Assembly (NCBI GenBank): GCA_001828855.1
Contig: MHZT01000034.1
Location: 1-64,000, forward strand
DNA: 64,000 bases
From: Rhodobacterales bacterium RIFCSPHIGHO2_02_FULL_62_130
GTDB lineage: Bacteria; Pseudomonadota; Alphaproteobacteria; Rhodobacterales; Rhodobacteraceae
Direction: 5' to 3'
The position numbers and the translations under genes are program-made. The notes under the pieces are model-generated. The model ran no database searches and was not told the origin of the DNA. It saw only the letters and a program-made list of their open reading frames with translations. Shown here piece by piece: positions 1 through 64,000 of this stretch (positions are counted from its first letter, which is position 1; each line of letters starts with the position of its first letter).

Positions 1-2
1 AT

Positions 3-164
3 GCGATCTGCGCGTTCAACTTCCTGCATCTTGTGGACGATTTCGAGCGACCGCTTTCAGGACAAGCCGACAGGTTGCCCGATGACCGCTCAGGGCCGAA
101 CGCGTTGTCTTCGGCCCTCCCGACAAGCGCTCTTGCGATCTGGACAGAGTTCCTTGCACGGTAG
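3..164 (+). CDS. Partial frame, possible tail of a transposition ATPase gene
   Basis: An open frame enters from the left edge and stops at TAG 162-164. It reads about 53 residues with a natural-looking composition (begins AICAFNFLHLVDDFER, ends AIWTEFLAR). The other frames here look less protein-like. Because tniQ genes usually follow a TniB/TnsC-type AAA ATPase gene, this could be the C-terminus of such a gene, but I see no diagnostic motif in the part visible. It stops 33 bases before the preferred tniQ start. The assignment is an inference from position only. Confidence 0.3.
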   Translation, partial: AICAFNFLHLVDDFERPLSGQADRLPDDRSGPNALSSALPTSALAIWTEFLAR

Positions 165-196
165 ATTCCTTGTATTGACCGTTGTCCCGCCCATCG

Positions 197-2062
197 ATGT
201 TGCAAGGAAGCTTAAGTCCTTTGATCCCAAGGTTCCCGCTCCGACCCGACCCTGTTCCCCGCGAGACGGTGCCGTCTTTCTTGTCGCGGTTTGCGGCGAT
301 GCGCCTGACCCCAATGGTAGAATTCGCGCAAAACATGGGGTTTTCGTTTCGGCGTATCCTGGATGGCGACCCGGAAGCTCTGGATAGCCTTGCCCATTGG
401 GGCGGTTTGACCGCAGCAGGGATCGAGGTGCTGCAATCCTGGTCCGGTATGCCCATCGGTGACGTCCGGATGCGCTTCCGGGGTGAGGTTTTCATTTCTC
501 GGGCCCTTCGTAATCCAACACTTCGGGGCTGCCCGGTGTGCCTTCGCGAGGACGCCCTCGCGCATTCCGGCGATCCGGCGGATGCCATGGCGATGCGGGG
601 CGATTGGCAGTTGCGCGAGGTGACGCTTTGCCTGAAGCATCGGCACCTTCTTGTGCCACTCTGGACCGCGGACAATCGATATGCGCGATACGATTTTGCG
701 CTTCGCTTCAAGGGAATTGGGGTAGATCTTCTGGCGGGAACCATGGATCGCCCCGTTTGCGATCCCACGGAATATGACCTTTGGCTGGATCGCCGGCTGG
801 AAGACGGGGAAGATCCTACTTGGCTGGCCAATCACGGGCTCTATCCCGCCACTGCCTTTTGCCGGTTGCTCGGGATGGAACTCCTGCGCCTTGAGGCTGC
901 CCCAGTTCAGGAAGAAATCCATAGGCTGCGGGCAGCGCAGCAGGCTGGGTTTGCCGTGGCGCGGCAGGGTGAAGCCGCGATTTCTGCGGCGTTTATGGCT
1001 TTGGTTCAGGCCGCTGGTGGCAAGCGCGAGGAGCCGAAAGCGGTCTTCGGGCATCTGCACGCAAAGCTTCGGACCGATTACGCGAATGATTCTGCTTTCG
1101 ATCTGTTCCGTCATCTTTTGCGCGAATGCATCCTGTCGGTCTGGCCAGTGGCCGCGGGCGAGACCGTTCTGGGCGAAGTGCAAAGCGAACGCCGCCTGCA
1201 TTCCCTGTACAGCGCGGCGAGGGACTTCGGCGTGTCCGAGGAATTGCTGGAGCCTTTCCTGATCGAGGCTGGCGCTTTGACCGCCGGCGATCCGCGGTAT
1301 TCGAACCGTCGGGTCTTCAGCGCCAAGGATCACGTCGCTTTATTGGCAGAAATTCCCACCTTGGTCAGCTTTCATACCCTGAAGAGCCAGATCGGGATCA
1401 GTCGGACTGAATTGGCAAGGCTGGTGGTCGAGGGACTTTTGACGCCGCGCGTGCAGAACGAGGCGGTTCATTTGCGTTGGAGCTTGCCTCAGGCGAAGGA
1501 TCTGTTGGCCAGTCTGATGGCAAAGGCCCGGCAGATTGCGCCCTCTGATAGCGGATGGGAACCGCTCTTGACGGCAAGCCGTCGGTGCCGCCAGCCGATG
1601 TCGGCCATGATCGATGCGGTGCGCAATGGTAAGCTTGCGATCGGGGCGGCCGGTGCAGGGTTTTCGGATTTGCGGCTGCTCTCGGCGGAAGTGGATCGGC
1701 TTGCCCATCCGGAAGAAGTTCCGGACGCGGAGGCCCTTGTTACGGCGAGCGTCTTTGGCATGTCTGTAGGCATCAAGGACAAAGGGCGCTTCCGCGCCTT
1801 GATCGATGCTGGGCATACACCCGCGACCTCCTTGAGAAATCCCAAAACCGGGATGGCAAATATCTTTGTGACTGCGGCCGACATTGCGGCTTTTCATCGG
1901 CGGTTCGTGACCATGCGCACGCTTTCGGCCGAAACGGGGCGGGCGATTCCGGGGCTTCGCGTGCAATTGAAGCGGGCAGGGGTGGCGGTGTTCTCGCCCG
2001 ACGGGCAGGATTTTGGGCACCTGTACCTGCGGGCAGAGGTTGAGGCGGCCTTGAGTCGGTAA
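197..2062 (+). CDS. tniQ: TniQ/TnsD-like transposition protein
   Basis: A protein of about 621 residues with the layout of the TniQ family. The N-terminus carries the block PVPRETVPSFLSRFA, followed by a zinc-finger-like set: CPVC near residues 112-115 and a second C-x2-H in LCLKHRHLL near 145-148. TniQ/TnsD proteins choose the target site for Tn7-like and Tn5053-like transposons, working with a transposase and an AAA ATPase; those genes would lie left of the window. The length is nearer to TnsD-type proteins (about 500 residues and more) than to the short TniQ of Tn5053 (about 400). ATG 197 is preferred; an in-frame TTG at 182 is possible, and neither has a clear ribosome-binding site. Codons look less GC-biased than in purM downstream, which fits acquired DNA. 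Family assignment is fairly sure; activity is unknown. Confidence 0.75.
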   Translation: MLQGSLSPLIPRFPLRPDPVPRETVPSFLSRFAAMRLTPMVEFAQNMGFSFRRILDGDPEALDSLAHWGGLTAAGIEVLQSWSGMPIGDVRMRFRGEVFISRALRNPTLRGCPVCLREDALAHSGDPADAMAMRGDWQLREVTLCLKHRHLLVPLWTADNRYARYDFALRFKGIGVDLLAGTMDRPVCDPTEYDLWLDRRLEDGEDPTWLANHGLYPATAFCRLLGMELLRLEAAPVQEEIHRLRAAQQAGFAVARQGEAAISAAFMALVQAAGGKREEPKAVFGHLHAKLRTDYANDSAFDLFRHLLRECILSVWPVAAGETVLGEVQSERRLHSLYSAARDFGVSEELLEPFLIEAGALTAGDPRYSNRRVFSAKDHVALLAEIPTLVSFHTLKSQIGISRTELARLVVEGLLTPRVQNEAVHLRWSLPQAKDLLASLMAKARQIAPSDSGWEPLLTASRRCRQPMSAMIDAVRNGKLAIGAAGAGFSDLRLLSAEVDRLAHPEEVPDAEALVTASVFGMSVGIKDKGRFRALIDAGHTPATSLRNPKTGMANIFVTAADIAAFHRRFVTMRTLSAETGRAIPGLRVQLKRAGVAVFSPDGQDFGHLYLRAEVEAALSR

Positions 2063-2284
2063 AATCCGCGCAAGATGTGAAACTCGGCATGCTTGGTCGA
2101 AATGGGCCGTGCAGCCCGGATACTGCCTGATTTGGCGCCTATGAAAACCGTTACTAATCAACAGCATGCGTGGATATCCACAGGGTTCTTTCACCTCATC
2201 AACAAAACCCTCTTGACTGGGGTGAGCACGAAAAACCCCCAAAACGAGCACGCTTATGGTATTTCATCAAAAACACGAAGCAGA
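2063..2284. other. Non-coding stretch between tniQ and the tRNA gene
   Basis: No convincing gene is seen. The stretch is AT-richer than its surroundings and contains a direct repeat GAGCACG at 2224-2230 and 2246-2252, 22 bases apart, near the tRNA 3' end. Repeats with this spacing would suit transposase-binding sites at an element end, but no terminal inverted repeat or target duplication can be proved from one side only. Confidence 0.35.
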
Positions 2285-2360
2285 TGGTAGGTCCGGAGGG
2301 ACTCGAACCCCCAACCAAGGCGTTATGAGCGCCCTGCTCTAACCATTGAGCTACAGACCC
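2285..2360 (-). tRNA. tRNA-Ile2 (anticodon CAT, read as k2C-AU)
   Basis: A full cloverleaf is visible on the minus strand: acceptor GGGTCTG with CGGACCT, D stem GCTC/GAGC, anticodon stem GGGCG/CGCCT around the loop CTCATAA, T stem around TTCGAGT, discriminator A, and an encoded CCA at 2285-2287. The CAT anticodon could be Met or Ile2. The D arm (AATGGTTAGAGCAG) and the CGCCTTGGT segment resemble bacterial tRNA-Ile2, whose C34 is changed to lysidine by TilS to read AUA codons, more than elongator or initiator tRNA-Met. Confidence 0.9.
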
Positions 2361-2489
2361 ATCCTGTCTGTGCCTACCAGATCGGGCTTGCGCGTCAAGA
2401 TGCAGGCAAAAGCGCGGGCTTGCGTTGCGAAGCGGGGCAGGATGGCTTATGGGGGCGGAAATCGCCTTATAGCCTTGGGGAATCTGCCT

Positions 2490-3536
2490 ATGACCACCGG
2501 ACACAATGGCCTGACCTATGCCGACGCGGGCGTGGATATTGATGCGGGAAACCTGCTGGTCGAAAAGATCAAACCGGCGGCCAAGCGCACGCAGCGGTCG
2601 GGCGTCATGTCGGGGCTGGGTGGCTTTGGCGCATTGTTTGACCTGAAGGGCGCGGGCTATGTTGATCCGATTCTGGTGGCGGCGACGGACGGGGTCGGCA
2701 CCAAGCTGCGGATCGCGATTGATACAGGAAATGTCGATACCATCGGCGTCGATCTGGTGGCGATGTGCGTCAACGATCTGGTCTGCCAAGGTGCGGAACC
2801 GCTGTTTTTCCTGGACTATTTCGCCACCGGCAAGCTGAACGTTGAGGAGGCCACGCGGATCATCAACGGCATTGCGGCGGGTTGTGAAGCCTCGGGCTGT
2901 GCGCTGATCGGCGGCGAGACGGCGGAAATGCCGGGCATGTATCACAAGGGCGATTTCGATCTGGCCGGTTTTGCCGTGGGCGCGATGGAGCGCGGCGCGG
3001 ACCTGCCTGCGGGCGTGGTCGAGGGCGATGTGCTGCTGGGTCTGGCCTCGAACGGGGTGCATTCAAACGGCTATTCCTTTGTCCGCAAGGTGGTGGAAGT
3101 GTCGGGTCTGGGCTGGGATGCGGCCTCGCCCTTCTCGGACGGCAGCTTGGGGGCGGCGCTGCTGGCGCCGACGCGGCTTTATGTGAAGCAGGCGCTGGCG
3201 GCGGTGCGGGCAGGGGGCGTGCATGCGCTGGCCCATATCACCGGCGGCGGTCTGACCGAGAACCCGCCGCGCGTGATCCCCGAGGGGCTGGCCTGCGAGA
3301 TTGACCTGTCGGCGTGGGAGCTGCCTGCGGTGTTCCGCTGGCTGGCGACGACCGCGAATATGAGCCAGCCGGAGCTGTTGAAAACCTTCAACTGCGGTAT
3401 CGGGATGATCGCCGTGGTGGCGGCGGATCGCGCGCAGGCGTTGGCCGATCTGCTGCGGGCCGAGGGGGAAACCGTGGTGACCTTGGGCCGTGTGGTTGCG
3501 GGCGAAGGTGTGATCTACAAGGGCAAACTGCTGTGA
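2490..3536 (+). CDS. purM: Phosphoribosylformylglycinamidine cyclo-ligase
   Basis: PurM (AIR synthetase) closes formylglycinamidine ribonucleotide to aminoimidazole ribonucleotide with ATP, the fifth step of de novo purine synthesis in the cytosol. The product has 348 residues, close to the usual 345. It begins with the family N-terminus [16 protein letters not shown] and contains the ATP/substrate loop [10 protein letters not shown], the block [11 protein letters not shown] and the C-terminal [16 protein letters not shown] 2490 is chosen because it gives this N-terminus and follows a GGGGAA run at 2477-2482; the frame is open further upstream, but the extra residues are not family-like. The stop overlaps the GTG start of purN, so the two are translationally coupled. 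Confidence 0.97.
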
Positions 3537-4120
3537 AGCGGGTCGCCATCCTCATTTCGGGGGGTGGGTCGAACATGCTGGCCTTGGTCCGCGATATGGT
3601 CGGGGATCATCCGGCGCGGGCGGTGCTGGTGGCCTCGAACGATCCCGAAGCGGCGGGGCTGGCGCGGGCTGCGGCGCTGGGGGTTCCGGTGGCGGCGGTG
3701 GATCACCGTGCTTTCGGGAAGGATCGGGCTGCCTTCGAGGCGGCGTTGCTGGAGCCTGTGCTGGCGGCCCAACCGGATATTCTGTGTCTGGCGGGGTTCA
3801 TGCGGGTTTTGACTCCTGCCTTTGTCGCGCGGTTCGAGGGGAGGATGCTGAATATCCACCCGTCCTTGCTGCCGAAATATCCGGGGCTGCACACCCATGC
3901 GCGGGCCTTGGCGGCGGGGGATGCCGAGGCGGGGTGCACGGTGCATGAGGTGACGCCGGTTCTGGATGCGGGGCCGGTTCTGGGGCAGGCGCGGGTGCCG
4001 GTGCTGGCGGGGGATAGCGAGGCCGATCTGGCCGCAAGGGTGCTGGTGCAGGAGCATCGGCTGTATCCTGCGGTTTTGCGGCGCTTTGCCAGCGGTGATC
4101 GGACTCCGGTTTATCTTTGA
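3533..4120 (+). CDS. purN: Phosphoribosylglycinamide formyltransferase
   Basis: PurN (GART) moves a formyl group from 10-formyl-tetrahydrofolate to glycinamide ribonucleotide, step three of purine synthesis. The protein has 195 residues. Visible motifs are the phosphate loop SGGGSNM near residues 9-15, the catalytic Asn107 in [18 protein letters not shown], His138 in GCTVHEVTP and Asp145 in VLDAGP, which form the known Asn-His-Asp catalytic set. The start is GTG 3533, whose last two bases lie in the purM stop codon TGA (3534-3536). An intrinsic terminator follows nine bases after the stop, so purMN looks like a two-gene operon. Confidence 0.96.
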
Positions 4121-4128
4121 GATGGGTG

Positions 4129-4149
4129 GTCCCGGCTCGGGACTGTTTT
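4129..4149 (+). terminator. Intrinsic terminator of purMN
   Basis: A perfect stem GTCCCG-GCT-CGGGAC is followed by TGTTTT. It begins nine bases after the purN stop. Confidence 0.7.
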
Positions 4150-4229
4150 GATCCTATTGAAATCAAGGGGTTGAGGGGGTGTCGTTCAGACATTCTTAAC
4201 ATTTCGCCATAGGTTTCCTTGAAGGTGGG

Positions 4230-4268
4230 GCTGTCGTAAGGGGCATCGAGCCCCTTGCGACAGCTTTG
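4230..4268 (+). terminator. Long hairpin downstream of purN
   Basis: The arms GCTGTCGTAAGGGGC and GCCCCTTGCGACAGC pair over 15 bases with one G-U, loop ATCGA, and are followed by TTT. It may be a second terminator or a processed RNA end. The surrounding 4150-4300 has no gene that I can support. Confidence 0.5.
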
Positions 4269-4330
4269 GTGCGGCGCGGCGGGCATTCGGCTGATGTGGC
4301 GGGCGCGGGACTGTTTGGCCGCTGGCGGGT

Positions 4331-4362
4331 GCCTCCGGCGGGGATATTTGGGAACAGATGAA
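4331..4362 (+). repeat. Family A intergenic repeat, copy A1
   Basis: CCTCCGGCGGGGATATTT followed by GGGAACAGATGAAA. Together with copy A2 it belongs to a tandem duplication: the segments starting at 4301 and 4395 (both beginning GGGCGCGGG) are similar over about 62 bases with a period of 94. It lies in the 493-base gap between purN and rnd. Confidence 0.75.
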
Positions 4363-4424
4363 ATGTGGGGGGCGTGGCTTTTTCGCAGCTTGGAGGGCGC
4401 GGGGCTGCTTGGCTGCTGGCGGGT

Positions 4425-4457
4425 GCCTCCGGCGGGAGTATTTGGGCCAAGGTGAAA
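4425..4457 (+). repeat. Family A intergenic repeat, copy A2
   Basis: GCCTCCGGCGGGAGTATTT followed by GGGCCAAGGTGAAA. It is the second unit of the tandem duplication described for copy A1. A family B palindrome follows eight bases later. Confidence 0.75.
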
Positions 4458-4464
4458 TCTGAGG

Positions 4465-4490
4465 GGTAGGGTGCGTGATTTTCACGCACC
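4465..4490 (+). repeat. Family B palindromic repeat, copy B1
   Basis: GGTAGGGTGCGTG-ATTTT-CACGCACC: an inverted repeat around GGTGCGTG/CACGCACC. It stands upstream of rnd. Similar palindromes occur at 10657, 10693, 40277 and 62678. The rest of the gap to 4613 shows no gene. Confidence 0.7.
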
Positions 4491-4613
4491 TTTGGCGGGC
4501 GGTTTCTGGGCGGGTGTGTGGTTTTGCAGGGTGAAGCCTTTCCTTGGGCGGCAATGCCGCCTATAGCGGTTGGGCGGGATGCCCCCGTGAGCCCCTTGCG
4601 AAAGACGCTTTGC

Positions 4614-5771
4614 ATGCGAACGATTACCACGACCGACGATCTTGCCGTTTTCTGCCAAGCCGCCAAATCTCAGCCCTATGTCACCATCGACACCGAATTC
4701 CTGCGCGAGCGGACCTATTGGTCGAAGCTGTGTCTGATCCAGATGGCGCTGCCCGGCAAGGATGGCGAGGCGGTTCTGATCGATCCGATCGAGGGCGCGG
4801 ACATGAGCCTTGAGCCGCTTTATGATCTGTTCCGGCATGAGGCCACGGTCAAGGTGTTCCACGCCGCGCGGCAGGATCTGGAGATCTTTTTCGTCGAGGG
4901 CAATGCCTTCCCCAAGCCCTTGTTCGACACCCAGATCGCCGCCATGGTCTGCGGCTTTGGCGAGCAGGTCGGCTATGAAACGCTGGTCAAGAAGATCGCA
5001 CGCGAGAATCTGGACAAGACCTCGCGCTTTACCGATTGGTCGCGGCGGCCCTTGTCGAAAGAGCAAAGCGATTATGCCATTGCCGATGTGACGCATCTGC
5101 GGGTGATTTATGAATGGCTGGCGGCGCAACTGGCCAAGAACGGGCGGCGGTCTTGGGTCGAGGAAGAACTGGCGATCCTGACCGATCCGGCCACCTATAC
5201 CGTGCATCCCGAAGAGGCGTGGCTGCGAGTGAAAACGCGCACCACCTCGGGGCGGTTTCTGGCGGTGGTCAAGGAGTTGGCGCGGTTCCGCGAGGAATAT
5301 TCGCAAAGCCACAATGTCCCGCGCAGCCGCGTGATGAAGGATGATGCGCTGCTGGAGTTGGCCTCGACCCGCCCTGCGACGGTTGAGGAATTGGGCCGTT
5401 CACGTCTGTTGATGCGCGAGGGGCGCAAGCCCGAGATTGCCGACGGGATTCTGGCGGCGGTCAAGGCAGGGATGGAGATGCGGCAGGAAGACCTGCCAAA
5501 GCCCGATCTGTCGAAAGACCAGTTGCAGGTGAACCCCGCGCTGGCCGATCTTTTGCGGGTGCTGCTGAAGGCCAAATCGGAATCGCTGGGCGTGGCCCCG
5601 CGTCTGATTGCGGCGGCCTCTGATCTGGATGCGATTGCGGCAGGGCAGCGCGATGTCGAGGCCTTGAAGGGCTGGCGCGCCGAAGCCTTTGGCGATGATG
5701 CGATCCGGCTGTGCAAGGGCGAGATTGCGCTATCGGCCAAGGGCAGCGAAGTGCGCGTGGTCAAGATCTGA
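4614..5771 (+). CDS. rnd: Ribonuclease D
   Basis: RNase D is a 3'-5' exoribonuclease that trims tRNA and other stable RNA precursors. The protein has 385 residues, near the 375 of the E. coli enzyme. The DEDDy catalytic set is visible: D26 and E28 in VTIDTEFLRERTYW, D88 in HAARQDLEIF, and Y154/D158 in SDYAIADVTHL. The second half (from about residue 205) fits the HRDC helical RNA-binding region. ATG 4614 is chosen because it gives the compact family N-terminus; the open frame reaches back to 4518 but the extra residues look non-coding. It is single-gene, convergent with the lipoprotein gene downstream. Confidence 0.95.
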   Translation: MRTITTTDDLAVFCQAAKSQPYVTIDTEFLRERTYWSKLCLIQMALPGKDGEAVLIDPIEGADMSLEPLYDLFRHEATVKVFHAARQDLEIFFVEGNAFPKPLFDTQIAAMVCGFGEQVGYETLVKKIARENLDKTSRFTDWSRRPLSKEQSDYAIADVTHLRVIYEWLAAQLAKNGRRSWVEEELAILTDPATYTVHPEEAWLRVKTRTTSGRFLAVVKELARFREEYSQSHNVPRSRVMKDDALLELASTRPATVEELGRSRLLMREGRKPEIADGILAAVKAGMEMRQEDLPKPDLSKDQLQVNPALADLLRVLLKAKSESLGVAPRLIAAASDLDAIAAGQRDVEALKGWRAEAFGDDAIRLCKGEIALSAKGSEVRVVKI

Positions 5772-5781
5772 TCAGGGCCGC

Positions 5782-5806
5782 GCAGGGAACGGCAGCCGCT
5801 CCCTGC
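5782..5806. terminator. Possible bidirectional hairpin after rnd
   Basis: GCAGGGA and TCCCTGC pair across an 11-base loop between the converging rnd and lipoprotein genes. There is no U run, so termination is uncertain. Confidence 0.3.
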
Positions 5807-5822
5807 ATGCGCCGTTTGCGGA

Positions 5823-6281
5823 TCAGCGCCGGCTGGAGCGGGCGTTATTCGCCCCCTGCACAACGATCTGCGTGATGGCGGCAAGCTTGATATCGGACAG
5901 GCTGGTTGCCACATTGATCTCGCGCGATTGCGGGGTATTGGCGTCCATCGGGATCACCGGCGGGAAGACGTAGAAATCGAACACCTGCACGCCGTTTTCG
6001 TCCAAGGGACGGGCGACAAGTTCGGCCTCCCAATAGCCTTGGGTCGGGGGCAGGCCGCGGGCGCGGATGATCGCACCGCCGGGGTATGGCTCTACCGTCA
6101 GGTCAACCACATCGGCCACCAAAGACCGCGGGTCCGAAGGCGTTTCGGCCACTGTGCCCATCATCAGGCTTTCTTCGGACTTCTTGAACCAGTTGAATGG
6201 ATTGAGCCGCGAGTCGCGCATCGACCCACAGGCCCCCAACACGGTTACGGTGATCAAAGCGGCAGTCAGCGTCCGGCGCAT
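5823..6281 (-). CDS. Uncharacterised small lipoprotein
   Basis: A 152-residue protein with a type II signal peptide: MRRTLTAALITVTVLGAC, with the lipobox cysteine at position 18. The mature part starts GSMRDSRLNPFNWF and contains no recognisable catalytic motif. Asp is absent from position +2 after the cysteine (it is Gly), so an outer-membrane location is the default expectation. Similar short lipoproteins with the NPFNWF stretch are familiar to me from other Rhodobacterales, but I know no function. It converges with rnd and diverges from sufE. Confidence 0.75.
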   Translation of the reverse strand: MRRTLTAALITVTVLGACGSMRDSRLNPFNWFKKSEESLMMGTVAETPSDPRSLVADVVDLTVEPYPGGAIIRARGLPPTQGYWEAELVARPLDENGVQVFDFYVFPPVIPMDANTPQSREINVATSLSDIKLAAITQIVVQGANNARSSRR

Positions 6282-6402
6282 CTGGGTTGTCCCTTGCTTG
6301 GTTTCTCTTGGGTAGCGGAAGCTGCGGCTTTTGAAAAGGCCAGATGGGCTGGACCTTGCCGCCTTGGCGCATTAGCGATGGGGGAAGTTGAGGGAGACTG
6401 CC

Positions 6403-6813
6403 ATGGCCACGCCCGCCTTTGAGGAAATTGCCGAGACGTTCGAGTTTCTGGACGATTGGGAAGACCGTTATCGCCACGTGATCGAGTTGGGAAAGGCGAT
6501 GCCCGCACTGGACGACAGTTTCAAGGTGCCGGCGCTGAAGGTGGATGGCTGTGCCTCGCAGGTCTGGCTGCGGCCGGTGATCGAGAGCGGACGGTTCGAT
6601 TTTCAGGGCGAGTCGGATGCGATGATCGTCCGCGGGCTGATCGCGGTGCTGCACGCGCTTTATTCCGGCCTGCCGGTGGCAGAGGTTGCCAAGGTGGATG
6701 CGGTGGCCGAGCTGGGGCGGCTGGGGTTGAACGAGCATCTGTCGGCGCAGCGGTCAAACGGCGTGCGCGCGATGGTCGAGCGTATCCGCAAGGTGGCGGC
6801 GGCGGCGGTGTAA
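6403..6813 (+). CDS. sufE: SufE-family cysteine desulfuration protein
   Basis: SufE takes persulfide sulfur from the cysteine desulfurase SufS and passes it to the SufBCD scaffold for Fe-S cluster building. The protein has 136 residues, the normal size. The acceptor cysteine is C50 in KVDGCASQVWL, the family signature. ATG 6403 has a good ribosome-binding site GAGGGAGA seven to twelve bases upstream; a further upstream in-frame start at 6388 is less well placed. The rest of the suf operon is not in this window. Confidence 0.93.
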   Translation: MATPAFEEIAETFEFLDDWEDRYRHVIELGKAMPALDDSFKVPALKVDGCASQVWLRPVIESGRFDFQGESDAMIVRGLIAVLHALYSGLPVAEVAKVDAVAELGRLGLNEHLSAQRSNGVRAMVERIRKVAAAAV

Positions 6814-6820
6814 CAGCGCC

Positions 6821-6857
6821 TCTGCGAAACCTGCCCCGAAGGGCGGGGTTTCGCAGA
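6821..6857. terminator. Bidirectional terminator between sufE and the aminopeptidase gene
   Basis: TCTGCGAAACC pairs with GGTTTCGCAGA, and the inner GCCC/GGGC closes a CGAA tetraloop. It lies between two converging genes and has short A and T runs outside the stem. Confidence 0.65.
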
Positions 6858-6866
6858 AAGCTGGTA

Positions 6867-8672
6867 TCAAAGCGGCGCGCAGGCCTGTTGGCACCATGCC
6901 AGCGCTTCGATGGACAGGCGCGGGGCCAGTTTTTCCAGCACCTCGGCATGGTAGGCGTTGAGCCAGTCCCTTTCGCCCGGTGACAGCATGTCGCTGCGGA
7001 TCAGGCGGCGGTCAAAGGGAACGAAGGTCAGCGTTTCAAAGGCGAGTTGCTCGCGCTCGGGGTCGCCGCCTTGCAGGGCGGGGGCGGGCTGCACCACGAT
7101 CAGGTTCTCCAGCCGGATGCCGAAAGCGCCCTCGCGGTAATAGCCCGGCTCGTTCGACAGGATCATGCCCTGCTCCAGCGGCACTTCGGAAATCCGCGAC
7201 AGGCGCTGCGGGCCTTCATGCACCGAGAGGAACGCCCCCACGCCATGCCCGGTGCCGTGGTTGAAGTCCTGCCCCGCCAGCCACAGCGCATAGCGCGCCA
7301 GCGGGTCCAGATCGCGCCCCGCAAGGCCCTTGGGCCAGCGCACGCGGGAAATGGAGATGGTGCCTTGCAGCACGCGGGTATAGCAGATCCGCGCGAAATC
7401 GCCCGGATCATCCACGGCCACGGTGCGGGTGATGTCGGTGGTGCCGTCCAGATACTGCGCCCCCGAATCAACCAGCAGCAATTCATCCTGCCCAATGGCG
7501 CGGTTGCTTTCGTCGGTCACGCGGTAATGCATGATGGCCCCGTTCGGACCCGAGCCGCAGATGGTGTCAAAGCTGATGTCATGCAGCGCATTGGTGGCGC
7601 GGCGAAAGCCTTCCAGCGCGCGCACCACGTCGATCTCGGTCAAGCCGCCCTTGGGGGTGATCCCGTCCAGCCAGGTCAGAAATTCGACCATCGCCGCCCC
7701 GTCGCGCAGATGCGCGTCGCGCATGCCCTGCACCTCGGCGGCGTTCTTGCGGGCCTTGGGCAGACGGCAGGGATCATCACCCCAGACGACCGTTGCCGCG
7801 CCTTTGCCGATCTCTTGCGAGACGGCCAAGGGCGCGGTCTGCCGGTCCACCCGCACCGCACCGGTCATCCCGCGCAAGGCAGGCACGAAATCTTCGGGCG
7901 GCAGCAGAGAGATGCCCTCGTCCAGATGCGCTGCCGTCGCGGCATCGATCTTGTCCGCATCGACGAACAGCACAACATCGCCATCCGCCTCCAGCACCGC
8001 CAAGCCATGCAAAATCGGGTTGCGCGGCACATCGGCTCCGCGCAGGTTCAACAGCCAGCAGATCGAATCCGGCAGGGTGATCACCGCCGCCGACTGCCCC
8101 GCTGCGCGCAGGGTTTCGGCCAGACGCGCCCGCTTTTGCACGCTGGTTTCGCCTGCCAGAGCGTCAGGATGCACAAAGGCGCGGCCCTTTGGGGCCAAAG
8201 GCTGGTCCGGCCAGATCACATCGACGAAATTCTGTTCTGCGCGCAGGGTTACATCATGGCCTTCAAGTGCCGCCTCAAGCTTTGCGACCTCGTCGGCGGT
8301 GTGCAGCCAAGGGTCGAACCCAATAACCCCCTGCGCCAGATGGTCCCTGATCCACGGACCCGCCTGCACATCCGGCCAAGGCACGGGGGTGAAATGCGCC
8401 AGATCGACCTGCCCCTTGACCTGCGTGCGATAGCGTCCGTCGATGAACACCCCCGCCACCGCAGGCAGCACCACCGCAAAGCCGGCCGAGCCGGTAAAGC
8501 CGGTCAGCCATTGCAGCCGCTCGTCCCGCGCCGCGACATATTCGCCCTGATGCAGATCAGCACGCGGGATGATGAAACCGGCCAGCCCCGAAGCCCCCAG
8601 CGCCGCCCGCAAAGCCGCCAGTCGTGCCGGACCTTGGGCGGGAGAGGCCTGCGTGTCAAAGCTCTGGAACAT
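6867..8672 (-). CDS. Xaa-Pro aminopeptidase, M24B family
   Basis: A 601-residue metallopeptidase that removes the first residue from peptides with proline in second place. It shows the long three-domain layout of cytosolic aminopeptidase P: two creatinase-like N-terminal domains (first begins near ARLAALRAALGASGLAGFII) and a C-terminal pita-bread domain. Metal ligands are visible in VDSGAQYLDGTTDITRT (two Asp), HGTGHGVGAFLSVHEGPQ (His), ILSNEPGYYREG (Glu) and IRLENLI (Glu). The ATG at 8672 is preceded by GAGGATGAAGGAAC, which is the tail of a family A repeat (8678-8753), so the repeat supplies the leader. Confidence 0.94.
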   Translation of the reverse strand: MFQSFDTQASPAQGPARLAALRAALGASGLAGFIIPRADLHQGEYVAARDERLQWLTGFTGSAGFAVVLPAVAGVFIDGRYRTQVKGQVDLAHFTPVPWPDVQAGPWIRDHLAQGVIGFDPWLHTADEVAKLEAALEGHDVTLRAEQNFVDVIWPDQPLAPKGRAFVHPDALAGETSVQKRARLAETLRAAGQSAAVITLPDSICWLLNLRGADVPRNPILHGLAVLEADGDVVLFVDADKIDAATAAHLDEGISLLPPEDFVPALRGMTGAVRVDRQTAPLAVSQEIGKGAATVVWGDDPCRLPKARKNAAEVQGMRDAHLRDGAAMVEFLTWLDGITPKGGLTEIDVVRALEGFRRATNALHDISFDTICGSGPNGAIMHYRVTDESNRAIGQDELLLVDSGAQYLDGTTDITRTVAVDDPGDFARICYTRVLQGTISISRVRWPKGLAGRDLDPLARYALWLAGQDFNHGTGHGVGAFLSVHEGPQRLSRISEVPLEQGMILSNEPGYYREGAFGIRLENLIVVQPAPALQGGDPEREQLAFETLTFVPFDRRLIRSDMLSPGERDWLNAYHAEVLEKLAPRLSIEALAWCQQACAPL

Positions 8673-8677
8673 GTTCC

Positions 8678-8753
8678 TTCATCCTCTTTGCATAAATATC
8701 CTCGGGGGGGACCGCTTCGCTTGCGAAGCGGTTGGGGGGCAGAAAGCCCCCCT
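8678..8753 (-). repeat. Family A intergenic repeat, copy A8, in the aminopeptidase leader
   Basis: Read on the minus strand: stem GGGGGGCTTTCTGCCCCCC, then a second stem ACCGCTTCGCAAGCGAAGCGGT, then CCCCCCGAGGATATTT and the tail ATGCAAAGAGGATGAA. This shows the full composite form of the family: a GC stem-loop, a variable palindrome, the GGATATTT core and an AAGA-GATGAA tail. The tail runs straight into the ribosome-binding region of the aminopeptidase gene. Confidence 0.75.
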
Positions 8754-8765
8754 TACCCCGCCCGA

Positions 8766-10637
8766 TCAGCCAGCCCGCCGCAGACCCGCCGCGCGGGCGC
8801 GTTTCTTGGGATCGGCGTCGAACAGGCCGGCAAGCTGTTCGGTCATCGCGCCCGCCAGTTGTTCGACATCGGTGATCGTCACGGCGCGCTGGTAATAGCG
8901 GGTCACGTCATGGCCGATGCCGATGGCGATCAGTTCCACCGCGCGTTTGCGTTCGACCATGGCGATCACGTCGCGCAGGTGTTTTTCCAGAAAATTCGCG
9001 GGGTTGACGGACAGGGTGCTGTCATCGACCGGCGCACCATCGGAAATCACCATCAGGATGCGCCGCGCCTCGGGACGGGCCAGCATGCGGCGGTGCGCCC
9101 ATTCCAGCGCCTCGCCGTCGATGTTTTCCTTCAGCAGGCCCTCTTTCATCATCAGGCCAAGGTTGGGGCGCACGCGACGCCACGGGGCATCGGCGGATTT
9201 GTAGATGATGTGGCGCAGATCGTTCAGACGCCCCGGTTGCTGGGCGCGGCCCTGTGCCAGCCAGCGTTCGCGGCTTTGTCCGCCCTTCCACGCGCGGGTG
9301 GTAAAGCCCAGGATTTCCACCTTGACCGAGCAGCGTTCCAATGTGCGCGCCAGCACATCGGCGCAGATGGCGGCGATGGAAATCGGACGCCCCCGCATCG
9401 ACCCCGAATTGTCGATCAGCAGCGTCACCACGGTATCGCGGAATTCGGTGTCTTTTTCCTGCTTGAACGACAGCGGTGTGGTCGGGTTGGCCACGACGCG
9501 CGCAAGGCGGCCCGCATCCAGCGTGCCTTCTTCCAGATCGAACAGCCATGAGCGGTTCTGCTGCGCCTGAAGGCGGCGTTGCAGCTTGTTGGCAAGGCGG
9601 CTGACAGCACCCTTCAGCGGTTCAAGCTGTTGGTCCAGATAGGCGCGCAGCCGTTCGAGTTCTGCCGGTTCGGCCAATTCCTCGGCGCGGATTTCCTCGT
9701 CGAAATCAGTGGTATAGACGGCATAGTTCGGATCGGCATCCGAGAAGGGCGCGGGTGGCGGCGGCTCTAACGGGGCCTCGCCCTCGGGCAGTTCGGCCTC
9801 GTCGCCCTGCTCCATATCGGCTTGGTCTTCCATCGTGACCTGCGCCTGCGACTGGTCCTGCTGATCCTCTTGGGATTGCTCGGGCGAGGCTTCGGAGTCT
9901 TCGGACTCCTGTTCTTCCGAGCCGTCAGACTCGGGCTGGTCCTGATCTTCCTCGGCCTCGTCGCTGGCGTTGTCGTCATCGGGCTGGTCGGGGTCATCGC
10001 CCAACTGGTCGCCATAGCCAAGGTCCGCGATCACCTTGCGGGCAAGGCGGGCGAAGGCGGCCTGATTGTCCAGCACGGCATCGAGATCTTCCAGCGTGCC
10101 AGCGGCCTGTTCCTCGATAAAGCCGCGCCACATTTCCATGACGGTGGCAGCACCCTTGGGCATCGGGCGGCCCGTGGCCAGATGGCGCACAAGGTATCCG
10201 GCGGCGACAGACAGCGGCGCGTCCTCGCGTTTGACAAGGCCGGAATAGCCCTTGCGGTCGGCCTCATGGGCGATCTTGGCGTCGATGTTGCCAGCGGTGC
10301 CGGGCATGGCGCGCGCACCCACGGCCTCGCAGCGGGCGGTTTCCATCGCCTCATAGATTTCGCGGGCAAGGTTGCCAGTGGGGGCGTATTTGGTGGCTGT
10401 GGCCTCGTTGTGGAATTTGCGGCGCAGCGCGAAGGCGTCGGCGGTGCCGCGCGCCAGCAGCACCTCGTCGCGGGTCATGCGACGGCTGACCTGCGGCAGG
10501 CGGATGCCTTCCTTGTTCATCCCCGCCGGATCGACCGAGTAGGTCACCACCATCTCGGGATCATTGGCCATGGTCTTGGTGGCCTCGGCCAAGGCTTTCT
10601 TGAACGGATCGGCGGGGTTGTCGGTGGGTTTGGTCAT
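8766..10637 (-). CDS. cobT: Cobaltochelatase subunit CobT
   Basis: CobT with CobS forms the ATP-powered part of the aerobic cobaltochelatase CobNST, which inserts Co2+ into hydrogenobyrinic acid a,c-diamide. The protein has 623 residues from ATG 10637 (starts [19 protein letters not shown]). It has the family layout: an N-terminal domain, a long acidic Glu/Asp/Gln/Ser-rich linker (for example [17 protein letters not shown]) and a C-terminal von Willebrand A domain with the MIDAS motif [12 protein letters not shown]. The open frame extends to 10682, but those residues run through a family B palindrome and are not family-like. Only a weak GACGGA ribosome site precedes ATG 10637. cobS lies directly upstream; cobN is not in the window. 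Confidence 0.95.
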
Positions 10638-10656
10638 GATCCGTCTCGTATCATCA

Positions 10657-10719
10657 GGGGTAGGGTGCGTGATTTCACGCACCTTTCCGGGCGGGGTGCG
10701 TGGAGACCACGCACCCTAC
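10657..10719. repeat. Pair of family B palindromic repeats, copies B2a and B2b
   Basis: GGTAGGGTGCGTG-ATTT-CACGCACC at about 10657-10683 is followed by GGTGCGTGGAGACCACGCACC with CCTAC at 10693-10719. The pair fills the cobS-cobT gap. It could form two hairpins in the cobST mRNA and set the relative amounts of the two messages. Confidence 0.75.
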
Positions 10720-10723
10720 ACTT

Positions 10724-11698
10724 TTACTTCATCGCCATGCTTGCTGCCGATTCCGGCAGTTCTTCGGCAAAGCAGCGCTGGTAGAATTCGGCGACGGTCT
10801 GGCGCTCCAGCTCATCACACTTGTTCAGGAAGGACAGCCGGAACGCATAGCCCACGTTGCGGAAAATCTCGGCGTTTTGCGCCCAGTTCAGCACGGTGCG
10901 CGGCGACATGACGGTGGACAGATCGCCGTTCATGAAGGCGGTGCGGGTCAGGTCCGCGACGGTGACCATCTGGGAAATGGTCTTGCGGCCTTTTTCCGTG
11001 TTGTAATGCGGTGATTTCGCCAGAACGATGGCGGCTTCGGCGTCGTGGCTCAGATAGTTCAGCGTGGCCACAAGGCTCCAGCGGTCCATCTGGGCCTGGT
11101 TGATCTGCTGAGTGCCGTGATAGAGGCCGGTCGTATCGCCAAGGCCCACGGTGTTCGCGGTGGCGAACAGGCGGAAGGACGGGTGGGGGGTGATGATCTC
11201 GTTCTGGTCGAGCAGGGTCAGCTTGCCGTCATGCTCCAGCACGCGCTGGATCACGAACATCACATCGGCGCGGCCTGCATCATATTCGTCGAACACGATG
11301 GCGACGGGGTTCCGCAGCGCCCAAGGCAGGATGCCTTCGTGAAATTCGGTGACTTGCTTGCCATCGCGCAGCTTGATCGCGTCTTTTCCGATCAGGTCGA
11401 TCCGGCTGATGTGGCTGTCAAGGTTGACCCGCACGGTGGGCCAGTTCAGCCGCGCGCCGACCTGTTCGATATGGGTGGATTTGCCCGTGCCGTGATAGCC
11501 TTGGATCATCACGCGGCGGTTATAGGCATAGCCTGCCAGAATCGCCAAGGTGGTGTCGGGATCGAACTTGTAGGTCGGGTCAATCGCCGGAACACGGTCG
11601 GTCGGTTCGGCAAAGCCTTTGACCTTCATGTCGGTGTCGATGCCAAAGACCTCGCGGACCGAGATTTCTTCGGTGGGTTTCATAATCGTGTCTGGCAT
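10724..11698 (-). CDS. cobS: Cobaltochelatase subunit CobS
   Basis: CobS is the AAA+ motor subunit of the CobNST cobalt chelatase. The protein has 324 residues, against about 327 in known CobS. The Walker A motif GYHGTGKST lies near residues 67-75 and the Walker [13 protein letters not shown] near 134-145; the sensor region FATANTVG and an arginine-bearing C-terminal lid follow. The start at 11698 gives [11 protein letters not shown]; an in-frame ATG five codons later would also fit. It is transcribed before cobT, with a family B palindrome pair in the 86-base gap. No cobalamin riboswitch is visible upstream. Confidence 0.95.
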
Positions 11699-11882
11699 TG
11701 CCCGGCGTCCATATCAAAACTGGCGGGCCTCGCCCGCGATCCTGCCCGCAGTTGTGGGGCATATCGGGCAGGGCTGCAAGGGGCGCGGGCGACAGGTTTG
11801 GGTCTTGGGGCGGCGCTTTGAAACTTTGTCACAGGGCGGGGCGTATGTAGATTGGACTTACCCGAAGCCGAGGGAGATCTTC

Positions 11883-12338
11883 ATGCTGCGTCGTCATTTT
11901 CTGGGCAGCCTTGCGCTGTTGCCTTTTGCCAGCGCTGTGCGGGCCGAAAGCTTTGAAATCACCATGACCGAGGCCGAATGGCGCGCGCGGCTGACGCCCG
12001 CGCAATTTGCGGTGCTGCGGGACGAAGATACAGAAGCCGCAGGTTCAAGCCCGTTGAACACGGAACATCGCAAAGGGGTTTACCACTGTGCGGGCTGCGA
12101 TTTGCCGCTTTATGCGTCAGAAACCAAATATGAGTCCGGCACGGGGTGGCCATCCTTCTGGCAGGCTTTGCCACGGGCGGTTGCCACCAAAGACGATTCC
12201 AGCCTGTTCAGCCGCCGCACCGAAGTGCATTGCCGCCGCTGTGGCGGGCATCTGGGCCATGTCTTTGACGATGGTCCCGAACCCACCGGCAAACGCTATT
12301 GCATGAATGGTGTGGCGCTGCGATTCGTTCCGGCCTAG
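11883..12338 (+). CDS. msrB: Methionine-R-sulfoxide reductase with a Tat signal
   Basis: MsrB repairs the R-form of methionine sulfoxide. The protein has 151 residues. Zinc is held by C69/C72 (YHCAGC) and C117/C120 (VHCRRC); the substrate block is SGTGWPSFW and the catalytic cysteine is C140 in KRYCMNG. The N-terminus MLRRHFLGSLALLPFASAVRA has twin arginines, a hydrophobic run and an AxA-like cleavage site, so export by the Tat path to the periplasm is likely. ATG 11883 has a strong AGGGAGA site. A possible promoter, TTGTCA at 11826 with TAGATT at 11848 (16-base spacing), precedes it. Confidence 0.93.
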   Translation: MLRRHFLGSLALLPFASAVRAESFEITMTEAEWRARLTPAQFAVLRDEDTEAAGSSPLNTEHRKGVYHCAGCDLPLYASETKYESGTGWPSFWQALPRAVATKDDSSLFSRRTEVHCRRCGGHLGHVFDDGPEPTGKRYCMNGVALRFVPA

Positions 12339-12383
12339 CCGATTTTGCCCGTGGATTCATGGACAGGTAAGGCTTGTGGGGTT

Positions 12384-12406
12384 AGGCATGGTGTCATGCT
12401 TGTTTT
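12384..12406 (+). terminator. Weak intrinsic terminator after msrB
   Basis: AGGCATG and CATGCTT pair around GTGT, then TGTTTTG follows. It lies 45 bases after the msrB stop. Confidence 0.4.
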
Positions 12407-12476
12407 GATCCGCATGGAGGTCTGACTTGGCCATGATGAGGGATGGCCTGTGGCCATGGCGGCGGGCTGTGCGGGT

Positions 12477-14111
12477 ATGAACGCGCGCAACGCCGCGATC
12501 TGGTATGCACAGGACGGGTTTGATCCGGCGGCGAATGGCATCAACGGGCGACGGGTGGCGGGCGAGTCCTTTCTGAAGGGCTTTCTGCGTCATGCGGCGG
12601 TGGATGAGATTGCGCTGATCTCGAAAGCGCCCGACGAGATCGCGCCTGTGCGGGATCTGGCGGCGGCGCTGCGACCGCAGATGCGGCTGCGCCATGTGCC
12701 GCTGTCACGTCCGATGGCGGTGGCGCCAGTGCAAACGGTGTTCTTTCCCAGCCCGAATTTCACCGCCGAGGCGTGGCGGCGCGCGCCCTACGGATCGGCG
12801 GCCTGGGCGCTGTGCGGGATTACCCATACCACCTCGACCGCTGCGGTGATGCAGGGGTTTTTCGATCTGCGGATGGGTCCGGTCATGGCGTGGGATGCGG
12901 TGATCTGCACCTCGAATGCGGTGCTGGGGTCTGTCACGCATCAGATGGAGCTGATCGACGACCATTTCGCGCGGCATTTGCGGGCGGTGCCGCCGCCGCG
13001 CCCGATGCTGCCGGTGATCCCCTTGGGTGTGCATTGCGATGACTTCACGCCCGATGCGGGTGCCGGTGCGGCGTTGCGCGCGCAACTGGGGGCGGGGCCG
13101 GAGGATGTGGTCTTCACCACCATCGCGCGGCTGACCCCGCATGAGAAGTTTGACCCTTTGCCGATCTATCTGGCGATGCAGCGGGCGCAGGCAGAGCTGT
13201 CGGGTGTCAGGCTGTTTGTGGCGTTTTGCGGCATGTTCCGCGACAATTATAGCCGCAAGGTCTTTAGCGAAGGCGCGGCGCGGCTGATGCCGGATGTGGG
13301 CTTTGCGCTTTTGGACGGGGCGGATGCGGGGCAGCGCAAGGCGGCGCTGTCGGGGGCGGATGTCTTCCTGTTCATGATTGATAACATTCAGGAAACCTTT
13401 GGCCTTGCGCCGATCGAGGCGATGGCGGCGGGGCTGCCCTTGCTGGTGTCGGACTGGGACGGGATGAAGGACACGGTCAGCGCGGATGTGGGCTTTCGGG
13501 TGCCGACGCGGATGCTGTCGCCGCAGCATCTGGCCTCCGAGGCGCTGCGCTATCAGGGCGGCATGGACAATTATGTGCAATATTGCGCCTCGACCTCGGC
13601 CTTGACCGAGGTGGATATGGGCGCGCTGGTGGCGCGGATTGTCGATCTGGCGGCGGACAAGGGGTTGCGGACGCGGATGGGGGCGGCAGCGCAGGCGCGG
13701 GCGCGCGCGGTCTATGACTGGGCGCGGATCATCCCGCAGATGCAGGATCTTTGGGCCGAACAGGATGCGATGCGACGGGTCGGAACGGGCCTGCGCTATG
13801 GCGCGCATGCGTTGCCGGTGGCGCCTTCGCCCGCGGCGCTGTTCGGCGGCTATCCGACCGAGCAGGCCCGCTTTGGCGCGCAGGTCTTTGCGGCGACCGG
13901 GCGGGGCGATCTGGCCGAACTGCTGCGGGTGCGGAATTATCAGGGGCTAAAGCGGATGTTCGCCGCCCCGGATCAGATTGCCGCTGTGCTGGCTGCCACC
14001 GGCAGGGGGGCCGATGTGGCGCGGATTGCACAGGCGGCGGGTGTGCCGCCAATGCAGGTGGAGCGGATTCTGATCTGGCTTTTGAAGTATGACCTCATCC
14101 GCCGGATCTGA
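12477..14111 (+). CDS. Glycosyltransferase, GT4-like
   Basis: A 544-residue protein whose middle matches retaining GT-B glycosyltransferases of family 4: a nucleotide-sugar domain beginning near VVFTTIARLTPHEKFDPLP and the E-x7-E signature in QETFGLAPIEAMAAGLPLL. The donor and acceptor cannot be told. About 110 C-terminal residues after the GT domain (from GTGLRYGAHALP on) end in a helical stretch, QVERILIWLLKYDLI, and are not part of the usual fold. The start is uncertain: ATG 12477 (MNARNAAIWYAQDGFDP) is taken as the first plausible codon, although no strong ribosome-binding site is seen. It stops directly against the converging J-domain gene. Confidence 0.82.
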   Translation: MNARNAAIWYAQDGFDPAANGINGRRVAGESFLKGFLRHAAVDEIALISKAPDEIAPVRDLAAALRPQMRLRHVPLSRPMAVAPVQTVFFPSPNFTAEAWRRAPYGSAAWALCGITHTTSTAAVMQGFFDLRMGPVMAWDAVICTSNAVLGSVTHQMELIDDHFARHLRAVPPPRPMLPVIPLGVHCDDFTPDAGAGAALRAQLGAGPEDVVFTTIARLTPHEKFDPLPIYLAMQRAQAELSGVRLFVAFCGMFRDNYSRKVFSEGAARLMPDVGFALLDGADAGQRKAALSGADVFLFMIDNIQETFGLAPIEAMAAGLPLLVSDWDGMKDTVSADVGFRVPTRMLSPQHLASEALRYQGGMDNYVQYCASTSALTEVDMGALVARIVDLAADKGLRTRMGAAAQARARAVYDWARIIPQMQDLWAEQDAMRRVGTGLRYGAHALPVAPSPAALFGGYPTEQARFGAQVFAATGRGDLAELLRVRNYQGLKRMFAAPDQIAAVLAATGRGADVARIAQAAGVPPMQVERILIWLLKYDLIRRI

Positions 14112-14744
14112 TCATTCCTTGAAATAGCGGCTGTCCTTGATCTGGTCCCAAGCCCAGACCACCTCTTGCAGACGGTCCTCGTCGCTGCGGTCGCCGGCGT
14201 TCATGTCGGGGTGCAGATCCTTGACCAAGGATTTGTATTGCTTGCGAATCTCGGTCTTGGTCCATGTATCGCGGGCCTCGAGGATTTCCACGGCCTTACG
14301 TTCGGTGGGCGGCAGTTTGCGCGTGGCGTTCGAGGTGGGCTTGCCGGGGTTTTGCGTGGCCTTTTCGCCCAGCAATTGCAGCGGATCATCGACGCCCAGC
14401 CGGTGCCATGCGTTGCCGTCATCCTTGCGCGAGAAGGGTTTGGTTTCACGCTCCCACAGGCGGTCTTTTTCCAGAAGCTTCTGGAATTCCTCATCCGTGG
14501 CGGTGCCGAAGAAGTTCCACTTCAGGTTATATTCGCGCACATGATCGCGGCAGAACCAGAAGAATTCATCCAGATGGTCGGGCGATTTCGGGGCGCGGTA
14601 GGCACCCTTGTCCTTGCAGCCCGGAAAATCGCAGGCTTTGGTCGAGGTATCAAACGCCCCTGACATGCCACGGCGCCCTGTCTTGCGCTTGGCCTTATCC
14701 GAGGAAACCCGGATATCGAATTCAAAGGGGGGACGACTGGACAT
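14112..14744 (-). CDS. J-domain protein
   Basis: A 210-residue protein with a C-terminal J domain: helix II residues KTEIRKQYKSLVKDL followed by the HPD motif at 178-180 and a terminal helix RLQEVVWAWDQI. J domains stimulate the ATPase of DnaK-type Hsp70. The N-terminal 130 residues have C38/C43 (CDFPGC) and C65/H68 (CRDH), a possible metal site, and the sequence FFWFCRDHVREYNLKWNFF. There is no Gly/Phe region or DnaJ zinc domain, so it is a specialised co-chaperone rather than DnaJ. It diverges from bolA, with 74 bases between the starts. Confidence 0.87.
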   Translation of the reverse strand: MSSRPPFEFDIRVSSDKAKRKTGRRGMSGAFDTSTKACDFPGCKDKGAYRAPKSPDHLDEFFWFCRDHVREYNLKWNFFGTATDEEFQKLLEKDRLWERETKPFSRKDDGNAWHRLGVDDPLQLLGEKATQNPGKPTSNATRKLPPTERKAVEILEARDTWTKTEIRKQYKSLVKDLHPDMNAGDRSDEDRLQEVVWAWDQIKDSRYFKE

Positions 14745-14818
14745 ATCTGCTGGCCTTTCCGACTCGGAGGCGAGAGTTTAGGGCATTACGCGGCGGATTG
14801 AAGGGGGTTCGGGGCAAA

Positions 14819-15070
14819 ATGAACGTGAAGGACGAAATGAAAGCGCGGCTTGAGGCGGCGTTTCAGCCGGAAGTGCTTGAAATCGTGAACGAAAGCCACA
14901 AACACGCCGGACATGGCGGCGATGATGGTTCGGGCGAGAGCCATTTTCATGTGCGGATTCGCGCCGAAGCCTTGGCGGCGATGACGCGGGTGGCGCGTCA
15001 TCGTGCCGTTCATGCGGCCTTGGGCGATCTGAACACGCGGGTTCACGCCATCGGGCTTGACCTGGGGTAG
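14819..15070 (+). CDS. BolA-family protein
   Basis: An 83-residue BolA/IbaG-type protein. Family features are NESHKHAGHGGDD in the loop region and ESHFHVRI before the second helix, then RVARHRAVHAALGDL; the conserved histidines are those that ligate shared Fe-S clusters with monothiol glutaredoxins. BolA proteins act in iron handling and stress response, some as transcription regulators. ATG 14819 gives the compact family start MNVKDEMKARLEAAF; the open frame runs back further but reads against the J-domain gene. It converges with glcB. Confidence 0.93.
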   Translation: MNVKDEMKARLEAAFQPEVLEIVNESHKHAGHGGDDGSGESHFHVRIRAEALAAMTRVARHRAVHAALGDLNTRVHAIGLDLG

Positions 15071-15117
15071 TCGGCGCGACCAACCCCCACCCACACATGT
15101 AGGGCGCTGTCCCGCAG

Positions 15118-15150
15118 CTTCATCTTGGCCCAAATACTCCCGCCGGAGGC
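15118..15150 (-). repeat. Family A intergenic repeat, copy A3
   Basis: On the minus strand GCCTCCGGCGGGAGTATTT is followed by GGGCCAAGATGAAG. It lies in the gap between the converging bolA and glcB genes. Confidence 0.75.
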
Positions 15151-15184
15151 TCCGACACTGCCCCCGGCGCAAGGCCAGCGGAAT

Positions 15185-17335
15185 TTACCCCGCCTGCGCG
15201 GCTTTCAGCTCCAGCCGCCGCGCGTGCAGTACGGGTTCGGTATAGCCCGAGGGCTGTTCGGCGCCTTTGAACACCAGCTCGCAGGCGGCGCGGAACGCTA
15301 TGCCGTCAAAGCCGGGGGCCATCGGGTGATAGGCTGGGTCGCCCGCGTTCTGGCGATCCACCACGGCGGCCATTTTCTGCAGCGCGGCCATCACCTGCGC
15401 GTCGGTCACAACGCCATGATGCAGCCAGTTCGCCAAGGCTTGCGAGGAAATCCGGCAGGTGGCGCGGTCTTCCATCAGGCCGACATCATTGATGTCCGGC
15501 ACCTTGGAACAGCCCACGCCCTGATCGATCCAGCGCACCACATAGCCAAGGATGCCTTGGGCGTTGTTTTCCACCTCGCGCAGCACTTGGGCTTCGGTCC
15601 ATTTGCGATAGGTGGCCAGCGGAATATCCAGAAGCGTATCGACATAGGCGCGGCGGCCCCCTGCGGCCAGACGATTCTGCACCGCGAACACGTCGATCTT
15701 GTGGTAATGCAGCGCGTGCAGGGTTGCGGCGGTGGGCGACGGCACCCAAGCGCAATTCGCGCCCGATTTCGGATGGTCGATCTTTTGCTCCAGCATCGCG
15801 GCCATCAGATCGGGCATGGCCCACATGCCCTTGCCGATCTGCGCGCGGCCCGACAGGCCACATTCGAGGCCTATATCGACGTTCTGGTTTTCATACCCCG
15901 TGATCCACGCCTTGCGCTTGATGAAGTCCTTGCGCGAGAACGGGCCAGCCTCCATCGAGGTGTGAATCTCATCCCCGGTGCGGTCCAGAAAGCCGGTGTT
16001 GATGAAGGCCACGCGATGCTGTGCGGCGCGGATACATTCTTTCAGATTGACGGAAGTGCGGCGTTCCTCGTCCATGATGCCCAGCTTGACGGTGTGGCGG
16101 GGCAGGCCAAGGATGGCCTCGACGCGGGTAAAGGTTTCATCGGCAAAGGCCACTTCTTCCGGCCCGTGCATCTTGGGTTTCACCACATAGACCGAGCCAA
16201 GCACCGAGTTCCGCAACCCGTCTGTTTTCTTCAGATCGTGCATGGCGATCAGCGTGGTGATCAGCGCATCCATCAACCCCTCGGGCACTTCGGAGCCATC
16301 GGGCAGCAGGATCGCGGGGTTGGTCATCAGATGGCCGACGTTGCGGACCCAGAGGAGGGCGCGGCCCTTGAGCGTGACCGTGCCACCATCGGGGCCGGTA
16401 TAGCTGCGGTCGGCGTTCAGGCGGCGGGTGATCGGCTTGCCGCCCTTGTCCATCTGCGCGGAAAGATCGCCTTTCATCAGGCCCAGCCAGTTGGCATAGG
16501 CGCCGACCTTGTCCTCGGCATCGACACAGGCCACCGAATCCTCGCAATCCATGATCGCGGAAACGGCGCTTTCCATCTGCACATCGGCCAGCAAGGCCTG
16601 ATCGCGGCAGCCGATGAAATGGGCGCGGTCGAACACCAGTTCGACATGCAAGCCATTGTTCTGCAACAGGATCGCATCGGGGGCCTTGGGATTGCCCTTG
16701 TAGCCCACGAATTTCGCAGGCGTCACCAGCGGCAGATCATCCACCAGCAGCGCACCGTCCTTGACGTAATAGCGCCGCACATCGGCGTGGCTTGCCCCGG
16801 CAATCGGAAAAGCTTCGTCGAGAAACACCCGCGCGCGGGCCACAACGCGCGCGCCGCGCCCGCGCTCGTACCCGCCCGAGGGTGGGGCGCTGCCCATGGC
16901 GTCGGTGCCGTAAAGGCAATCATAAAGGCTGCCCCAGCGCGCGTTGGCAGCGTTCAGCGCATAGCGGGCGTTGGTGACCGGCACCACAAGCTGCGGGCCG
17001 GGGATCAGGGCGATCTCGGGATCAACGTTGGCGGTGTCGATCTTGAAATCCGGCCCCTCGGGCAGAAGATAGCCGATGTTTTCAAGGAAGGCGCGATAGG
17101 CCTGATGGTCATGCGGTGCTGCGCGATGGGCGCGATGCCATGCGTCGATGCGGGCCTGCAAATCGTCGCGCTTGGCCAGAAGCGCGCGGTTTTTCGGGGC
17201 CAGATCGGCCAGAAGGGCTGCAAAACCGGACCAAAGCGCATCGGCCTGAACGCCGGTTCCTGGCAGGGCCTGGGCTTCGATGAACTCTGCCAAGCGGTGA
17301 TCCACCTGAAGACCATGCCGATCGCTGCGGGTCAT
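15185..17335 (-). CDS. glcB: Malate synthase G
   Basis: Malate synthase G condenses glyoxylate with acetyl-CoA to malate, closing the glyoxylate shunt or consuming glyoxylate from glycolate and purine breakdown. The protein has 716 residues, against 723 for the E. coli enzyme. Recognisable blocks are [16 protein letters not shown] near the N-terminus, [14 protein letters not shown], a metal-site region around [12 protein letters not shown], and [20 protein letters not shown]. The start [18 protein letters not shown] is natural. It diverges from the arsR-like gene 198 bases away; the inverted repeat at 17473 lies 138 bases from the glcB start, nearer to the regulator gene. Confidence 0.96.
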
Positions 17336-17472
17336 GCTGTGCTTCCTTTGTGTTCTGCAATTGTGTTCTGCAATGCGTTACCGATAACAGAAGCCCCCCA
17401 AGCCGCAAAGCGCGCTGCGGGGTTGTTTTCCAGAAATAGGCGAAAACACCTTTCGGGTTTGATTGCGAATAA

Positions 17473-17494
17473 AACTTAGCGTCAAGGCTAAGTT
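17473..17494. promoter_or_regulatory. Probable operator of the ArsR-type regulator
   Basis: AACTTAGC-GTCAAG-GCTAAGTT is a perfect eight-base inverted repeat. A second, imperfect version, ACTTAGTGATATGGCTAA at about 17524-17541, overlaps the regulator's start codon. Two related dyads in front of an ArsR-type gene point to autorepression. Confidence 0.65.
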
Positions 17495-17533
17495 TCTGCT
17501 TTGCACAGTATCGTTGCCATGTTACTTAGTGAT

Positions 17534-17875
17534 ATGGCTAAACATGACCCCGACCTTTCGCTGATCTTTCAGGCGCTGTCTGATCCGACCCGTCGTGCCA
17601 TGCTGGCGCGCATGGGGCAGGGGGCGGTGCCGGTGTCGGAACTTGCGCGGCCGACGGGCTTGGCGCTGCCGACGGTGATGCGCCATCTTGCGGTGCTGGA
17701 AGAGGCCGCGTTGATCTCGACGGAAAAAACGGGGCGTATAAGGATGTGTTCTGCCCGCCCTGAAACCCTTGCCGCCACCGCCGACTGGCTTGCGACCCAG
17801 CGCGCAATCTGGGAGCAGCGGACCGACCGGCTGGAAGCCTATGTTGCAACTTTGATGAAGGATGCCAAAAAATGA
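17534..17875 (+). CDS. ArsR-family transcription regulator
   Basis: A 113-residue winged-helix protein with the ArsR-type block LIFQALSDPTRRAMLARM, a recognition helix LALPTVMRHLAVLEEAALI and a wing with TEKTGRIRMCSA. No metal-binding cysteine cluster (ELCVCD type) is present, so it belongs to the metal-free branch found next to SRPBCC genes. The next gene starts inside its stop codon (ATGA), and two SRPBCC proteins follow, so this is a regulator-ligand operon. ATG 17534 is preferred because it gives MAKHDPDLSLIFQAL; ATG 17519 and TTG 17501 are alternatives. Confidence 0.88.
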   Translation: MAKHDPDLSLIFQALSDPTRRAMLARMGQGAVPVSELARPTGLALPTVMRHLAVLEEAALISTEKTGRIRMCSARPETLAATADWLATQRAIWEQRTDRLEAYVATLMKDAKK

Positions 17876-18336
17876 ATTTGGACCCGACGCTTGATCTTGT
17901 GCTGACCCGTGACATCGATGCCCCGCGTGAGGTGCTTTACGCCTGCTGGACGCAGCCCGAACATCTGGTGCATTTCTTCGTCCCCAAGCCGCACCGCGTC
18001 ACCGCCTGCACGCTTGATGTGCGCCCCGGTGGTGCCTGCAACACCACCTTCGACGTGGACGGAACCGAGATGGAGAATAACGGCGTCTATCTTGAGGTGA
18101 TCCCGAACGAAAAGCTGGTGTTCACCGATACCTATACCGCAGGCTGGAAGCCCGCGCCGGAACCCTTCATGACCGCGATCATCACCTTTGAAGACATCGG
18201 CAATGGCCGCACCCGCTATACCGCCATCGCCCGCCACCGGAACCCCGAAACCGCGCAAACCCATAAGGACATGGGGTTTTATGATGGCTGGGGCACCGTG
18301 GTCGACCAACTTGAAGCCTATGCAAAGACGCTGTGA
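17872..18336 (+). CDS. SRPBCC (AHSA1-like) protein
   Basis: A 154-residue START/AHSA1-fold protein. It begins with the family pattern LTRDIDAPREVLYACWTQPEHLVHFF and has the RPGGACNTTFDV beta strand and a C-terminal helix GFYDGWGTVVDQLEAYA. Such proteins bind hydrophobic ligands in a helix-grip pocket; the ligand here is unknown. It overlaps arsR by four bases and the next SRPBCC gene by one to four bases, so the three genes are one transcription unit. Confidence 0.87.
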   Translation: MNLDPTLDLVLTRDIDAPREVLYACWTQPEHLVHFFVPKPHRVTACTLDVRPGGACNTTFDVDGTEMENNGVYLEVIPNEKLVFTDTYTAGWKPAPEPFMTAIITFEDIGNGRTRYTAIARHRNPETAQTHKDMGFYDGWGTVVDQLEAYAKTL

Positions 18337-18797
18337 TGCAAAACCGCCAGATCACCCTGACCCGCCTGATCGCCGCCCCGCCCGAAACGGTCTGGCGCTG
18401 CTGGACCGATCCTGCGATCCTGCCGCAATGGTTCGGACCCGAGGGCTATCACTGCACCACCAAGGAAATCGACCTGCGCGAGGGCGGGCTTTGGCGGTTT
18501 GACATGATCGGGCCGGATGGCACGGTCTGGGCCAACCGCCACCGCTTTACCCTGCATCATGCCCCGCAGCGGATCGAATTCCTGATGGATGCCGACAGCG
18601 ATGACGACACCCCCTACGAGGTGGTCGTCACCCTTGCCCCCGAACAGGGCGGCACCCGCCTGACCCAGACCATGACCTTCCCCACGCAGGAGTCGCGCGA
18701 CGGGGCGCTGGCCTATGGGGCAGACCGCTTGGGCCAGACCACGCTGGCCAAGCTTGAGACGCAGGCGATCCTGCTTCTCCCCCGATCCTCTTCGTAA
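18336..18797 (+). CDS. SRPBCC (AHSA1-like) protein, second copy
   Basis: A 153-residue SRPBCC protein, related in layout to the gene before it: LTRLIAAPPETVWRCWTDPAILPQWFGPEGYH at the start and ESRDGALAYGADRLGQTTLAKLE in the final helix. Its ATG overlaps the upstream stop (TGATG); GTG 18333 is also possible. The last residues, PRSSS, are encoded by the tail of a family A repeat that also holds the end of the converging DUF2256 gene. The two SRPBCC proteins and the repressor may form a small sensor or export-resistance module, but the ligand is not known. Confidence 0.86.
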   Translation: MQNRQITLTRLIAAPPETVWRCWTDPAILPQWFGPEGYHCTTKEIDLREGGLWRFDMIGPDGTVWANRHRFTLHHAPQRIEFLMDADSDDDTPYEVVVTLAPEQGGTRLTQTMTFPTQESRDGALAYGADRLGQTTLAKLETQAILLLPRSSS

Positions 18798-18850
18798 AAA
18801 TATCCTCAGGGGGTGAGCCCGTCAGGGCGAGGGGGGCCGAGGCCCCCCTT
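18784..18850 (-). repeat. Family A repeat, copy A9, holding two gene ends
   Basis: On the minus strand: stem GGGGGGCCTCGGCCCCCC, then TCGCCCTGACGGGC, then TCACCCCCTGAGGATATTT, then TTACGAAGAGGATC. The stop of the plus-strand SRPBCC gene and the stop of the minus-strand DUF2256 gene both lie inside it. Confidence 0.75.
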
Positions 18851-18986
18851 TCTGCATCCGGCAGCGGTCAGAGCAGTATTTCACCTGATCCCAGACCTTC
18901 TCCCATGCCTTGCGCCAGACCATCGGACGCCCGCAGGCGGCGCAGGGTTTCACCGGCAGATCGGATTTCTTCCGCATCTTGCTCAT
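18822..18986 (-). CDS. DUF2256 small protein
   Basis: A 54-residue protein. It begins MSKMRKKSDLPVKPCAACGR and continues with a tryptophan-rich WRKAWEKVWDQVKYCSDRCR block: two CxxC-like cysteine pairs (C15/C18 and C39/C43) make a small zinc ribbon, the DUF2256 signature. ATG 18986 overlaps the photolyase stop (ATGA), so the two are translationally coupled; DUF2256 genes are known as neighbours of cryptochrome/photolyase genes. The last 11 residues (MQKGGPRPPSP) are encoded by a family A repeat and are not part of the domain. No function is known. Confidence 0.85.
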   Translation of the reverse strand: MSKMRKKSDLPVKPCAACGRPMVWRKAWEKVWDQVKYCSDRCRMQKGGPRPPSP

Positions 18987-20467
18987 AGGTCAAGGCTCAA
19001 CTGCCCGTAGCTGGGCTGCACCATGCGGCGGGGGCTGCGCGAGGCGTGACGCTCGATGATCTCGACCACCTGCGCGCGGGCGGCGGGTTTGCGGCGCAGG
19101 CTCCAGACAGCATCGCGTGCCGCGCGTTGGGCGGTGGCCACATCCACCACCGGTTCGGGATAGCGCCGCCCCAGCACCGATCCTGCCCCCGACCACCGCC
19201 ACGGGTTTTGCAGAAAGGCATCCGGCACGGGGGCCAGTTCGGGTAGCCAGCGGCGGGTGAAGGCACCGGTCGGGTCTTGGTCCCAGCCCTGTTTGACGGG
19301 GTTGTAGATGCGGGGCGTGTTCATGCCGGTGGTGCCGGATTGCATCTGCACCTGCGGCCAGTGAATCCCCGGCTCGTAATCGGTAAACCGCCGCGCAAGG
19401 ATTGCCCCCGTCGCGCGCCAGTCCAGCCAGAGGTGATAAGAGGCGCAGGCCATCACCATGGCGCGGGCGCGAAAGTTCAGCCAGCCTGTCGCCGCCAGAT
19501 AGCGCAGGCAGGCATCAAGAAAGGGCAGGCCGGTTTCTCCCTTTTCCCATGCCGCAAGCCTTGCGGCATCGGACTCGCGCGGGCGCAGGCGTTCTGCGGC
19601 GGCTTGCAGGCAGCGGGTTTCGATATCGGGCTGGTCTTCCAGCTTTTGCAGGAAATGGTCGCGCCATGCCAGACGGCTTTGGAAACTGGCCAGCGCCCCA
19701 CCCCAGCGGCCCGCCGCAGGTTCATCCTGACGGGCGGTGGTGGCCTGCACCACCTCGCGCAGCGACAGGCTGCCAAGCGCGATATGGGGCGACAAGCGCG
19801 AGCAGGCGCGTTCTGCCGACAGCGGCGAAGACATCGCGCTGCGATAGGGTTCGCCGCGTGTGTTCAGAAAAGAATGCAGCAGATCAAGCCCTTGGCCGCG
19901 TCCGCCGCGTTGGCGATGCGGGCAGGGATCATCGGACAGGCGCAGTGCGCGGGCCTGCGGAATGGCCCCCGGTTCAACCCCCGGCAGGGCGCGCAGGGTG
20001 GGGGTGTCCAGTTGCGGCGCGGCCATGAAGGCGTCGCGCTGCGACTGCCAGCCGTTGCGACGGGCAAGGCGGCGCACCACGCCCGATTGCGGCAATTCCT
20101 CCCACACGATCCCGTTGGCCCGCGCCCAAGCCGCGACACGGCGGTCGCGCGCATAGGTCCAGCCGTTGCCGGTTTCTTCATGGCTGAGGATATGGCGGAT
20201 GCCATGCTGGCGGCACATCCGCTCCAGCACCTCAACCGCATCGCCGCTTCGCACCACAAGCGGCGCGCCGATGCGGGCGGTCTGGTCGCGCAGATCGGCA
20301 AGCGCCTCGGCCAGAAAGGCGAAATGGCGGGCCGCGGTATCGGGGAGGCGCCAATAGTCAGGCTCGACAATATAGATCGGCAAGACCGGTCCCAAAGCGG
20401 CGGCTTTGGACAGGGCAGGGTGGTCCTGCACCCGCAGATCGCGTTTATACCAGACGAGAACATTCAT
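18983..20467 (-). CDS. Cryptochrome/deoxyribodipyrimidine photolyase family protein
   Basis: A 494-residue flavoprotein with the N-terminal alpha/beta photolyase domain (MNVLVWYKRDLRVQDHPALS, TYARDRRVAAWA) and the C-terminal helical FAD domain (FQSRLAWRDHFLQKLED, GLPFLDACLRYLAATGWLNFRARAMV, DYEPGIHWPQVQMQSGTTG). Members either repair UV pyrimidine dimers with blue light or act as light sensors; which of the two cannot be settled here. I see no four-cysteine Fe-S set of the FeS-BCP class. ATG 20467 is chosen over the upstream ATG 20485 because MNVLVWYKRDLR is the family N-terminus. The downstream gene for DUF2256 overlaps it. Confidence 0.92.
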   Translation of the reverse strand: MNVLVWYKRDLRVQDHPALSKAAALGPVLPIYIVEPDYWRLPDTAARHFAFLAEALADLRDQTARIGAPLVVRSGDAVEVLERMCRQHGIRHILSHEETGNGWTYARDRRVAAWARANGIVWEELPQSGVVRRLARRNGWQSQRDAFMAAPQLDTPTLRALPGVEPGAIPQARALRLSDDPCPHRQRGGRGQGLDLLHSFLNTRGEPYRSAMSSPLSAERACSRLSPHIALGSLSLREVVQATTARQDEPAAGRWGGALASFQSRLAWRDHFLQKLEDQPDIETRCLQAAAERLRPRESDAARLAAWEKGETGLPFLDACLRYLAATGWLNFRARAMVMACASYHLWLDWRATGAILARRFTDYEPGIHWPQVQMQSGTTGMNTPRIYNPVKQGWDQDPTGAFTRRWLPELAPVPDAFLQNPWRWSGAGSVLGRRYPEPVVDVATAQRAARDAVWSLRRKPAARAQVVEIIERHASRSPRRMVQPSYGQLSLDL

Positions 20468-20699
20468 AGAACACAGATGTAGCAAGCTGCAGGGATTCGT
20501 AAAGACCCCAAACGGCGGGATTTGGATGTGCCGCGCGGATCTTGCGGCAGGGCGATGCCACAGAACCTAGCGCGGGCGGGGCTAAGGCAAACCACAACTT
20601 GCCCTTCGCAAGCAATTCTTTGCATTCAGCGGCCTCTGGCTTGGCGATACTGCGGCGGAAAGGCAGGGAACGGTTGTGGGGTCGTGTCGCGGGCGAAAA

Positions 20700-20950
20700 A
20701 TGGCGAAGATCAAGAATAGCTTTGTTGGCGGGGGCTGGGGTGCGGCGGCGGCTGTCGTGGAAGACCGCAATCCGGTTAATCCCGATGATCTGGTCGGGGT
20801 TTTATGCTTGCGGGCAGGTGACTTGGGCGCTGCGTTCCGGTGTGGGTTGAAGGCGGGGATGGATTGTCATGTGATGTTCGGGGGGCGTGGCGCATGGCGA
20901 CGGGCTTTTACAGCTTGGTCAGGGCTGCTGATGTTTTTGCGGGTTGAGAT
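20700..20950 (+). pseudogene. N-terminal remnant of an aldehyde dehydrogenase gene
   Basis: From ATG 20700 the frame reads MAKIKNSFVGGGWGAAAAVV then EDRNPVNPDDLVGV. This is the N-terminal pattern of NAD-dependent aldehyde dehydrogenases of the 2-oxoglutarate-semialdehyde type (x-N-F-x-GGxW, then NP-x-x-x-DLVG). After about 34 residues the match fades (LCLRAGDLGAAFRCGLKAG); a neighbouring frame reads FYACGQVTWALRSGVG, so a frameshift near 20805 is likely. The Rossmann fold and catalytic cysteine regions, about 440 residues, are gone. The frame stays open to 20975, into the next gene. Bases 20468-20699 hold no gene I can support. Confidence 0.55.
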
Positions 20951-22360
20951 ATGGAAAATCTGGCGGAAAAGCTGAAAGAAATCCTTGGGGAAAAGGGTTG
21001 GGTGACGGGGGCCGGCGCGGCGCCCTGGCAGCGCGACTGGCTGAACCGCTATGGCGAGATGCCTTTGGGCGTTGCGCGGCCCAACTCGACGGCACAAGTC
21101 GCGCAGGTGATGGCGGCGTGCCATGCGGCGGGGGTGGTGGTGGTGCCACAGGGCGGCAATACCGGATTATGCGGCGCGGCGGTGTTGGGGGCGGCAGGCG
21201 GGGTGATCTTGCAGATGTCGCGGATGGCGGCCATTGCCGCGCCCGATCCGGCCAGTGGCACGCTTCTGGTCGAAGCGGGGGTGGTTCTGGCGCAGGTGCA
21301 TGCGGCGCTTGAGGCATCGGGACAGATGTTTCCGCTGCATCTGGGGGCGGAGGGCTCGGCGCAGATCGGCGGGCTGATCGGCACCAATGCGGGAGGCAGT
21401 CAGGCGTTTCGCTATGGCATGATGTCGGATCTGGTGCTGGGGCTTGAGGTGGTCTTTGCCGATGGCACGGTCTGGGACGGGCTGCGGGCGGTGCAGAAAG
21501 ACAATGCGGGCTATGCCCTGCGGCGGCTGTTTTGCGGGGCCGAGGGCAGTCTGGGCATTGTGACGCGGGCGGTGTTGCGGCTGCACCCCGAACCGGCACA
21601 GCGCGCGACCGCCCTGCTGGCCTTGCCCGACATGGAGGCTGCGGTGGCGCTTGGCCTGCATCTGCGTGCCGAGATGGGCGAGTTTCTGGCGGGGCTTGAG
21701 TTCTTTTCCGATCTGGGTCTGAGCCTTGCACTAAAGCATGTGGCGGGGCTGGCGCTGCCGCTGCAAAGTCGCGGTGGCTGCTATCTGCTGGTCGAGGTGA
21801 CCGCAGGCTCGGCGCGGGTGCCGCTGGAGGATATTCTGGGGGCGGCGCTGGAATGGGGGATGGAGGCGGGGCTGGTCAGTGATGGCGCCTTGGCCACCTC
21901 CGAGGCGCAGCGGGCGGCGTTCTGGCGGCTGCGCGAGGAACAGCCCGAGGGCCAGCGGCTTGAAGGGCCGCAGTTGAAGCATGACATCTCGGTGCCGCCG
22001 GGGCGGATTGCCGCCTTTGTCTCGGCGGGGGCAGTGATCTGTCAGGCCTTGGTGCCGGGGGTGCGGATCAACCCGTTCGGACATCTGGGCGATGGCAATA
22101 TCCATTATAACCTGACCCCGCCCGAAGGGGCCGCCGACTTTGCCGGACAGGCCGGGGCTTTGGCGTTGCAACTGGCGCGGCTGGCCACCGGAATGGGGGG
22201 CAGCTTTGCGGCTGAACATGGGCTCGGACGGGCAAAAATCGGTCTTGCCGATGCGTTGCGGCCCGCCTCGGAACGGGGGGCGATGCGGGCGATCAAGCGC
22301 GCCTTCGATCCGGCGGGACTGCTGAATCCGGGGGTGATTCTGGCTGAGATTGACAAGTAA
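20951..22360 (+). CDS. FAD-linked oxidase, D-2-hydroxyacid dehydrogenase type
   Basis: A 469-residue VAO/PCMH-family flavoenzyme of the GlcD/D-2-hydroxyglutarate dehydrogenase group. The FAD site shows VPQGGNTGLCGAAV and GTNAGGSQAFRYGMMSD; the C-terminal cap has the metal-binding NPFGHLGDGNIHYN and the terminal AAEHGLGRAKI. These enzymes oxidise D-2-hydroxyacids and pass electrons to ETF, quinone or cytochrome. The exact substrate is unknown. It is preceded by the aldehyde dehydrogenase remnant and followed by the ThDP operon. The stop codon lies inside an inverted repeat GACAAGT-AAA-ACTTGTC that forms part of the motif at 22354. Confidence 0.88.
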   Translation: MENLAEKLKEILGEKGWVTGAGAAPWQRDWLNRYGEMPLGVARPNSTAQVAQVMAACHAAGVVVVPQGGNTGLCGAAVLGAAGGVILQMSRMAAIAAPDPASGTLLVEAGVVLAQVHAALEASGQMFPLHLGAEGSAQIGGLIGTNAGGSQAFRYGMMSDLVLGLEVVFADGTVWDGLRAVQKDNAGYALRRLFCGAEGSLGIVTRAVLRLHPEPAQRATALLALPDMEAAVALGLHLRAEMGEFLAGLEFFSDLGLSLALKHVAGLALPLQSRGGCYLLVEVTAGSARVPLEDILGAALEWGMEAGLVSDGALATSEAQRAAFWRLREEQPEGQRLEGPQLKHDISVPPGRIAAFVSAGAVICQALVPGVRINPFGHLGDGNIHYNLTPPEGAADFAGQAGALALQLARLATGMGGSFAAEHGLGRAKIGLADALRPASERGAMRAIKRAFDPAGLLNPGVILAEIDK

Positions 22361-22392
22361 AACTTGTCGATGGCCTGCAATTCTTGGTTTCG
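22354..22392 (+). promoter_or_regulatory. Shared regulatory motif, copy 1
   Basis: CAAGTAAAACTTGTCGATGG, then CCTGCAATT, CTTGGTTTCG. The same pattern recurs at 32081-32120 before the SDR pair: CAAnnAAAnCTTGTCGATGG, then CC, G-AATT, CTTG and TTT are conserved. This copy ends 91 bases before the ThDP enzyme start and contains a seven-base inverted repeat. It is the likely binding site of the LysR regulator encoded between the two copies. Confidence 0.6.
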
Positions 22393-22483
22393 TTCCGGCG
22401 GTGCTGCGGGCAGGATGTGCCATAATCGGATCGGTCGGCGCACAGGCGTTTTTCGCGCGGCACCACAGGCGGGAAGGACGAAG

Positions 22484-24148
22484 ATGCAAAACGGCGGTCA
22501 AGTGCTGGTAAAATCGCTGCTGGCTTTGGGGGCGACCAAGGCCTTCGGGGTGCCGGGGGAAAGCTATCTGGCGGTGCTGGACGCCTTGCATGACACGCAG
22601 GGCCAGCTTGATTTCGTGCTGTGCCGCAACGAGGGTGGTGCGGCCTTCATGGCTGCCGCCTGGGGCAAGCTGACCGGCACGCCGGGGATCTGCATGGTGA
22701 CGCGCGGGCCGGGGGCGACCAATGCCTCGATCGGGGTGCATACGGCCATGCAGGATTCCGCGCCGATGATCCTGTTCGTGGGGCAGGTTGGCTCTGACAT
22801 GAAGGGGCGCGAGGCGTTTCAAGAGGTCGATTACCGCGCCGTATTTGGCACGATGGCGAAGTGGGCGGTCGAGATTGATCAGGTTGACCGTATCCCCGAA
22901 ATTCTGGCGCGGGCCTGGACGGTGGCCACGACGGGCCGGCCCGGCCCCGTCGTGATTGCGCTGCCCGAGGATATGCTGACAAGCCTGACAGATGCGGTCC
23001 CGCTGGTGGCCCCTGCGCGCGTTGCCGAGGCCGCCGCCGATGCAGGGGCCGTTGCCGAGGCGCGGGCGATGCTGGGGCAGGCCAAGCGGCCGCTGATCCT
23101 GATGGGCGGGAGCAACTGGACCGATGCGGGGCGCTGCGCCTTGCAGGGCTTTGCCGAAGCCTCGGACATTCCGGTGCTGGCGGCCTTCCGGTTTCAGGAC
23201 CAGTTCGACAATTTCTCGCCCGTCTTTGCGGGTGAGGCGGGCGTGGGGATGCTGGCCCATGTCAAGGCGATGATCCGCGAGGCCGATGTGATCCTTGCCG
23301 TCAACGTCCGCTTTGGCGAGATGACGACGGATGGCTATACGCTGCTGTCGGTGCCGGTTCCGGCGCAAAAGCTGATCCATGTGCATGGGTCCGACCGCGA
23401 GATCGGCAAGATTTACCAGCCTGCCTTGGGCATCCATGCCGGACCGAACGGCTTTGCCGCTGCGCTGTCGCCGGTGCGGGGTGATTGGGCCGGATGGCGG
23501 GCTGCGGGCCGTGCGGCCTATGAGGCCAGCTTTGATGCGCCGGTGCAGCCTTCGCCGGTGGATATGGTCGCGGCGATGGCGCATCTGCGCGGGCTGTTGC
23601 CCGAGGATGTGATCCTGACCAATGGCGCGGGGAATTTCACCGTCTGGCCCAACAAATTCTTCAAGTTCGGCCCGAAAGCACGGCTTTTGGCACCGCAATC
23701 GGGGGCGATGGGCTATGGTGTGCCTGCGGCGATTGCGGCCAAGGTGGCGCATCCTGACCGCACCGTGGTCTGCTTTGCCGGAGACGGTGATTTCCAGATG
23801 AATTGCCAAGAGCTTGGCACCGCGATGCAGGCAGGCGCGCAGCCGATCATCCTGATCGTGAACAATGGCATTTACGGCACGATCCGCGCCCATCAGGAGC
23901 GCAATTATCCGGCCCGCGTTTCTGGCACCACGATGGTCAATCCCGATTTCGTGGCCCTTGCCCGCGCCTATGGCTATCACGCCGAGCGGGTGGCCCTGAC
24001 CGCAGAGTTTCCGGCGGCTTTTGAACGGGCGCTGAACTCGAAAACGGGGGCGGTGCTGGATCTGGATATCTCGCCCGAGGCGATCACGCCGCGCCAGACC
24101 CTGAGCCAGATGCGCGCGCAGGCTCAGGCTGCAAAGGACAAAGCATGA
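22484..24148 (+). CDS. Thiamine-diphosphate-dependent enzyme, acetolactate-synthase-like
   Basis: A 554-residue enzyme of the acetolactate synthase/benzoylformate decarboxylase superfamily. The N-terminal PYR domain has the catalytic glutamate in LCRNEGGAAFMAAAW; the C-terminal domain has the ThDP motif GDGDFQMNCQELGTAMQAG ending in IVNNGIYG. Members either decarboxylate 2-oxo acids or join them to a second aldehyde or acyl group. No regulatory small-subunit gene follows, so biosynthetic acetolactate synthase is unlikely and a catabolic role is more probable. ATG 22484 has a GGGAAGGACGAAG leader. Its stop overlaps hyuA by four bases; this is the first gene of a six-gene operon. Confidence 0.88.
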   Translation: MQNGGQVLVKSLLALGATKAFGVPGESYLAVLDALHDTQGQLDFVLCRNEGGAAFMAAAWGKLTGTPGICMVTRGPGATNASIGVHTAMQDSAPMILFVGQVGSDMKGREAFQEVDYRAVFGTMAKWAVEIDQVDRIPEILARAWTVATTGRPGPVVIALPEDMLTSLTDAVPLVAPARVAEAAADAGAVAEARAMLGQAKRPLILMGGSNWTDAGRCALQGFAEASDIPVLAAFRFQDQFDNFSPVFAGEAGVGMLAHVKAMIREADVILAVNVRFGEMTTDGYTLLSVPVPAQKLIHVHGSDREIGKIYQPALGIHAGPNGFAAALSPVRGDWAGWRAAGRAAYEASFDAPVQPSPVDMVAAMAHLRGLLPEDVILTNGAGNFTVWPNKFFKFGPKARLLAPQSGAMGYGVPAAIAAKVAHPDRTVVCFAGDGDFQMNCQELGTAMQAGAQPIILIVNNGIYGTIRAHQERNYPARVSGTTMVNPDFVALARAYGYHAERVALTAEFPAAFERALNSKTGAVLDLDISPEAITPRQTLSQMRAQAQAAKDKA

Positions 24149-26235
24149 CCTCCGCTCCGATCCGGCTGGGGGCCGATATTGGCGGCACTTTCACCGATAT
24201 TGCGTTGGAATGCCGTGGTGCGCTGTTTTCCACCAAGGTGCTGACCAATTACGCTGCGCCGGAACAGGCCATTCTGGACGGGATCGCGGTGGTGCTGGAG
24301 CAGGCCGGCATCGGGCTGGGTGATCTTGATATCATCATCCACGGCACGACTTTGGCCACCAATGCGCTGATTGAACGGCGCGGCGCGCGCACGGCTTTCG
24401 TGACGACCGAGGGCTTCCGTGATGTCATTGAAATGCGGACAGAAAACCGGTTCGAGCAATATGACCTGAACCTGCGCCTGCCGCAGCCGTTGATCCCGCG
24501 CGAGGACCGTTTTGCGGCGGGTGGCCGGATCGGCGCGCAGGGGCAGGAGTTGCAACCGCTGGACGAGGCAGCGGTCGAGGCGATTGCCGACCGGATCGCA
24601 GCCGAAGGTTTCGGCGCTGTGGCGATCGGGTTCATCCATTCCTACATGAACCCCGCCCATGAGGCGCGCGCGCGGGCGATCATCGCGCGCAAGGTGGCGG
24701 TGCCGATCAGCATCTCCAGCGAGGTTTCGCCGCAAATGCGCGAATTCGAGCGGTTCAACACGGTTTGCGCCAATGCCTATGTGCGGCCGCAGATGGCGGA
24801 TTATCTGGCGCGGCTGCAGGTGCGGCTGAAGGATCTGGGCGCGGTTTGCCCTGTGTTCATGATCCATTCCGGCGGCGGGTTGATCTCGGTGGAAACGGCG
24901 TCGGAATTTCCGGCGCGGCTGGTGGAATCGGGGCCTGCGGGGGGCGCGATCTTTGCCGCCGATGTGGCGCGGCGCTTCGGGCTTGACCGCGTGGTCAGCT
25001 ATGACATGGGCGGCACCACCGCCAAGATTTGTCTGATTGAAGACTACGCGCCGAAAACTGCGCGGACCTTCGAAGTGGCGCGGACCTATCGTTTCTGCAA
25101 AGGCTCGGGGATGCCGATTTCGATTCCGGTGATCGAGATGATCGAGATCGGGGCGGGCGGCGGGTCGATGGCATGGGTTGATGCCTTGGGGCGGATTCAG
25201 ACCGGACCGGAATCGGCAGGATCGGAACCCGGACCGGCCTGCTATCAGCGCGGCGGGGTGCATCCGGCCATTACCGATGCCGATCTGGTGCTGGGCAAAA
25301 TTGATGCCGACAATTTTGCGGGCGGCGCGATCAAGCTGTCGGCAGCCGATGCAAGCGGGGCTATCGTGCGGGATGTGGGGGGCAAGCTGGGCCTTGGGGC
25401 CGAGGCTGCGGCTTTCGGGATCTGCGAGGTGGTCGACGAGAATATGGCCAATGCCGCGCGGGTGCATGCGGTCGAGAATGGCAAGAACATCTCGGACAAT
25501 ATGATGATCGCCTTTGGCGGGGCCGCACCTTTGCACGCGGCAAGGCTGTGCGAAAAGCTGGGGATTGAGCGCTGCCTCATTCCGGTGGGCGCGGGCGTGG
25601 GGTCGGCCATCGGGTTTCTGAAAGCCCCCTTCGGCTATGAGGCGCTGGCGTCGAATATCCTGCGGCTGTCGGCGTTCGAGGCGGGGGCGGCGAATGCGCT
25701 TCTGGCCCGCTTGACGGCGACGGCCGAGGGCTTTGTGCGGGCTGGCACCGAGGGGGCGATCACGCGCGAGATCACGGCTTTCATGCGCTATGTCGGGCAG
25801 GGCTGGGAGATTCCGGTGCCGCTGCCGGACCGTGATTTTACCGCCGCCGATGTCGATATGCTGCGCCATAACTTCCGCGAGAACTATGCCCGCTTTTTTG
25901 GCCGCGCGATTGACGGGCTGGACGGGCTGGAAATTGAAATCGTCACATGGTCGGTCAAGGCACAGGACCAGCGCGCCACCCCCGACCGGATCGCACTTAT
26001 CCCGGATGGGGCAAGGGTCGGGCCGCTGCTTTCACGCCCTGTCTTTGACCCCGCCCGGGGGGAGTTCCTGCCAACCGCAATTCTCGAGCGCGGCAGCCTT
26101 CAGCCGGGCGCGCGTGTGGTCGGGCCTGCGGTGATCGTGGAACGGGAAACCTCGACCGTCGTGACCTCGCCTTTCGATGTGGTGATGCAGGCTGACGGCA
26201 GCCTTCTGATGATCCGCAAAGGGGCCATGCTATGA
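24145..26235 (+). CDS. hyuA: Hydantoinase/oxoprolinase subunit A (HyuA)
   Basis: A 696-residue protein of the hydantoinase A/oxoprolinase family, an ASKHA-type ATPase. Seen at the start: LGADIGGTFTDIAL and HGTTLATNALIERRGA; in the middle: ESGPAGGAIFAADVARRFG, SYDMGGTTAKICL and EIGAGGGSMAWVD; later: MMIAFGGAAPLHAARLCE. With HyuB it makes an ATP-dependent complex that opens cyclic amides (N-methylhydantoin, 5-oxoproline) or, in the acetone carboxylase branch, carboxylates ketones. No gamma subunit gene is nearby, so ring opening is favoured. It overlaps both neighbours by four bases. Confidence 0.92.
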   Translation: MTSAPIRLGADIGGTFTDIALECRGALFSTKVLTNYAAPEQAILDGIAVVLEQAGIGLGDLDIIIHGTTLATNALIERRGARTAFVTTEGFRDVIEMRTENRFEQYDLNLRLPQPLIPREDRFAAGGRIGAQGQELQPLDEAAVEAIADRIAAEGFGAVAIGFIHSYMNPAHEARARAIIARKVAVPISISSEVSPQMREFERFNTVCANAYVRPQMADYLARLQVRLKDLGAVCPVFMIHSGGGLISVETASEFPARLVESGPAGGAIFAADVARRFGLDRVVSYDMGGTTAKICLIEDYAPKTARTFEVARTYRFCKGSGMPISIPVIEMIEIGAGGGSMAWVDALGRIQTGPESAGSEPGPACYQRGGVHPAITDADLVLGKIDADNFAGGAIKLSAADASGAIVRDVGGKLGLGAEAAAFGICEVVDENMANAARVHAVENGKNISDNMMIAFGGAAPLHAARLCEKLGIERCLIPVGAGVGSAIGFLKAPFGYEALASNILRLSAFEAGAANALLARLTATAEGFVRAGTEGAITREITAFMRYVGQGWEIPVPLPDRDFTAADVDMLRHNFRENYARFFGRAIDGLDGLEIEIVTWSVKAQDQRATPDRIALIPDGARVGPLLSRPVFDPARGEFLPTAILERGSLQPGARVVGPAVIVERETSTVVTSPFDVVMQADGSLLMIRKGAML

Positions 26236-27854
26236 CCGACCAGACCCGCGATATACGGATGCAGGTGATGTGGAACCGCCTGATCTCGGTGGTGGAGGAA
26301 CAGGCGCTGACCCTGCTGCGGACGGCATTTTCGACAAGCGTGCGCGAGGCGGGCGACCTGTCGGCGGGGGTGTTCGACCCGCAAGGCCGGATGCTGGCGC
26401 AGGCGGTGACCGGCACGCCGGGCCATGTGAACACGATGGCCGAGGCGGTGCTGCATTTCATGGCCGAAATTCCCCGCGACCAGATGTTTGCGGGCGATAC
26501 CTATGTCACCAACGACCCGTGGAAAGGCACGGGGCATCTGCACGACATCACGATGGTTTCGCCCTCGTTTCTGGGGGATGAGCTGGTGGGCTTTTTCGCC
26601 TGCACCGCGCATGTGGTCGATGTGGGCGGGCGCGGGTTCGGGGCGGATGGCAAATCCGTCTACGAGGAAGGCATCCAGATCCCGATCATGAAATTCGCCG
26701 AGCGGGGCGTGGTGAATGCCGATCTGGTGCGGCTGCTGCGCGCCAATGTGCGCGAGCCTAATCAGGTGGTGGGCGATTTCTATTCGCTGGCGGCCTGCAA
26801 CGAGGTTGGCCATCGCCGCTTGATCGACATGATGCAGGAAATCGGGCTGACCTCGCTGGATGTTCTGGGCGCGTTCATCTTTTCGCGCACCCATGCCGCG
26901 ACGCTGGAGCGTATCCGTGCGCTGCCGCAGGGGGTTTGGTCGAATACGCTGCTGACCGATGGCTATGACGTTCCCGTCAGGCTGGCGGCGACTGTCGAGG
27001 TGCAGGGCGACAGCGTGAATGTCGATTTCAGCGGCAGCGATCCGGTCAGCCGCTGGGGCATCAATGTGCCGATCATCTACACCAAGGCCTATGCCTGCTA
27101 TGCGCTGAAATGCGTGGTGGCGCCGGATATTCCGAACAACTGGGCTTCGCTGGCGCTGTTCACGATTTCCTCGCCGGTGAATATCCTGAATGCCGAACGG
27201 CCCGCGCCGGTGTCGGTGCGCCATGTGATCGGCCATATGGTGCCGGATCTGGTGCTGGGGGCGCTGGCCAAGGCGCTGCCGGGGCAAGTGCTTGCGGAAG
27301 GGGCGGCGGCGCTGTGGAATATCCATATGTCTGTGCGGCCCGTGGCCGGGGCGGCAGGGCGGCGGGCCGAGATTCTGATGTTCAACTCGGGGGGGATGGG
27401 CGCGCGGCCAGAGCAGGACGGGCTGTCGGCGACGGCCTTTCCATCGGGGGTGATGACCATGCCGATCGAGGCGACCGAGCAGACCGGCCCGATCGTGATC
27501 TGGCGCAAGGAACTGCGGCCCGACAGTGGCGGCGATGGCACCTATCGCGGCGGCCTGGGCCAGATTATCGAGATCGAACCGATGGCGGGGCATGAGTTCG
27601 ATTTCTCGGCCATGTTCGACCGCGTGAACCATCCGGCGGCGGGCCGCGATGGTGGCGGGGCGGGGGCTGCGGGCAAAGTGGCGCTGGATGACGGCACGCC
27701 GCTGCGCCCGAAAGGCTGGCAGCATGTGCCGGCGGGGCGGCGACTGGTGCTGCATCTGCCGGGCGGTGGCGGCTATGGCGACCCTGCCGCACGCAGCGCC
27801 AATGACCGTGCGCGCGATCTGGCCAAGGGCTATGTGACGGAGACTAAAGCATGA
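26232..27854 (+). CDS. hyuB: Hydantoinase/oxoprolinase subunit B (HyuB)
   Basis: A 540-residue hydantoinase B family protein, partner of the HyuA encoded before it. Family blocks include AFSTSVREAGDLSAGVFDP, TPGHVNTMAEAVLHF, GDTYVTNDPWKGTGHLHD, a histidine in FACTAHVVDVGG, and the C-terminal GGDGTYRGGLGQIIEIEP and LPGGGGYGDPAAR. The Asp/His-rich N-terminal half forms the metal site in relatives of known structure. It overlaps hyuA and the aminotransferase gene by four bases each, so all are made from one message. The substrate is not deducible. Confidence 0.92.
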   Translation: MTDQTRDIRMQVMWNRLISVVEEQALTLLRTAFSTSVREAGDLSAGVFDPQGRMLAQAVTGTPGHVNTMAEAVLHFMAEIPRDQMFAGDTYVTNDPWKGTGHLHDITMVSPSFLGDELVGFFACTAHVVDVGGRGFGADGKSVYEEGIQIPIMKFAERGVVNADLVRLLRANVREPNQVVGDFYSLAACNEVGHRRLIDMMQEIGLTSLDVLGAFIFSRTHAATLERIRALPQGVWSNTLLTDGYDVPVRLAATVEVQGDSVNVDFSGSDPVSRWGINVPIIYTKAYACYALKCVVAPDIPNNWASLALFTISSPVNILNAERPAPVSVRHVIGHMVPDLVLGALAKALPGQVLAEGAAALWNIHMSVRPVAGAAGRRAEILMFNSGGMGARPEQDGLSATAFPSGVMTMPIEATEQTGPIVIWRKELRPDSGGDGTYRGGLGQIIEIEPMAGHEFDFSAMFDRVNHPAAGRDGGGAGAAGKVALDDGTPLRPKGWQHVPAGRRLVLHLPGGGGYGDPAARSANDRARDLAKGYVTETKA

Positions 27855-29068
27855 GCTATGTTGCGGACCGCTTGGCGGCGGTAAAGCCTTCGGCCTCGAT
27901 GGCGGTGTCGATGGCGGCCAAGGCGCTGCGGGCGCAGGGCGTTGATGTGATCGACCTTGGGCTGGGAGAGCCGGATTTCCCGACGCCGGCCCATGTGACC
28001 GATGCCGCCTTCAAGGCCGCGCTGGCGGGCGAGACGCTTTACACCGCGGCGGCCGGCACGCCTGCCCTGCGCGCGGCTGTAGCGGAAAAGTTCCGGCGCG
28101 AGAACGGGCTGGATTATGGTGCCGATGATATTGTGGTGGCCAACGGGGCCAAGCAGATCATCTTCAACGCGCTGATGGCAACGCTGAACGAGGGCGACGA
28201 GGCGATCCTGCCAGCGCCCTATTTCGTGTCCTATCCTGAGATGGTCAAACTGCTGGGCGGGGTGCCGGTCATGCCGGTGTGCGGGGCCGAAACCGGGTTC
28301 CGGCTGACGCCTGCGCTGCTGGAGGCCGCGATCACCCCGCGCACGAAATGGCTGTTTCTGAACATGCCGGGCAATCCGTCGGGTGCGGTCTATGCGCGGG
28401 CGGATTTGCAGGCGCTGGGCGCGGTGTTGGCGCGGCATCCGCAGATCCTGATCCTGTCGGACGAGATTTATGAGCATATCCTGTTCGACGGGCGCGCGTT
28501 TGTGTCTTTCGGGCAGGCTTGCCCCGAATTGCGCGACCGCAGTCTGATCGTGAACGGTGTGGCCAAGGCCTATGCGATGACGGGTTGGCGGGTTGGCTAT
28601 GCGGCGGGACCGGCACCCTTGCTCAAGGCGATGAACACGGTGCAAAGCCAAAGCGTGACTTCGGTGGCTGCTCCGATGCAGGCGGCGGCGCTGGCGGCTT
28701 TGACGGGGCCACAGGACTGTGTCGCAGACTTCCGCACCGCATTCGAGCGCCGCCGCGATCTGGTGGTGGCGGGGGTGGCGGGTATTCGGGGGCTGACGCT
28801 GGCCCCGCCGGAGGGCGCGTTTTATGCCTATATCGGCTGTGCCGCGCTGATCGGGGCGCGCACCCCGAAAGGCGAGGTGCTGGCCGATGACACCGCCGTG
28901 ACACAGTATCTTTTGACCGAGGGCCGTGTGGCGGCGGTTCCGGGGGCGGCCTATGGGCTGTCGCCGTTCTTCCGCATCTCGACCGCGACCTCGGATGCGG
29001 TCCTGACCGAGGCGATCCGCCGTATCGCTGCCGCTGTGGCCGCCCTTAGCCTTGGAGAAACCGCATGA
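27851..29068 (+). CDS. Class I/II pyridoxal-phosphate aminotransferase
   Basis: A 405-residue fold-type I enzyme of the aspartate aminotransferase family (subgroup 1-beta). The start shows SMAVSMAAKALRAQGVDVIDLG and GEPDFPTPAHV; the cofactor-binding Asn is in NMPGNPSGAVY, Asp in LILSDEIYEH, and the Schiff-base lysine K239 in NGVAKAYAMTGWRVGY; the substrate arginine is in FFRISTAT. The residue before K239 is Ala where most family members have Ser (VSKAYAMTG), a small departure next to the cofactor phosphate. It likely transaminates an amino acid freed by HyuAB. Four-base overlaps at both ends. Confidence 0.92.
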   Translation: MSYVADRLAAVKPSASMAVSMAAKALRAQGVDVIDLGLGEPDFPTPAHVTDAAFKAALAGETLYTAAAGTPALRAAVAEKFRRENGLDYGADDIVVANGAKQIIFNALMATLNEGDEAILPAPYFVSYPEMVKLLGGVPVMPVCGAETGFRLTPALLEAAITPRTKWLFLNMPGNPSGAVYARADLQALGAVLARHPQILILSDEIYEHILFDGRAFVSFGQACPELRDRSLIVNGVAKAYAMTGWRVGYAAGPAPLLKAMNTVQSQSVTSVAAPMQAAALAALTGPQDCVADFRTAFERRRDLVVAGVAGIRGLTLAPPEGAFYAYIGCAALIGARTPKGEVLADDTAVTQYLLTEGRVAAVPGAAYGLSPFFRISTATSDAVLTEAIRRIAAAVAALSLGETA

Positions 29069-29883
29069 ACCCGCGTTTTGACACTTTGCTGATTACGGGG
29101 GCGGCGGGCCGGTTGGGAAGCCAGTTGCGGCAGGGTCTGGCCCCCTTGGCGCGGCGCTTGCGGCTAAGTGATATGGCCGAGATCAAGGATGTGCAGCCCA
29201 ACGAGGAGGTGGTGATCTGCGATCTGGCCGATGAGGCGGCGATACTGGCGCTGACCGAAGGCGTGGATGCCATCGTGCATTTCGGCGGTGTGCCGCTGGA
29301 ACGATCATGGGATGCCATCCTGAACGCCAATATCCGGGGCAGCTATCATATCTATGAGGGCGCGCGGAAAAACGGGGTCAAACGGGTGGTCTATGCCAGT
29401 TCGGTCCATGCCATCGGCTATCACGGCCTTGAGGATCAGATCGACGCCAACGCGCCGCATCGGCCCGACGGGCTTTATGGCCTGTCGAAGTGCTTTGTCG
29501 AGGATCTGGGACGGCTTTACTGGGACAAGTTCGGGATCGAGACGGCGGCGCTGCGGATATTCTCGTCCTTCCCCGAACCTGCGGATCGGCGGATGCTGTG
29601 GTCATGGCTGTCGTTTGACGATTGCATCCGTCTGGTCACGGCGGCGCTGACCGCGCCGCGCGTGGGGTTTACGCTGTCTTTCGGGCTGTCGGATAATGCG
29701 GTCAGTCCGGTGGATAACCGGCTTGCGGCGCATCTGGGGTATCGCCCGCAGGACAATACCGAAGCGTTCCGCGCCGCGATGGAGGCGAGAACCCCTGTGC
29801 CTGACCCCAAAGCCCCTGCCGTGCGCCATCTGGGTGGCTGGTTCGTCGATCTGGGCCATCCTGATGACGAGGCTGCAACATGA
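29065..29883 (+). CDS. NAD-dependent epimerase/dehydratase family protein, uronate-dehydrogenase-like
   Basis: A 272-residue extended short-chain dehydrogenase. The nucleotide loop is ITGAAGRLGSQL near residues 10-21; the catalytic pair is in YGLSKCFVEDLGRLY and a serine in YASSVHAIGYH. The blocks IVHFGGVPLERSWDAILNAN and GSYHIYEGARKNGVKRVV are typical of the uronate dehydrogenase group, which oxidises hexuronates to lactones. Whether the substrate here is a sugar acid or another hydroxy compound is open. It lies fifth in the operon, with four-base overlaps on both sides. Confidence 0.85.
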   Translation: MNPRFDTLLITGAAGRLGSQLRQGLAPLARRLRLSDMAEIKDVQPNEEVVICDLADEAAILALTEGVDAIVHFGGVPLERSWDAILNANIRGSYHIYEGARKNGVKRVVYASSVHAIGYHGLEDQIDANAPHRPDGLYGLSKCFVEDLGRLYWDKFGIETAALRIFSSFPEPADRRMLWSWLSFDDCIRLVTAALTAPRVGFTLSFGLSDNAVSPVDNRLAAHLGYRPQDNTEAFRAAMEARTPVPDPKAPAVRHLGGWFVDLGHPDDEAAT

Positions 29884-31088
29884 AATCCAGCTATGATGTG
29901 GTGATCGTCGGAGGTGCGGTGATCGGGTCGGCGGTGGCCTATTTTCTGACGGCAAACCCCGATTTCAACGGCTCGGTTCTGGTGGTCGAGCGTGACCCGA
30001 CCTATGCCAAAGCCTCGACCTCGCTCTCGTCGTCGTCGATCCGCACCCAGTTTTCCAATCCGATCAATGTGAGGATCAGCCAGTTCGGATCGGCCTTTAT
30101 CAAGGGCTTTGCCAAGACCATGCAGGTTGCGGGCGAAGCGCCGCCCGATCTGAACTTCCATCAGGGCGGCTATCTGTTTCTGGCCAATAGCGCCGAACAG
30201 GAGGCAACGCTGCGCGAAAACCATCAGGTGCAGGTGGCTTGCGGCGCGGATGTGGTGCTGTGGGATCAAGAGGCGCTGCACCGCGCCTTTCCGCATCTGA
30301 ATGTCGAGGATATCCGGCTGGCAAGCTATGGCCAATCGGGCGAGGGCTGGTTTTCCAACACCGGCCTGATGAACGGCTTCAAGGCCAAGGCGCGTGAACA
30401 GGGTGCCGACTATGTGACCGACGAGGTGGTGGCGATTGGCCGGACGGGCGATAACGTCACCTCGGTCACGCTGAAATCGGGGGCGGTTGTGCAGGCGGGA
30501 ACGGTTGTCAACGCCTCGGGTCCGCGCGCGGCGTTGACGGCGCGGATGGCGGGGCTGGATGTTCCGGTCGAACCCCGCAAGCGCACGCTGTTTGTTTTCG
30601 ATTGCGCCAAGACGCCCGAAGGCAGCGCCGGGGTGAATGGCGGGCGGTTGCCTTTGATGATTGATCCGTCGGGTGTGTTCTGTCGTCCAGAGGGGCGGTT
30701 CTTCCTGTCGGGGGCGGCGCCGGTCGAAGATCCGGCGGTGGATTGGGACGATTTCGAACCGCGCTGGCCCGAATTCGAGGATATAATCTGGCCCGCACTT
30801 GCCAATCGCTCGGCGCAGTTCGAGGCGATCAAGGTGGTGAACCAATGGGCGGGCCATTACGATTTCAACACGCTGGACCATAACCTGATCGTCGGGCGGC
30901 ATCCGCAGGTGACGAATTTCATCTTTGCCAACGGCTATTCCGGCCACGGGTTGCAGCAAGGACCGGCGGCGGGGCGCGGGGTGGCGGAACTGATCATCTA
31001 TAACGGCTATCGCAGCCTTGATCTGACCGAAGTCGGCTATGAGCGTATCCTTGAAAACCGGCCCTTCCTTGAGAAAGCGGTGATCTGA
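29880..31088 (+). CDS. FAD-dependent amine/amino-acid oxidoreductase (DAO family)
   Basis: A 402-residue DAO-fold flavoenzyme. The dinucleotide site is YDVVIVGGAVIGSAVAYFL at the start, with VVERDP as the ribose-binding acid; the second FAD contact is VVNASGPRAA and the C-terminal one is NGYSGHGLQQGPAAGRGVAE. Relatives include sarcosine, dimethylglycine and D-amino-acid oxidases and FOXRED1-like proteins. It would oxidise a C-N bond, and may pass electrons to oxygen or to a carrier. It is the last gene of the six-gene operon, 39 bases before the lysR start. Confidence 0.88.
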   Translation: MKSSYDVVIVGGAVIGSAVAYFLTANPDFNGSVLVVERDPTYAKASTSLSSSSIRTQFSNPINVRISQFGSAFIKGFAKTMQVAGEAPPDLNFHQGGYLFLANSAEQEATLRENHQVQVACGADVVLWDQEALHRAFPHLNVEDIRLASYGQSGEGWFSNTGLMNGFKAKAREQGADYVTDEVVAIGRTGDNVTSVTLKSGAVVQAGTVVNASGPRAALTARMAGLDVPVEPRKRTLFVFDCAKTPEGSAGVNGGRLPLMIDPSGVFCRPEGRFFLSGAAPVEDPAVDWDDFEPRWPEFEDIIWPALANRSAQFEAIKVVNQWAGHYDFNTLDHNLIVGRHPQVTNFIFANGYSGHGLQQGPAAGRGVAELIIYNGYRSLDLTEVGYERILENRPFLEKAVI

Positions 31089-31127
31089 AATCGACCACGC
31101 GACCCTTCCTGTGCAACGGGTGCCAAG

Positions 31128-32054
31128 ATGACGGAACGTCCGTTCCGGCTGCCGCCGTTGAACGCGCTGCGGGTGTTTCACACCGTGGTGCGGCACCGCA
31201 GTTTCCGCTCGGCTGCGGACGAGTTGCGGGTGACCCCGCAGGCGGTCAGCCAGCAGATCAAGCTGCTGGAGGACACGCTGGGGCTGGAGTTGTTCGAGCG
31301 CAAGGGCCGCGCGATCGAACCGAACGAACATGCGATCCTGCTGGCCCATTTCATTCAGGCGGGGTTCGAGGAATTTGCCGAAGGCGTGCGGCGGGTGTCC
31401 AAGACCGGCCAGCGCAACCGTATCAACATGAATGCCAGCCCCTATTTCGCCACGCGCTATTTGCTGGACCGTCTGGCCCAGTTCCGCGACATCATGCCGG
31501 ATGCCGATCTGCGTCTGACCACGATGGTCGAGTTGCCGGATTTCGTCAGCGATGATGTCGATGTGGCGATCCAATGGGGGTTTGGCACGTGGAAGCAATA
31601 TGATCAGGTGCTTTTGCTGCGCGATATCAAGGTGATCTGTTGCACGCCGGATATTGCCAAGACCTTGCAGACCCCTGCCGACCTGCTGGACCGCCCTTTG
31701 CTGCATCCGGTGCTGTCCGAGCGTCTGTGGTCCAACGTGTTGCGGCATCTGGGGGTGGAAGGCACGCCAAGGCTGGGGGAGATCCGGTTTCAGGATGCCG
31801 CGACAATGCGGCGGGCAACTTTGGCGGGCCTTGGCGTCGGGCTGATCTCGACCATCGATGCGGAAGAGGATCTGACCTCGGGCAAGCTGGTGGCGCCCTT
31901 CGGGCTGGATGTGATGCCCAGCATGCCCGAGACCCAGATCCCCGGCTTTTATCTGGTGCTGCCCAAGGCGCACCGCCGCATGAAACCGATCGCCACCTTC
32001 TGCGGCTGGGTCGAACAGGAGGACTGGTCGGCCCCGCCGCACCGAGAATTCTAG
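31128..32054 (+). CDS. LysR-family transcription regulator (GcvA-like)
   Basis: A 308-residue LysR regulator. The winged helix-turn-helix covers about residues 8-67: LPPLNALRVFHTVVRHRSFRS... with QAVSQQIKLLEDTLGLELFERKG as recognition helix and wing. The ligand-binding domain follows, with INMNASPYFATRYLLDRLAQF and GVGLISTIDAEEDL. The N-terminal RLPPLNALRVF pattern is that of the GcvA subgroup. It sits between two transcription units that share a 39-base motif (22354 and 32081), so it is the obvious candidate regulator of both, an inference from position. Confidence 0.92.
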   Translation: MTERPFRLPPLNALRVFHTVVRHRSFRSAADELRVTPQAVSQQIKLLEDTLGLELFERKGRAIEPNEHAILLAHFIQAGFEEFAEGVRRVSKTGQRNRINMNASPYFATRYLLDRLAQFRDIMPDADLRLTTMVELPDFVSDDVDVAIQWGFGTWKQYDQVLLLRDIKVICCTPDIAKTLQTPADLLDRPLLHPVLSERLWSNVLRHLGVEGTPRLGEIRFQDAATMRRATLAGLGVGLISTIDAEEDLTSGKLVAPFGLDVMPSMPETQIPGFYLVLPKAHRRMKPIATFCGWVEQEDWSAPPHREF

Positions 32055-32080
32055 GCTGTCTTGGCCGGTTTCGGGGCAAT

Positions 32081-32120
32081 CAACCAAAGCTTGTCGATGG
32101 GCCGAATTTCTTGATTTGGG
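32081..32120 (+). promoter_or_regulatory. Shared regulatory motif, copy 2
   Basis: CAACCAAAGCTTGTCGATGG, then GCCGAATTT, CTTGATTTGG. It aligns with the copy at 22354-22392 (both contain CTTGTCGATGG intact). It lies 45 bases before the first SDR start. Confidence 0.6.
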
Positions 32121-32165
32121 TGTGCGGTATCATCGGTCAGGTTTCTATCAGCAAAAGGAGCAGGC

Positions 32166-32885
32166 ATGGCGCAGGCAGTCGTAACGGGGGCAACAAGCGG
32201 GATCGGGCAGGCTATCGCGCTGGCGCTGCAGGCGGCGGGCCATGAGGTGATAGCACTGGGGCGCAATCGCGCGGCGCTTGCGGCGTTGACGGCTGCGGGT
32301 CTGCGCGGCATTGCGGTGGATGTCACGGATGCGGCGGCGCTTGATGGGGCGCTGGCGGGGCTTGCGCCGGATATTCTGGTCAACAATGCCGGCATGATGC
32401 CGCCGGTGCGGCATTTCTGCGATGCGGAGGCTGGCGATATCGATCTGGCGCTGGCGGTCAATCTGGGCGCGGTGCTGAAGCTGACGCGGGCGCTGGCACC
32501 GGGGATGCGGGCGCGCGGGCGCGGGCATATCTTCTTTACCGGATCGACGGCGGGACATGCGCCCTTTGCCAATATGGCGGTCTATTGCGCGACCAAGGCG
32601 GCGGTGGGCGGCTTTGCTCAGGCGCTGCGTCTGGATATGGCTCCGCATGGGGTGCGGGTGACGGAAATCGTCGCGGGTCGGGTGGAAACCGGACTTTACA
32701 AGGACTTGCTGTCGCCCGAGGCGCGGGCGGCAATGTATGCAGGGCATTCGGCGGTGCAACCGCAGGACGTGGCGGCGATGGTGCTGGCGGTGCTGGCACT
32801 GCCGCAATCGGTGGATGTTGCCCGCTTTGATATTCTGCCCACCCATCAGGCGACCGCGACCGGCGCCTCCAACAAGGACAAATAG
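32166..32885 (+). CDS. Short-chain dehydrogenase/reductase
   Basis: A 239-residue classical SDR. The cofactor loop is VTGATSGIGQAIALAL, the NNAG motif appears as LVNNAGMM, the catalytic serine lies in FFTGSTAGHAPFANMAVY and the Tyr-x3-Lys in VYCATKAAVGGFAQ. The sequence around APHGVRVTEIVAGRVET resembles NADP-dependent serine/3-hydroxy acid dehydrogenases (YdfG-like), which oxidise 3-hydroxy acids and serine. A ribosome site AAAAGGAGCAGGC precedes ATG 32166. It is separated by one base from the second SDR gene. Confidence 0.9.
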   Translation: MAQAVVTGATSGIGQAIALALQAAGHEVIALGRNRAALAALTAAGLRGIAVDVTDAAALDGALAGLAPDILVNNAGMMPPVRHFCDAEAGDIDLALAVNLGAVLKLTRALAPGMRARGRGHIFFTGSTAGHAPFANMAVYCATKAAVGGFAQALRLDMAPHGVRVTEIVAGRVETGLYKDLLSPEARAAMYAGHSAVQPQDVAAMVLAVLALPQSVDVARFDILPTHQATATGASNKDK

Positions 32886-32886
32886 G

Positions 32887-33636
32887 ATGAAAGATCTGAC
32901 GGTGGTGATCGTGGGCGGTGGCGCGGGTCTGGGCGCGCTGCTTGCCGAGATGGCAGTGGCCGAGGGCGCGGCCGGAATCGGGATCATCGATCTGAACGCC
33001 GAGGCCGCCCATGCTGCCCTTGCGCCTGCCCGCAAGGCCGGTGTGAAAGCGGTGGCGGCGGCCTGTGATATTCGCACCGCCGATGCCGCCCATGCGGCCT
33101 TTGCCGCGGTTGCCGCAGAGTTGGGGCGGGTGGATACGCTGATCAATTCGGCCGCCATTTACCCGCGCAAGCCGATCCTTGAAATTCTGGATGCCGATTG
33201 GGATGCCTCGAACGCGATCAACGTGAAAGGCACCTATCACATGATGGTGGCGGCCATCCGGCAGATGCGCGCGCAAGAGCCGATCGGCCATATCCGTGGC
33301 CGGATTGTCAACATCACCTCGGTCGATGCGTTCAAGGCGCATCCGCAAAACGCGCATTACGCCGCAACCAAGGCCGCCGTGGTCAGCCTGACCAAAAGCA
33401 TGGCGCATGAGGTGGCCCCCGACGGCATCCTTGTGAACTCGGTGGCCCCTGCGGGCATGGCGACGGAGCGCGCGCGCGAATTGGGCTTTTTGTCGGAACT
33501 GGCAAAGGCCAGTCCCTTGGGGCGCGGTGGCGAGCCGAAGGAAATGGCCGAATGGGTGCTGATGGCCGGAGGGCCGCGCAACACCTATATGACGGGCGAG
33601 AATATCATCGTCTCGGGTGGCTATATCTACGCCTGA
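32887..33636 (+). CDS. Short-chain dehydrogenase/reductase, second
   Basis: A 249-residue classical SDR. It has a glycine loop IVGGGAGLGALLAEMA, the NSAA variant of NNAG in LINSAAIYPRKPIL, the catalytic serine in IVNITSVDAFKAHPQ and the Tyr-x3-Lys in HYAATKAAVVSLTKSMA; the C-terminus TGENIIVSGGYIYA is normal. The cofactor loop has GGGAGLG rather than the more common TGxxxGxG, which still suits NAD(P). ATG 32887 follows the upstream stop by one base, with overlapping AGGA. The substrate is unknown. Directly after its stop the wreck of an amino-acid transporter operon begins. Confidence 0.9.
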   Translation: MKDLTVVIVGGGAGLGALLAEMAVAEGAAGIGIIDLNAEAAHAALAPARKAGVKAVAAACDIRTADAAHAAFAAVAAELGRVDTLINSAAIYPRKPILEILDADWDASNAINVKGTYHMMVAAIRQMRAQEPIGHIRGRIVNITSVDAFKAHPQNAHYAATKAAVVSLTKSMAHEVAPDGILVNSVAPAGMATERARELGFLSELAKASPLGRGGEPKEMAEWVLMAGGPRNTYMTGENIIVSGGYIYA

Positions 33637-34060
33637 TCTCTGCCTCTGGGAACACCGGCCTGACTGGTGCATTCCTTGTGCCGTGGTGCGACCAAGGTGA
33701 TGGCGCATAACGCGTTGGCCCTGACCGGCCTGACAGATGCCGACGGGGGGGCGATCTGCGTTCCGGCCGGAACCTCGACCGGGACGCAGGTGGCCTCGTA
33801 TCTTTAGCCTGTCGGCGTCACGATGGAACTGGTTGCCATTGGAAAGTCCGAGGAACTGGAGGCCGCCTATTTCTCGGGCCGTTGCGAACCCTATGCCCAG
33901 TGGGGACCGGTTCTGGCGATTGCCCGCTCTGTTTCGGAGGCCCATAAGCTGCTGCCCGATGTGCTGGCACGGAAGCCGGAACTGATGATCATGCGTCGGG
34001 GCGATGACAACTGGGTCGGTATCGCCAACAGGGCGCTGAGCGCGCTGCTTTTCGTCCCGC
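33636..34060 (+). pseudogene. Remnant of aapJ, periplasmic amino-acid-binding protein
   Basis: Fragments in the right order match the AapJ/BztA family: ISASGNTGLTGAF (frame at 33636), then after a frame change and large deletion MAHNALALTGLTDADGGAIC and VPAGTSTGTQVASYL, an in-frame TAG at 33805, then MELVAIGKSEELEAAYFSGR and MIMRRGDDNWVGIANRALSA. The intact protein has about 340 residues. The last two blocks correspond to the AGRCD and RHGDxxWxDIVRW regions of AapJ. It carries at least one frameshift, one stop and internal deletions. Confidence 0.7.
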
Positions 34061-34120
34061 TGATCGGGCCTTGCGTGGGCTGCGCGGAGTCCCGAGCAAT
34101 GCGCCTGCGCGGGCGGTCTG

Positions 34121-34273
34121 TGGCGAGACATTCTGCTGATTTTGCAGATGCTTTTCCGGTATTCGACGCCGACGCAACTGCCAAGTCTGCGGGCTGCCCA
34201 TCGTCTGGAGATTTATCTGTCTGGGCTGAACACCAGCCAAGGGGGGGCGGCGGTGCTGGTCGGGCTGTTGTGA
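34121..34273 (+). pseudogene. Remnant of aapQ, permease subunit
   Basis: The frame reads WRDILLILQMLFRYSTPTQL and then EIYLSGLNTSQGG before TGA. This matches the permease block FRNIPLLLQxxFWY of AapQ/BztB. Only about 50 of some 400 residues remain. It is in a different frame from the aapJ and aapM pieces on either side. Confidence 0.5.
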
Positions 34274-34490
34274 TCTGGCGGGTGATCCATTGGGCCATAC
34301 TGACGGCGACATTTCCGGTCGTGGCCGGACAGGAATATTGTCGCGCGGCGGGCGGGGCGTTCTGGTCGATCCTCGCAAACCGGTGGCGGCTGATCCTGCC
34401 CTTATGAAGAACAGTGGCACTTGGCCTTGGCCTGTGGCGTGGTGATTGCGGTGAGTTTGCTAAGTTGCCTGCCGCAGTTTTGGACGCCTG
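34270..34490 (+). pseudogene. Remnant of aapM, permease subunit
   Basis: VIHWAILTATFPVVAGQEYC then RAAGGAFWSILANRWRLIL corresponds to the first periplasmic loop of AapM (C-x-G-ACW-x-F pattern); after a frameshift near 34400 it continues as PYEEQWHLALACGVVIAVSL, the following membrane segment. The remainder of the gene is missing and the frame runs directly into an aapP tail. Confidence 0.6.
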
Positions 34491-34493
34491 ACC

Positions 34494-34657
34494 GGATCAG
34501 CGTGACCCACGAGATCGGCTTTGCGCGCAAGGTGGCGGATCGGGTGGTCTTTATGGAGCGCGGCGAAATTCTCGAGGAAGGTCCGTCCGAAGCCCTGTTC
34601 GCTGCGCCCCGGACTGAGCGCAGGGTCCGTTTCCTGTCGCGGGTTCTGGGGCATTAA
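34494..34657 (+). pseudogene. Remnant of aapP, ATPase subunit C-terminus
   Basis: ISVTHEIGFARKVADRVVFM and ERGEILEEGPSEALF, ending FLSRVLGH, are the H-loop (THE) and C-terminus of polar-amino-acid ABC ATPases of the AapP/GlnQ type. Walker A, signature and Walker B regions are gone. This tail closes a four-gene wreck aapJ-aapQ-aapM-aapP that has shrunk to about 1 kb. Confidence 0.72.
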
Positions 34658-35076
34658 CCCGTTGCTGTGGGCAGTGGAAAGATCACGTCATAGGCCCAGT
34701 TGAAGCAGAAGGCATAGATCAGGTAGAAACCTGCAAAGGCCGCATCCATCACAAAGGCGTCCCACAGGCTGACGCCCAGATACCACGCGATGAAGGGCAT
34801 CAGGATCGCCAGAAGTCCGCCCTCGAACAGAATGGCATGGGCGACCCGCAGTGCCACGGTTTTCGCCACCGTGCCGCGCAGGCGCAGCAGGGCATGGTCG
34901 AAGCCCAGATTGTAGATGTAATTCCAGCCGGTTGCGATGGAGGCGCTGACAAGGGCGACCATGCCGATGTCAGAGATCGGATGCCCGAAGGCCAGCGCGC
35001 CCAAGGGTGTGACAAGCAAAAGCCCGATCACCTCGAAGGACAGGGCATGGCGGATACGGTCGGGGGTGCTACGCAT
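34654..35076 (-). CDS. PACE-family efflux transporter
   Basis: A 140-residue inner-membrane protein with four predicted membrane spans arranged as two bacterial-transmembrane-pair repeats. The N-terminus DRIRHALSFEVIGLLLVTPL and the second repeat LRVAHAILFEGGLLAILMPF share the H-A-x-x-FE pattern. E15 matches the essential membrane glutamate at position 15 of AceI, the founding chlorhexidine/short diamine exporter. PACE proteins use the proton gradient. Its stop overlaps the last bases of the aapP remnant. It is monocistronic, divergent from pepN. Confidence 0.88.
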   Translation of the reverse strand: MRSTPDRIRHALSFEVIGLLLVTPLGALAFGHPISDIGMVALVSASIATGWNYIYNLGFDHALLRLRGTVAKTVALRVAHAILFEGGLLAILMPFIAWYLGVSLWDAFVMDAAFAGFYLIYAFCFNWAYDVIFPLPTATG

Positions 35077-35238
35077 GGGGCGGCCTGTTTCTGGTCGGGG
35101 CGTCCCGAGTTCTTGCCCGTCTGGGGGAGGTCGTCCTCACCGCGCCCGACATAGGCAAAGACCCAAAGCGGGGCAAGGCGGCGCGATGCAAATGGATAGG
35201 GTGGTTGCCATCCGGCATCAGGTGGCGGCGATGGGGGA

Positions 35239-35256
35239 GTCGGGGTGAACCCCGAC
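35239..35256. repeat. Short palindrome before pepN
   Basis: GTCGGGGT-GA-ACCCCGAC is a perfect inverted repeat 73 bases before the pepN start. Its role (operator, hairpin or repeat copy) is not known. The remainder of the 252-base gap between the PACE gene and pepN shows no gene. Confidence 0.5.
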
Positions 35257-35328
35257 CTAAGGGCGTGGATCTGCCGCCCCTTGCGCGCAAGGATGTTTGG
35301 CATAGCTTGGGCGCAACAGGAGAACACC

Positions 35329-37890
35329 ATGACCGACGACGCCCGCACCATCCGCCTTGCCGATTACCAACCCTATCCCTTTGTCGTGGACAAGGTGGCG
35401 CTGACCTTCCGGCTGCACCCCAGCGCCACGCGGGTTCTGGCGCGGCTGCATCTGTCGCCCAACCCTGCGCGGGAAGGCCGCCATGATCTGCGGCTGGATG
35501 GCGAGAAACTGGCGCTGATGTCCTGCCGGATCGACGGGATTGATGCTGTCGTGACCGCCGACGCCACCGGCCTGACGATCCCCGCCGCCTTGCTGCCGCG
35601 GGGGGCTTTCCTGCTGGAGACCGAGGTCGAAATTGCCCCCGAAGGCAATACGGCTCTTGAGGGCCTGTATATGTCCAAGGGCATGTATTGCACCCAATGC
35701 GAGGCCGAGGGCTTTCGCAAGATCACCTTCTACCCCGACCGCCCCGATGTGATGTCGCGGTTTTCGGTGAGGGTCGAGGGCGATCTGCCGGTGCTGCTGT
35801 CGAACGGCAATCCGGTGGCCGCAGGGCAGGGATGGGCGGAATGGGATGACCCTTGGCCGAAACCGGCCTATCTTTTCGCGCTTGTGGCAGGCGATCTGGT
35901 GGCGCATTCCGCGCCTTTCACCACCGCTTCGGGCCGTGCGGTCGATCTGAATATCTGGGTCCGCGCCGGTGATCAGGACCAATGCGCCTATGCGATGGAC
36001 AGCCTGATCCGCTCGATGCGCTGGGATGAACAGGTTTACGGGCGCGAATATGATCTGGATGTGTTCAACATCGTGGCGGTCGACGATTTCAACATGGGCG
36101 CGATGGAGAACAAGGGGCTGAACATTTTCAACTCGCGCTATGTTCTGGCCAGCCCCGAAACCGCCACCGACGACGATTATGCGCGCATCGAGGCGATCAT
36201 CGCGCATGAATATTTCCACAACTGGACCGGCAACCGCATCACCTGCCGCGACTGGTTCCAGCTTTGCCTGAAAGAGGGGCTGACCGTGTTCCGCGATCAG
36301 CAGTTTTCGGGCGACATGCGGTCCCATGCGGTGAAGCGCATCGAGGATGTGCTGATGCTGCGCGCGCGGCAGTTCCGCGAGGATGGCGGTCCCTTGGCGC
36401 ATCCGGTGCGGCCCGACAACTATATCGAGATCAACAATTTCTACACCGCCACTGTCTATGAAAAAGGTGCCGAGGTGATCGGGATGCTGAAGGCGCTGGT
36501 GGGGGATGCCGCGTATGCTCGCGCGCTGGACGCCTATTTCGACCGCCATGACGGGCATGCCGCAACCATCGAAGACTGGTTGAAGGTGTTTGAGGACACC
36601 ACGGGCCGCGATCTGACCCAGTTCAAACGCTGGTATACCGAGGCCGGAACCCCGCGCGTCAAGGTTTATGAGGCATGGTCGGATGGCACCTATTCGCTGA
36701 CGCTGGTGCAGGAAAATCCGGCCACCCCCGGCCAACCCGACAAGGCGCCCAAGGTGATCCCCGTGGCCGTGGGCCTGCTGAACCCCAACGGCGACGAGGT
36801 GGTGCCGACGACGGTGCTGGAACTGACCGAACCTGTGCAGTCCTTCAGCTTCACGGGATTGGCGGCGCGGCCAACCCCGTCGATCCTGCGCGGTTTTTCC
36901 GCGCCGGTGATTCTGGAGCGCGAGGTGCCTGCGGGGGAACGCGCTTTCCTGCTGGCGCATGACACCGACCCGTTCAACCGCTGGGAGGCGGGGCGGGCGC
37001 TGGCCAAGGAGGTGATGGCGCGGATGGTGGTCGAGGGGGCCAAGCCCTCGGGCGAATTGCTGGACGGCATGGCGCGGGTGGCCTTTGACGATGCCCTTGA
37101 TCCGGCCTTCCGCGCGCTGGCGCTGCGGCTTCCGGCGGAAGATGACATGGCGGCCACCCTGCATGCTGCGGGCCATGTGCCGGACCCTGACCGCATCCAC
37201 CGCGCGCGGCGGGATCTGCATCTGGCCTTGGCGCAGGCTGTGGCACCGCGTCTGGGCGGGCTTGAGGCTGCGATGCGCGTGGGCGGGGCCTATTCCCCGG
37301 ATGCGACGGCAGCGGGCAAGCGGGCGCTGCGGCTGGCGGCGTTATCGCTGTTGTCGCGGCTGGATGGAGGCGCGGCCGCGCGGGCGGCCTATCGGTCGGC
37401 GGATAACATGACCGAAAGCTTTGGCGCGCTGGCCTGTCTGCTGGACAACGGGCAGGGCGTGGCAGAGCTGGACTGCTTTGCGGCGCGCTGGGCGGAGGAC
37501 CGGCTGGTGATGGACAAGTGGTTCTCGGTGCAGGTCGCCTTTGCCGCGCCCGACAAGGTTGCCGAGGTCGTGCGCGCCCTGACCGCGCGCCCCGATTTCG
37601 ACTGGAAGAACCCCAACCGGTTCCGGTCCGTGTTGGGCGCACTGTCGGGCAATCACGCGGGGTTCCACCACGGCGCGGGGGCGGGCTATGCGGTGCTGGC
37701 GGATTGGCTGATAAAGCTGGACCCGCTGAACCCGCAAACGGCGGCGCGGATGTCCACGGCCTTTGAAACATGGCCGCGCTATGATGCCGACCGGCAGGCG
37801 TTGATGCGGGGGGCTTTGCAGCGGATCATGGCGACGGACGGGCTAAGCCGCGATCTGTCGGAAATGGCGGGGCGGATGCTGGGCGCGTGA
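35329..37890 (+). CDS. pepN: Aminopeptidase N
   Basis: An 853-residue M1 zinc aminopeptidase, cytosolic, which frees N-terminal residues from short peptides. The exopeptidase motif GAMEN is in FNMGAMENKGLNIFNSRY; the zinc site HExxH-x18-E is in IAHEYFHNWTGNRITC with the distant Glu in LCLKEGLTVFRDQQF; the transition-state tyrosine is in NNFYTATVYEKGAEV. Size and the ending YDADRQALMRGALQRI match the bacterial PepN group. ATG 35329 has CAGGAGAAC six bases upstream; the frame is open further back to 35245 but through the palindrome. Confidence 0.97.
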   Translation: MTDDARTIRLADYQPYPFVVDKVALTFRLHPSATRVLARLHLSPNPAREGRHDLRLDGEKLALMSCRIDGIDAVVTADATGLTIPAALLPRGAFLLETEVEIAPEGNTALEGLYMSKGMYCTQCEAEGFRKITFYPDRPDVMSRFSVRVEGDLPVLLSNGNPVAAGQGWAEWDDPWPKPAYLFALVAGDLVAHSAPFTTASGRAVDLNIWVRAGDQDQCAYAMDSLIRSMRWDEQVYGREYDLDVFNIVAVDDFNMGAMENKGLNIFNSRYVLASPETATDDDYARIEAIIAHEYFHNWTGNRITCRDWFQLCLKEGLTVFRDQQFSGDMRSHAVKRIEDVLMLRARQFREDGGPLAHPVRPDNYIEINNFYTATVYEKGAEVIGMLKALVGDAAYARALDAYFDRHDGHAATIEDWLKVFEDTTGRDLTQFKRWYTEAGTPRVKVYEAWSDGTYSLTLVQENPATPGQPDKAPKVIPVAVGLLNPNGDEVVPTTVLELTEPVQSFSFTGLAARPTPSILRGFSAPVILEREVPAGERAFLLAHDTDPFNRWEAGRALAKEVMARMVVEGAKPSGELLDGMARVAFDDALDPAFRALALRLPAEDDMAATLHAAGHVPDPDRIHRARRDLHLALAQAVAPRLGGLEAAMRVGGAYSPDATAAGKRALRLAALSLLSRLDGGAAARAAYRSADNMTESFGALACLLDNGQGVAELDCFAARWAEDRLVMDKWFSVQVAFAAPDKVAEVVRALTARPDFDWKNPNRFRSVLGALSGNHAGFHHGAGAGYAVLADWLIKLDPLNPQTAARMSTAFETWPRYDADRQALMRGALQRIMATDGLSRDLSEMAGRMLGA

Positions 37891-37924
37891 TCTGATGGCG
37901 CCGCTTGCGCGGCTGGTCTTTGAA

Positions 37925-37984
37925 GCAGGGACAGCGGGCAAGCCCGCCGCCCCTGCGAAGATGAGTATTTAGGCCAAGATGAAG
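37925..37984 (+). repeat. Family A repeat, copy A4
   Basis: Stem GCAGGGACAGCGGGC / GCCCGCCGCCCCTGC with an AA loop, then GAAGATGAGTATTT and AGGCCAAGATGAAG. It lacks the CTCCGGCGGG block but keeps stem, core and tail. It stands between the converging pepN and lytic transglycosylase genes. Confidence 0.65.
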
Positions 37985-37988
37985 CCGT

Positions 37989-38576
37989 TCAGCGGCAGTA
38001 GCTTTGCGATGAGGTCCAGGCCGCGATCTCGGCGCGTTCCTTGGCTTTGCGAAGCGGCATCCAGTCGCGGCCAACGCCTTGGCGGCCATTGCCCGCCACA
38101 ACCCCGTCTGTTCCAACCGCATGGGCCATCACCTTGACCGAACATTGCAGATTGGCCGCGCCATCCTTCAGGGCGGCGGCGGATTGCGCGTCGCAGCCGT
38201 GTTGGGCGGCGGTGCGGGGCGAAAGTTGCATGATGCCCAGATAGCGCCCGCCGCCACCTGAGGCCGCGGGATTCCAGCTGCTTTCGTATTTTGCTACCGC
38301 CGACAGCAGCCCTGCCCAGAAGGCGCGGCGTTCGGGCAGCGAGGCTTTGGCATAGTTCGGGCAGAAAGTGGCGATATCGGCGGGAATCTGGCCAGCCAGC
38401 GCATCGTCGCGGGCGGCGACGGCTGTCAGGGTGGCTTGAGTCCAGTCGGAGGCCTCGGGGCGGTGATCCCAGCGCATCGCGGGCATCATGGCGGCCAGAT
38501 CGGGCATGGCAACGGGGGTGCAGGCCGAGAGGGCAAGGGCCATGAAGGCCGGAGCAGCAAGGGTTTTGATCCGCAT
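37989..38576 (-). CDS. Lytic transglycosylase-like lipoprotein
   Basis: A 195-residue protein with a lipoprotein signal MRIKTLAAPAFMALALSAC (lipobox LSAC, cysteine 19). The mature part has an SLT/goose-lysozyme-like fold marker: catalytic Glu in VAKYESSWNPAASG, then RYLGIMQLSPRTAAQHGC, the ESSWNP...GxMQ pattern of soluble lytic transglycosylases that cleave peptidoglycan with anhydro-muropeptide formation. It has two further cysteines, C in QCSVKVMA and near the C-terminus (SYCR). It converges with pepN and diverges from gatB, with about 180 bases between the two starts. Confidence 0.85.
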   Translation of the reverse strand: MRIKTLAAPAFMALALSACTPVAMPDLAAMMPAMRWDHRPEASDWTQATLTAVAARDDALAGQIPADIATFCPNYAKASLPERRAFWAGLLSAVAKYESSWNPAASGGGGRYLGIMQLSPRTAAQHGCDAQSAAALKDGAANLQCSVKVMAHAVGTDGVVAGNGRQGVGRDWMPLRKAKERAEIAAWTSSQSYCR

Positions 38577-38755
38577 GGGTCCGTTCTGGGTGGCATCACA
38601 CCTTTGTGTGCGACGGGCGGGTTAGGCCTTGGATCGGGCTTTGCGGCAAGGAAAGCTGTGCGGCTGTGGCCTGCATCGGCTGATTTCCGCCGCCCATGCC
38701 CTTGCCCCGCGCGCGCGTCCTGCCTAAACAGGCGCAAGACCAAACGGAGGCCACC

Positions 38756-40267
38756 ATGCTTGATCTGACCTATGAAGCGCCGAAACCCCGCGTGATTGCG
38801 GGTGTCAAGCATGACTGGGAACTGGTGATCGGGATGGAAATCCACGCGCAGGTGTCCTCGAATTCCAAGCTGTTTTCGGGGGCGTCCACGCAGGTGGGGG
38901 CAGAGCCGAACTCGAACGTCGCGTTTGTGGATGCGGCGATGCCGGGGATGCTGCCGGTGATCAATGAATATTGCGTGGAACAGGCGGTGCGGTCGGGTCT
39001 GGGGCTGAAGGCCAAGATCAACCTGCGCTCGGCCTTTGACCGCAAGAACTATTTCTACCCCGATCTGCCGCAGGGCTACCAGATTTCCCAGCTTTACCAC
39101 CCTATCGTGGGCGAAGGCGAAGTGCTGGTCGAAATGTCGCCCGGTGTGGCGCGGCTGGTGCGGATCGAGCGTATCCACCTTGAGCAGGACGCGGGCAAAT
39201 CGATTCACGATATGGACCCGACGATGTCTTTCGTCGACTTCAACCGCACCGGCGTCGCCCTGATGGAGATCGTCAGCCGTCCCGATATTCGCGGGCCGGA
39301 AGAGGCTGCGGCCTATGTCGTCAAGCTGCGCCAGATTCTGCGCTATCTTGGAACCTGTGATGGCAATATGCAGAACGGGAATTTGCGGGCGGATGTGAAC
39401 GTGTCGGTCTGCCGCGCGGGCCAGTACGAGAAATATCAGGCGACGCAGGATTTCTCGCATCTGGGAACCCGCTGCGAGATCAAGAACATGAACTCGATGC
39501 GGTTCATCCAGCTTGCCATTGACTACGAGGCGCGGCGTCAGATTGCCATTCTGGAGGACGGCGGTTCGGTCACGCAGGAAACGCGGCTTTACGATCCTGA
39601 CAAGAACGAGACCCGCAGCATGCGGTCGAAGGAAGAGGCGCATGATTACCGCTACTTCCCTTGCCCCGATCTGCTGCCGCTGGAGATCGAACAGGCTTGG
39701 GTCGATGATATTGCGGCCTCGATGCCGGAACTGCCCGACGCCAAGAAGGCCCGCTTCATGGGCGATTTCGGGCTGACCGATTACGACGCCAACGTGCTGA
39801 CCGCCGATCTGGAATCGGCTGGTTTCTTTGAGGCCGTGGCGCAGGGGCGCGATGGCAAGCAGGCGGCGAACTGGGTCATCAACGAACTTTTCGGGCGGCT
39901 GAACAAAGAGGGCAAGGCGATTGTCGATAGCCCGGTTTCGGCGGATCAGTTGGGCGGCGTGCTTGACCTGATGGCCAAAGGGACGATCAGTGGCAAGATG
40001 GCCAAGGATCTGTTTGAAATCCTGTGGACCGAGGGCGGTGATCCGGCTGAGGTGGCCGCAGCGCGCGGGATGCAGCAGGTGACGGATACCGGTGCGATCG
40101 AGGCGGCGCTGGATGCGCTGATCGCGGCGAACCCCGATCAGGTGGAAAAGGCCAAGGTCAATGCCAAGCTGGCGGGCTGGTTCACCGGGCAGGTGTTGAA
40201 GGCCACGGGGGGCAAGGCCAATCCGGCGGTGGTCAACGCTTTGGTGGCGCAAAAGCTGGGTCTGTAA
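38756..40267 (+). CDS. gatB: Asp-tRNA(Asn)/Glu-tRNA(Gln) amidotransferase subunit B
   Basis: GatB is the tRNA-binding kinase subunit of GatCAB, which converts Glu-tRNA(Gln) and Asp-tRNA(Asn) to the amidated forms. The protein has 503 residues. Visible blocks: [64 protein letters not shown] and [16 protein letters not shown]; the C-terminal YqeY-like tRNA-binding domain ends in [18 protein letters not shown] 38756 has an ACGGAGG site. gatA and gatC are not in the window. Confidence 0.97.
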
Positions 40268-40276
40268 GGATAAAGG

Positions 40277-40304
40277 GTAAGGTGCGTGCCAGCACGCACC
40301 CTAC
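40277..40304. repeat. Family B palindromic repeat, copy B3
   Basis: GTAAGGTGCGTGCC-AG-CACGCACCCTAC: inverted repeat ten bases after the gatB stop. It may serve as the 3' hairpin of the gatB message. Confidence 0.7.
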
Positions 40305-40444
40305 GCCTAGGTGTTCAGGTCGGTGCAATACGCTATAGATTGCGCTGTGGCGAAATCCGCGCGTAATGCGGGAAAACCCTTTGATGGCTTGGACTTGCGC
40401 GCCGAATCTCCATAAACTGGTCAAGACCGAACAGGAGCCTGCCC

Positions 40445-40813
40445 ATGCCGCGTTATGAGTTCAAAGTGATCCCCGCCCCCCGCAAGGGCGAGAAATCGCG
40501 CGGGGTAAAGACGGTCGAGGATCGCTTTGCCTTGGCCCTGACCCATCTGATGAACGAACAGGGCCGCGAGGGATGGGACTATGTGCGCGCCGAGACGCTG
40601 CCGGTGGATGAGCGGGTGGGCTTTACCGGCACCAAGACCACCTTCCAGAATATGCTGGTGTTTCGCCGCGAGTTGACCGCCGATGCCGCCAGCCCCGCCC
40701 GTCTGCTTGCGGTCGAGGATGTGCCTGCTATCGCGCCGCGGCTTGGTCCGGCGGAAACGCCTGCGGGTGTGGCACCTTCGGTCGGCCCTGCGACGGGCCT
40801 TGCCGCCGAGTGA
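40445..40813 (+). CDS. DUF4177-family protein
   Basis: A 122-residue protein whose first 75 residues (YEFKVIPAPRKGEKSRGVKT to TTFQNMLVFRREL) match the DUF4177 pattern of a short beta-alpha-beta domain with the conserved EGWDYVRAE block. The remaining 45 residues are Ala/Pro-rich and low in complexity. No function is known. The leader contains ACAGGAGCC before ATG 40445. It ends directly against the stop of the converging aminotransferase gene. Confidence 0.75.
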   Translation: MPRYEFKVIPAPRKGEKSRGVKTVEDRFALALTHLMNEQGREGWDYVRAETLPVDERVGFTGTKTTFQNMLVFRRELTADAASPARLLAVEDVPAIAPRLGPAETPAGVAPSVGPATGLAAE

Positions 40814-41917
40814 TCAGGCCAGCGCCGCGATCACCTGCGGCAGTGTTTCGGCAAAGGCGTCCAGCGCGGCATCATCGCCAAGGCTGACGCGGATGCAGCG
40901 GTCATGCGGGGCCACGCCGGGCATCCGCACAAAAATCCCGCGCGCGACCAGCCCTGCCAGCACGGCGCGGGCATAATCTCCGCCCCGTCCGCAATCCATC
41001 GTGACGAAATTGGTGGCCGAGGGCAGCGGATCAAAGCCGTTATCGCGGGCGATGGCGGACAGCCTTGCGCGGGCTGCGGCGGCGCGGGCAAGGGTTTGCG
41101 CCAGATAGGCCTGATCCTGCAAGGCCGCCAGAGCGCCCGCCTGTGCGATCCGGCCCATGCCGAAGTGATTGCGGACCTTGTTGAAGGCATCCGCCAGCTC
41201 GGGTGCTGTGATGGCATAGCCCACCCGCGCGCCCGCCAGCCCATGCGCCTTGGAAAAGGTGCGAAAGCGGATTACGCGCGGGTCATCGGCGGCGATGCGC
41301 GGCGCGGTGCCTGCGGGGGCAAAATCGATATAGGCCTCGTCCAGCACCAGCAGCGTGCATTCCGGCAGCGCGTCGATCAGGGATTCGAGCGTTTCGGCAG
41401 GGTGGTGGCTGCCCATCGGATTGTCGGGATTGGCCAGATATAGCAGTTTGGCGCGGGTTTGGGTGGCAAGGGCCAGCAGCGCCTCGGGGTCTTCATGGTT
41501 GGCCTTGTAGGGCGCGCGGTGCAGCGTGCCGCCAAAGCCTGCAACGTGGAAATTGAAGGTCGGATAGCCGCCAAGGCTGGTCACCACCGGATCGCCCGCT
41601 GCAATCGTCAGGCGGCACAGATAGCCCAGCAGCCCGTCAATGCCTTCTCCTACAACGATATTTTCGGGTCGGCAGCCGTGATGCGCTGCCAGCGCCGCCT
41701 TCAGGTCATGGTTTTCGGGATCGCCATACATCCAAGCCTCGGCGGCCGCGTTTTGCATGGCGGCAATCGCGGCGGGTGAGGGGCCAAAGCCGGATTCATT
41801 CGCACCAAGCCGGGCGAGAAAGGCAAAACCTTGCGCGCGCTCTTGCGTCTCGGGTCCGACAAAGGGGACGGTGGAGGGGAGCGAGGCGGCAAGCGGGGTG
41901 AGAAGGGCGCGTGTCAT
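40814..41917 (-). CDS. hisC: Histidinol-phosphate aminotransferase family protein
   Basis: A 367-residue fold-type I PLP enzyme of the HisC group, which transaminates imidazole-acetol phosphate to histidinol phosphate with glutamate; some members act on aromatic amino acids. Seen: LGANESGFGPSPAAI at the substrate loop, the cofactor Asn in YLANPDNPMGSHHP, Asp/Tyr in VLDEAYIDF, the Schiff-base lysine in FRTFSKAHGLAGARVGYAI and the arginine in RCIRVSLG. It is isolated from other his genes, so a general HisC-like role cannot be excluded. The start MTRALLTPLAASL is the first codon of a clean frame. Confidence 0.85.
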   Translation of the reverse strand: MTRALLTPLAASLPSTVPFVGPETQERAQGFAFLARLGANESGFGPSPAAIAAMQNAAAEAWMYGDPENHDLKAALAAHHGCRPENIVVGEGIDGLLGYLCRLTIAAGDPVVTSLGGYPTFNFHVAGFGGTLHRAPYKANHEDPEALLALATQTRAKLLYLANPDNPMGSHHPAETLESLIDALPECTLLVLDEAYIDFAPAGTAPRIAADDPRVIRFRTFSKAHGLAGARVGYAITAPELADAFNKVRNHFGMGRIAQAGALAALQDQAYLAQTLARAAAARARLSAIARDNGFDPLPSATNFVTMDCGRGGDYARAVLAGLVARGIFVRMPGVAPHDRCIRVSLGDDAALDAFAETLPQVIAALA

Positions 41918-41969
41918 CCGTCGATTTGGCGGGATTTCGGGGGCGGTTGCAAGGGGGGCGGCGCGGTTG

Positions 41970-42299
41970 CTATTTCAGAAACTTGCGGCGGGATTCCTCG
42001 GCAATGGCCTGACGCATTTCAAGCCGCGCCAGTTCGGCCATCGCCGCCTTGCGGGCGGTCTCATCCGTCAGGCTGGCCAGATGGGCGCGTTGCGCGGCCA
42101 CCTGTTTCTTGAGCGTGATCTCTTCGGGCAAAACCCCTGCCTCGGCCATGATGCGAAAGCCAACCGCATCACCTGCGCTGACAAAGGCATCGCCGGTGCG
42201 GTCGGGAAGCGGTTCACCCTCCCCCTTCAAGCCCTGCAACTGCCCTTTGGCGCGGGCCTTGGCGATCTGGCGTTCGGCGAGTTTGTTCAGCCACGACAT
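41970..42299 (-). CDS. DUF1992 protein (DnaJ-subfamily-C-28-like)
   Basis: A 109-residue protein with the DUF1992 pattern: LAERQIAKARAKGQLQGLKGEGEPLPD near the start, then FRIMAEAGVLPEEITLKKQVAAQR and a charged C-terminal helix ending RRKFLK. The same domain occurs in DNAJC28 and E. coli YhdN-type proteins, but no J domain is present here. It is all-helical and probably cytosolic, with no known activity. It lies 53 bases after the start of the HisC-like gene, same strand. Confidence 0.85.
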   Translation of the reverse strand: MSWLNKLAERQIAKARAKGQLQGLKGEGEPLPDRTGDAFVSAGDAVGFRIMAEAGVLPEEITLKKQVAAQRAHLASLTDETARKAAMAELARLEMRQAIAEESRRKFLK

Positions 42300-42347
42300 G
42301 ACGCGGCCCTCCTACCGTCAATGTAGGGAGGCGGGGCTGCTGTGGAA

Positions 42348-42414
42348 AGGGGGGCGTCTGCCCCCCTCGGTGCGTTGCACCTCACCCCCTGAGGATATTT
42401 AGGAACAGATGAAA
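42348..42414 (+). repeat. Family A repeat, copy A5
   Basis: Stem AGGGGGGCGTCTGCCCCCCT, then CGGTGCGTTGCACC, then TCACCCCCTGAGGATATTT and AGGAACAGATGAAA. Complete composite form, between the DUF1992 gene start and the valS stop. It faces copy A6. Confidence 0.75.
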
Positions 42415-42417
42415 GGG

Positions 42418-42450
42418 TTTCATCTTGGCCTAAATACTCCCGCCGGAGGC
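42418..42450 (-). repeat. Family A repeat, copy A6
   Basis: On the minus strand GCCTCCGGCGGGAGTATTT then AGGCCAAGATGAAA. It faces copy A5 tail to tail, three bases apart, so the transcript could fold into one long hairpin downstream of valS. Confidence 0.75.
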
Positions 42451-42475
42451 TTCTGCGGTTTGATCCGCGCGGCGG

Positions 42476-45400
42476 TCAGCCGATTTCTGCCAGCCGTTTC
42501 AGCGCGGCTTGCAGTTTGGCGGCTTCGTCCTCGCGGGCCTCAAGGTTGGCGCGGGCCTCGATCACCACGTCTTCGGGGGCCGAGGCCACGAAAGCGGGGT
42601 TGTTGAGGCGGCCTTTCAGCCCGCCGATTTCCTTGGCGAGCTTGTCCATGGTCTTGGACAGGCGGGCCTTTTCCTCGGCGATGTCGATCACGCCTTCCAG
42701 CGGGATCGCAAAGGACGCGCCTTCGACTGCGACACTGATCGCACCTTTGGGGGCGGGGCCTTCGGTCAGGGACTCGATGCGGGCGAGGCGTTTGATCAGC
42801 ACCTCGTTGCGCGCCCATGCCGCACGGGCGGCATCAGTCAGACCGGTGGCGACCATGTCCAGTTTCAGCCCTGCCGGAACATGCATCTGGGTGCGGGCCG
42901 AACGGATTTCGTCGATCAGACCGGTGGTCCAGTTCATTTCCTGATCCGCAGCCTGATCCACCAGATCAAGCCCATAGGCGGGCCAGTCGGTATGCACCAA
43001 GAGTTTGGCGCGGGTTCCGGTGGTGGACCACAGTTCTTCGGTGATGAAGGGCATGATCGGGTGCAGCAGGATCATCGACTGATCCAGCACCCAAGCCATC
43101 GTGGCGCGCGTCTCGGCGGCGTGTTCGCCGTCGAACAGGGGTTTGGCAAATTCGACATACCAGTCGCAAACCTTGCCCCAGACGAACTTGTAAAGCGCAT
43201 CCGCCGCCTGATCGAAGCGGTAGTCGGTCAGGGCCGCGTTCACTTCGGCCAGCGTCTTGGCGGTTTCGCCGATGATCCAGCGGTTGGCGGTGGCGGTTGC
43301 GGTGGGCGGGGTAGTGGCGGTGGCATAGCCCTCCCACACCCCGTTCATCTCGGCAAAGCGGCAGGCGTTCCACAGCTTGGTGCCGAAGTTGCGATAGCCC
43401 GCGATGCGCTGGGTATCGAGTTTCAGCACCCCGCCAAGGCTGGCCATCGCGGCATTGCCAAAGCGCAGCGCATCGGCCCCGAACTCGTCGATGACCTCCA
43501 GCGGGTCAACCACGTTGCCCAAGCTTTTCGACATCTTCTTGCCCTTGGCGTCGCGGACAAGGCCATGCAGGTAGACCGTCTTGAACGGCACCTGATCGAC
43601 CACGGCAAGCTGCATCATCATCATGCGGGCGACCCAGAAGAAGATGATGTCGGCCCCTGTGATCAGGGTCGAGGTGGGGAAGTATTTCGCCAGTTCAGCG
43701 GTTTGGTCCGGCCAGCCCAGCGTGCCGATGGGCCAAAGGCCGGAGGAGAACCATGTGTCAAGAACGTCGGGGTCGCGCCAGACCGGATAGGTCAGGTGGG
43801 TCGGGTCTTGGCTGATCGCGTAATCGGCTAGCGAGGCCGCCAAGGCCGACACGGCGGCATGACGGTCTGCGACCTCGACGATGCGCGCTGCGTTCAGCGG
43901 GTGGGGCAGGGCTGCCAGATCATCGCGGAACCGCTCGGCCACGGCGTCAAGATCGGAGGCGCAGTGGTGGCGCGCCTCGCGGTCAGTATGGCCGCCGTCA
44001 CCAAGGATGCGGAGGATTTCCACCTCATCCAAGGCGTCGTCGCCTTCGTCATCGGTGAAATCGGCCACATCGAGGTTCAGGCCATACCACACCGGAATCT
44101 GATGCCCCCACCATAGCTGACGGGAAATGCACCAAGGCTCGATATTCTCCAGCCAGTGGAAATAGGTCTTTTCGCCCGACTCGGGGATGATCTTGGTGGC
44201 ACCAGAGCGCACCGCGTCCAGCGCGGGGCCGACGATCTTGGCGGTATCGACGAACCACTGATCCGTCAGCATCGGCTCGATCACCACCTTCGAGCGATCC
44301 CCGAACGGCTGCATGATCTTCTTGGCCTCGACCACCGGCTCGCGCCGCAGGTGTTCGGAACCGGTCTCGGGATCAATCTCCTTGACCAGAACCGAGACCG
44401 ACAGGCCAAGCGCGTTGATGTCGGCAATCACCGCCTCGCGCGCGGCAAAGCGGTCAAGCCCGCGATATTTTTCCGGCACAAGGTTCAGCGCATCGACTTC
44501 GTTTTCGTTGGTCGGGCTGCCAGCGGCAATCGCGCGCGCGCGGGCCACGGCTTCGGCATAGGGCGCGCCATCGGCCCGCATGTGGCCGCGTGTGTCCATC
44601 AACCGATACATCGGCAGGGTGTTGCGCTTGGCCACCTGATAGTCGTTGAAATCATGCGCGCCGGTGATCTTCACCGCGCCCGAGCCGAATGCGGGATCGG
44701 GGTATTCGTCGGCGATGATCGGGATAAGGCGGTCACACAGCGGCAGATGCACCATCTTGCCAATGATCGGCGCATAGCGCGCATCCGAGGGATGCACCGC
44801 AACCGCGCCATCGCCCAGCATGGTTTCGGGGCGGGTGGTGGCGATGGAAATGTAATCGCGCGTCTCGCGCAGGATCACATTCCCGTCTTCGTCTTTCTCG
44901 ATATATTCATAGGTCTCGCCGCCCGCGAGCCGGTATTTGAAGTGCCACATATGGCCCGCGACTTCGATATTCTCGACCTCCAGATCGGAAATCGCAGTCT
45001 CGAAATGGGGGTCCCAGTTGACCAGACGCTTGCCGCGATAGATCAGGCCCTTGTTATACATCTCGACGAAGACCTTGATCACGGCGTCGTGGAAATTGCC
45101 TTCCTCGCCCGCAGGCGCGCCTTCCGCCCCCGACATGGTGAAAGCCTCGCGGTCCCAGTCGCAAGAGGCGCCCAGCCGCTGCAACTGCCCGATGATGGTG
45201 CCGCGCGATTTGGCCTTTTGCTGCCAGACGCGGGAGATGAAAGCCTCGCGCCCCATTTCGCGGCGCGTGGGTTCCTTGTTGGCGGCCATATCGCGTTCGG
45301 TCACCATCTGGGTGGCGATGCCGGCATGATCGGTGCCGACCTGCCATAGCGTGTCATGCCCGCGCATGCGGTGCCAGCGCACCAGAATATCCTGCAACGT

Positions 45401-45580
45401 GTTGTTGAAGGCATGGCCGATGTGCAGGCTGCCGGTGACATTCGGCGGCGGGATCATCACGGAAAACGCCTCGGCCCCTGCAACCGCATTTGCCCCCGCG
45501 CGACCGACCTTGCGGTCGATCCAGAGTTTCGAGATGCGGGCCTCGGCTTCGGCGGCGTTGAAGGTCTTTTCCATCGGCAT
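42476..45580 (-). CDS. valS: Valyl-tRNA synthetase
   Basis: ValRS charges tRNA-Val. The protein has 1034 residues from ATG 45580 ([20 protein letters not shown]), which is preceded by AAGGAACC. The class I signatures are [15 protein letters not shown] and [14 protein letters not shown]; the editing domain is visible around [18 protein letters not shown]; the C-terminus is a coiled coil from [20 protein letters not shown] to [12 protein letters not shown]. The open frame runs to 45601, but the extra residues are not family-like. A pair of face-to-face family A repeats follows its stop. Confidence 0.97.
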
Positions 45581-45692
45581 ATGCGGGTTCCTTGAAAGCA
45601 CTGCCTTCCTCTACCCAAAACCACGGGGAAGGCCAAGCGCCGCCTGCATAGTCCCCGTGGCGAAAATGCCCCGCAGCCCCGCCGGACTGGCG

Positions 45693-46442
45693 CTAGGCCG
45701 GACCCACCAGCGCAAAGCGGCCGCCGCGCCCGTCATGGCAATGGGTGACAAAGGCACCGCCCGGCACCTCGGCGGGATCATGTTCCACGCCACCTCCGGC
45801 GGATTTGACCGTCGCAACCGCCTGATTGATCGAGGCGGCCCCGAAATACACGCACCAGGCGGGGGCGGTGACACTGGCATCGTTGAAGATGCCGCCGATG
45901 TCGCGGCCCTTGCAGGCAATGATGTTGTAGATCATCTCCGGCCCCATCGGCTGCGCGCGCGATACCGTCCAGCCAAAGAGCACGCCGTAAAATGCCAGCG
46001 CCGCCTGCGGGTCTGCCACGCCCAGATCATGCCAGTTGCCATGCCCCGATTTTTGCTGGTCAAACGCGCCGCCCATCCCGTCGGGCAAGGGTTGCAGGAT
46101 CGCGAAACTTGCCCCTTGGGGATCGAGCATCACGGCAAAGCGCCCCGTGTCTGGAATATCCGAGGGCGGCACGATCACTTGCGCGCCAAGTGCGGCCGCT
46201 TGGGCGGCAGTCGCATCGGCATTGTCAACCGTGATGTAAAAGGTCCAGCCCGTTGGTTGTTCCGGTTCCGCCTTGAACAGACCGGCGACCATGCTGTCTT
46301 GGGCCGAGGCGATGATATAGGTCATGCCCGCCATGCCGCTGTCGGCAAATTGCCAGCCCAGCAGGGCGGCATAGAAGGGCTGCACTGCCGCAGGATCGGC
46401 GGTGGCAAGTTCATACCAGCAGGGAAGACCGTGTTCAGACAT
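45693..46442 (-). CDS. VOC family protein with two glyoxalase-like domains
   Basis: A 249-residue protein of two tandem vicinal-oxygen-chelate units. The first begins PCWYELATADPAAVQPFYAALLGW and the second NWHDLGVADPQAALAFYGVLFGW; both end in a beta strand with a possible metal ligand (FAVMLDPQGASFAI; FALVGP). Members include glyoxalases, dioxygenases and antibiotic-binding proteins; in the closest type, often annotated as glyoxalase/CFP-30-like, activity is unknown. It lies between valS and the lrp-like gene, all on the minus strand, with a family A repeat in its 257-base upstream gap. Confidence 0.87.
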   Translation of the reverse strand: MSEHGLPCWYELATADPAAVQPFYAALLGWQFADSGMAGMTYIIASAQDSMVAGLFKAEPEQPTGWTFYITVDNADATAAQAAALGAQVIVPPSDIPDTGRFAVMLDPQGASFAILQPLPDGMGGAFDQQKSGHGNWHDLGVADPQAALAFYGVLFGWTVSRAQPMGPEMIYNIIACKGRDIGGIFNDASVTAPAWCVYFGAASINQAVATVKSAGGGVEHDPAEVPGGAFVTHCHDGRGGRFALVGPA

Positions 46443-46554
46443 GGGACACCTCGGTTACAACACTGCCGTCATGCTGCGCCTTTCCTCGCATTTTGGCAAT
46501 CGCGCCCCGCTGCAAAGCGCCAACCCCGCGGGAAGGCAAAACCGCTGTCCGCCT

Positions 46555-46588
46555 CTTCATCTTGGCCGAAAATACTCCCGCCGGAGGC
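46555..46588 (-). repeat. Family A repeat, copy A7
   Basis: On the minus strand GCCTCCGGCGGGAGTATTT then TCGGCCAAGATGAAG, in the 257-base gap between the lrp-like gene and the VOC gene. Nothing else is seen in that gap. Confidence 0.75.
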
Positions 46589-46699
46589 ACCGGCATTGCC
46601 CGCCAACCCGCCCTGTCAGGTGCAGACCCGCGACAGCGGCGGGTGCGGCCCCCTCGATGGGGGCCAAGCCCGCGCCCCTTGATCGGTCAAACCGACAGC

Positions 46700-47131
46700 T
46701 CAAACCGCCCGATCGAGCCGTGTGGACAGGTGGATCAGGCTTTCCGACGATTTCACCCCGGTCAGCGCGCCGATCTGGTCCAGCACCTGATCCAGCACCT
46801 GCGTATTGCTGGCCGCGATCTGCAACAACAGATCGAAGCGGCCGGAGGTGGTGAAGACCCGCTCCACCTCGCTGATTCCCTTCAGCCGTGTCAGGATCGC
46901 CGCCTGTGACCGCGGCTCGATTGTCAGCAGCACCGAGGCCCGCAAACGGCCCTGCCGCGCGGCCTCGCCCAGTTTCAGCGTGTATCCGGCGATGATTCCG
47001 CCCGTCTCAAGCCGCTCCAGCCGCGCCTGAATCGTGGAGCGTGCCACCTTCAACCGGCGGGCTAGGGTGGCCACCGACATGCGTGCATCCGCCCCCAGCA
47101 GCGTCAGAATGTTACGATCCAGCTCGTCCAT
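46700..47131 (-). CDS. Lrp/AsnC-family transcription regulator
   Basis: A 143-residue feast/famine regulator. The N-terminal helix-turn-helix is LDRNILTLLGADARMSVATL with recognition helix ARSTIQARLERLETGGIIAGY; the C-terminal RAM domain begins ASVLLTIEPRSQAAIL and contains GRFDLLLQIAASNTQVLDQV. RAM domains bind amino acids and assemble octamers. It is divergent from the ornithine-decarboxylase-like gene, and a short inverted repeat lies in the shared 225-base region, so local control of that gene is a fair inference. Confidence 0.93.
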   Translation of the reverse strand: MDELDRNILTLLGADARMSVATLARRLKVARSTIQARLERLETGGIIAGYTLKLGEAARQGRLRASVLLTIEPRSQAAILTRLKGISEVERVFTTSGRFDLLLQIAASNTQVLDQVLDQIGALTGVKSSESLIHLSTRLDRAV

Positions 47132-47148
47132 GCAATGTGTATCCTCTT

Positions 47149-47165
47149 TTCGTCATTATAACGAA
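47149..47165. promoter_or_regulatory. Possible Lrp-type operator
   Basis: TTCGT-CATTATA-ACGAA: an AT-rich inverted repeat 18 bases before the lrp-like start, in the divergent region shared with the decarboxylase gene. Confidence 0.45.
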
Positions 47166-47356
47166 GAATTGCGGCGAATATATAGTTTTGTTCGGTGAAC
47201 TTGTAGCCCATATGCGGCATCCTCAGTTGCAGGAAAAGGGCGGCTCATACGCACCTGGCCTGGTTGGAAAAACCTCGCAGGTGCCTTGCCCAGACCAATC
47301 GAATTTGGCGGCAACGAAGGGGGACTTGCATCTTGTTGGCAGAAAGGAATACGCCG

Positions 47357-48502
47357 ATGGGACTGTCCAAAACGATCTGGACCAATCCGACCGAATATCT
47401 TCGGGCTCAGGCTCCCGAGACCCCGGTGCTGTTTTTCGCACCGACGGCTGTGCAGGCTGTTGCACGCCGCTTCCTGACGGGCTTTCCGGGCCTTGTGACC
47501 TATGCGGTCAAGTCCAATCCGGGCGAAGAAATGGTGGAAAACCTTGTTGCCGCTGGCATCAAGGGCTTTGACTGCGCCTCGCCCTTCGAGATTGATCTGA
47601 TCCGTCGCTTGGCCCCCGATGCCGCGATCCATTACAACAACCCCGTGCGGTCGCGTGCGGAAGTCGCCCATGCGGTGGCACGGGATGTGATGTCCTATTC
47701 GGTGGACAGCCATTCCGAACTTGCCAAGCTGATCGAGATGGTTCCGGCGCAAGGCCGCGAGATTTCGGTGCGCTTCAAGCTGCCGGTGGCGGGGGCTGCC
47801 TATAACTTCGGGGCCAAGTTCGGCGCCACCGAAGATGTGGCGGTGGAACTGCTGAAAACCGTGGCGGCGGCGGGCTTTATCCCGTCGATCACCTTCCACC
47901 CCGGCACACAATGCACCGATCCGGCGGCTTGGGCGTCCTATATCCGCGAGGCTGCGGTGATTGCCAAACGCGCAGGTGTCAAGATTGCACGGCTGAATGT
48001 CGGCGGCGGTTTCCCGAACCACCGTGCGACCGGCGTGATGCCGCAGCTGGAAGCCACCTTCGACACCATCGACCGCGTTGCGACCGAGGCTTTCGGGGCT
48101 GACCGGCCCGAGTTGATCTGCGAACCGGGCCGTGCGCTGTGCGGTGACGGCTTCTCGCTGGCGGCGCGGGTCAAGGCGGTGCGCGACGATACCCATGTGT
48201 TCCTGAACGACGGGCTTTACGGCTCGCTGTTCGAACTGGGCCAGATCGGCATCATCGACCGCATCGAAGTGCTGTCGCCCGAAGGCGTGCGGCGCACAGG
48301 GCCGGTGCATCCGCGCATCTGCTTTGGTCCGACCTGCGATTCCGTGGATCGTCTGCCGGGCGACGTGCCGTTTCCTGCCGATATCGCCGAAGGGGATTTC
48401 GTGATCTTCCACGGCATGGGCGCCTATTCCACCGTCACCAACAGCCGCTTCAACGGCTTTGGCGAATTGGGGATGGTCACGGTTCTGTCGCTGAAGCTCT
48501 GA
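47357..48502 (+). CDS. Ornithine/diaminopimelate-type PLP decarboxylase, fold type III
   Basis: A 381-residue alanine-racemase-fold decarboxylase. The Schiff-base lysine is K52 in VTYAVKSNPGEEMV; the cofactor site shows ITFHPGTQC, LNVGGGFP and ELICEPGRALCGDG; the C-terminal barrel has FLNDGLYGSLFE and the substrate cysteine in CFGPTCDSVDRLPGD. These match the eukaryotic-like ornithine decarboxylases common in alphaproteobacteria (putrescine synthesis); lysine or bifunctional activity is possible. ATG 47357 has AGAAAGGAATACGCC. It is divergent from the lrp-like gene and ends in a strong terminator. Confidence 0.93.
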   Translation: MGLSKTIWTNPTEYLRAQAPETPVLFFAPTAVQAVARRFLTGFPGLVTYAVKSNPGEEMVENLVAAGIKGFDCASPFEIDLIRRLAPDAAIHYNNPVRSRAEVAHAVARDVMSYSVDSHSELAKLIEMVPAQGREISVRFKLPVAGAAYNFGAKFGATEDVAVELLKTVAAAGFIPSITFHPGTQCTDPAAWASYIREAAVIAKRAGVKIARLNVGGGFPNHRATGVMPQLEATFDTIDRVATEAFGADRPELICEPGRALCGDGFSLAARVKAVRDDTHVFLNDGLYGSLFELGQIGIIDRIEVLSPEGVRRTGPVHPRICFGPTCDSVDRLPGDVPFPADIAEGDFVIFHGMGAYSTVTNSRFNGFGELGMVTVLSLKL

Positions 48503-48523
48503 ACTTTCCTAGCTGCTAAACAC

Positions 48524-48560
48524 ACGCCCCCGCTGGACAAACTCCGGCGGGGGCGTAGTT
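48524..48560 (+). terminator. Intrinsic terminator of the decarboxylase gene
   Basis: ACGCCCCCGC pairs with GCGGGGGCGT, followed by AGTTGTTTG. It starts 22 bases after the stop. Confidence 0.85.
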
Positions 48561-48716
48561 GTTTGTGCAGAAGGTAAAGGTGCGGCATGGCAGGGATCTG
48601 GCAAACAACGGGCAAGGGGCGGAACGGGGTGCCAAGGCATGCCCTGCGCGGCCTGTGCAAGGGCAGTGATCCGTTGACACCGGCGCGCAAGCCGCCCGGC
48701 AGGCAGGAGGCGCAGA

Positions 48717-49787
48717 CTGACCCTGTTTGACCGCCTTCGCAAATGGTGGCGCGGGCATCCCGTTGCCACCATCGAACCCGCCGCCCCGCCGGAGCCGGGG
48801 CGCAAGCGCGGCATTGTAGATCATGTCATCATCCTTGACGGCACGCTCTCGACGCTGAAGCCGGGACAGGAAGGCAATGCGGGGCTGCTGTTCAAACTGC
48901 TGGCCGAGGGCGGGCCGCGCGTGCATCGCACCGTCTACTACGAGCCGGGGCTGCAATGGCAGGGCTGGCGCTATGGCATGGATCTGGTGCAGGGCAGAGG
49001 GCTGAACCGCCAGATCCGCCGCGCCTATGGCTGGCTGGCGAGTCACTACCGCGATGGCGACCGGATTTTCCTGTTCGGCTATTCGCGCGGGGCTTTTGCG
49101 GTGCGATCCTTGGCGGGAGTGATCGACCGCGTGGGGCTGCTGACCCGCGAGAACGCGACCGAGCGCGCCATCGTGCAGGTCTACCGCCACTATCGCGGCA
49201 ATCCCGACAGCCCTGCCGCGCGGGCCTTTGTGGCGCAGTTCTGCCACCCTGCGGCCCCGATCCAGATGGTCGGGGCTTGGGATACGGTCAAGGCTTTGGG
49301 CATCCGGTTGCCGCTGTTGTGGATGCTGACCGACAAGAAACACGCCTTCCACAACCACCATCTGGGGGCGTCGATCCGGCATGGCTTTCATGCGCTGGCG
49401 CTGCATGAAACGCGCGCTGTGTTCGAGCCTGTGATGTGGGAAAGCCTGCCCGGCTGGCCGGGAAACGTGCAGCAAATGTGGTTTCGCGGCGCGCATGGCG
49501 ATATCGGCGGCATGATCGGGCATCATGCGGAATCGCGGCCCTTGGCGAATATCCCGCTGACATGGATGCTGGAGCGCGCCGAGACGGTGGGGCTGGCGCT
49601 GCCCGACGGGTGGCGCGACCGCTATCCTTGCGATGCGGCGGCCCCGATGGTTGGCACCACGCGCGGTTGGGGCATGTGGTTTCTGCTGCGCCGCAAGCGC
49701 CGTGTCGGGCGCGATCCGTCCGAGGCGATCCACCCCAGCGCCGAAGCCGCGCCGCGGGGGCGGCGCTGGCTTTTCCTGCGGTCCTGA
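48717..49787 (+). CDS. DUF2235 alpha/beta-hydrolase-like protein with an apparent CTG start
   Basis: A 356-residue protein of the DUF2235 family. The N-terminal VDHVIILDGTLSTLKPGQEG block, the nucleophile elbow FLFGYSRGAFAVRSLAG (G-x-S-x-G like, serine in YSRGA) and GAWDTVKALGIRLP with RGAHGDIGGMIG are all present. DUF2235 members include type VI secretion lipase effectors and uncharacterised hydrolases. The N-terminal domain lies in frame before the first ATG/GTG/TTG (GTG 48921): an in-frame stop is at 48675-48677 and no standard start codon follows it. A perfect AGGAGG at 48705-48710 is six bases before CTG 48717, so CTG is the probable start. Confidence 0.82.
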   Translation: MTLFDRLRKWWRGHPVATIEPAAPPEPGRKRGIVDHVIILDGTLSTLKPGQEGNAGLLFKLLAEGGPRVHRTVYYEPGLQWQGWRYGMDLVQGRGLNRQIRRAYGWLASHYRDGDRIFLFGYSRGAFAVRSLAGVIDRVGLLTRENATERAIVQVYRHYRGNPDSPAARAFVAQFCHPAAPIQMVGAWDTVKALGIRLPLLWMLTDKKHAFHNHHLGASIRHGFHALALHETRAVFEPVMWESLPGWPGNVQQMWFRGAHGDIGGMIGHHAESRPLANIPLTWMLERAETVGLALPDGWRDRYPCDAAAPMVGTTRGWGMWFLLRRKRRVGRDPSEAIHPSAEAAPRGRRWLFLRS

Positions 49788-49794
49788 TTGTGGC

Positions 49795-51084
49795 TTAAGC
49801 CCCCGTCACCCGCCAGATGGCATTGCCCACATCGTCGGCTACCAAAAGCGCCCCGTCCTTCAGGGTGACACCGACGGGCCGACCGTAAGAGGTCTTCTCG
49901 TCCGCCGACAGGAAATCGGTCAGAATGTCGCGCGGCGGGCCAGAGGGTTTGCCATCCACGAACGGCACGAAGATGACCTTGTAGCCTGACAATTTGCTGC
50001 GATTCCAAGACCCGTGCTGGCCGATCACCATGCCATCGGGAAAGCCGGGCAGGGTGCCTGCGGGCATCCAGCACAGGCCAAGGCTGGCGGTATGGCCCCC
50101 CAGCGCATAGTCGGGCTGGATGGCGCTTGCGACCAATGCGGCATCTTGCGGCACGCGGTCATCGACGGTCTGGCCCCAATAGCAGAAGGGCCAGCCATAG
50201 AACCCGCCCTCTTGCACCGAGGTCAGATAGTCGGGCGGAGTTTCATCGCCCAACCCGTCACGCTCGTTCACCACAGTCCAAAGCGCGCCGGTTGTCGGCT
50301 CCCACGCAAGGCCAACGGGGTTGCGAAGGCCGCCCGCGAAGATGCGCGCCTCACCGCTGTCCAGATCGACGACATGCACGGCAGCGCGGCCCACCTCGGC
50401 CTCGAACCCGTCATCGCCGATGTTCGAGAGCGACCCGACGCCAACGTAAACCTTTGACTTGTCTGGCGAAAGCAGCAGGCTGCGGGTCCAGTGACCGCCC
50501 GGTTTGAAGCTGGCGATATGGCGGCCCGCTGCGGTGATTTTCGTGTCGCCCTCCGTGTAGGGGAAGGCCAGCAGCGCATCGGTATTGCCCAGATAGAAGG
50601 TGTCGCCGCGCAGGGCCATGCCGAAGGGCTGGTTCTGGCCTTCGAGGAACATGTGGCGTTCCTCGGCCACGCCGTCACGGTCGGCATCGCGCAAAAGCAC
50701 CACGCGATTGGGGCTTTTGCCCACGGCAGCGGCGCGTTTCATGGTGGAATACATCGCCAGATCGAAGGGCGTCTTGATGCCGCCGGGGGTGAACATCGCC
50801 TCGGCGGTCAGCACGTCGCCATTCGGCAGCACCTCGATCCAGCGCGGATGGTCAAGGCCGGTCGCAAAGGCATTCACCTTCAGCCCCGCTGCCGGAGTCG
50901 GCTTGTGATCGCCCACCCAGCCGCGCGCGGTGGGCATTTTCAGCGTCGGGATGCCCTGCGGCTTGGCCAGCGGAATCGCCGGAGCCAGCCCCATCGCAGG
51001 GGCCGCGTCCTTGGTTCCCCAGCGCCGCAAAAAGATCATCACGCCACCGATCAGGGCGACGATTCGGCCAACAAGCGCAATCAT
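49795..51084 (-). CDS. L-sorbosone dehydrogenase-like PQQ-type beta-propeller protein
   Basis: A 429-residue protein with an N-terminal membrane or signal segment (MIALVGRIVALIGGVMIFL) and a six-bladed propeller of the glucose/sorbosone dehydrogenase family. Family blocks: FATGLDHPRWIEVLPNGD, NQPFGMALRGDTFYLGN, KVYVGVGSLSNIGDDG, IFAGGLRNPVGLAWEP, GGFYGWPFCYWGQ and GMVIGQHGSWNRSKLSGYK. Such enzymes sit in the periplasm and use PQQ to oxidise sugar aldehydes; PQQ synthesis genes are not in the window. It converges with the DUF2235 gene, seven bases apart. Confidence 0.9.
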   Translation of the reverse strand: MIALVGRIVALIGGVMIFLRRWGTKDAAPAMGLAPAIPLAKPQGIPTLKMPTARGWVGDHKPTPAAGLKVNAFATGLDHPRWIEVLPNGDVLTAEAMFTPGGIKTPFDLAMYSTMKRAAAVGKSPNRVVLLRDADRDGVAEERHMFLEGQNQPFGMALRGDTFYLGNTDALLAFPYTEGDTKITAAGRHIASFKPGGHWTRSLLLSPDKSKVYVGVGSLSNIGDDGFEAEVGRAAVHVVDLDSGEARIFAGGLRNPVGLAWEPTTGALWTVVNERDGLGDETPPDYLTSVQEGGFYGWPFCYWGQTVDDRVPQDAALVASAIQPDYALGGHTASLGLCWMPAGTLPGFPDGMVIGQHGSWNRSKLSGYKVIFVPFVDGKPSGPPRDILTDFLSADEKTSYGRPVGVTLKDGALLVADDVGNAIWRVTGA

Positions 51085-51145
51085 GGCAGGCTCCTATCCG
51101 TTTCGGCGCACCTTAGCGCAAAGGCACAGACAGGGAAGGGCGCAA

Positions 51146-51176
51146 AGAAAAACGCGGCCCCGAAGGGCCGCGTTTC
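51146..51176 (-). terminator. Intrinsic terminator of gltA
   Basis: On the minus strand AAACGCGGCCC-TTCG-GGGCCGCGTTT, with a UUCG tetraloop and followed by TTC. It begins 17 bases after the gltA stop. Confidence 0.9.
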
Positions 51177-51192
51177 TGGAATGTCCAGCAGA

Positions 51193-52488
51193 TCAGCGAT
51201 GCTTTACGTCAACATAGTTGCGCTTGGGCGAGCCGATATAAAGCTGACGCGGGCGGCCAATCTTTTGATTCTTCTCGCCAATCATCTCTTTCCACTGCGA
51301 AATCCAGCCCACCGTGCGCGAGATTGCAAAGATCGGGGTGAACATTGAGGTCGGGAAGCCCATCGCATCCAGAATGATGCCGGAATAGAAATCGACGTTG
51401 GGATAAAGCTTTTTCGAGACGAAATAATCGTCCTCAAGCGCGATCCGCTCCAACTCCTTGGCGACTTGCAGGGTGGGGTTGTTGTGGATGCCCAAAAGCT
51501 CCAGCACCTCATCCGCCGACTCTTTCAGCACTTTCGCGCGCGGGTCGAAGTTCTTGTAGACGCGGTGGCCAAAGCCCATCAGGCGGAAGCCCGAGTTCTT
51601 GTCCTTGGCCTTGGCGATATATTCCGGGATGCGGTCAACCGTGCCGATTTCGCGCAGCATCTCAAGGCAGGCCTGGTTCGCCCCGCCATGCGCCGGACCC
51701 CAAAGGCAGGCAATGCCCGCTGCGATACAGGCAAAGGGGTTGGCCCCTGACGAGCCCGCCAGACGCACGGTCGAGGTCGAGGCGTTCTGTTCGTGATCGG
51801 CGTGCAGCATCATGATCCGGTCCAACGCCTTGGCGAGGATCGGGTTCACGGTGTAATCCTCGGCCGGAACGGCGAAGCACATATGCAGGAAGTTGCCCGC
51901 GTAACCCAAGGAATTCTTGGGATAAACAAAGGGCTGGCCCACCGAGTACTTATAGGCCATCGCGGCAATCGTCGGCAGCTTGGCGACCATGCGGATCGCA
52001 GCCACTTCGCGCTGCCACGGGTCGTTGATGTCCAGCGAGTCATGGTAGAAGGCCGACATCGCGCCGACCACGCCCACCATTGTTGCCATCGGGTGACTGT
52101 CACGGCGGAAGCCACGGAAGAAGTTGTGGATCTGCTCGTGCAGCATGGTGTGGCGCGTCACACGGCCCTCAAAATCGGCCAGTTGCGCGGCGTTCGGCAA
52201 CTCACCGTAAAGCAGCAGGTAGCAGACTTCGAGATAGGAGGATTCGGCGGCCAGTTGCTCGATCGGGTAGCCGCGGTGCAACAACTCGCCCGCATCGCCG
52301 TCGATGAAGGTGATCGCGCTTTCGCAGGCCGCGGTCGAGGTAAAGCCGGGGTCAAAGGTGAACACATCAGCTTCGGCATAAAGCTTGCGGATATCAAGCA
52401 CATCCGGGCCAAGGGTGGGCGAATGCACCGGCAGGTCGTAAGACTTGCCGTTCAGGTTTAGCGTCGCGGTTTTGGTAGGTCCGGCCAT
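51193..52488 (-). CDS. gltA: Citrate synthase, type II
   Basis: Citrate synthase starts the TCA cycle from oxaloacetate and acetyl-CoA. The protein has 431 residues of the hexameric, NADH-sensitive bacterial type, with the N-terminal beta region [20 protein letters not shown]. The catalytic histidines are in [15 protein letters not shown] and [15 protein letters not shown] (His in MGFGHRVY), with the Asp in a block near the C-terminus [28 protein letters not shown] is the CoA/oxaloacetate loop. It lies after gltX on the minus strand, with 76 bases between them. Confidence 0.97.
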
Positions 52489-52564
52489 CTCTCATCCCCC
52501 AGATATGTGCCGGACCCGGGGCGTGCGGGGGCGGCAACTTGGTCCCTTTGGGCCGAAGGCAGCG

Positions 52565-53965
52565 TCAGGCCGACGCATCCTCTAGCCGCGCAATCGTTTC
52601 GTCCCGACCGATGACCAGCATCATGTCGTAAACGCTTGGCGTCGCGCTTCGCCCTGCCAGAGCCGCCCGCAAGGGGGCTGCCAGCTTGCCAAAGCCGATG
52701 CCGTTTTCGGCAGCAACATCGGTCAGGATCGGCTCAAGCGCGTCCTTTGTCCAGCTAGCAGTTTGCAGGCGCGGCGTCAACGATTTCAGTATACCACGGG
52801 ATACCGAATCCAAAGCCTTTGCCGAGGCCTCATCCGGCTGCACTGGCCGCGATGTTAGCGCAAACTGAGCCTTTTCAAGCAGTTCCGGGAAGGTTTTGGC
52901 CCGATCTTTCACGCAATACAGCCCCGCTTGCAGCAGCGCACGCTGGCTCTGCGTCAATGCAGGACGTTTGGCCGCAACCAGATAAGCCTCAATTTCATGC
53001 AGCAGCGCAGCATTTTCGGCCATTGCCATGTGATGCCCGCAGGTGTTCTCAAGCTTCTTGAAGTCCAGTCGTGCAGGCGCACGCCCGATACCGGACAGGT
53101 CGAACATCTTCATCGCTTCTTCCGTGCTGAAAATCTCGGCATCACCATGCGCCCAGCCAAGCCGCGTCAGGTAATTCCGCATCCCCGCCGCCGGATAGCC
53201 CATGGCCTGATATTCCTCGACCCCCGTCGCGCCGTGGCGTTTCGACAGTTTCTTGCCATCCGGCCCGTGGATCAGCGGAATATGCGCCCAGACCGGAATA
53301 TCCCAGCCCATCGCGGCGTAAACCATCTGCTGGCGCGCGGCGTTGTTCAAATGGTCGTCCCCGCGAATGACATGGGTGACGCCCATGTCATGGTCATCGA
53401 CCACCACGGCCAGCATATAGGTAGGTGTGCCATCAGAGCGTAAACAAATCATGTCATCCAGCGCGGAATTCTGGATCACAACGCGGCCTTGCACCTGATC
53501 TTCGATGATCGTCTCGCCCTCACGCGGGGCGCGCATGCGGATCACATAGGGGGCGTCGGGATGGGTGGCCGGATCGGCATCGCGCCACGGGCTTTGGAAC
53601 AGCGCATAGGAACCCCGCGCCTCGGCCTCGGCGCGGAAGGCTGCGATTTCTTCCTGCGTGCTGAAGCACTTATAGGCTGTGCCACGCGCCAGCATCTGAT
53701 GCGCCACCTCGGCGTGGCGGTCCTTGCGGTCAAACTGGCTGACCACCTCGCCGTCCCAGTCAAGGCCCAGCCATGTCAACCCCTTCAGGATGGCGGCGGT
53801 GGCTTCGGGGGTAGAGCGTTCGCGGTCGGTATCTTCAATCCGCAGCAGGAATTTCCCGCCGCGACCACGCGCATAAAGCCAGTTGAACAGCGCGGTGCGG
53901 CCGCCGCCAATGTGCAGATAGCCCGTGGGCGAGGGGGCAAAGCGGGTGACGACGGGCTTGTTCAT
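52565..53965 (-). CDS. gltX: Glutamyl-tRNA synthetase
   Basis: GluRS charges tRNA-Glu (and in organisms with GatCAB, often tRNA-Gln, which fits gatB in this window). The protein has 466 residues. Signatures are [20 protein letters not shown] (HIGH-like HIGG), [17 protein letters not shown] and [12 protein letters not shown] (KMSKS-like). The C-terminal helical cage lacks an obvious zinc-binding motif, as is usual in alphaproteobacteria. It diverges from comEC, the starts being only 37 bases apart. Confidence 0.96.
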
Positions 53966-54001
53966 GCGGATTAACCTTTTGGAAACCTGAGCGGGGCTAG
54001 G

Positions 54002-56146
54002 ATGGTCGCAGCTTTAGGCAAATGCGGGGGGCAAAACAAGGTGGCGGGGATTGGGGCTGCAGTGCTGATCCCATTGCGCGCGCTTTTGGCTGCGCGGGGT
54101 CTGCTTTTCCCTTGGGTGCCGATGTTTCTGGGGGCCGGAATCGCCATCTGGTTCGCCCTGCCGTTTGAGCCGGATCTGCGCGCCTATCTGGCGCTGGCGG
54201 TGGTCTTTCTTGTGACTTTGGGCTTTCGGCTTTGGGGGCCGGAATTGGTGCATCCGCTTGCCACTATTATAGGATGCCTAGTGGCAGGGACGCTTGCCGC
54301 GGGGGCGCGGGCGCATCTGGTGCAGGCCCCGATGCTGGAGTTTCGCTATTATGGCCCCGTGCAAGGCCGCGTGACCGAGATTGACCGATCACAATCCGAC
54401 GCCTTGCGGATCACGCTGGATCAGGTTGTTTTGCGGGATGTCGCGCCTGCACGCACACCTGTGAACGTAAGGATTTCACTTTTTGACGAAGGGCTTACGC
54501 CAACTCCGGGGCAAATCGTTCTGGTCACGGCGCATCTTGCCGCGCCGGAACCTCCCGCCGAACCGGGCGGTTTTGATTTTCGCCGCATGGCCTATTTTGA
54601 CCAGTTGGGCGCGGTGGGCTACGCCCGCAGTCCGGTGATGCTTTGGGCAGAACCTGCGGCGGGCGTAGCCGTGATCAACCGCCTGCGCCAAAGCCTGTCT
54701 GTTGCGATAATGCAGGCGGTTCCGGGGGACGCGGGCGCGTTTTCCTCGGGCGTGATGACGGGGGACCGCTCGGGCATTTCTCTGGACACGGTGCAGGCGC
54801 TGCGGGATTCGAATCTGGCACATTTGCTGGCGATTTCCGGCATGAACATGGCTTTTCTGACAGGATTCGTTTTTGTTCTTGTGCGTTACGGGCTTGCCTT
54901 GGTGCCGCGATTGGCGCTGCGGGTGAACACGAAAAAGATCGCCGCAGTCGGGGCATTCGGCGTGGCGTTGTTCTATTTGCTGCTTTCAGGGGCCAATGTG
55001 GCGACGACACGGGCCTTTCTGATGGTCTGCGTGATGCTGGGGGCCGTCATTCTGGACCGGCGTGCGCTGACCATGCGCTCGGTGGCATTGGCGGGGACGG
55101 TGCTGCTGCTGGTGCAGCCGGAAAGCCTGTTGGAGCCGGGCTTTCAACTGTCTTTTGCGGCGACGGTGGTGTTGATCGCAGGGTTTGGCGCACTGGACCG
55201 GCAGATGATGCGGGAGCGGGTGCCGCGTTGGGTGATGCCGTTCTTTACGCTGGTGCTGACCTCGGTGCTGGCGGGGGCGGCGACTGCACCTTTTGCAGCG
55301 GCGCATTTCAACAGGTTCACGGATTATGGCTTGGTGGCGAATCTTCTGACGGTGCCGGTGATGTCGGTGCTGATGGGGGCGGGGGCCTTGGCGGCGTTGT
55401 TGGCTCCCTTCGGGCTGGCGGGACTGGCGCTATGGGTGATGGAGCAGTGCGCGCGCTGGATTCTTTATATCGCCCATTGGATTGCTGGACTGGATGGGGC
55501 TGTCACCGCGATTGTCGCGCCGGGGCCATGGGTGCTTCCGCTGATCACTTTCGGCGGCGCTTGGGTGATTCTGTGGCGTGGTCCTATTCGTTTGGCGGGT
55601 GCCTTGCCGGTTGCTGCGGCCCTGCTGATCTGGGCGGGTGCAGACCGACCCCCACTTTTGATCAGCAGTGACGGACGACTCGTCGGCCTGTCGGGCGCGC
55701 AGGGGCGGGCATTGTCTGCGCCGCGCGGAGCGGGGTTCGCAGCCGAAAACTGGCTTGAGGATGATGGCGATCTGGCGCTTCAGGCCGACGCCGCAAAGCG
55801 CGCAGGTTTTTCAGGCCCGGCGGACGCGCGCAGGTTCAAGATCGGGGAATGGCAAGGCGTTGTTCTGTCGGGAGAAACCGCTGCCGCAGCCCTTGGTCAG
55901 GCCTGTGCCGAGGCAGATCTCGTTATCCTGCCGGCTGCGATGGAACCTGCCTTGCCGCGTCCCACCGGTTGTCTGTTGCTGGATCGCAGCGTTCTGGACG
56001 TCTCGGGTGCGCTGGCCTTGGCGGTGCAAGAAGGAAAGCTGCACATCAAAGCCGCGCGATCCGTGGCGCGTCTTTGGGTTGGCCCCCGTCCGGTTTGGTC
56101 TGAAATGCTGCTTCCGCCGCCGCTTGTGCGGACAGCGCTTCAATAG
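54002..56146 (+). CDS. comEC: ComEC/Rec2-family membrane protein
   Basis: A 714-residue inner-membrane protein of the ComEC/Rec2 family, the channel for single-stranded DNA uptake in transformable bacteria. It has an N-terminal DUF4131 region ([20 protein letters not shown]) and the competence membrane domain with [40 protein letters not shown] and [17 protein letters not shown]-like segments. The C-terminal beta-lactamase-like nuclease domain is not evident: no HxHxDH is seen, and only about 140 residues follow the membrane part. This shorter form is common in alphaproteobacteria. Its end overlaps the lexA end by seven bases. Confidence 0.9.
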
Positions 56147-56826
56147 CTGCGGATCAGACCGACCAAACGGCCCTGCACCTTGACCAAGTGGTCAGGGAAA
56201 ACGCGGGTTTCATAGGCGGGGTTTGCGGCCTCAAGCGCGATCATCGCGCCGCGACGGCGAAAGCGCTTCAGCGTCGCTTCGGCATCCTCGACCAAGGCCA
56301 CCACGATATCACCATTCTCGGCGGTGTTTTGTTCGCGGATCACGACGATATCGCCGTCGTTGATCCCTGCCTCGATCATCGAATCGCCCTTCACCTCCAA
56401 CGCGTAGTGCTGGCCATTGCCGGACAGCATCGAGCCGGGAACGGCGATGTGATGCGAGATATGCGAGATCGCCTCAATCGGGACACCGGCGGCGATGCGA
56501 CCCATCACCGGCAGTTCCAAAGCATAGACGCCTTCGATCGGCAGGGCGGCGCGTGGCGGATCGACCTTGTCACCCTTGATGAGTTTGGGCGAAAAACCCG
56601 GTTTTTCCATCGCGTCCGGCAGTTTGACGATTTCCAGCGCACGGGCGCGGTGGGCAAGGCGACGGATAAAACCGCGTTCTTCCAAGGCTGTAATCAGGCG
56701 GTGGATACCGGATTTCGACCGCAGATCCAGCGCATCCTTCATTTCATCGAAGGAGGGCGGAACACCGTCTGCATCCATGCGGGTTTTGATGAAATCGAGC
56801 AGTTCCAGTTGCTTGCGCGTCAGCAT
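56140..56826 (-). CDS. lexA: LexA repressor
   Basis: LexA represses the SOS DNA-damage genes and cuts itself when RecA filaments form. The protein has 228 residues from ATG 56826 ([20 protein letters not shown]). The winged helix-turn-helix lies in residues 1-70, the cleavage site is A113-G114 in [11 protein letters not shown], and the Ser-Lys dyad is S149 ([11 protein letters not shown]) and K187 (ATLKRF). The long frame upstream (to 56886) is not used because it would read through the SOS box. It lies downstream of moeA on the same strand. Confidence 0.97.
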
Positions 56827-56857
56827 CCCGACCCCCATTGCCACATGTTGTCGCAAT

Positions 56858-56872
56858 GTTCTGCCCGTGTTC
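56858..56872. promoter_or_regulatory. LexA (SOS) box of lexA
   Basis: GTTC-TGCCCGT-GTTC, an exact GTTC-N7-GTTC direct repeat, the alphaproteobacterial LexA site. It lies 32 bases before the lexA start, so lexA is autoregulated. Confidence 0.9.
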
Positions 56873-56895
56873 TTGGTTTGTGTCAAGCAATTTGG

Positions 56896-58077
56896 CTAGA
56901 GCGGGATATAATCGACCATATCGCTCGCGCGGCGGGGGGCATCGTTAACGGGGCGGATCAGCAGGGCATCGGCCTCGGTCAGGATCGACAGCAGGGCGGA
57001 ATCCTGACGCTCAAACGGGGTGACGGTGGGGGCGCCGTCCACAACCGACAGCCGCGCGCGCATGAAATGGGTGCGCGGGCCGTTGGCAGGCTGATCCGAC
57101 CCCAGCCGCGCGCGGCGGGTTTGCGGGGCTGTGGCGGGCAGGCCCAGCATCGCGGTCAGCATCGGCACCAGAAACAGATGCGCGCAGACGATGGCCGAAA
57201 CCGGATTTCCGGGCAGCCCCAGCATCGGCACACCCAGAACACGCCCTGCCATCAAGGGCTTGCCGGGGCGCATGGCGATTTTCCAGAAGGCGCGTTCCAG
57301 CCCCAGATCGGCGGCAACCTTGCCGACCAGATCGTGGTCGCCCACCGAAGCGCCGCCGATGGTCACGATCAGATCGGCCCCTTCGGTCAGCGAGAACACG
57401 GTGCGAAGATCGGCCTCGGTGTCGCGGGCGATGGGCAGCATCCGCGCCTCGCCGCCTGCAGATTCGATCATCGCCGCCAATGCGAAGGTGTTCGAGGCGA
57501 TGATCTGATCGGGGCGGGGCGTCTCGCCCGGCATCACCAATTCGTCGCCGGTGGCGATCAGGGCGACGACGGGGCGACGGGTGACGGTGACCTGCGGCAG
57601 GTTCATCGCAGCCAGCAACGCGAGATCGTTCGGGCGCAGGCGGCGGGGGCTGGGCAGCGCGGTGCCTTCAGTGAAATCCTGACCGCGCGGGCGGATATTG
57701 TCACCGACATGCGCGGCGGCGTTCAGGGTAATCTTGTCGCCGGTAGCCGCGACATCTTCCTGAATGGCAATGGTCACGGCACCTTCCGGCAAAGGCGCGC
57801 CGGTAAAAATGCGGGCGGCCTGATCGGGTGCAAGGCGGCCTGCAAAGGCATGGCCCGCGCCTGCCTCGCCGATCACGGTAAAGCTGTCGCCCTTGGTGGC
57901 GGCAGACCCCAAGGCATAGCCATCCATAGCCGAGGCGGCAAAGGGCGGCTGGGTCAGGCGGGCCACGGCGGGCGCGGCCATCACGCGGGAATTGGCATGG
58001 CGCAGCGGGATGGTTTCGGTGGACAGAGGGGCCGCAAGGGCAAGGCAACGGGCAAGCGCCTCTTCAACCGTTATCAT
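56896..58077 (-). CDS. moeA: Molybdopterin molybdenumtransferase MoeA
   Basis: MoeA inserts molybdate into adenylylated molybdopterin, the last common step of molybdenum cofactor synthesis. The protein has 393 residues. Family blocks: FAASAMDGYALGSA, IFTGAPLPEGAVTIAIQED, IRPRGQDFTEG, VVALIATGDELV, ADLIVTIGGASVGDHD, MRPGKPLMAG and GLPGNPVSAIV. ATG 58077 shares its A with the moaC stop codon (TGATG), so the genes are coupled. Confidence 0.96.
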   Translation of the reverse strand: MITVEEALARCLALAAPLSTETIPLRHANSRVMAAPAVARLTQPPFAASAMDGYALGSAATKGDSFTVIGEAGAGHAFAGRLAPDQAARIFTGAPLPEGAVTIAIQEDVAATGDKITLNAAAHVGDNIRPRGQDFTEGTALPSPRRLRPNDLALLAAMNLPQVTVTRRPVVALIATGDELVMPGETPRPDQIIASNTFALAAMIESAGGEARMLPIARDTEADLRTVFSLTEGADLIVTIGGASVGDHDLVGKVAADLGLERAFWKIAMRPGKPLMAGRVLGVPMLGLPGNPVSAIVCAHLFLVPMLTAMLGLPATAPQTRRARLGSDQPANGPRTHFMRARLSVVDGAPTVTPFERQDSALLSILTEADALLIRPVNDAPRRASDMVDYIPL

Positions 58078-58571
58078 CACTTCGCCTCGTATCTACCGGA
58101 TTTTCCACCATCTTTCAGGATCAGGCGGATGCCTTCGATGGTCATGGATTTCTCAACCGCCTTGACCATATCGTAGATGGTCAGGCAGGCGACGGACACG
58201 GCGGTCAGCGCCTCCATCTCGACGCCGGTCTGGCCGCCGGTCTTGACGGTGGCCTGCACGCGGATGCCGGGGATGGTCGCGTCAGGCACCAAATCCAGCG
58301 AGACTTTGGTGATTGGCAGCGGGTGACACAACGGAATCAGATCGGCGGTTTTCTTCGCGCCCATGATCCCCGCCAGCCGTGCCACGCCCAGCACATCGCC
58401 CTTTTTCGCGCGGCCCTCGGTGATCAGGGCCAGCGTATCCGCCCCCATCCGCACCATACCTTCGGCCACGGCCAGACGGTCTGTCGCCGGCTTGGCCGAG
58501 ACATCGACCATATGGGCCTGACCTTGGTCGTCGAAATGGGTGAGGCCCCCACTGTCCTGATTGGCGGTCAT
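58077..58571 (-). CDS. moaC: Cyclic pyranopterin monophosphate synthase MoaC
   Basis: MoaC acts on 3',8-cyclo-GTP, made by MoaA, to form cyclic pyranopterin monophosphate, the first stable precursor of the molybdenum cofactor. The 164-residue product has [19 protein letters not shown] at the start, [18 protein letters not shown] in the middle and [20 protein letters not shown] followed by the catalytic KAVEKSMTI. It overlaps trpC by four bases (ATGA), so it is translated with the trp genes. Confidence 0.96.
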
Positions 58572-59380
58572 GCCCCGCCCTCTGCCGTCAGCGGGCGGGC
58601 AAGGATGGCGCGGGTGGCGGCGGCCACGTCGTCTTGCCGCATCAGGCTTTCGCCGATCAGGAAGCAGCGCGCACCATAGCGGGCCACATCGGCCAGATCA
58701 GCAGGGGTGAACAACCCGCTTTCCGACACGATCAGACGATCCTCTGGCACATGCCGCGCCAGTTGGCGGGTGGTGTCCAGCGTCACTTCGAAGGTGTGCA
58801 GGTTACGGTTGTTGATCCCCATCAGCGGCGATTTCAGGATCGCGCCACGGTCCAACTCGGCACGGTCATGCACTTCGATCAGCACATCCATGCCCCATTC
58901 AAAGGCGGCGGCCTCAAGCTCCAGCGCCTGCGCGTCGGACAGCGATGCCATGATGATCAGGATGCAATCGGCGTTCAGCGCGCGGGCCTCGGCGACCTGA
59001 TAGGGGTCATAGAGGAAGTCTTTCCGCAGGCAGGGCAGTTTGGTCGCCTCGTGTGCTTGCAGCAGAAACGCATCGGCACCCTGAAAGGAGGGCGCGTCGG
59101 TCAGCACGGAAAGGCAGGTGGCACCGCCCGCCTCATAGGCGCGGGCAAGGGCGGGCGGGTTGAAATCGGCGCGGATCAACCCCTTGGAAGGGCTGGCCTT
59201 TTTGATCTCGGCGATCAGGCCATAGCCCGAAGCCGCAGCCTCGGCCAAGGCGCGGGCAAAGCCGCGCGGGGGGGAGGCGTGACGGGCCGCCTCTTCGACA
59301 GCGGACATCGGGCGCAGCGCCTTGCGGGCGGCGATTTCTTCCAGCTTGTAGGCTTTGATGCGATCTAGAATGGTGCTCAT
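58568..59380 (-). CDS. trpC: Indole-3-glycerol phosphate synthase
   Basis: TrpC closes carboxyphenylamino-deoxyribulose phosphate to indole-glycerol phosphate, the fourth step of tryptophan synthesis. The 270-residue TIM barrel has the substrate residues in [56 protein letters not shown] and [12 protein letters not shown]. No TrpF fusion is present. It lies 42 bases after trpD and overlaps moaC. Confidence 0.97.
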
Positions 59381-59422
59381 GCGACAGGACTAGCCAAACT
59401 GGGGGCGGAAGGGAAGGGCGGT

Positions 59423-60436
59423 TCAGGCGTTGGTCAGGCGCTGAAGCGCAGTGATCTTGGCCTTGGCGGCACCGGAATCGATCGAGACGCGGGCGCGCTC
59501 GACGCCGTCTTTCAGATCGGACGCCACATCGGCCACCACAAGCGCAGCGGCGGCGTTCAGCAGCACGGCATCGCGGTAAGCGCCCTTTTCCCCGTCCAGC
59601 AGCGCGCGAAACGCGGCGGCGTTTTCGGCAGGCGTGCCGCCCATGATCGATTCAAACGCATGCACCGGCAGGCCCGCGTCTTCGGGGTGCAGGGTGAAGT
59701 CGCGGATCGCACCGCCTTCAAGGGCCGCCACGGCGGTCGTGGTGGCAATCGAGATTTCGTCCGTGCCATCGCCGCCATGCACCAGCCACGCTTTCTCCGA
59801 CCCCAGCGCGCGCAGGGTTTCGGCCATCGGGCGGATCAGGGCGGCGGTAAAGGTGCCGGTCAACTGCCGTTTCACACCCGCCGGATTGGTCAGCGGGCCA
59901 AGGATGTTGAATATGGTGCGGGTGCCAAGTTCAATCCGAATGGGGCCGACATGGCGCATCGCGGGGTGATGCATCGGGGCCATCATAAAGCCGATACCGG
60001 CCTGATCGAGACAGCGCTCCACCACTTCGGGGGCGATCATCACGTTCAGACCCATCTCGGTCAGCGCATCCGCAGCGCCCGATTTCGACGAGAGATTCCG
60101 GTTGCCATGTTTGGCCACCACCACACCGGCCCCCGCCACCACAAAGGCCGTCGCGGTGGAAATATTCAGCGTGCCTTTGCCATCGCCGCCGGTGCCGACG
60201 ATATCCATCGCGCCTTCCGGCGCGCGCACGGCGTTGCATTTGGCGCGCATTACCGTCGCGGCAGCGGTATATTCATCCACCGTCTCGCCGCGCGTCCGCA
60301 GCGCCATCAGGAACCCGCCCATCTGGGCAGGGGTGGCAGCCCCTTCGAACAGTGCGGCAAAGGCGGCCTCGGCCTCGTCCCGTGTCAGCGCGCGGGTGGC
60401 GGCAGTGCCGATCAGGGGTTTGAGAATATCGCTCAT
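59423..60436 (-). CDS. trpD: Anthranilate phosphoribosyltransferase
   Basis: TrpD joins anthranilate with PRPP. The protein has 337 residues from ATG 60436 ([20 protein letters not shown]). PRPP-binding motifs: [20 protein letters not shown] and [21 protein letters not shown]-type loop; the anthranilate site region [16 protein letters not shown] and [16 protein letters not shown]. The frame upstream of 60436 reads through trpG and is ignored. It overlaps trpG by four bases (ATGA). Confidence 0.97.
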
Positions 60437-61017
60437 GCCGGAACCCGTTTGGCCGAGTCGAGGAAGTTCTTCAGCAGTTGATGCCCATGCTCCGACGCGA
60501 TGGATTCGGGGTGAAACTGCACGCCCTCGATCAGCTTTTCCTTGTGGCGCAGGCCCATGATGGTGCCATCTTCCAGCCATGCCGTGACCTCAAGGCAATC
60601 GGGCAGGCTTTCGCGTTCCACCACCAGCGAATGATAGCGCGTGGCGTTGAACGGCGAGGGCAGGCCACGGAACATGCCCTTGCCCGCATGGTGCATCGCG
60701 CCCATCTTGCCATGTACGATCTCGTGGCAGCGCACGACCTTGCCGCCAAAAGCCTCGCCAATGGTCTGATGTCCAAGGCAAACCCCCAGCAAGGGAATAT
60801 CTGCCGCCGCCGCCGCCTTGGTCAAAGGAATGCAAATCCCCGCCTGCACCGGATCGCAAGGACCGGGCGAAAGCACGATCAGTTCGGGCTTCATTGCCAC
60901 CGCATCCTGCACCGTCAGCGCATCATTGCGGCGCACGACCACATCGGCCCCCAACTCGCCCAGATAATGAACAAGGTTGTAGGTAAAGCTGTCGTAGTTG
61001 TCGATCAGTAGCAGCAT
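60433..61017 (-). CDS. trpG: Anthranilate synthase component II (glutamine amidotransferase)
   Basis: TrpG supplies ammonia from glutamine to TrpE. The 194-residue class I amidotransferase has [20 protein letters not shown] at the start, [14 protein letters not shown], the nucleophile cysteine in [15 protein letters not shown], and the His-Glu pair in [14 protein letters not shown]. It may also serve 4-amino-4-deoxychorismate synthesis. It starts the trpG-trpD-trpC-moaC-moeA run and is separated from trpE by a gene on the other strand. Confidence 0.97.
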
Positions 61018-61131
61018 CTTGCACGTCCGGTCGGAAAGGGGGTGAAGGCGCGCGCGCCTCGGTCTATAGATGGGACTAGCGGCAAAGGGGCGTCAAGGGC
61101 AAGTGGCGTCGGAAGAGGGCGGAGGCGTTTG

Positions 61132-62547
61132 GTGATCCGGAATTTCGTGGCAGGTCTGGTCTGGGGTGCAGTGGTCGCTGGCGTCGGTCTTGGTGTCATC
61201 TCGCAGGTGGCACCGATGCCCGCGCGGATGGCTGCGCCGCATGAAGCGGCGGCCAGCGATACGGCCCTGCCCGAGACTGTCATGCCGCCTGATGCGCTTG
61301 ATCCCGCAGCAGAGCCGGAAACGGTCGTGACCCAGACCGTAGCACCGCAAGAGGTTCCCGTGGAACCCGTTGCGCCTGACGCTCTTGCCCAGTCTGACAC
61401 TCTGACGGAGGCGGCGCCAGAAGCCGCCCCCGCAAGGCCCGCCACGCAGACAGCCCAGCCCGCGCCGGAACCCGCAGCCCCGCAACCGGCACCGCAAGCC
61501 GATGCGCCAGCCGCGCCTGCCACGACAGAGGAAACCCAGCCCGCGCCCAGCCTTGCGGGCGATCAATCTGCGCCTGCGCTGCCCATGCCCTCGGCACAAC
61601 CCGACTCCCAAACCAGTGATCCGGCCCCCACTGCGCCCGATCTTCCGCCCCCCGCACCGGTCGAGACCGATGAGGCTCTGCTTACCCCCGCGCCTGCACC
61701 GGCGGCCCAGCCCGAACCTGCTCTGGTCACTCCCGATGCGCCGCCCGCGCCCGAGACCCTGTCGCCCGATACATCTTTGCCCAAACTGGTTGACGGCGTC
61801 ACCACGGGCCGCTTGCCCGCCATCGGCGAAACCGACCCGCAGCCCGAAACCGAAGCAACCGCAGCGTCGCAGCCCCCGATTGACCGTTTTGCCCGCCCCT
61901 TCGAAAATCCAACCGCAAAGCCGATGTTCGCCCTTGTGCTGATGGACAGCGGCGCGCCCGATCTTGATCGGGCAAGGCTGGCGGTGCTGCCGTTTCCGGT
62001 GACCTTCGTGATCGACCCCGCCGCGCCCGATGCTGCCACGGCCGCCCAGATTTACCGTGCGGCGGGCCAGGAGGTGGTGATGCTGGCCAGCGGGATTCCG
62101 GCAGGGGCCACCGCCTCCGATCTGGAACAGACCTTCCAGTCCCATGCCATGACCTTGCCCGAAGCTGTGGCCGTGCTTGATCTGGCAAGCGATGGCTTTC
62201 AGGACAACCGCCCGCTGGCCACCCTTGTGGTGCCGGTGCTGAAATCCCAAGGCCGTGGCCTGCTGACCTTTGACCGTGGCCTGAATGCCGCCGATCAGGT
62301 CGCCCGCAGGGATGGCGTCCGCGCGGCCACAATCTTCCGCATCCTCGACAGTGAAGGCGAGGAAACCCCGCTGATCCGCCGCTATCTCGACCGCGCCGCC
62401 TTCAAGGCCGCGCAGGAAGGACGCGTTGTGGTCTTGGGCCAGACCCGCGCAGAAACAGTGGCGGCCATCCTTGAATGGACGGTCGAAGGCCGCGCCTCGT
62501 CCGTCGCCCTTGCCCCCCTCACGGCTGTGCTGATCACGCCAAACTAG
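61132..62547 (+). CDS. Divergent polysaccharide deacetylase family protein (YibQ-like)
   Basis: A 471-residue membrane-anchored protein. The N-terminus IRNFVAGLVWGAVVAGVGLG is a membrane segment; about 230 Ala/Pro/Glu-rich residues of low complexity follow; the last 220 residues form the divergent deacetylase domain (FALVLMDSGAPDLDRARLAV, FPVTFVIDPAAPDAATAAQ, GRGLLTFDRGLNAADQVARR). The usual zinc ligands of NodB enzymes are not evident, as is typical of this YibQ group, so activity is doubtful. GTG 61132 is chosen because GGAGG at 61121-61125 is six bases upstream and the membrane segment then comes first. The trpE-yibQ-trpGDC order is known in Rhodobacter. Confidence 0.85.
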   Translation: MIRNFVAGLVWGAVVAGVGLGVISQVAPMPARMAAPHEAAASDTALPETVMPPDALDPAAEPETVVTQTVAPQEVPVEPVAPDALAQSDTLTEAAPEAAPARPATQTAQPAPEPAAPQPAPQADAPAAPATTEETQPAPSLAGDQSAPALPMPSAQPDSQTSDPAPTAPDLPPPAPVETDEALLTPAPAPAAQPEPALVTPDAPPAPETLSPDTSLPKLVDGVTTGRLPAIGETDPQPETEATAASQPPIDRFARPFENPTAKPMFALVLMDSGAPDLDRARLAVLPFPVTFVIDPAAPDAATAAQIYRAAGQEVVMLASGIPAGATASDLEQTFQSHAMTLPEAVAVLDLASDGFQDNRPLATLVVPVLKSQGRGLLTFDRGLNAADQVARRDGVRAATIFRILDSEGEETPLIRRYLDRAAFKAAQEGRVVVLGQTRAETVAAILEWTVEGRASSVALAPLTAVLITPN

Positions 62548-62564
62548 ACCGGACCGGCTTCCGA

Positions 62565-62625
62565 CATCCCCTTTGCATAAATATCCCGGGGGTGAGCGCG
62601 GTACGCGCGAGGGGGCTGGCCCCCT
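62565..62625 (-). repeat. Family A repeat, copy A10
   Basis: On the minus strand: stem AGGGGGCCAGCCCCCT, then CGCGCGTACCGCGC, then TCACCCCCGGGATATTT and ATGCAAAGGGGATG. Complete composite form between the converging yibQ-like and trpE genes; a family B palindrome follows at 62678. Confidence 0.75.
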
Positions 62626-62677
62626 GTGATGCAGGTCCCTTATGATGTCGACAAGACCCGCCACCAAAGGACAGGGG

Positions 62678-62705
62678 GTAGGGTGTGTGCTGGCACGCAC
62701 CCTGC
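62678..62705. repeat. Family B palindromic repeat, copy B4
   Basis: GTAGGGTGTGTGC-TGG-CACGCACCCTGC, followed by TTTTG on the plus strand. It may end the yibQ-like transcript; it begins seven bases after the trpE stop region on the other strand. Confidence 0.65.
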
Positions 62706-62711
62706 TTTTGG

Positions 62712-64000
62712 TCAGAGATTGCCGCGCCGGGTGAACATGCCGGCATCCTCGGCAGCACGCCGCAGGGCGCGGGATTTGTTGACGGTTTCCTGATATTCCG
62801 CCTCGGGATCGCTGTCATAGACCACGCCACCACCGGCTTGGATATACAGTGTCTCGTCCTTCAGCACGGCAGTCCGCAGGGCGATGCAAAAGTCCATCTC
62901 GCCATTGGCGGCGAAATAGCCGACGCCGCCGCCATAGACGCCGCGCTTTTCCGGCTCCAGCTCGTCGATGATCTCCATCGCGCGAACCTTGGGCGCGCCC
63001 GATACGGTTCCCGCAGGCAGGCCCGCCAGCAGGGCCGACAGCGCGTCCTCGCCATCTGCAATCTGGCCCACCACGTTCGAGACGATATGCATGACGTGGC
63101 TATAACGCTCGATGATGAATTGATCGGTCGGGCGCACGGTGCCGAGTTTTGCCACCCGGCCCACATCGTTGCGGCCAAGATCCAGCAGCATCAGATGCTC
63201 TGCCAACTCCTTCTTGTCGGCCAAAAGGTCAAGCTCCAGCGCCTTGTCCTCTTCCGGTGTCGCACCCCGTTTGCGTGTGCCTGCAATGGGGCGCACCGTG
63301 ACTTCGCCGTCGCGCAGGCGCACAAGGATTTCAGGGCTGGCCCCGATCACCTGAAAGCCGCCGAAGTTGAAGAAGAACATGAAGGGGCTGGGGTTGGTAC
63401 GGCGCAAGGACCGATAGAGCGCAAAGGGCGGCAGTTCGAACCGCTGCGCCCAGCGTTGGGAAGGGACCACCTGAAAGATATCGCCCGCGCGGATGTAATC
63501 CTTGGCCTTTTCCACCGCGGCCTTATAGCCGTCATGGGTAAAGTTCGACCGCATCTCGCCCACGACTGCCACCTCGCCCAGATCGCGGGCGGCAGCGGGG
63601 GCGCGGTCAAGGTCGCGCAGGGCGTCCATCACGCGCTCGGCGGCTTGGGCATAGGCGGCGCGCGCGGTCAGGCCAGAGGTGGCCCAAGCAGGGGCCACCA
63701 GCGTCACTTCGCCCTTCACCCCGTCCAGCACCGCCACCACCGAAGGCCGCATCAGCACGGCATCGGGAAGTCCCAAGGGATCGGGGTTCACATCGGGCAG
63801 ATGTTCCACCAGACGGATCATGTCATAGCCCAGATAGCCGAACAGCCCCGCGGCAATCGCAGGCAGACCTTCGGGCAGATCAATCCGCGATTCCGCGATC
63901 AGCGCACGCAAGGTGTCAAGCGGATGCCCCTGCACCGGCTGGAACGCTTGGCTGTCAAAGCGGGCCTCACGGTTGATCGCGGCGGCCTCGCCGTGGCATT
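62712..64000 (-). CDS. trpE: Anthranilate synthase component I, 5' end beyond the window
   Basis: TrpE makes anthranilate from chorismate with ammonia from TrpG, the committed step to tryptophan. About 429 C-terminal residues are present; the frame is open to the right edge, with no family-like start inside the window, so the N-terminal part (leucine-binding feedback region) is missing. Chorismate-binding blocks: GDIFQVVPSQRWAQRF, SPEILVRLRDGEVTVRPIAG, RKRGATPEEDKALE, HLMLLDLGRNDVGRVAK, YSHVMHIVSNVVGQI and ALLAGLPAGTVSGAPKVRA; the end is GGGVVYDSDPEAEYQETVNK. No trp leader is visible here since the promoter lies outside. Confidence 0.95.
   Translation of the reverse strand, partial: CHGEAAAINREARFDSQAFQPVQGHPLDTLRALIAESRIDLPEGLPAIAAGLFGYLGYDMIRLVEHLPDVNPDPLGLPDAVLMRPSVVAVLDGVKGEVTLVAPAWATSGLTARAAYAQAAERVMDALRDLDRAPAAARDLGEVAVVGEMRSNFTHDGYKAAVEKAKDYIRAGDIFQVVPSQRWAQRFELPPFALYRSLRRTNPSPFMFFFNFGGFQVIGASPEILVRLRDGEVTVRPIAGTRKRGATPEEDKALELDLLADKKELAEHLMLLDLGRNDVGRVAKLGTVRPTDQFIIERYSHVMHIVSNVVGQIADGEDALSALLAGLPAGTVSGAPKVRAMEIIDELEPEKRGVYGGGVGYFAANGEMDFCIALRTAVLKDETLYIQAGGGVVYDSDPEAEYQETVNKSRALRRAAEDAGMFTRRGNL

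Follow-up and report, generated by a model that had tools for sequence, protein, structure and literature searches.

A recurrent HyuAB gene cluster of Alphaproteobacteria: possible breakdown of a cyclic amino-acid-like compound

Layout of the cluster and its recurrence in relatives

Which compound would a bacterium degrade with an operon that joins the two subunits of a hydantoinase/oxoprolinase-family enzyme to a ThDP-dependent enzyme, an aminotransferase, a uronate-dehydrogenase-like enzyme and a flavin amine oxidoreductase? The set is found in the window, i.e., the whole 64,000-nucleotide stretch of Rhodobacterales DNA that was analysed (contig MHZT01000034.1), with all genes on the plus strand. 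It encodes the ThDP-dependent enzyme TPP of NCBIfam family PRK08199 (22484..24148), the ATPase subunit HyuA (24145..26235), the metal-site subunit HyuB (26232..27854), the class I/II aminotransferase AAT (27851..29068; PRK06107-like with 519.9 bits, under the cut-off of 617), the uronate-dehydrogenase-like short-chain dehydrogenase (SDR) UDH (29065..29883) and the FAD amine oxidoreductase DAO (29880..31088). The first-pass annotation had described these genes, 22484-31088, as a six-gene set joined by four-base overlaps, and ATGA is indeed present at all five junctions (24145, 26232, 27851, 29065 and 29880). The set is flanked by the FAD-linked D-2-hydroxyacid dehydrogenase-like oxidase GLD (20951..22360; FAD_binding_4 and FAD-oxidase_C), a GcvA-like LysR-family regulator (31128..32054; 235.1 bits, under the cut-off of 288) and two short-chain dehydrogenases, SDR1 (32166..32885, assigned by Pfam) and SDR2 (32887..33636). 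The genes and positions listed earlier were confirmed, as were the families, the latter with Pfam and NCBIfam profiles. The starts of TPP and SDR2, the latter corrected, were set by the lengths of annotated Paracoccus sp. MA homologues, which are equal to the 1665 bases from 22484 and the 750 bases from 32887; the longer reading frames from 22364 and 32737 were not used.

Downstream, an amino-acid ABC transporter of the Aap type has decayed to a remnant at positions 33670..34654 of the plus strand. Partial matches (48-63% identity) identify fragments of its substrate-binding protein, of one permease and of the ATPase, whereas the second permease has no match within this remnant. At the equivalent place, Paracoccus sp. 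MA and loci L012 and L024 encode an intact four-gene transporter. The clusters of relatives carry amino-acid-type transporters of three kinds. The window copy of the cluster has, judged by these remains, lost its transporter.

As the first-pass annotation had proposed, the same gene order was sought in other genomes, and the linkage proved to be conserved: HyuAB recurs next to DAO in 46/55 loci found via DAO, which speaks against a chance grouping. The commonest order in these loci is TPP-HyuA-HyuB-(AAT)-UDH-DAO, and the hosts, many isolates and metagenome-assembled genomes, are Rhodobacteraceae and Rhizobiales. Four-base overlaps are also frequent in relatives (TPP/HyuA 41/45, HyuA/HyuB 32/48, HyuB/AAT 38/39, AAT/UDH 26/40 and UDH/DAO 53/54, counted at measurable junctions among 60 loci with both genes at least 60% identical and close together). 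Relatives of DAO (E 1e-120 or better) occur in 76/292 genomes of the order of the window, and eight of nine inspected loci whose DAO is 48-54% identical carry HyuA, HyuB, DAO and UDH (L128-L131 and L133-L136). TPP, UDH, AAT and DAO are all present in 43 of the 88 HyuAB loci, SDR1 in 39 and SDR2 in 37; in these counts genes lying past the locus ends are missed, three pairs (L117/L014, L118/L015 and L119/L035) are probably the same records, and the share of DAO is inflated by the 46 loci that stem from the DAO-anchored scan. Only four of 20 loci picked via HyuB hold another cluster gene (L137, L138, L139 and L141), so this branch of HyuAB also serves other purposes; this set, like a second one of 20 loci, was hand-picked from longer listings of matches. 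L138 and L139 encode TPP-HyuAB with an aldehyde dehydrogenase and without AAT, UDH and DAO.

Proposed formation of the lactam and order of steps

From gene content, order, linkage, family and fold we infer reactions, their order and a type of substrate, and we tentatively prefer, with less than even confidence, an operon that breaks down a cyclic amino-acid-like compound, in which DAO and UDH would make a lactam that HyuAB opens, with AAT and the ThDP enzyme following. A cyclic amino acid would be imported by the amino-acid ABC transporter and DAO would oxidise its ring amine to an imine, which could hydrate to a cyclic hemiaminal. UDH would oxidise the hemiaminal to the lactam, comparable to the conversion of a sugar hemiacetal to a lactone by uronate dehydrogenase; we know of no precedent for hemiaminal-to-lactam oxidation within the SDR family of UDH. 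HyuAB would open the lactam with ATP to yield an alpha-amino diacid, from which AAT or a housekeeping aminotransferase would form the 2-oxo diacid. This would be decarboxylated by the ThDP enzyme to a semialdehyde that an aldehyde dehydrogenase, encoded within the cluster in some relatives, may oxidise, and the D-2-hydroxy diacid so formed would be oxidised by GLD, for instance to 2-oxoglutarate. The LysR protein would act as regulator of the operon. The substrate is probably a hydroxylated imino acid whose carboxylate adjoins the ring nitrogen; the leading guess is a hydroxypipecolate.

The comparisons fit the outline drawn from the window earlier in its ring opening, deamination, ThDP-dependent decarboxylation and oxidation of hydroxy products, but the lactam is more likely made inside the cell than imported, because DAO and UDH are nearly always paired: of the 70 HyuAB loci in which at least one of them occurs, 69 hold the two together, a single locus holds UDH alone and none DAO alone. 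L137 has UDH and AAT and no DAO. A 4-kb contig outside this count (L224) reads AAT-UDH-DAO. The two PDB structures closest in fold to the predicted structure of DAO (mean pLDDT 90.9) are the L-proline dehydrogenases 1y56_B and 3axb, with sarcosine oxidases among the further neighbours; the resemblance to L-proline dehydrogenase is one of fold. For the UDH model, the top five structure matches are uronate dehydrogenases (48-51% identity), followed by a sharp fall, and the fold and the catalytic Ser, Tyr and Lys are kept, the three residues being invariant. Asn112, Gly164 and Ser75 (3rft numbering), common to three solved uronate dehydrogenases, are replaced in the window by Val, Phe and Pro; Asn112 and other pocket residues presumably have substrate-site roles in uronate dehydrogenase. 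Among UDHs of at least 60% identity, position 112 is Val and position 164 Phe in 60/60, and position 75 is Pro in 48/60 and Ala in 10/60, while 14 sequences at 40-60% identity all have Ile or Val at position 112 and retain Gly164 in two cases. In the stretches around UDH homologues of 52-58% identity that lie apart from the cluster (L218-L223), no gene is labelled HyuAB, DAO or TPP; neighbours were scanned for L218 and L220 only and are uninformative on the role of UDH.

It is possible, if rather doubtful, that the route starts with UDH, the imported compound being amino-uronate-like or a hemiaminal, that HyuAB opens the lactam formed and that DAO then deaminates the product, DAO and AAT being alternatives. 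AAT is missing from 25 of the 69 loci holding HyuAB, UDH and DAO; conversely, AAT occurs without DAO in L083, L087 and L137. DAO may be a deaminase, since it is also found without HyuAB and UDH, namely in L123, which has the order M20-TPP-DAO, and, with no other cluster gene, in L122 and L124-L127. Against UDH acting first stand the 43 loci in which AAT and DAO occur together with TPP and UDH, and the proline dehydrogenase and sarcosine oxidase folds closest to DAO.

The sarcosine oxidases among these folds, together with the adjacency of HyuAB and DAO, would also suit an imported N-substituted lactam that is opened by HyuAB and N-dealkylated by DAO, the carbon fragment being taken by UDH, TPP, GLD and the SDRs. 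A cluster for N-methylpyrrolidone in Alicycliphilus reportedly combines HyuAB with an amino-acid-oxidase-type flavoenzyme, lactam opening followed by N-alkyl cleavage being the proposed route; it shares these two components with the cluster described here and is not known to contain UDH, the ThDP enzyme or the aminotransferase. N-dealkylation is unlikely, as it leaves unexplained the pairing of UDH with DAO and a DAO-less version of the cluster with the dehydratase-decarboxylase KdgD. Literature on N-methylpyrrolidone combined with the cluster genes yielded no matching paper.

Proposed ring opening by HyuAB

HyuA and HyuB score over the gathering thresholds of Pfam Hydantoinase_A, Hydant_A_N and Hydantoinase_B, and no gamma subunit gene is found among the Pfam families of the ten cluster ORFs. 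The earlier argument that a missing gamma subunit favours ring opening agrees with a published gene-order criterion by which hydAB-only clusters are assigned to amidohydrolases (PMC5214803). The metal ligands of CapB, D41, H99, D102 and H124, are all kept in HyuB in the alignment to 6yra_B; the latter is taken as CapB because its numbering fits PMC8453981. The ATP-site residues D11 and D295 of CapA are likewise kept in HyuA (alignment to 6yra_A). What does not fit is the position of CapA Asp302, which in the window is Lys, within the motif DMGGTTAK. Lys is found in 124/124 HyuA sequences of at least 45% identity and Asp in 4/4 more distant ones, repeated loci included and only sequences matching the motif pattern considered. 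Asp is present in CapA, N-methylhydantoinase, acetone carboxylase and one of the two acetophenone carboxylase chains, the second of which (5l9w_b) carries Lys. This shared Lys would suit a carboxylase or a carboxyphosphate-using enzyme instead of a simple lactamase, which the missing gamma gene and the same gene-order criterion make decidedly unlikely.

CapAB and OplAB are likewise ATP-dependent enzymes of two subunits and share their ATP and metal residues with HyuAB, and in caprolactam degradation a transaminase acts after CapAB (PMC8453981; PMC11033972). HyuAB differs in its Lys for Asp302, in its linkage to UDH and DAO and in its scores of 438.8 and 172.7 bits, under the CapA and CapB equivalog cut-offs of 1000 (NCBIfam), by which a plain 5-oxoprolinase or caprolactamase was ruled out. 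A hydantoin or creatinine substrate is not favoured, no carbamoylase-type gene being named in the annotated records of relatives looked at.

Terminal steps and comparison with known pathways

TPP clears the curated cut-off of PRK08199 (775.6 vs 539 bits, NCBIfam) and stays under the acetolactate synthase equivalog cut-off TIGR00118 (350 vs 538.35). Its family occurs in 143/385 genomes of the class (E 1e-140 or better), and in three of five fetched TPP loci (L226, L227 and L229) the aminotransferase PRK09257 lies beside TPP (60-69% identity) without HyuAB, while no aminotransferase adjoins TPP in L225 and L228. Together with L123, in which DAO follows TPP, these three loci place the ThDP gene next to a deaminating enzyme where HyuAB is lacking, in favour of the preferred reading. 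GLD is found in 12/88 HyuAB loci and YdiJ in three others, one being L082 with YdiJ over the cut-off and no GLD; the two never occur together. The YdiJ cut-off of 1350 is exceeded by the R. leguminosarum counterpart (1494.3) and missed by GLD of the window (97.1), whose best NCBIfam profile is GlcD (227 bits, under the cut-off of 567.9). L083 and L087 carry HyuAB-AAT-KdgD-aldehyde dehydrogenase with KdgD over the cut-off, and an HpaI/GarL-like aldolase is encoded at L128-L131 and L135, the family scan of L128 standing for all five. The terminal steps thus appear interchangeable by gene content: KdgD and aldehyde dehydrogenase, the HpaI/GarL-like aldolase, or the ThDP enzyme with a D-2-hydroxyacid dehydrogenase, which in rhizobia is YdiJ. 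With KdgD one would expect a C6 intermediate bearing two hydroxyl groups, with YdiJ or GLD a less hydroxylated one, and the two are hard to reconcile with one substrate.

The oxidative uronate pathway comprises Udh, a lactone step, a KdgD-type dehydratase-decarboxylase and 2-oxoglutarate semialdehyde dehydrogenase (PMC6353982). UDH is closely related to uronate dehydrogenase, and some related HyuAB clusters encode KdgD and an enzyme resembling 2-oxoglutarate semialdehyde dehydrogenase; however, the cluster adds HyuAB, the aminotransferase, DAO and the ThDP enzyme, the residues near the substrate of UDH are altered, and no KdgD over the cut-off is found in the cluster or the genome of the window (best 127.5 vs 373.95). 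The lysine/pipecolate route to D-2-hydroxyglutarate uses AmaA, AmaB, HglS and YdiJ. It resembles the proposed route in imino-acid ring oxidation, a 2-oxo diacid and a D-2-hydroxyglutarate dehydrogenase, and differs in that the cluster is proposed to use an ATP-opened lactam and a ThDP enzyme.

Every enzyme family of the cluster has characterised relatives, but identity with an already described pathway (for 5-oxoproline, caprolactam, creatinine/hydantoin or hydroxyproline, or the oxidative uronate route) is very improbable given the missed NCBIfam equivalog cut-offs of CapA, CapB, GlcD, acetolactate synthase and Azf, and a genome without KdgD over the cut-off. No paper on this gene set was found in a literature search covering few subscription journals, nor was such a set among the titles found on the homarine operon, hydroxylysine and hydroxypipecolate.

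The cluster might represent a nitrogen-based counterpart of the oxidative uronate pathway, with a Lys-motif HyuAB, spread in Alphaproteobacteria as a so far unrecognised route for hydroxylated pipecolates or similar imino acids, a fuller claim in which we would place limited confidence. Its wide occurrence suggests that the natural food source is a nitrogen compound that is common but has gone unrecognised. If the proposal is true, it would give a testable job to the Lys-motif branch of HyuAB and to a common ThDP family.

Gene content and conservation

The cluster comprises ten genes on the forward strand: GLD, encoding an FAD-linked D-2-hydroxyacid dehydrogenase-like protein (20951-22360), a six-gene core (22484-31088), a LysR regulator (31128-32054) and the short-chain dehydrogenases SDR1 (32166-32885) and SDR2 (32887-33636). 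The core encodes a ThDP-dependent enzyme (TPP, 22484-24148), HyuA (24145-26235) and HyuB (26232-27854), the ATPase and metal-site subunits of the hydantoinase/oxoprolinase family, a class I/II aminotransferase (AAT, 27851-29068), a uronate-dehydrogenase-like SDR (UDH, 29065-29883) and an FAD amine oxidoreductase (DAO, 29880-31088). The starts of TPP and SDR2 were set by the length of annotated homologues. The families named in the first-pass annotation match the assignments for all ten genes, and the ATGA overlaps it described were confirmed at 5/5 core junctions; in relatives, 4-base overlaps occur, in core order, at 41/45, 32/48, 38/39, 26/40 and 53/54 measured junctions. Upstream of GLD on the opposite strand, an ORF (18983-20485) resembles by eye a deoxyribodipyrimidine photolyase, at a position where some relatives carry an aldehyde dehydrogenase.

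The cluster is real and conserved, and searches of an open-access library found no description of the gene set as a whole. A DAO scan of genome contigs yielded 55 loci, 46 of which contain HyuA and HyuB; in five of the other nine a contig end lies close to DAO (L009, L017, L022, L041, L062), and in four HyuAB was not seen (L037, L046, L059, L060). The order TPP-HyuA-HyuB-(AAT)-UDH-DAO is found in Gemmobacter, Tabrizicola, Rhodobacter, Paracoccus, Cypionkella, Roseovarius, Ruegeria, Leisingera, Salipiger, Mesorhizobium, Rhizobium and Agrobacterium and is also plasmid-borne in Paracoccus, Pseudochrobactrum and Shinella. The nearest relative by order and identity is L011 (82-92% over nine matched proteins). 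Sinorhizobium sp. RAC02 and Rhizobium leguminosarum carry the same gene set rearranged as HyuA-HyuB-AAT-UDH-DAO-TPP; a divergent Liv-type transporter, a GntR regulator, YdiJ, SDR2 and SDR1 lie nearby. Five loci (L012, L015, L027, L032, L054) have, on the opposite strand between DAO and SDR1, a second, divergent DAO that shares 51-56% identity with the first; in most of them a shikimate-dehydrogenase-like gene, an SDR, a RidA-like gene and a GntR-type regulator come next.

Architectures were tallied for 88 loci in which HyuA and HyuB are both at least 52% identical, a set that includes some duplicates and was mostly found through DAO. Beside HyuAB, 43 carry TPP, AAT, UDH and DAO, 11 TPP, UDH and DAO, nine UDH and DAO, five UDH, DAO and an HpaI-like aldolase, two AAT and KdgD, two TPP only, one AAT, UDH and DAO, and one TPP, AAT and UDH, while 14 have none of these six scored genes. 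UDH and DAO occur together in 69 loci, UDH alone in one and DAO alone in none, unlike AAT and TPP, which are variable. Because only 4/20 loci chosen by HyuB carry another cluster gene (L137, L138, L139, L141), this HyuAB branch has further uses. Among 20 loci picked from a DAO search of the window's order, 14 contain UDH and 13 HyuAB; six contain neither (L122-L127). In L122 the DAO is 72% identical to that of the window, stands without HyuAB, UDH and TPP and lies downstream of a phosphonate-type ABC transporter (named by eye).

The enzymes of the core

HyuAB consists of two subunits without a gamma subunit. The window pair conserves the metal ligands of caprolactamase and the aspartates of its ATP site (PMC8453981), whereas the HyuA motif DMGGTTAK carries Lys, like acetophenone carboxylase chain 5l9w_b, at a position that is Asp in the caprolactamase subunit CapA, N-methylhydantoinase, chain 5l9w_B and acetone carboxylase. 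Lys is present in 124/124 motif-bearing HyuA sequences of at least 45% identity (duplicates included) and Asp in 4/4 more distant ones, three from the window's own genome; no near relative bearing Lys was among six PDB matches. Two similar regions of this genome (L238 and L239, at the end of contig C40 and on C43) look like a duplicated second HyuAB locus. In each, a further HyuB-HyuA pair with the Asp motif, 28-36% identical to that of the window, is accompanied by Liv-like transporter genes and by an aldehyde dehydrogenase that shares 70-71% identity with the cluster-adjacent one of relatives; one TAG was counted inside the C43 aldehyde dehydrogenase match in the genome search. Elsewhere, an Asp/Glu-racemase-family gene and a gene annotated as histidinol-phosphate transaminase adjoin a distant HyuAB pair in L085 and lie downstream of the cluster in L079.

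In fold, the model of DAO (34 sequences, mean pLDDT 90.9) comes nearest to the L-proline dehydrogenases 1y56_B and 3axb, with sarcosine and glycine oxidases ranking next. The top folds for the model of UDH (31 sequences, mean pLDDT 82.4) are uronate dehydrogenases (TM-score by query 0.85-0.89, 48-51% identity), and the match falls off sharply past rank 5. The catalytic residues of UDH are invariant, and three positions alike in three solved uronate dehydrogenases are altered: in 60 UDH sequences of at least 60% identity, Asn112 is Val (60/60), Gly164 is Phe (60/60) and Ser75 is Pro or Ala (58/60); Ser177 of 3rft is Trp (60/60). Of 14 sequences at 40-60% identity, all have Ile or Val in place of Asn112 and two retain Gly164. 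These residues presumably line the substrate site, which looks less polar than in uronate dehydrogenases and would suit a less hydroxylated substrate.

The window TPP belongs to PRK08199 (775.6 bits), a type found in 143/385 genomes of the class (E 1e-140 or better). Five homologues outside the cluster were compared (L225-L229, 60-69% identity): an aminotransferase of PRK09257 directly adjoins TPP in L226, L227 and L229 (507-512 bits, cut-off 377) and was not found beside TPP in L225 and L228. L123 has the order M20 hydrolase-TPP-DAO-peptide-type transporter (the last named by eye) without HyuAB and UDH. The PRK09257 neighbours and the L123 context suggest that the TPP step comes after a deamination.

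Gene replacements and the likely common intermediate

Plasmids of S. meliloti and Ensifer carry KdgD and an aldehyde dehydrogenase after HyuAB and AAT. Both KdgD scores exceed the cut-off (412.7 and 404 vs 373.95); the S. meliloti aldehyde dehydrogenase most resembles 2-oxoglutarate-semialdehyde dehydrogenase (541.5, below the cut-off of 770). Of the 88 HyuAB loci, 14 contain an aldehyde dehydrogenase of that type, which in eleven lies upstream of GLD or TPP. In five loci of the window's family an HpaI/GarL-like aldolase lies between DAO and UDH (in L128, 287.3 bits for HpaI, cut-off 368.8). GLD occurs in 12/88 and YdiJ in 3/88 HyuAB loci, never both; at 1494.3, the YdiJ of R. leguminosarum scores above the cut-off for D-2-hydroxyglutarate dehydrogenase (1350).

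2-Oxo acids are the substrates of KdgD, GarL/HpaI and ThDP decarboxylases, and in these clusters they are probably hydroxylated 2-oxo diacids; the cluster versions therefore likely share an intermediate of that kind with about six carbons. KdgD and YdiJ point to different hydroxylation, and a single substrate may not fit both. Since a search of the window's genome found no KdgD over the cut-off, the ThDP enzyme is its likely route.

Proposed route, substrate and uptake

The first-pass annotation had outlined ring opening by HyuAB, deamination, a ThDP step and oxidation of hydroxy products. This outline is supported in part; the linkage proved real and conserved, and the reactions are predictions. 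In the proposed route, which runs roughly opposite to gene order, DAO would oxidise a cyclic imino acid, UDH would turn the hydrated imine into a lactam, whose ring HyuAB would open, AAT or another aminotransferase would give the 2-oxo diacid, TPP would decarboxylate it, and an aldehyde dehydrogenase and GLD would perform the final steps. As a guess, the substrate might be 5-hydroxypipecolate, which would be degraded via 2-hydroxyglutarate semialdehyde to 2-hydroxyglutarate, a product that would account for YdiJ and GLD in the clusters. Genes resembling trans-3-hydroxyproline dehydratase (L011, L021, L025, L031) and pyrroline-5-carboxylate reductase (L011, L021, L025) adjoin the cluster; they are in keeping with a cyclic imino acid, although there are few of them.

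No cluster-type aldehyde dehydrogenase lies beside the window operon; copies at 67-68% identity are present elsewhere in the genome. Downstream of SDR2 (33670-34654), the window retains only fragments of an Aap-type amino-acid ABC transporter, from three of its four genes, while several relatives (e.g., L012, L024 and Paracoccus sp. MA) carry it intact at the same place. The transporter has decayed in the window strain; uptake there must proceed through another transporter, or else the pathway is fading.
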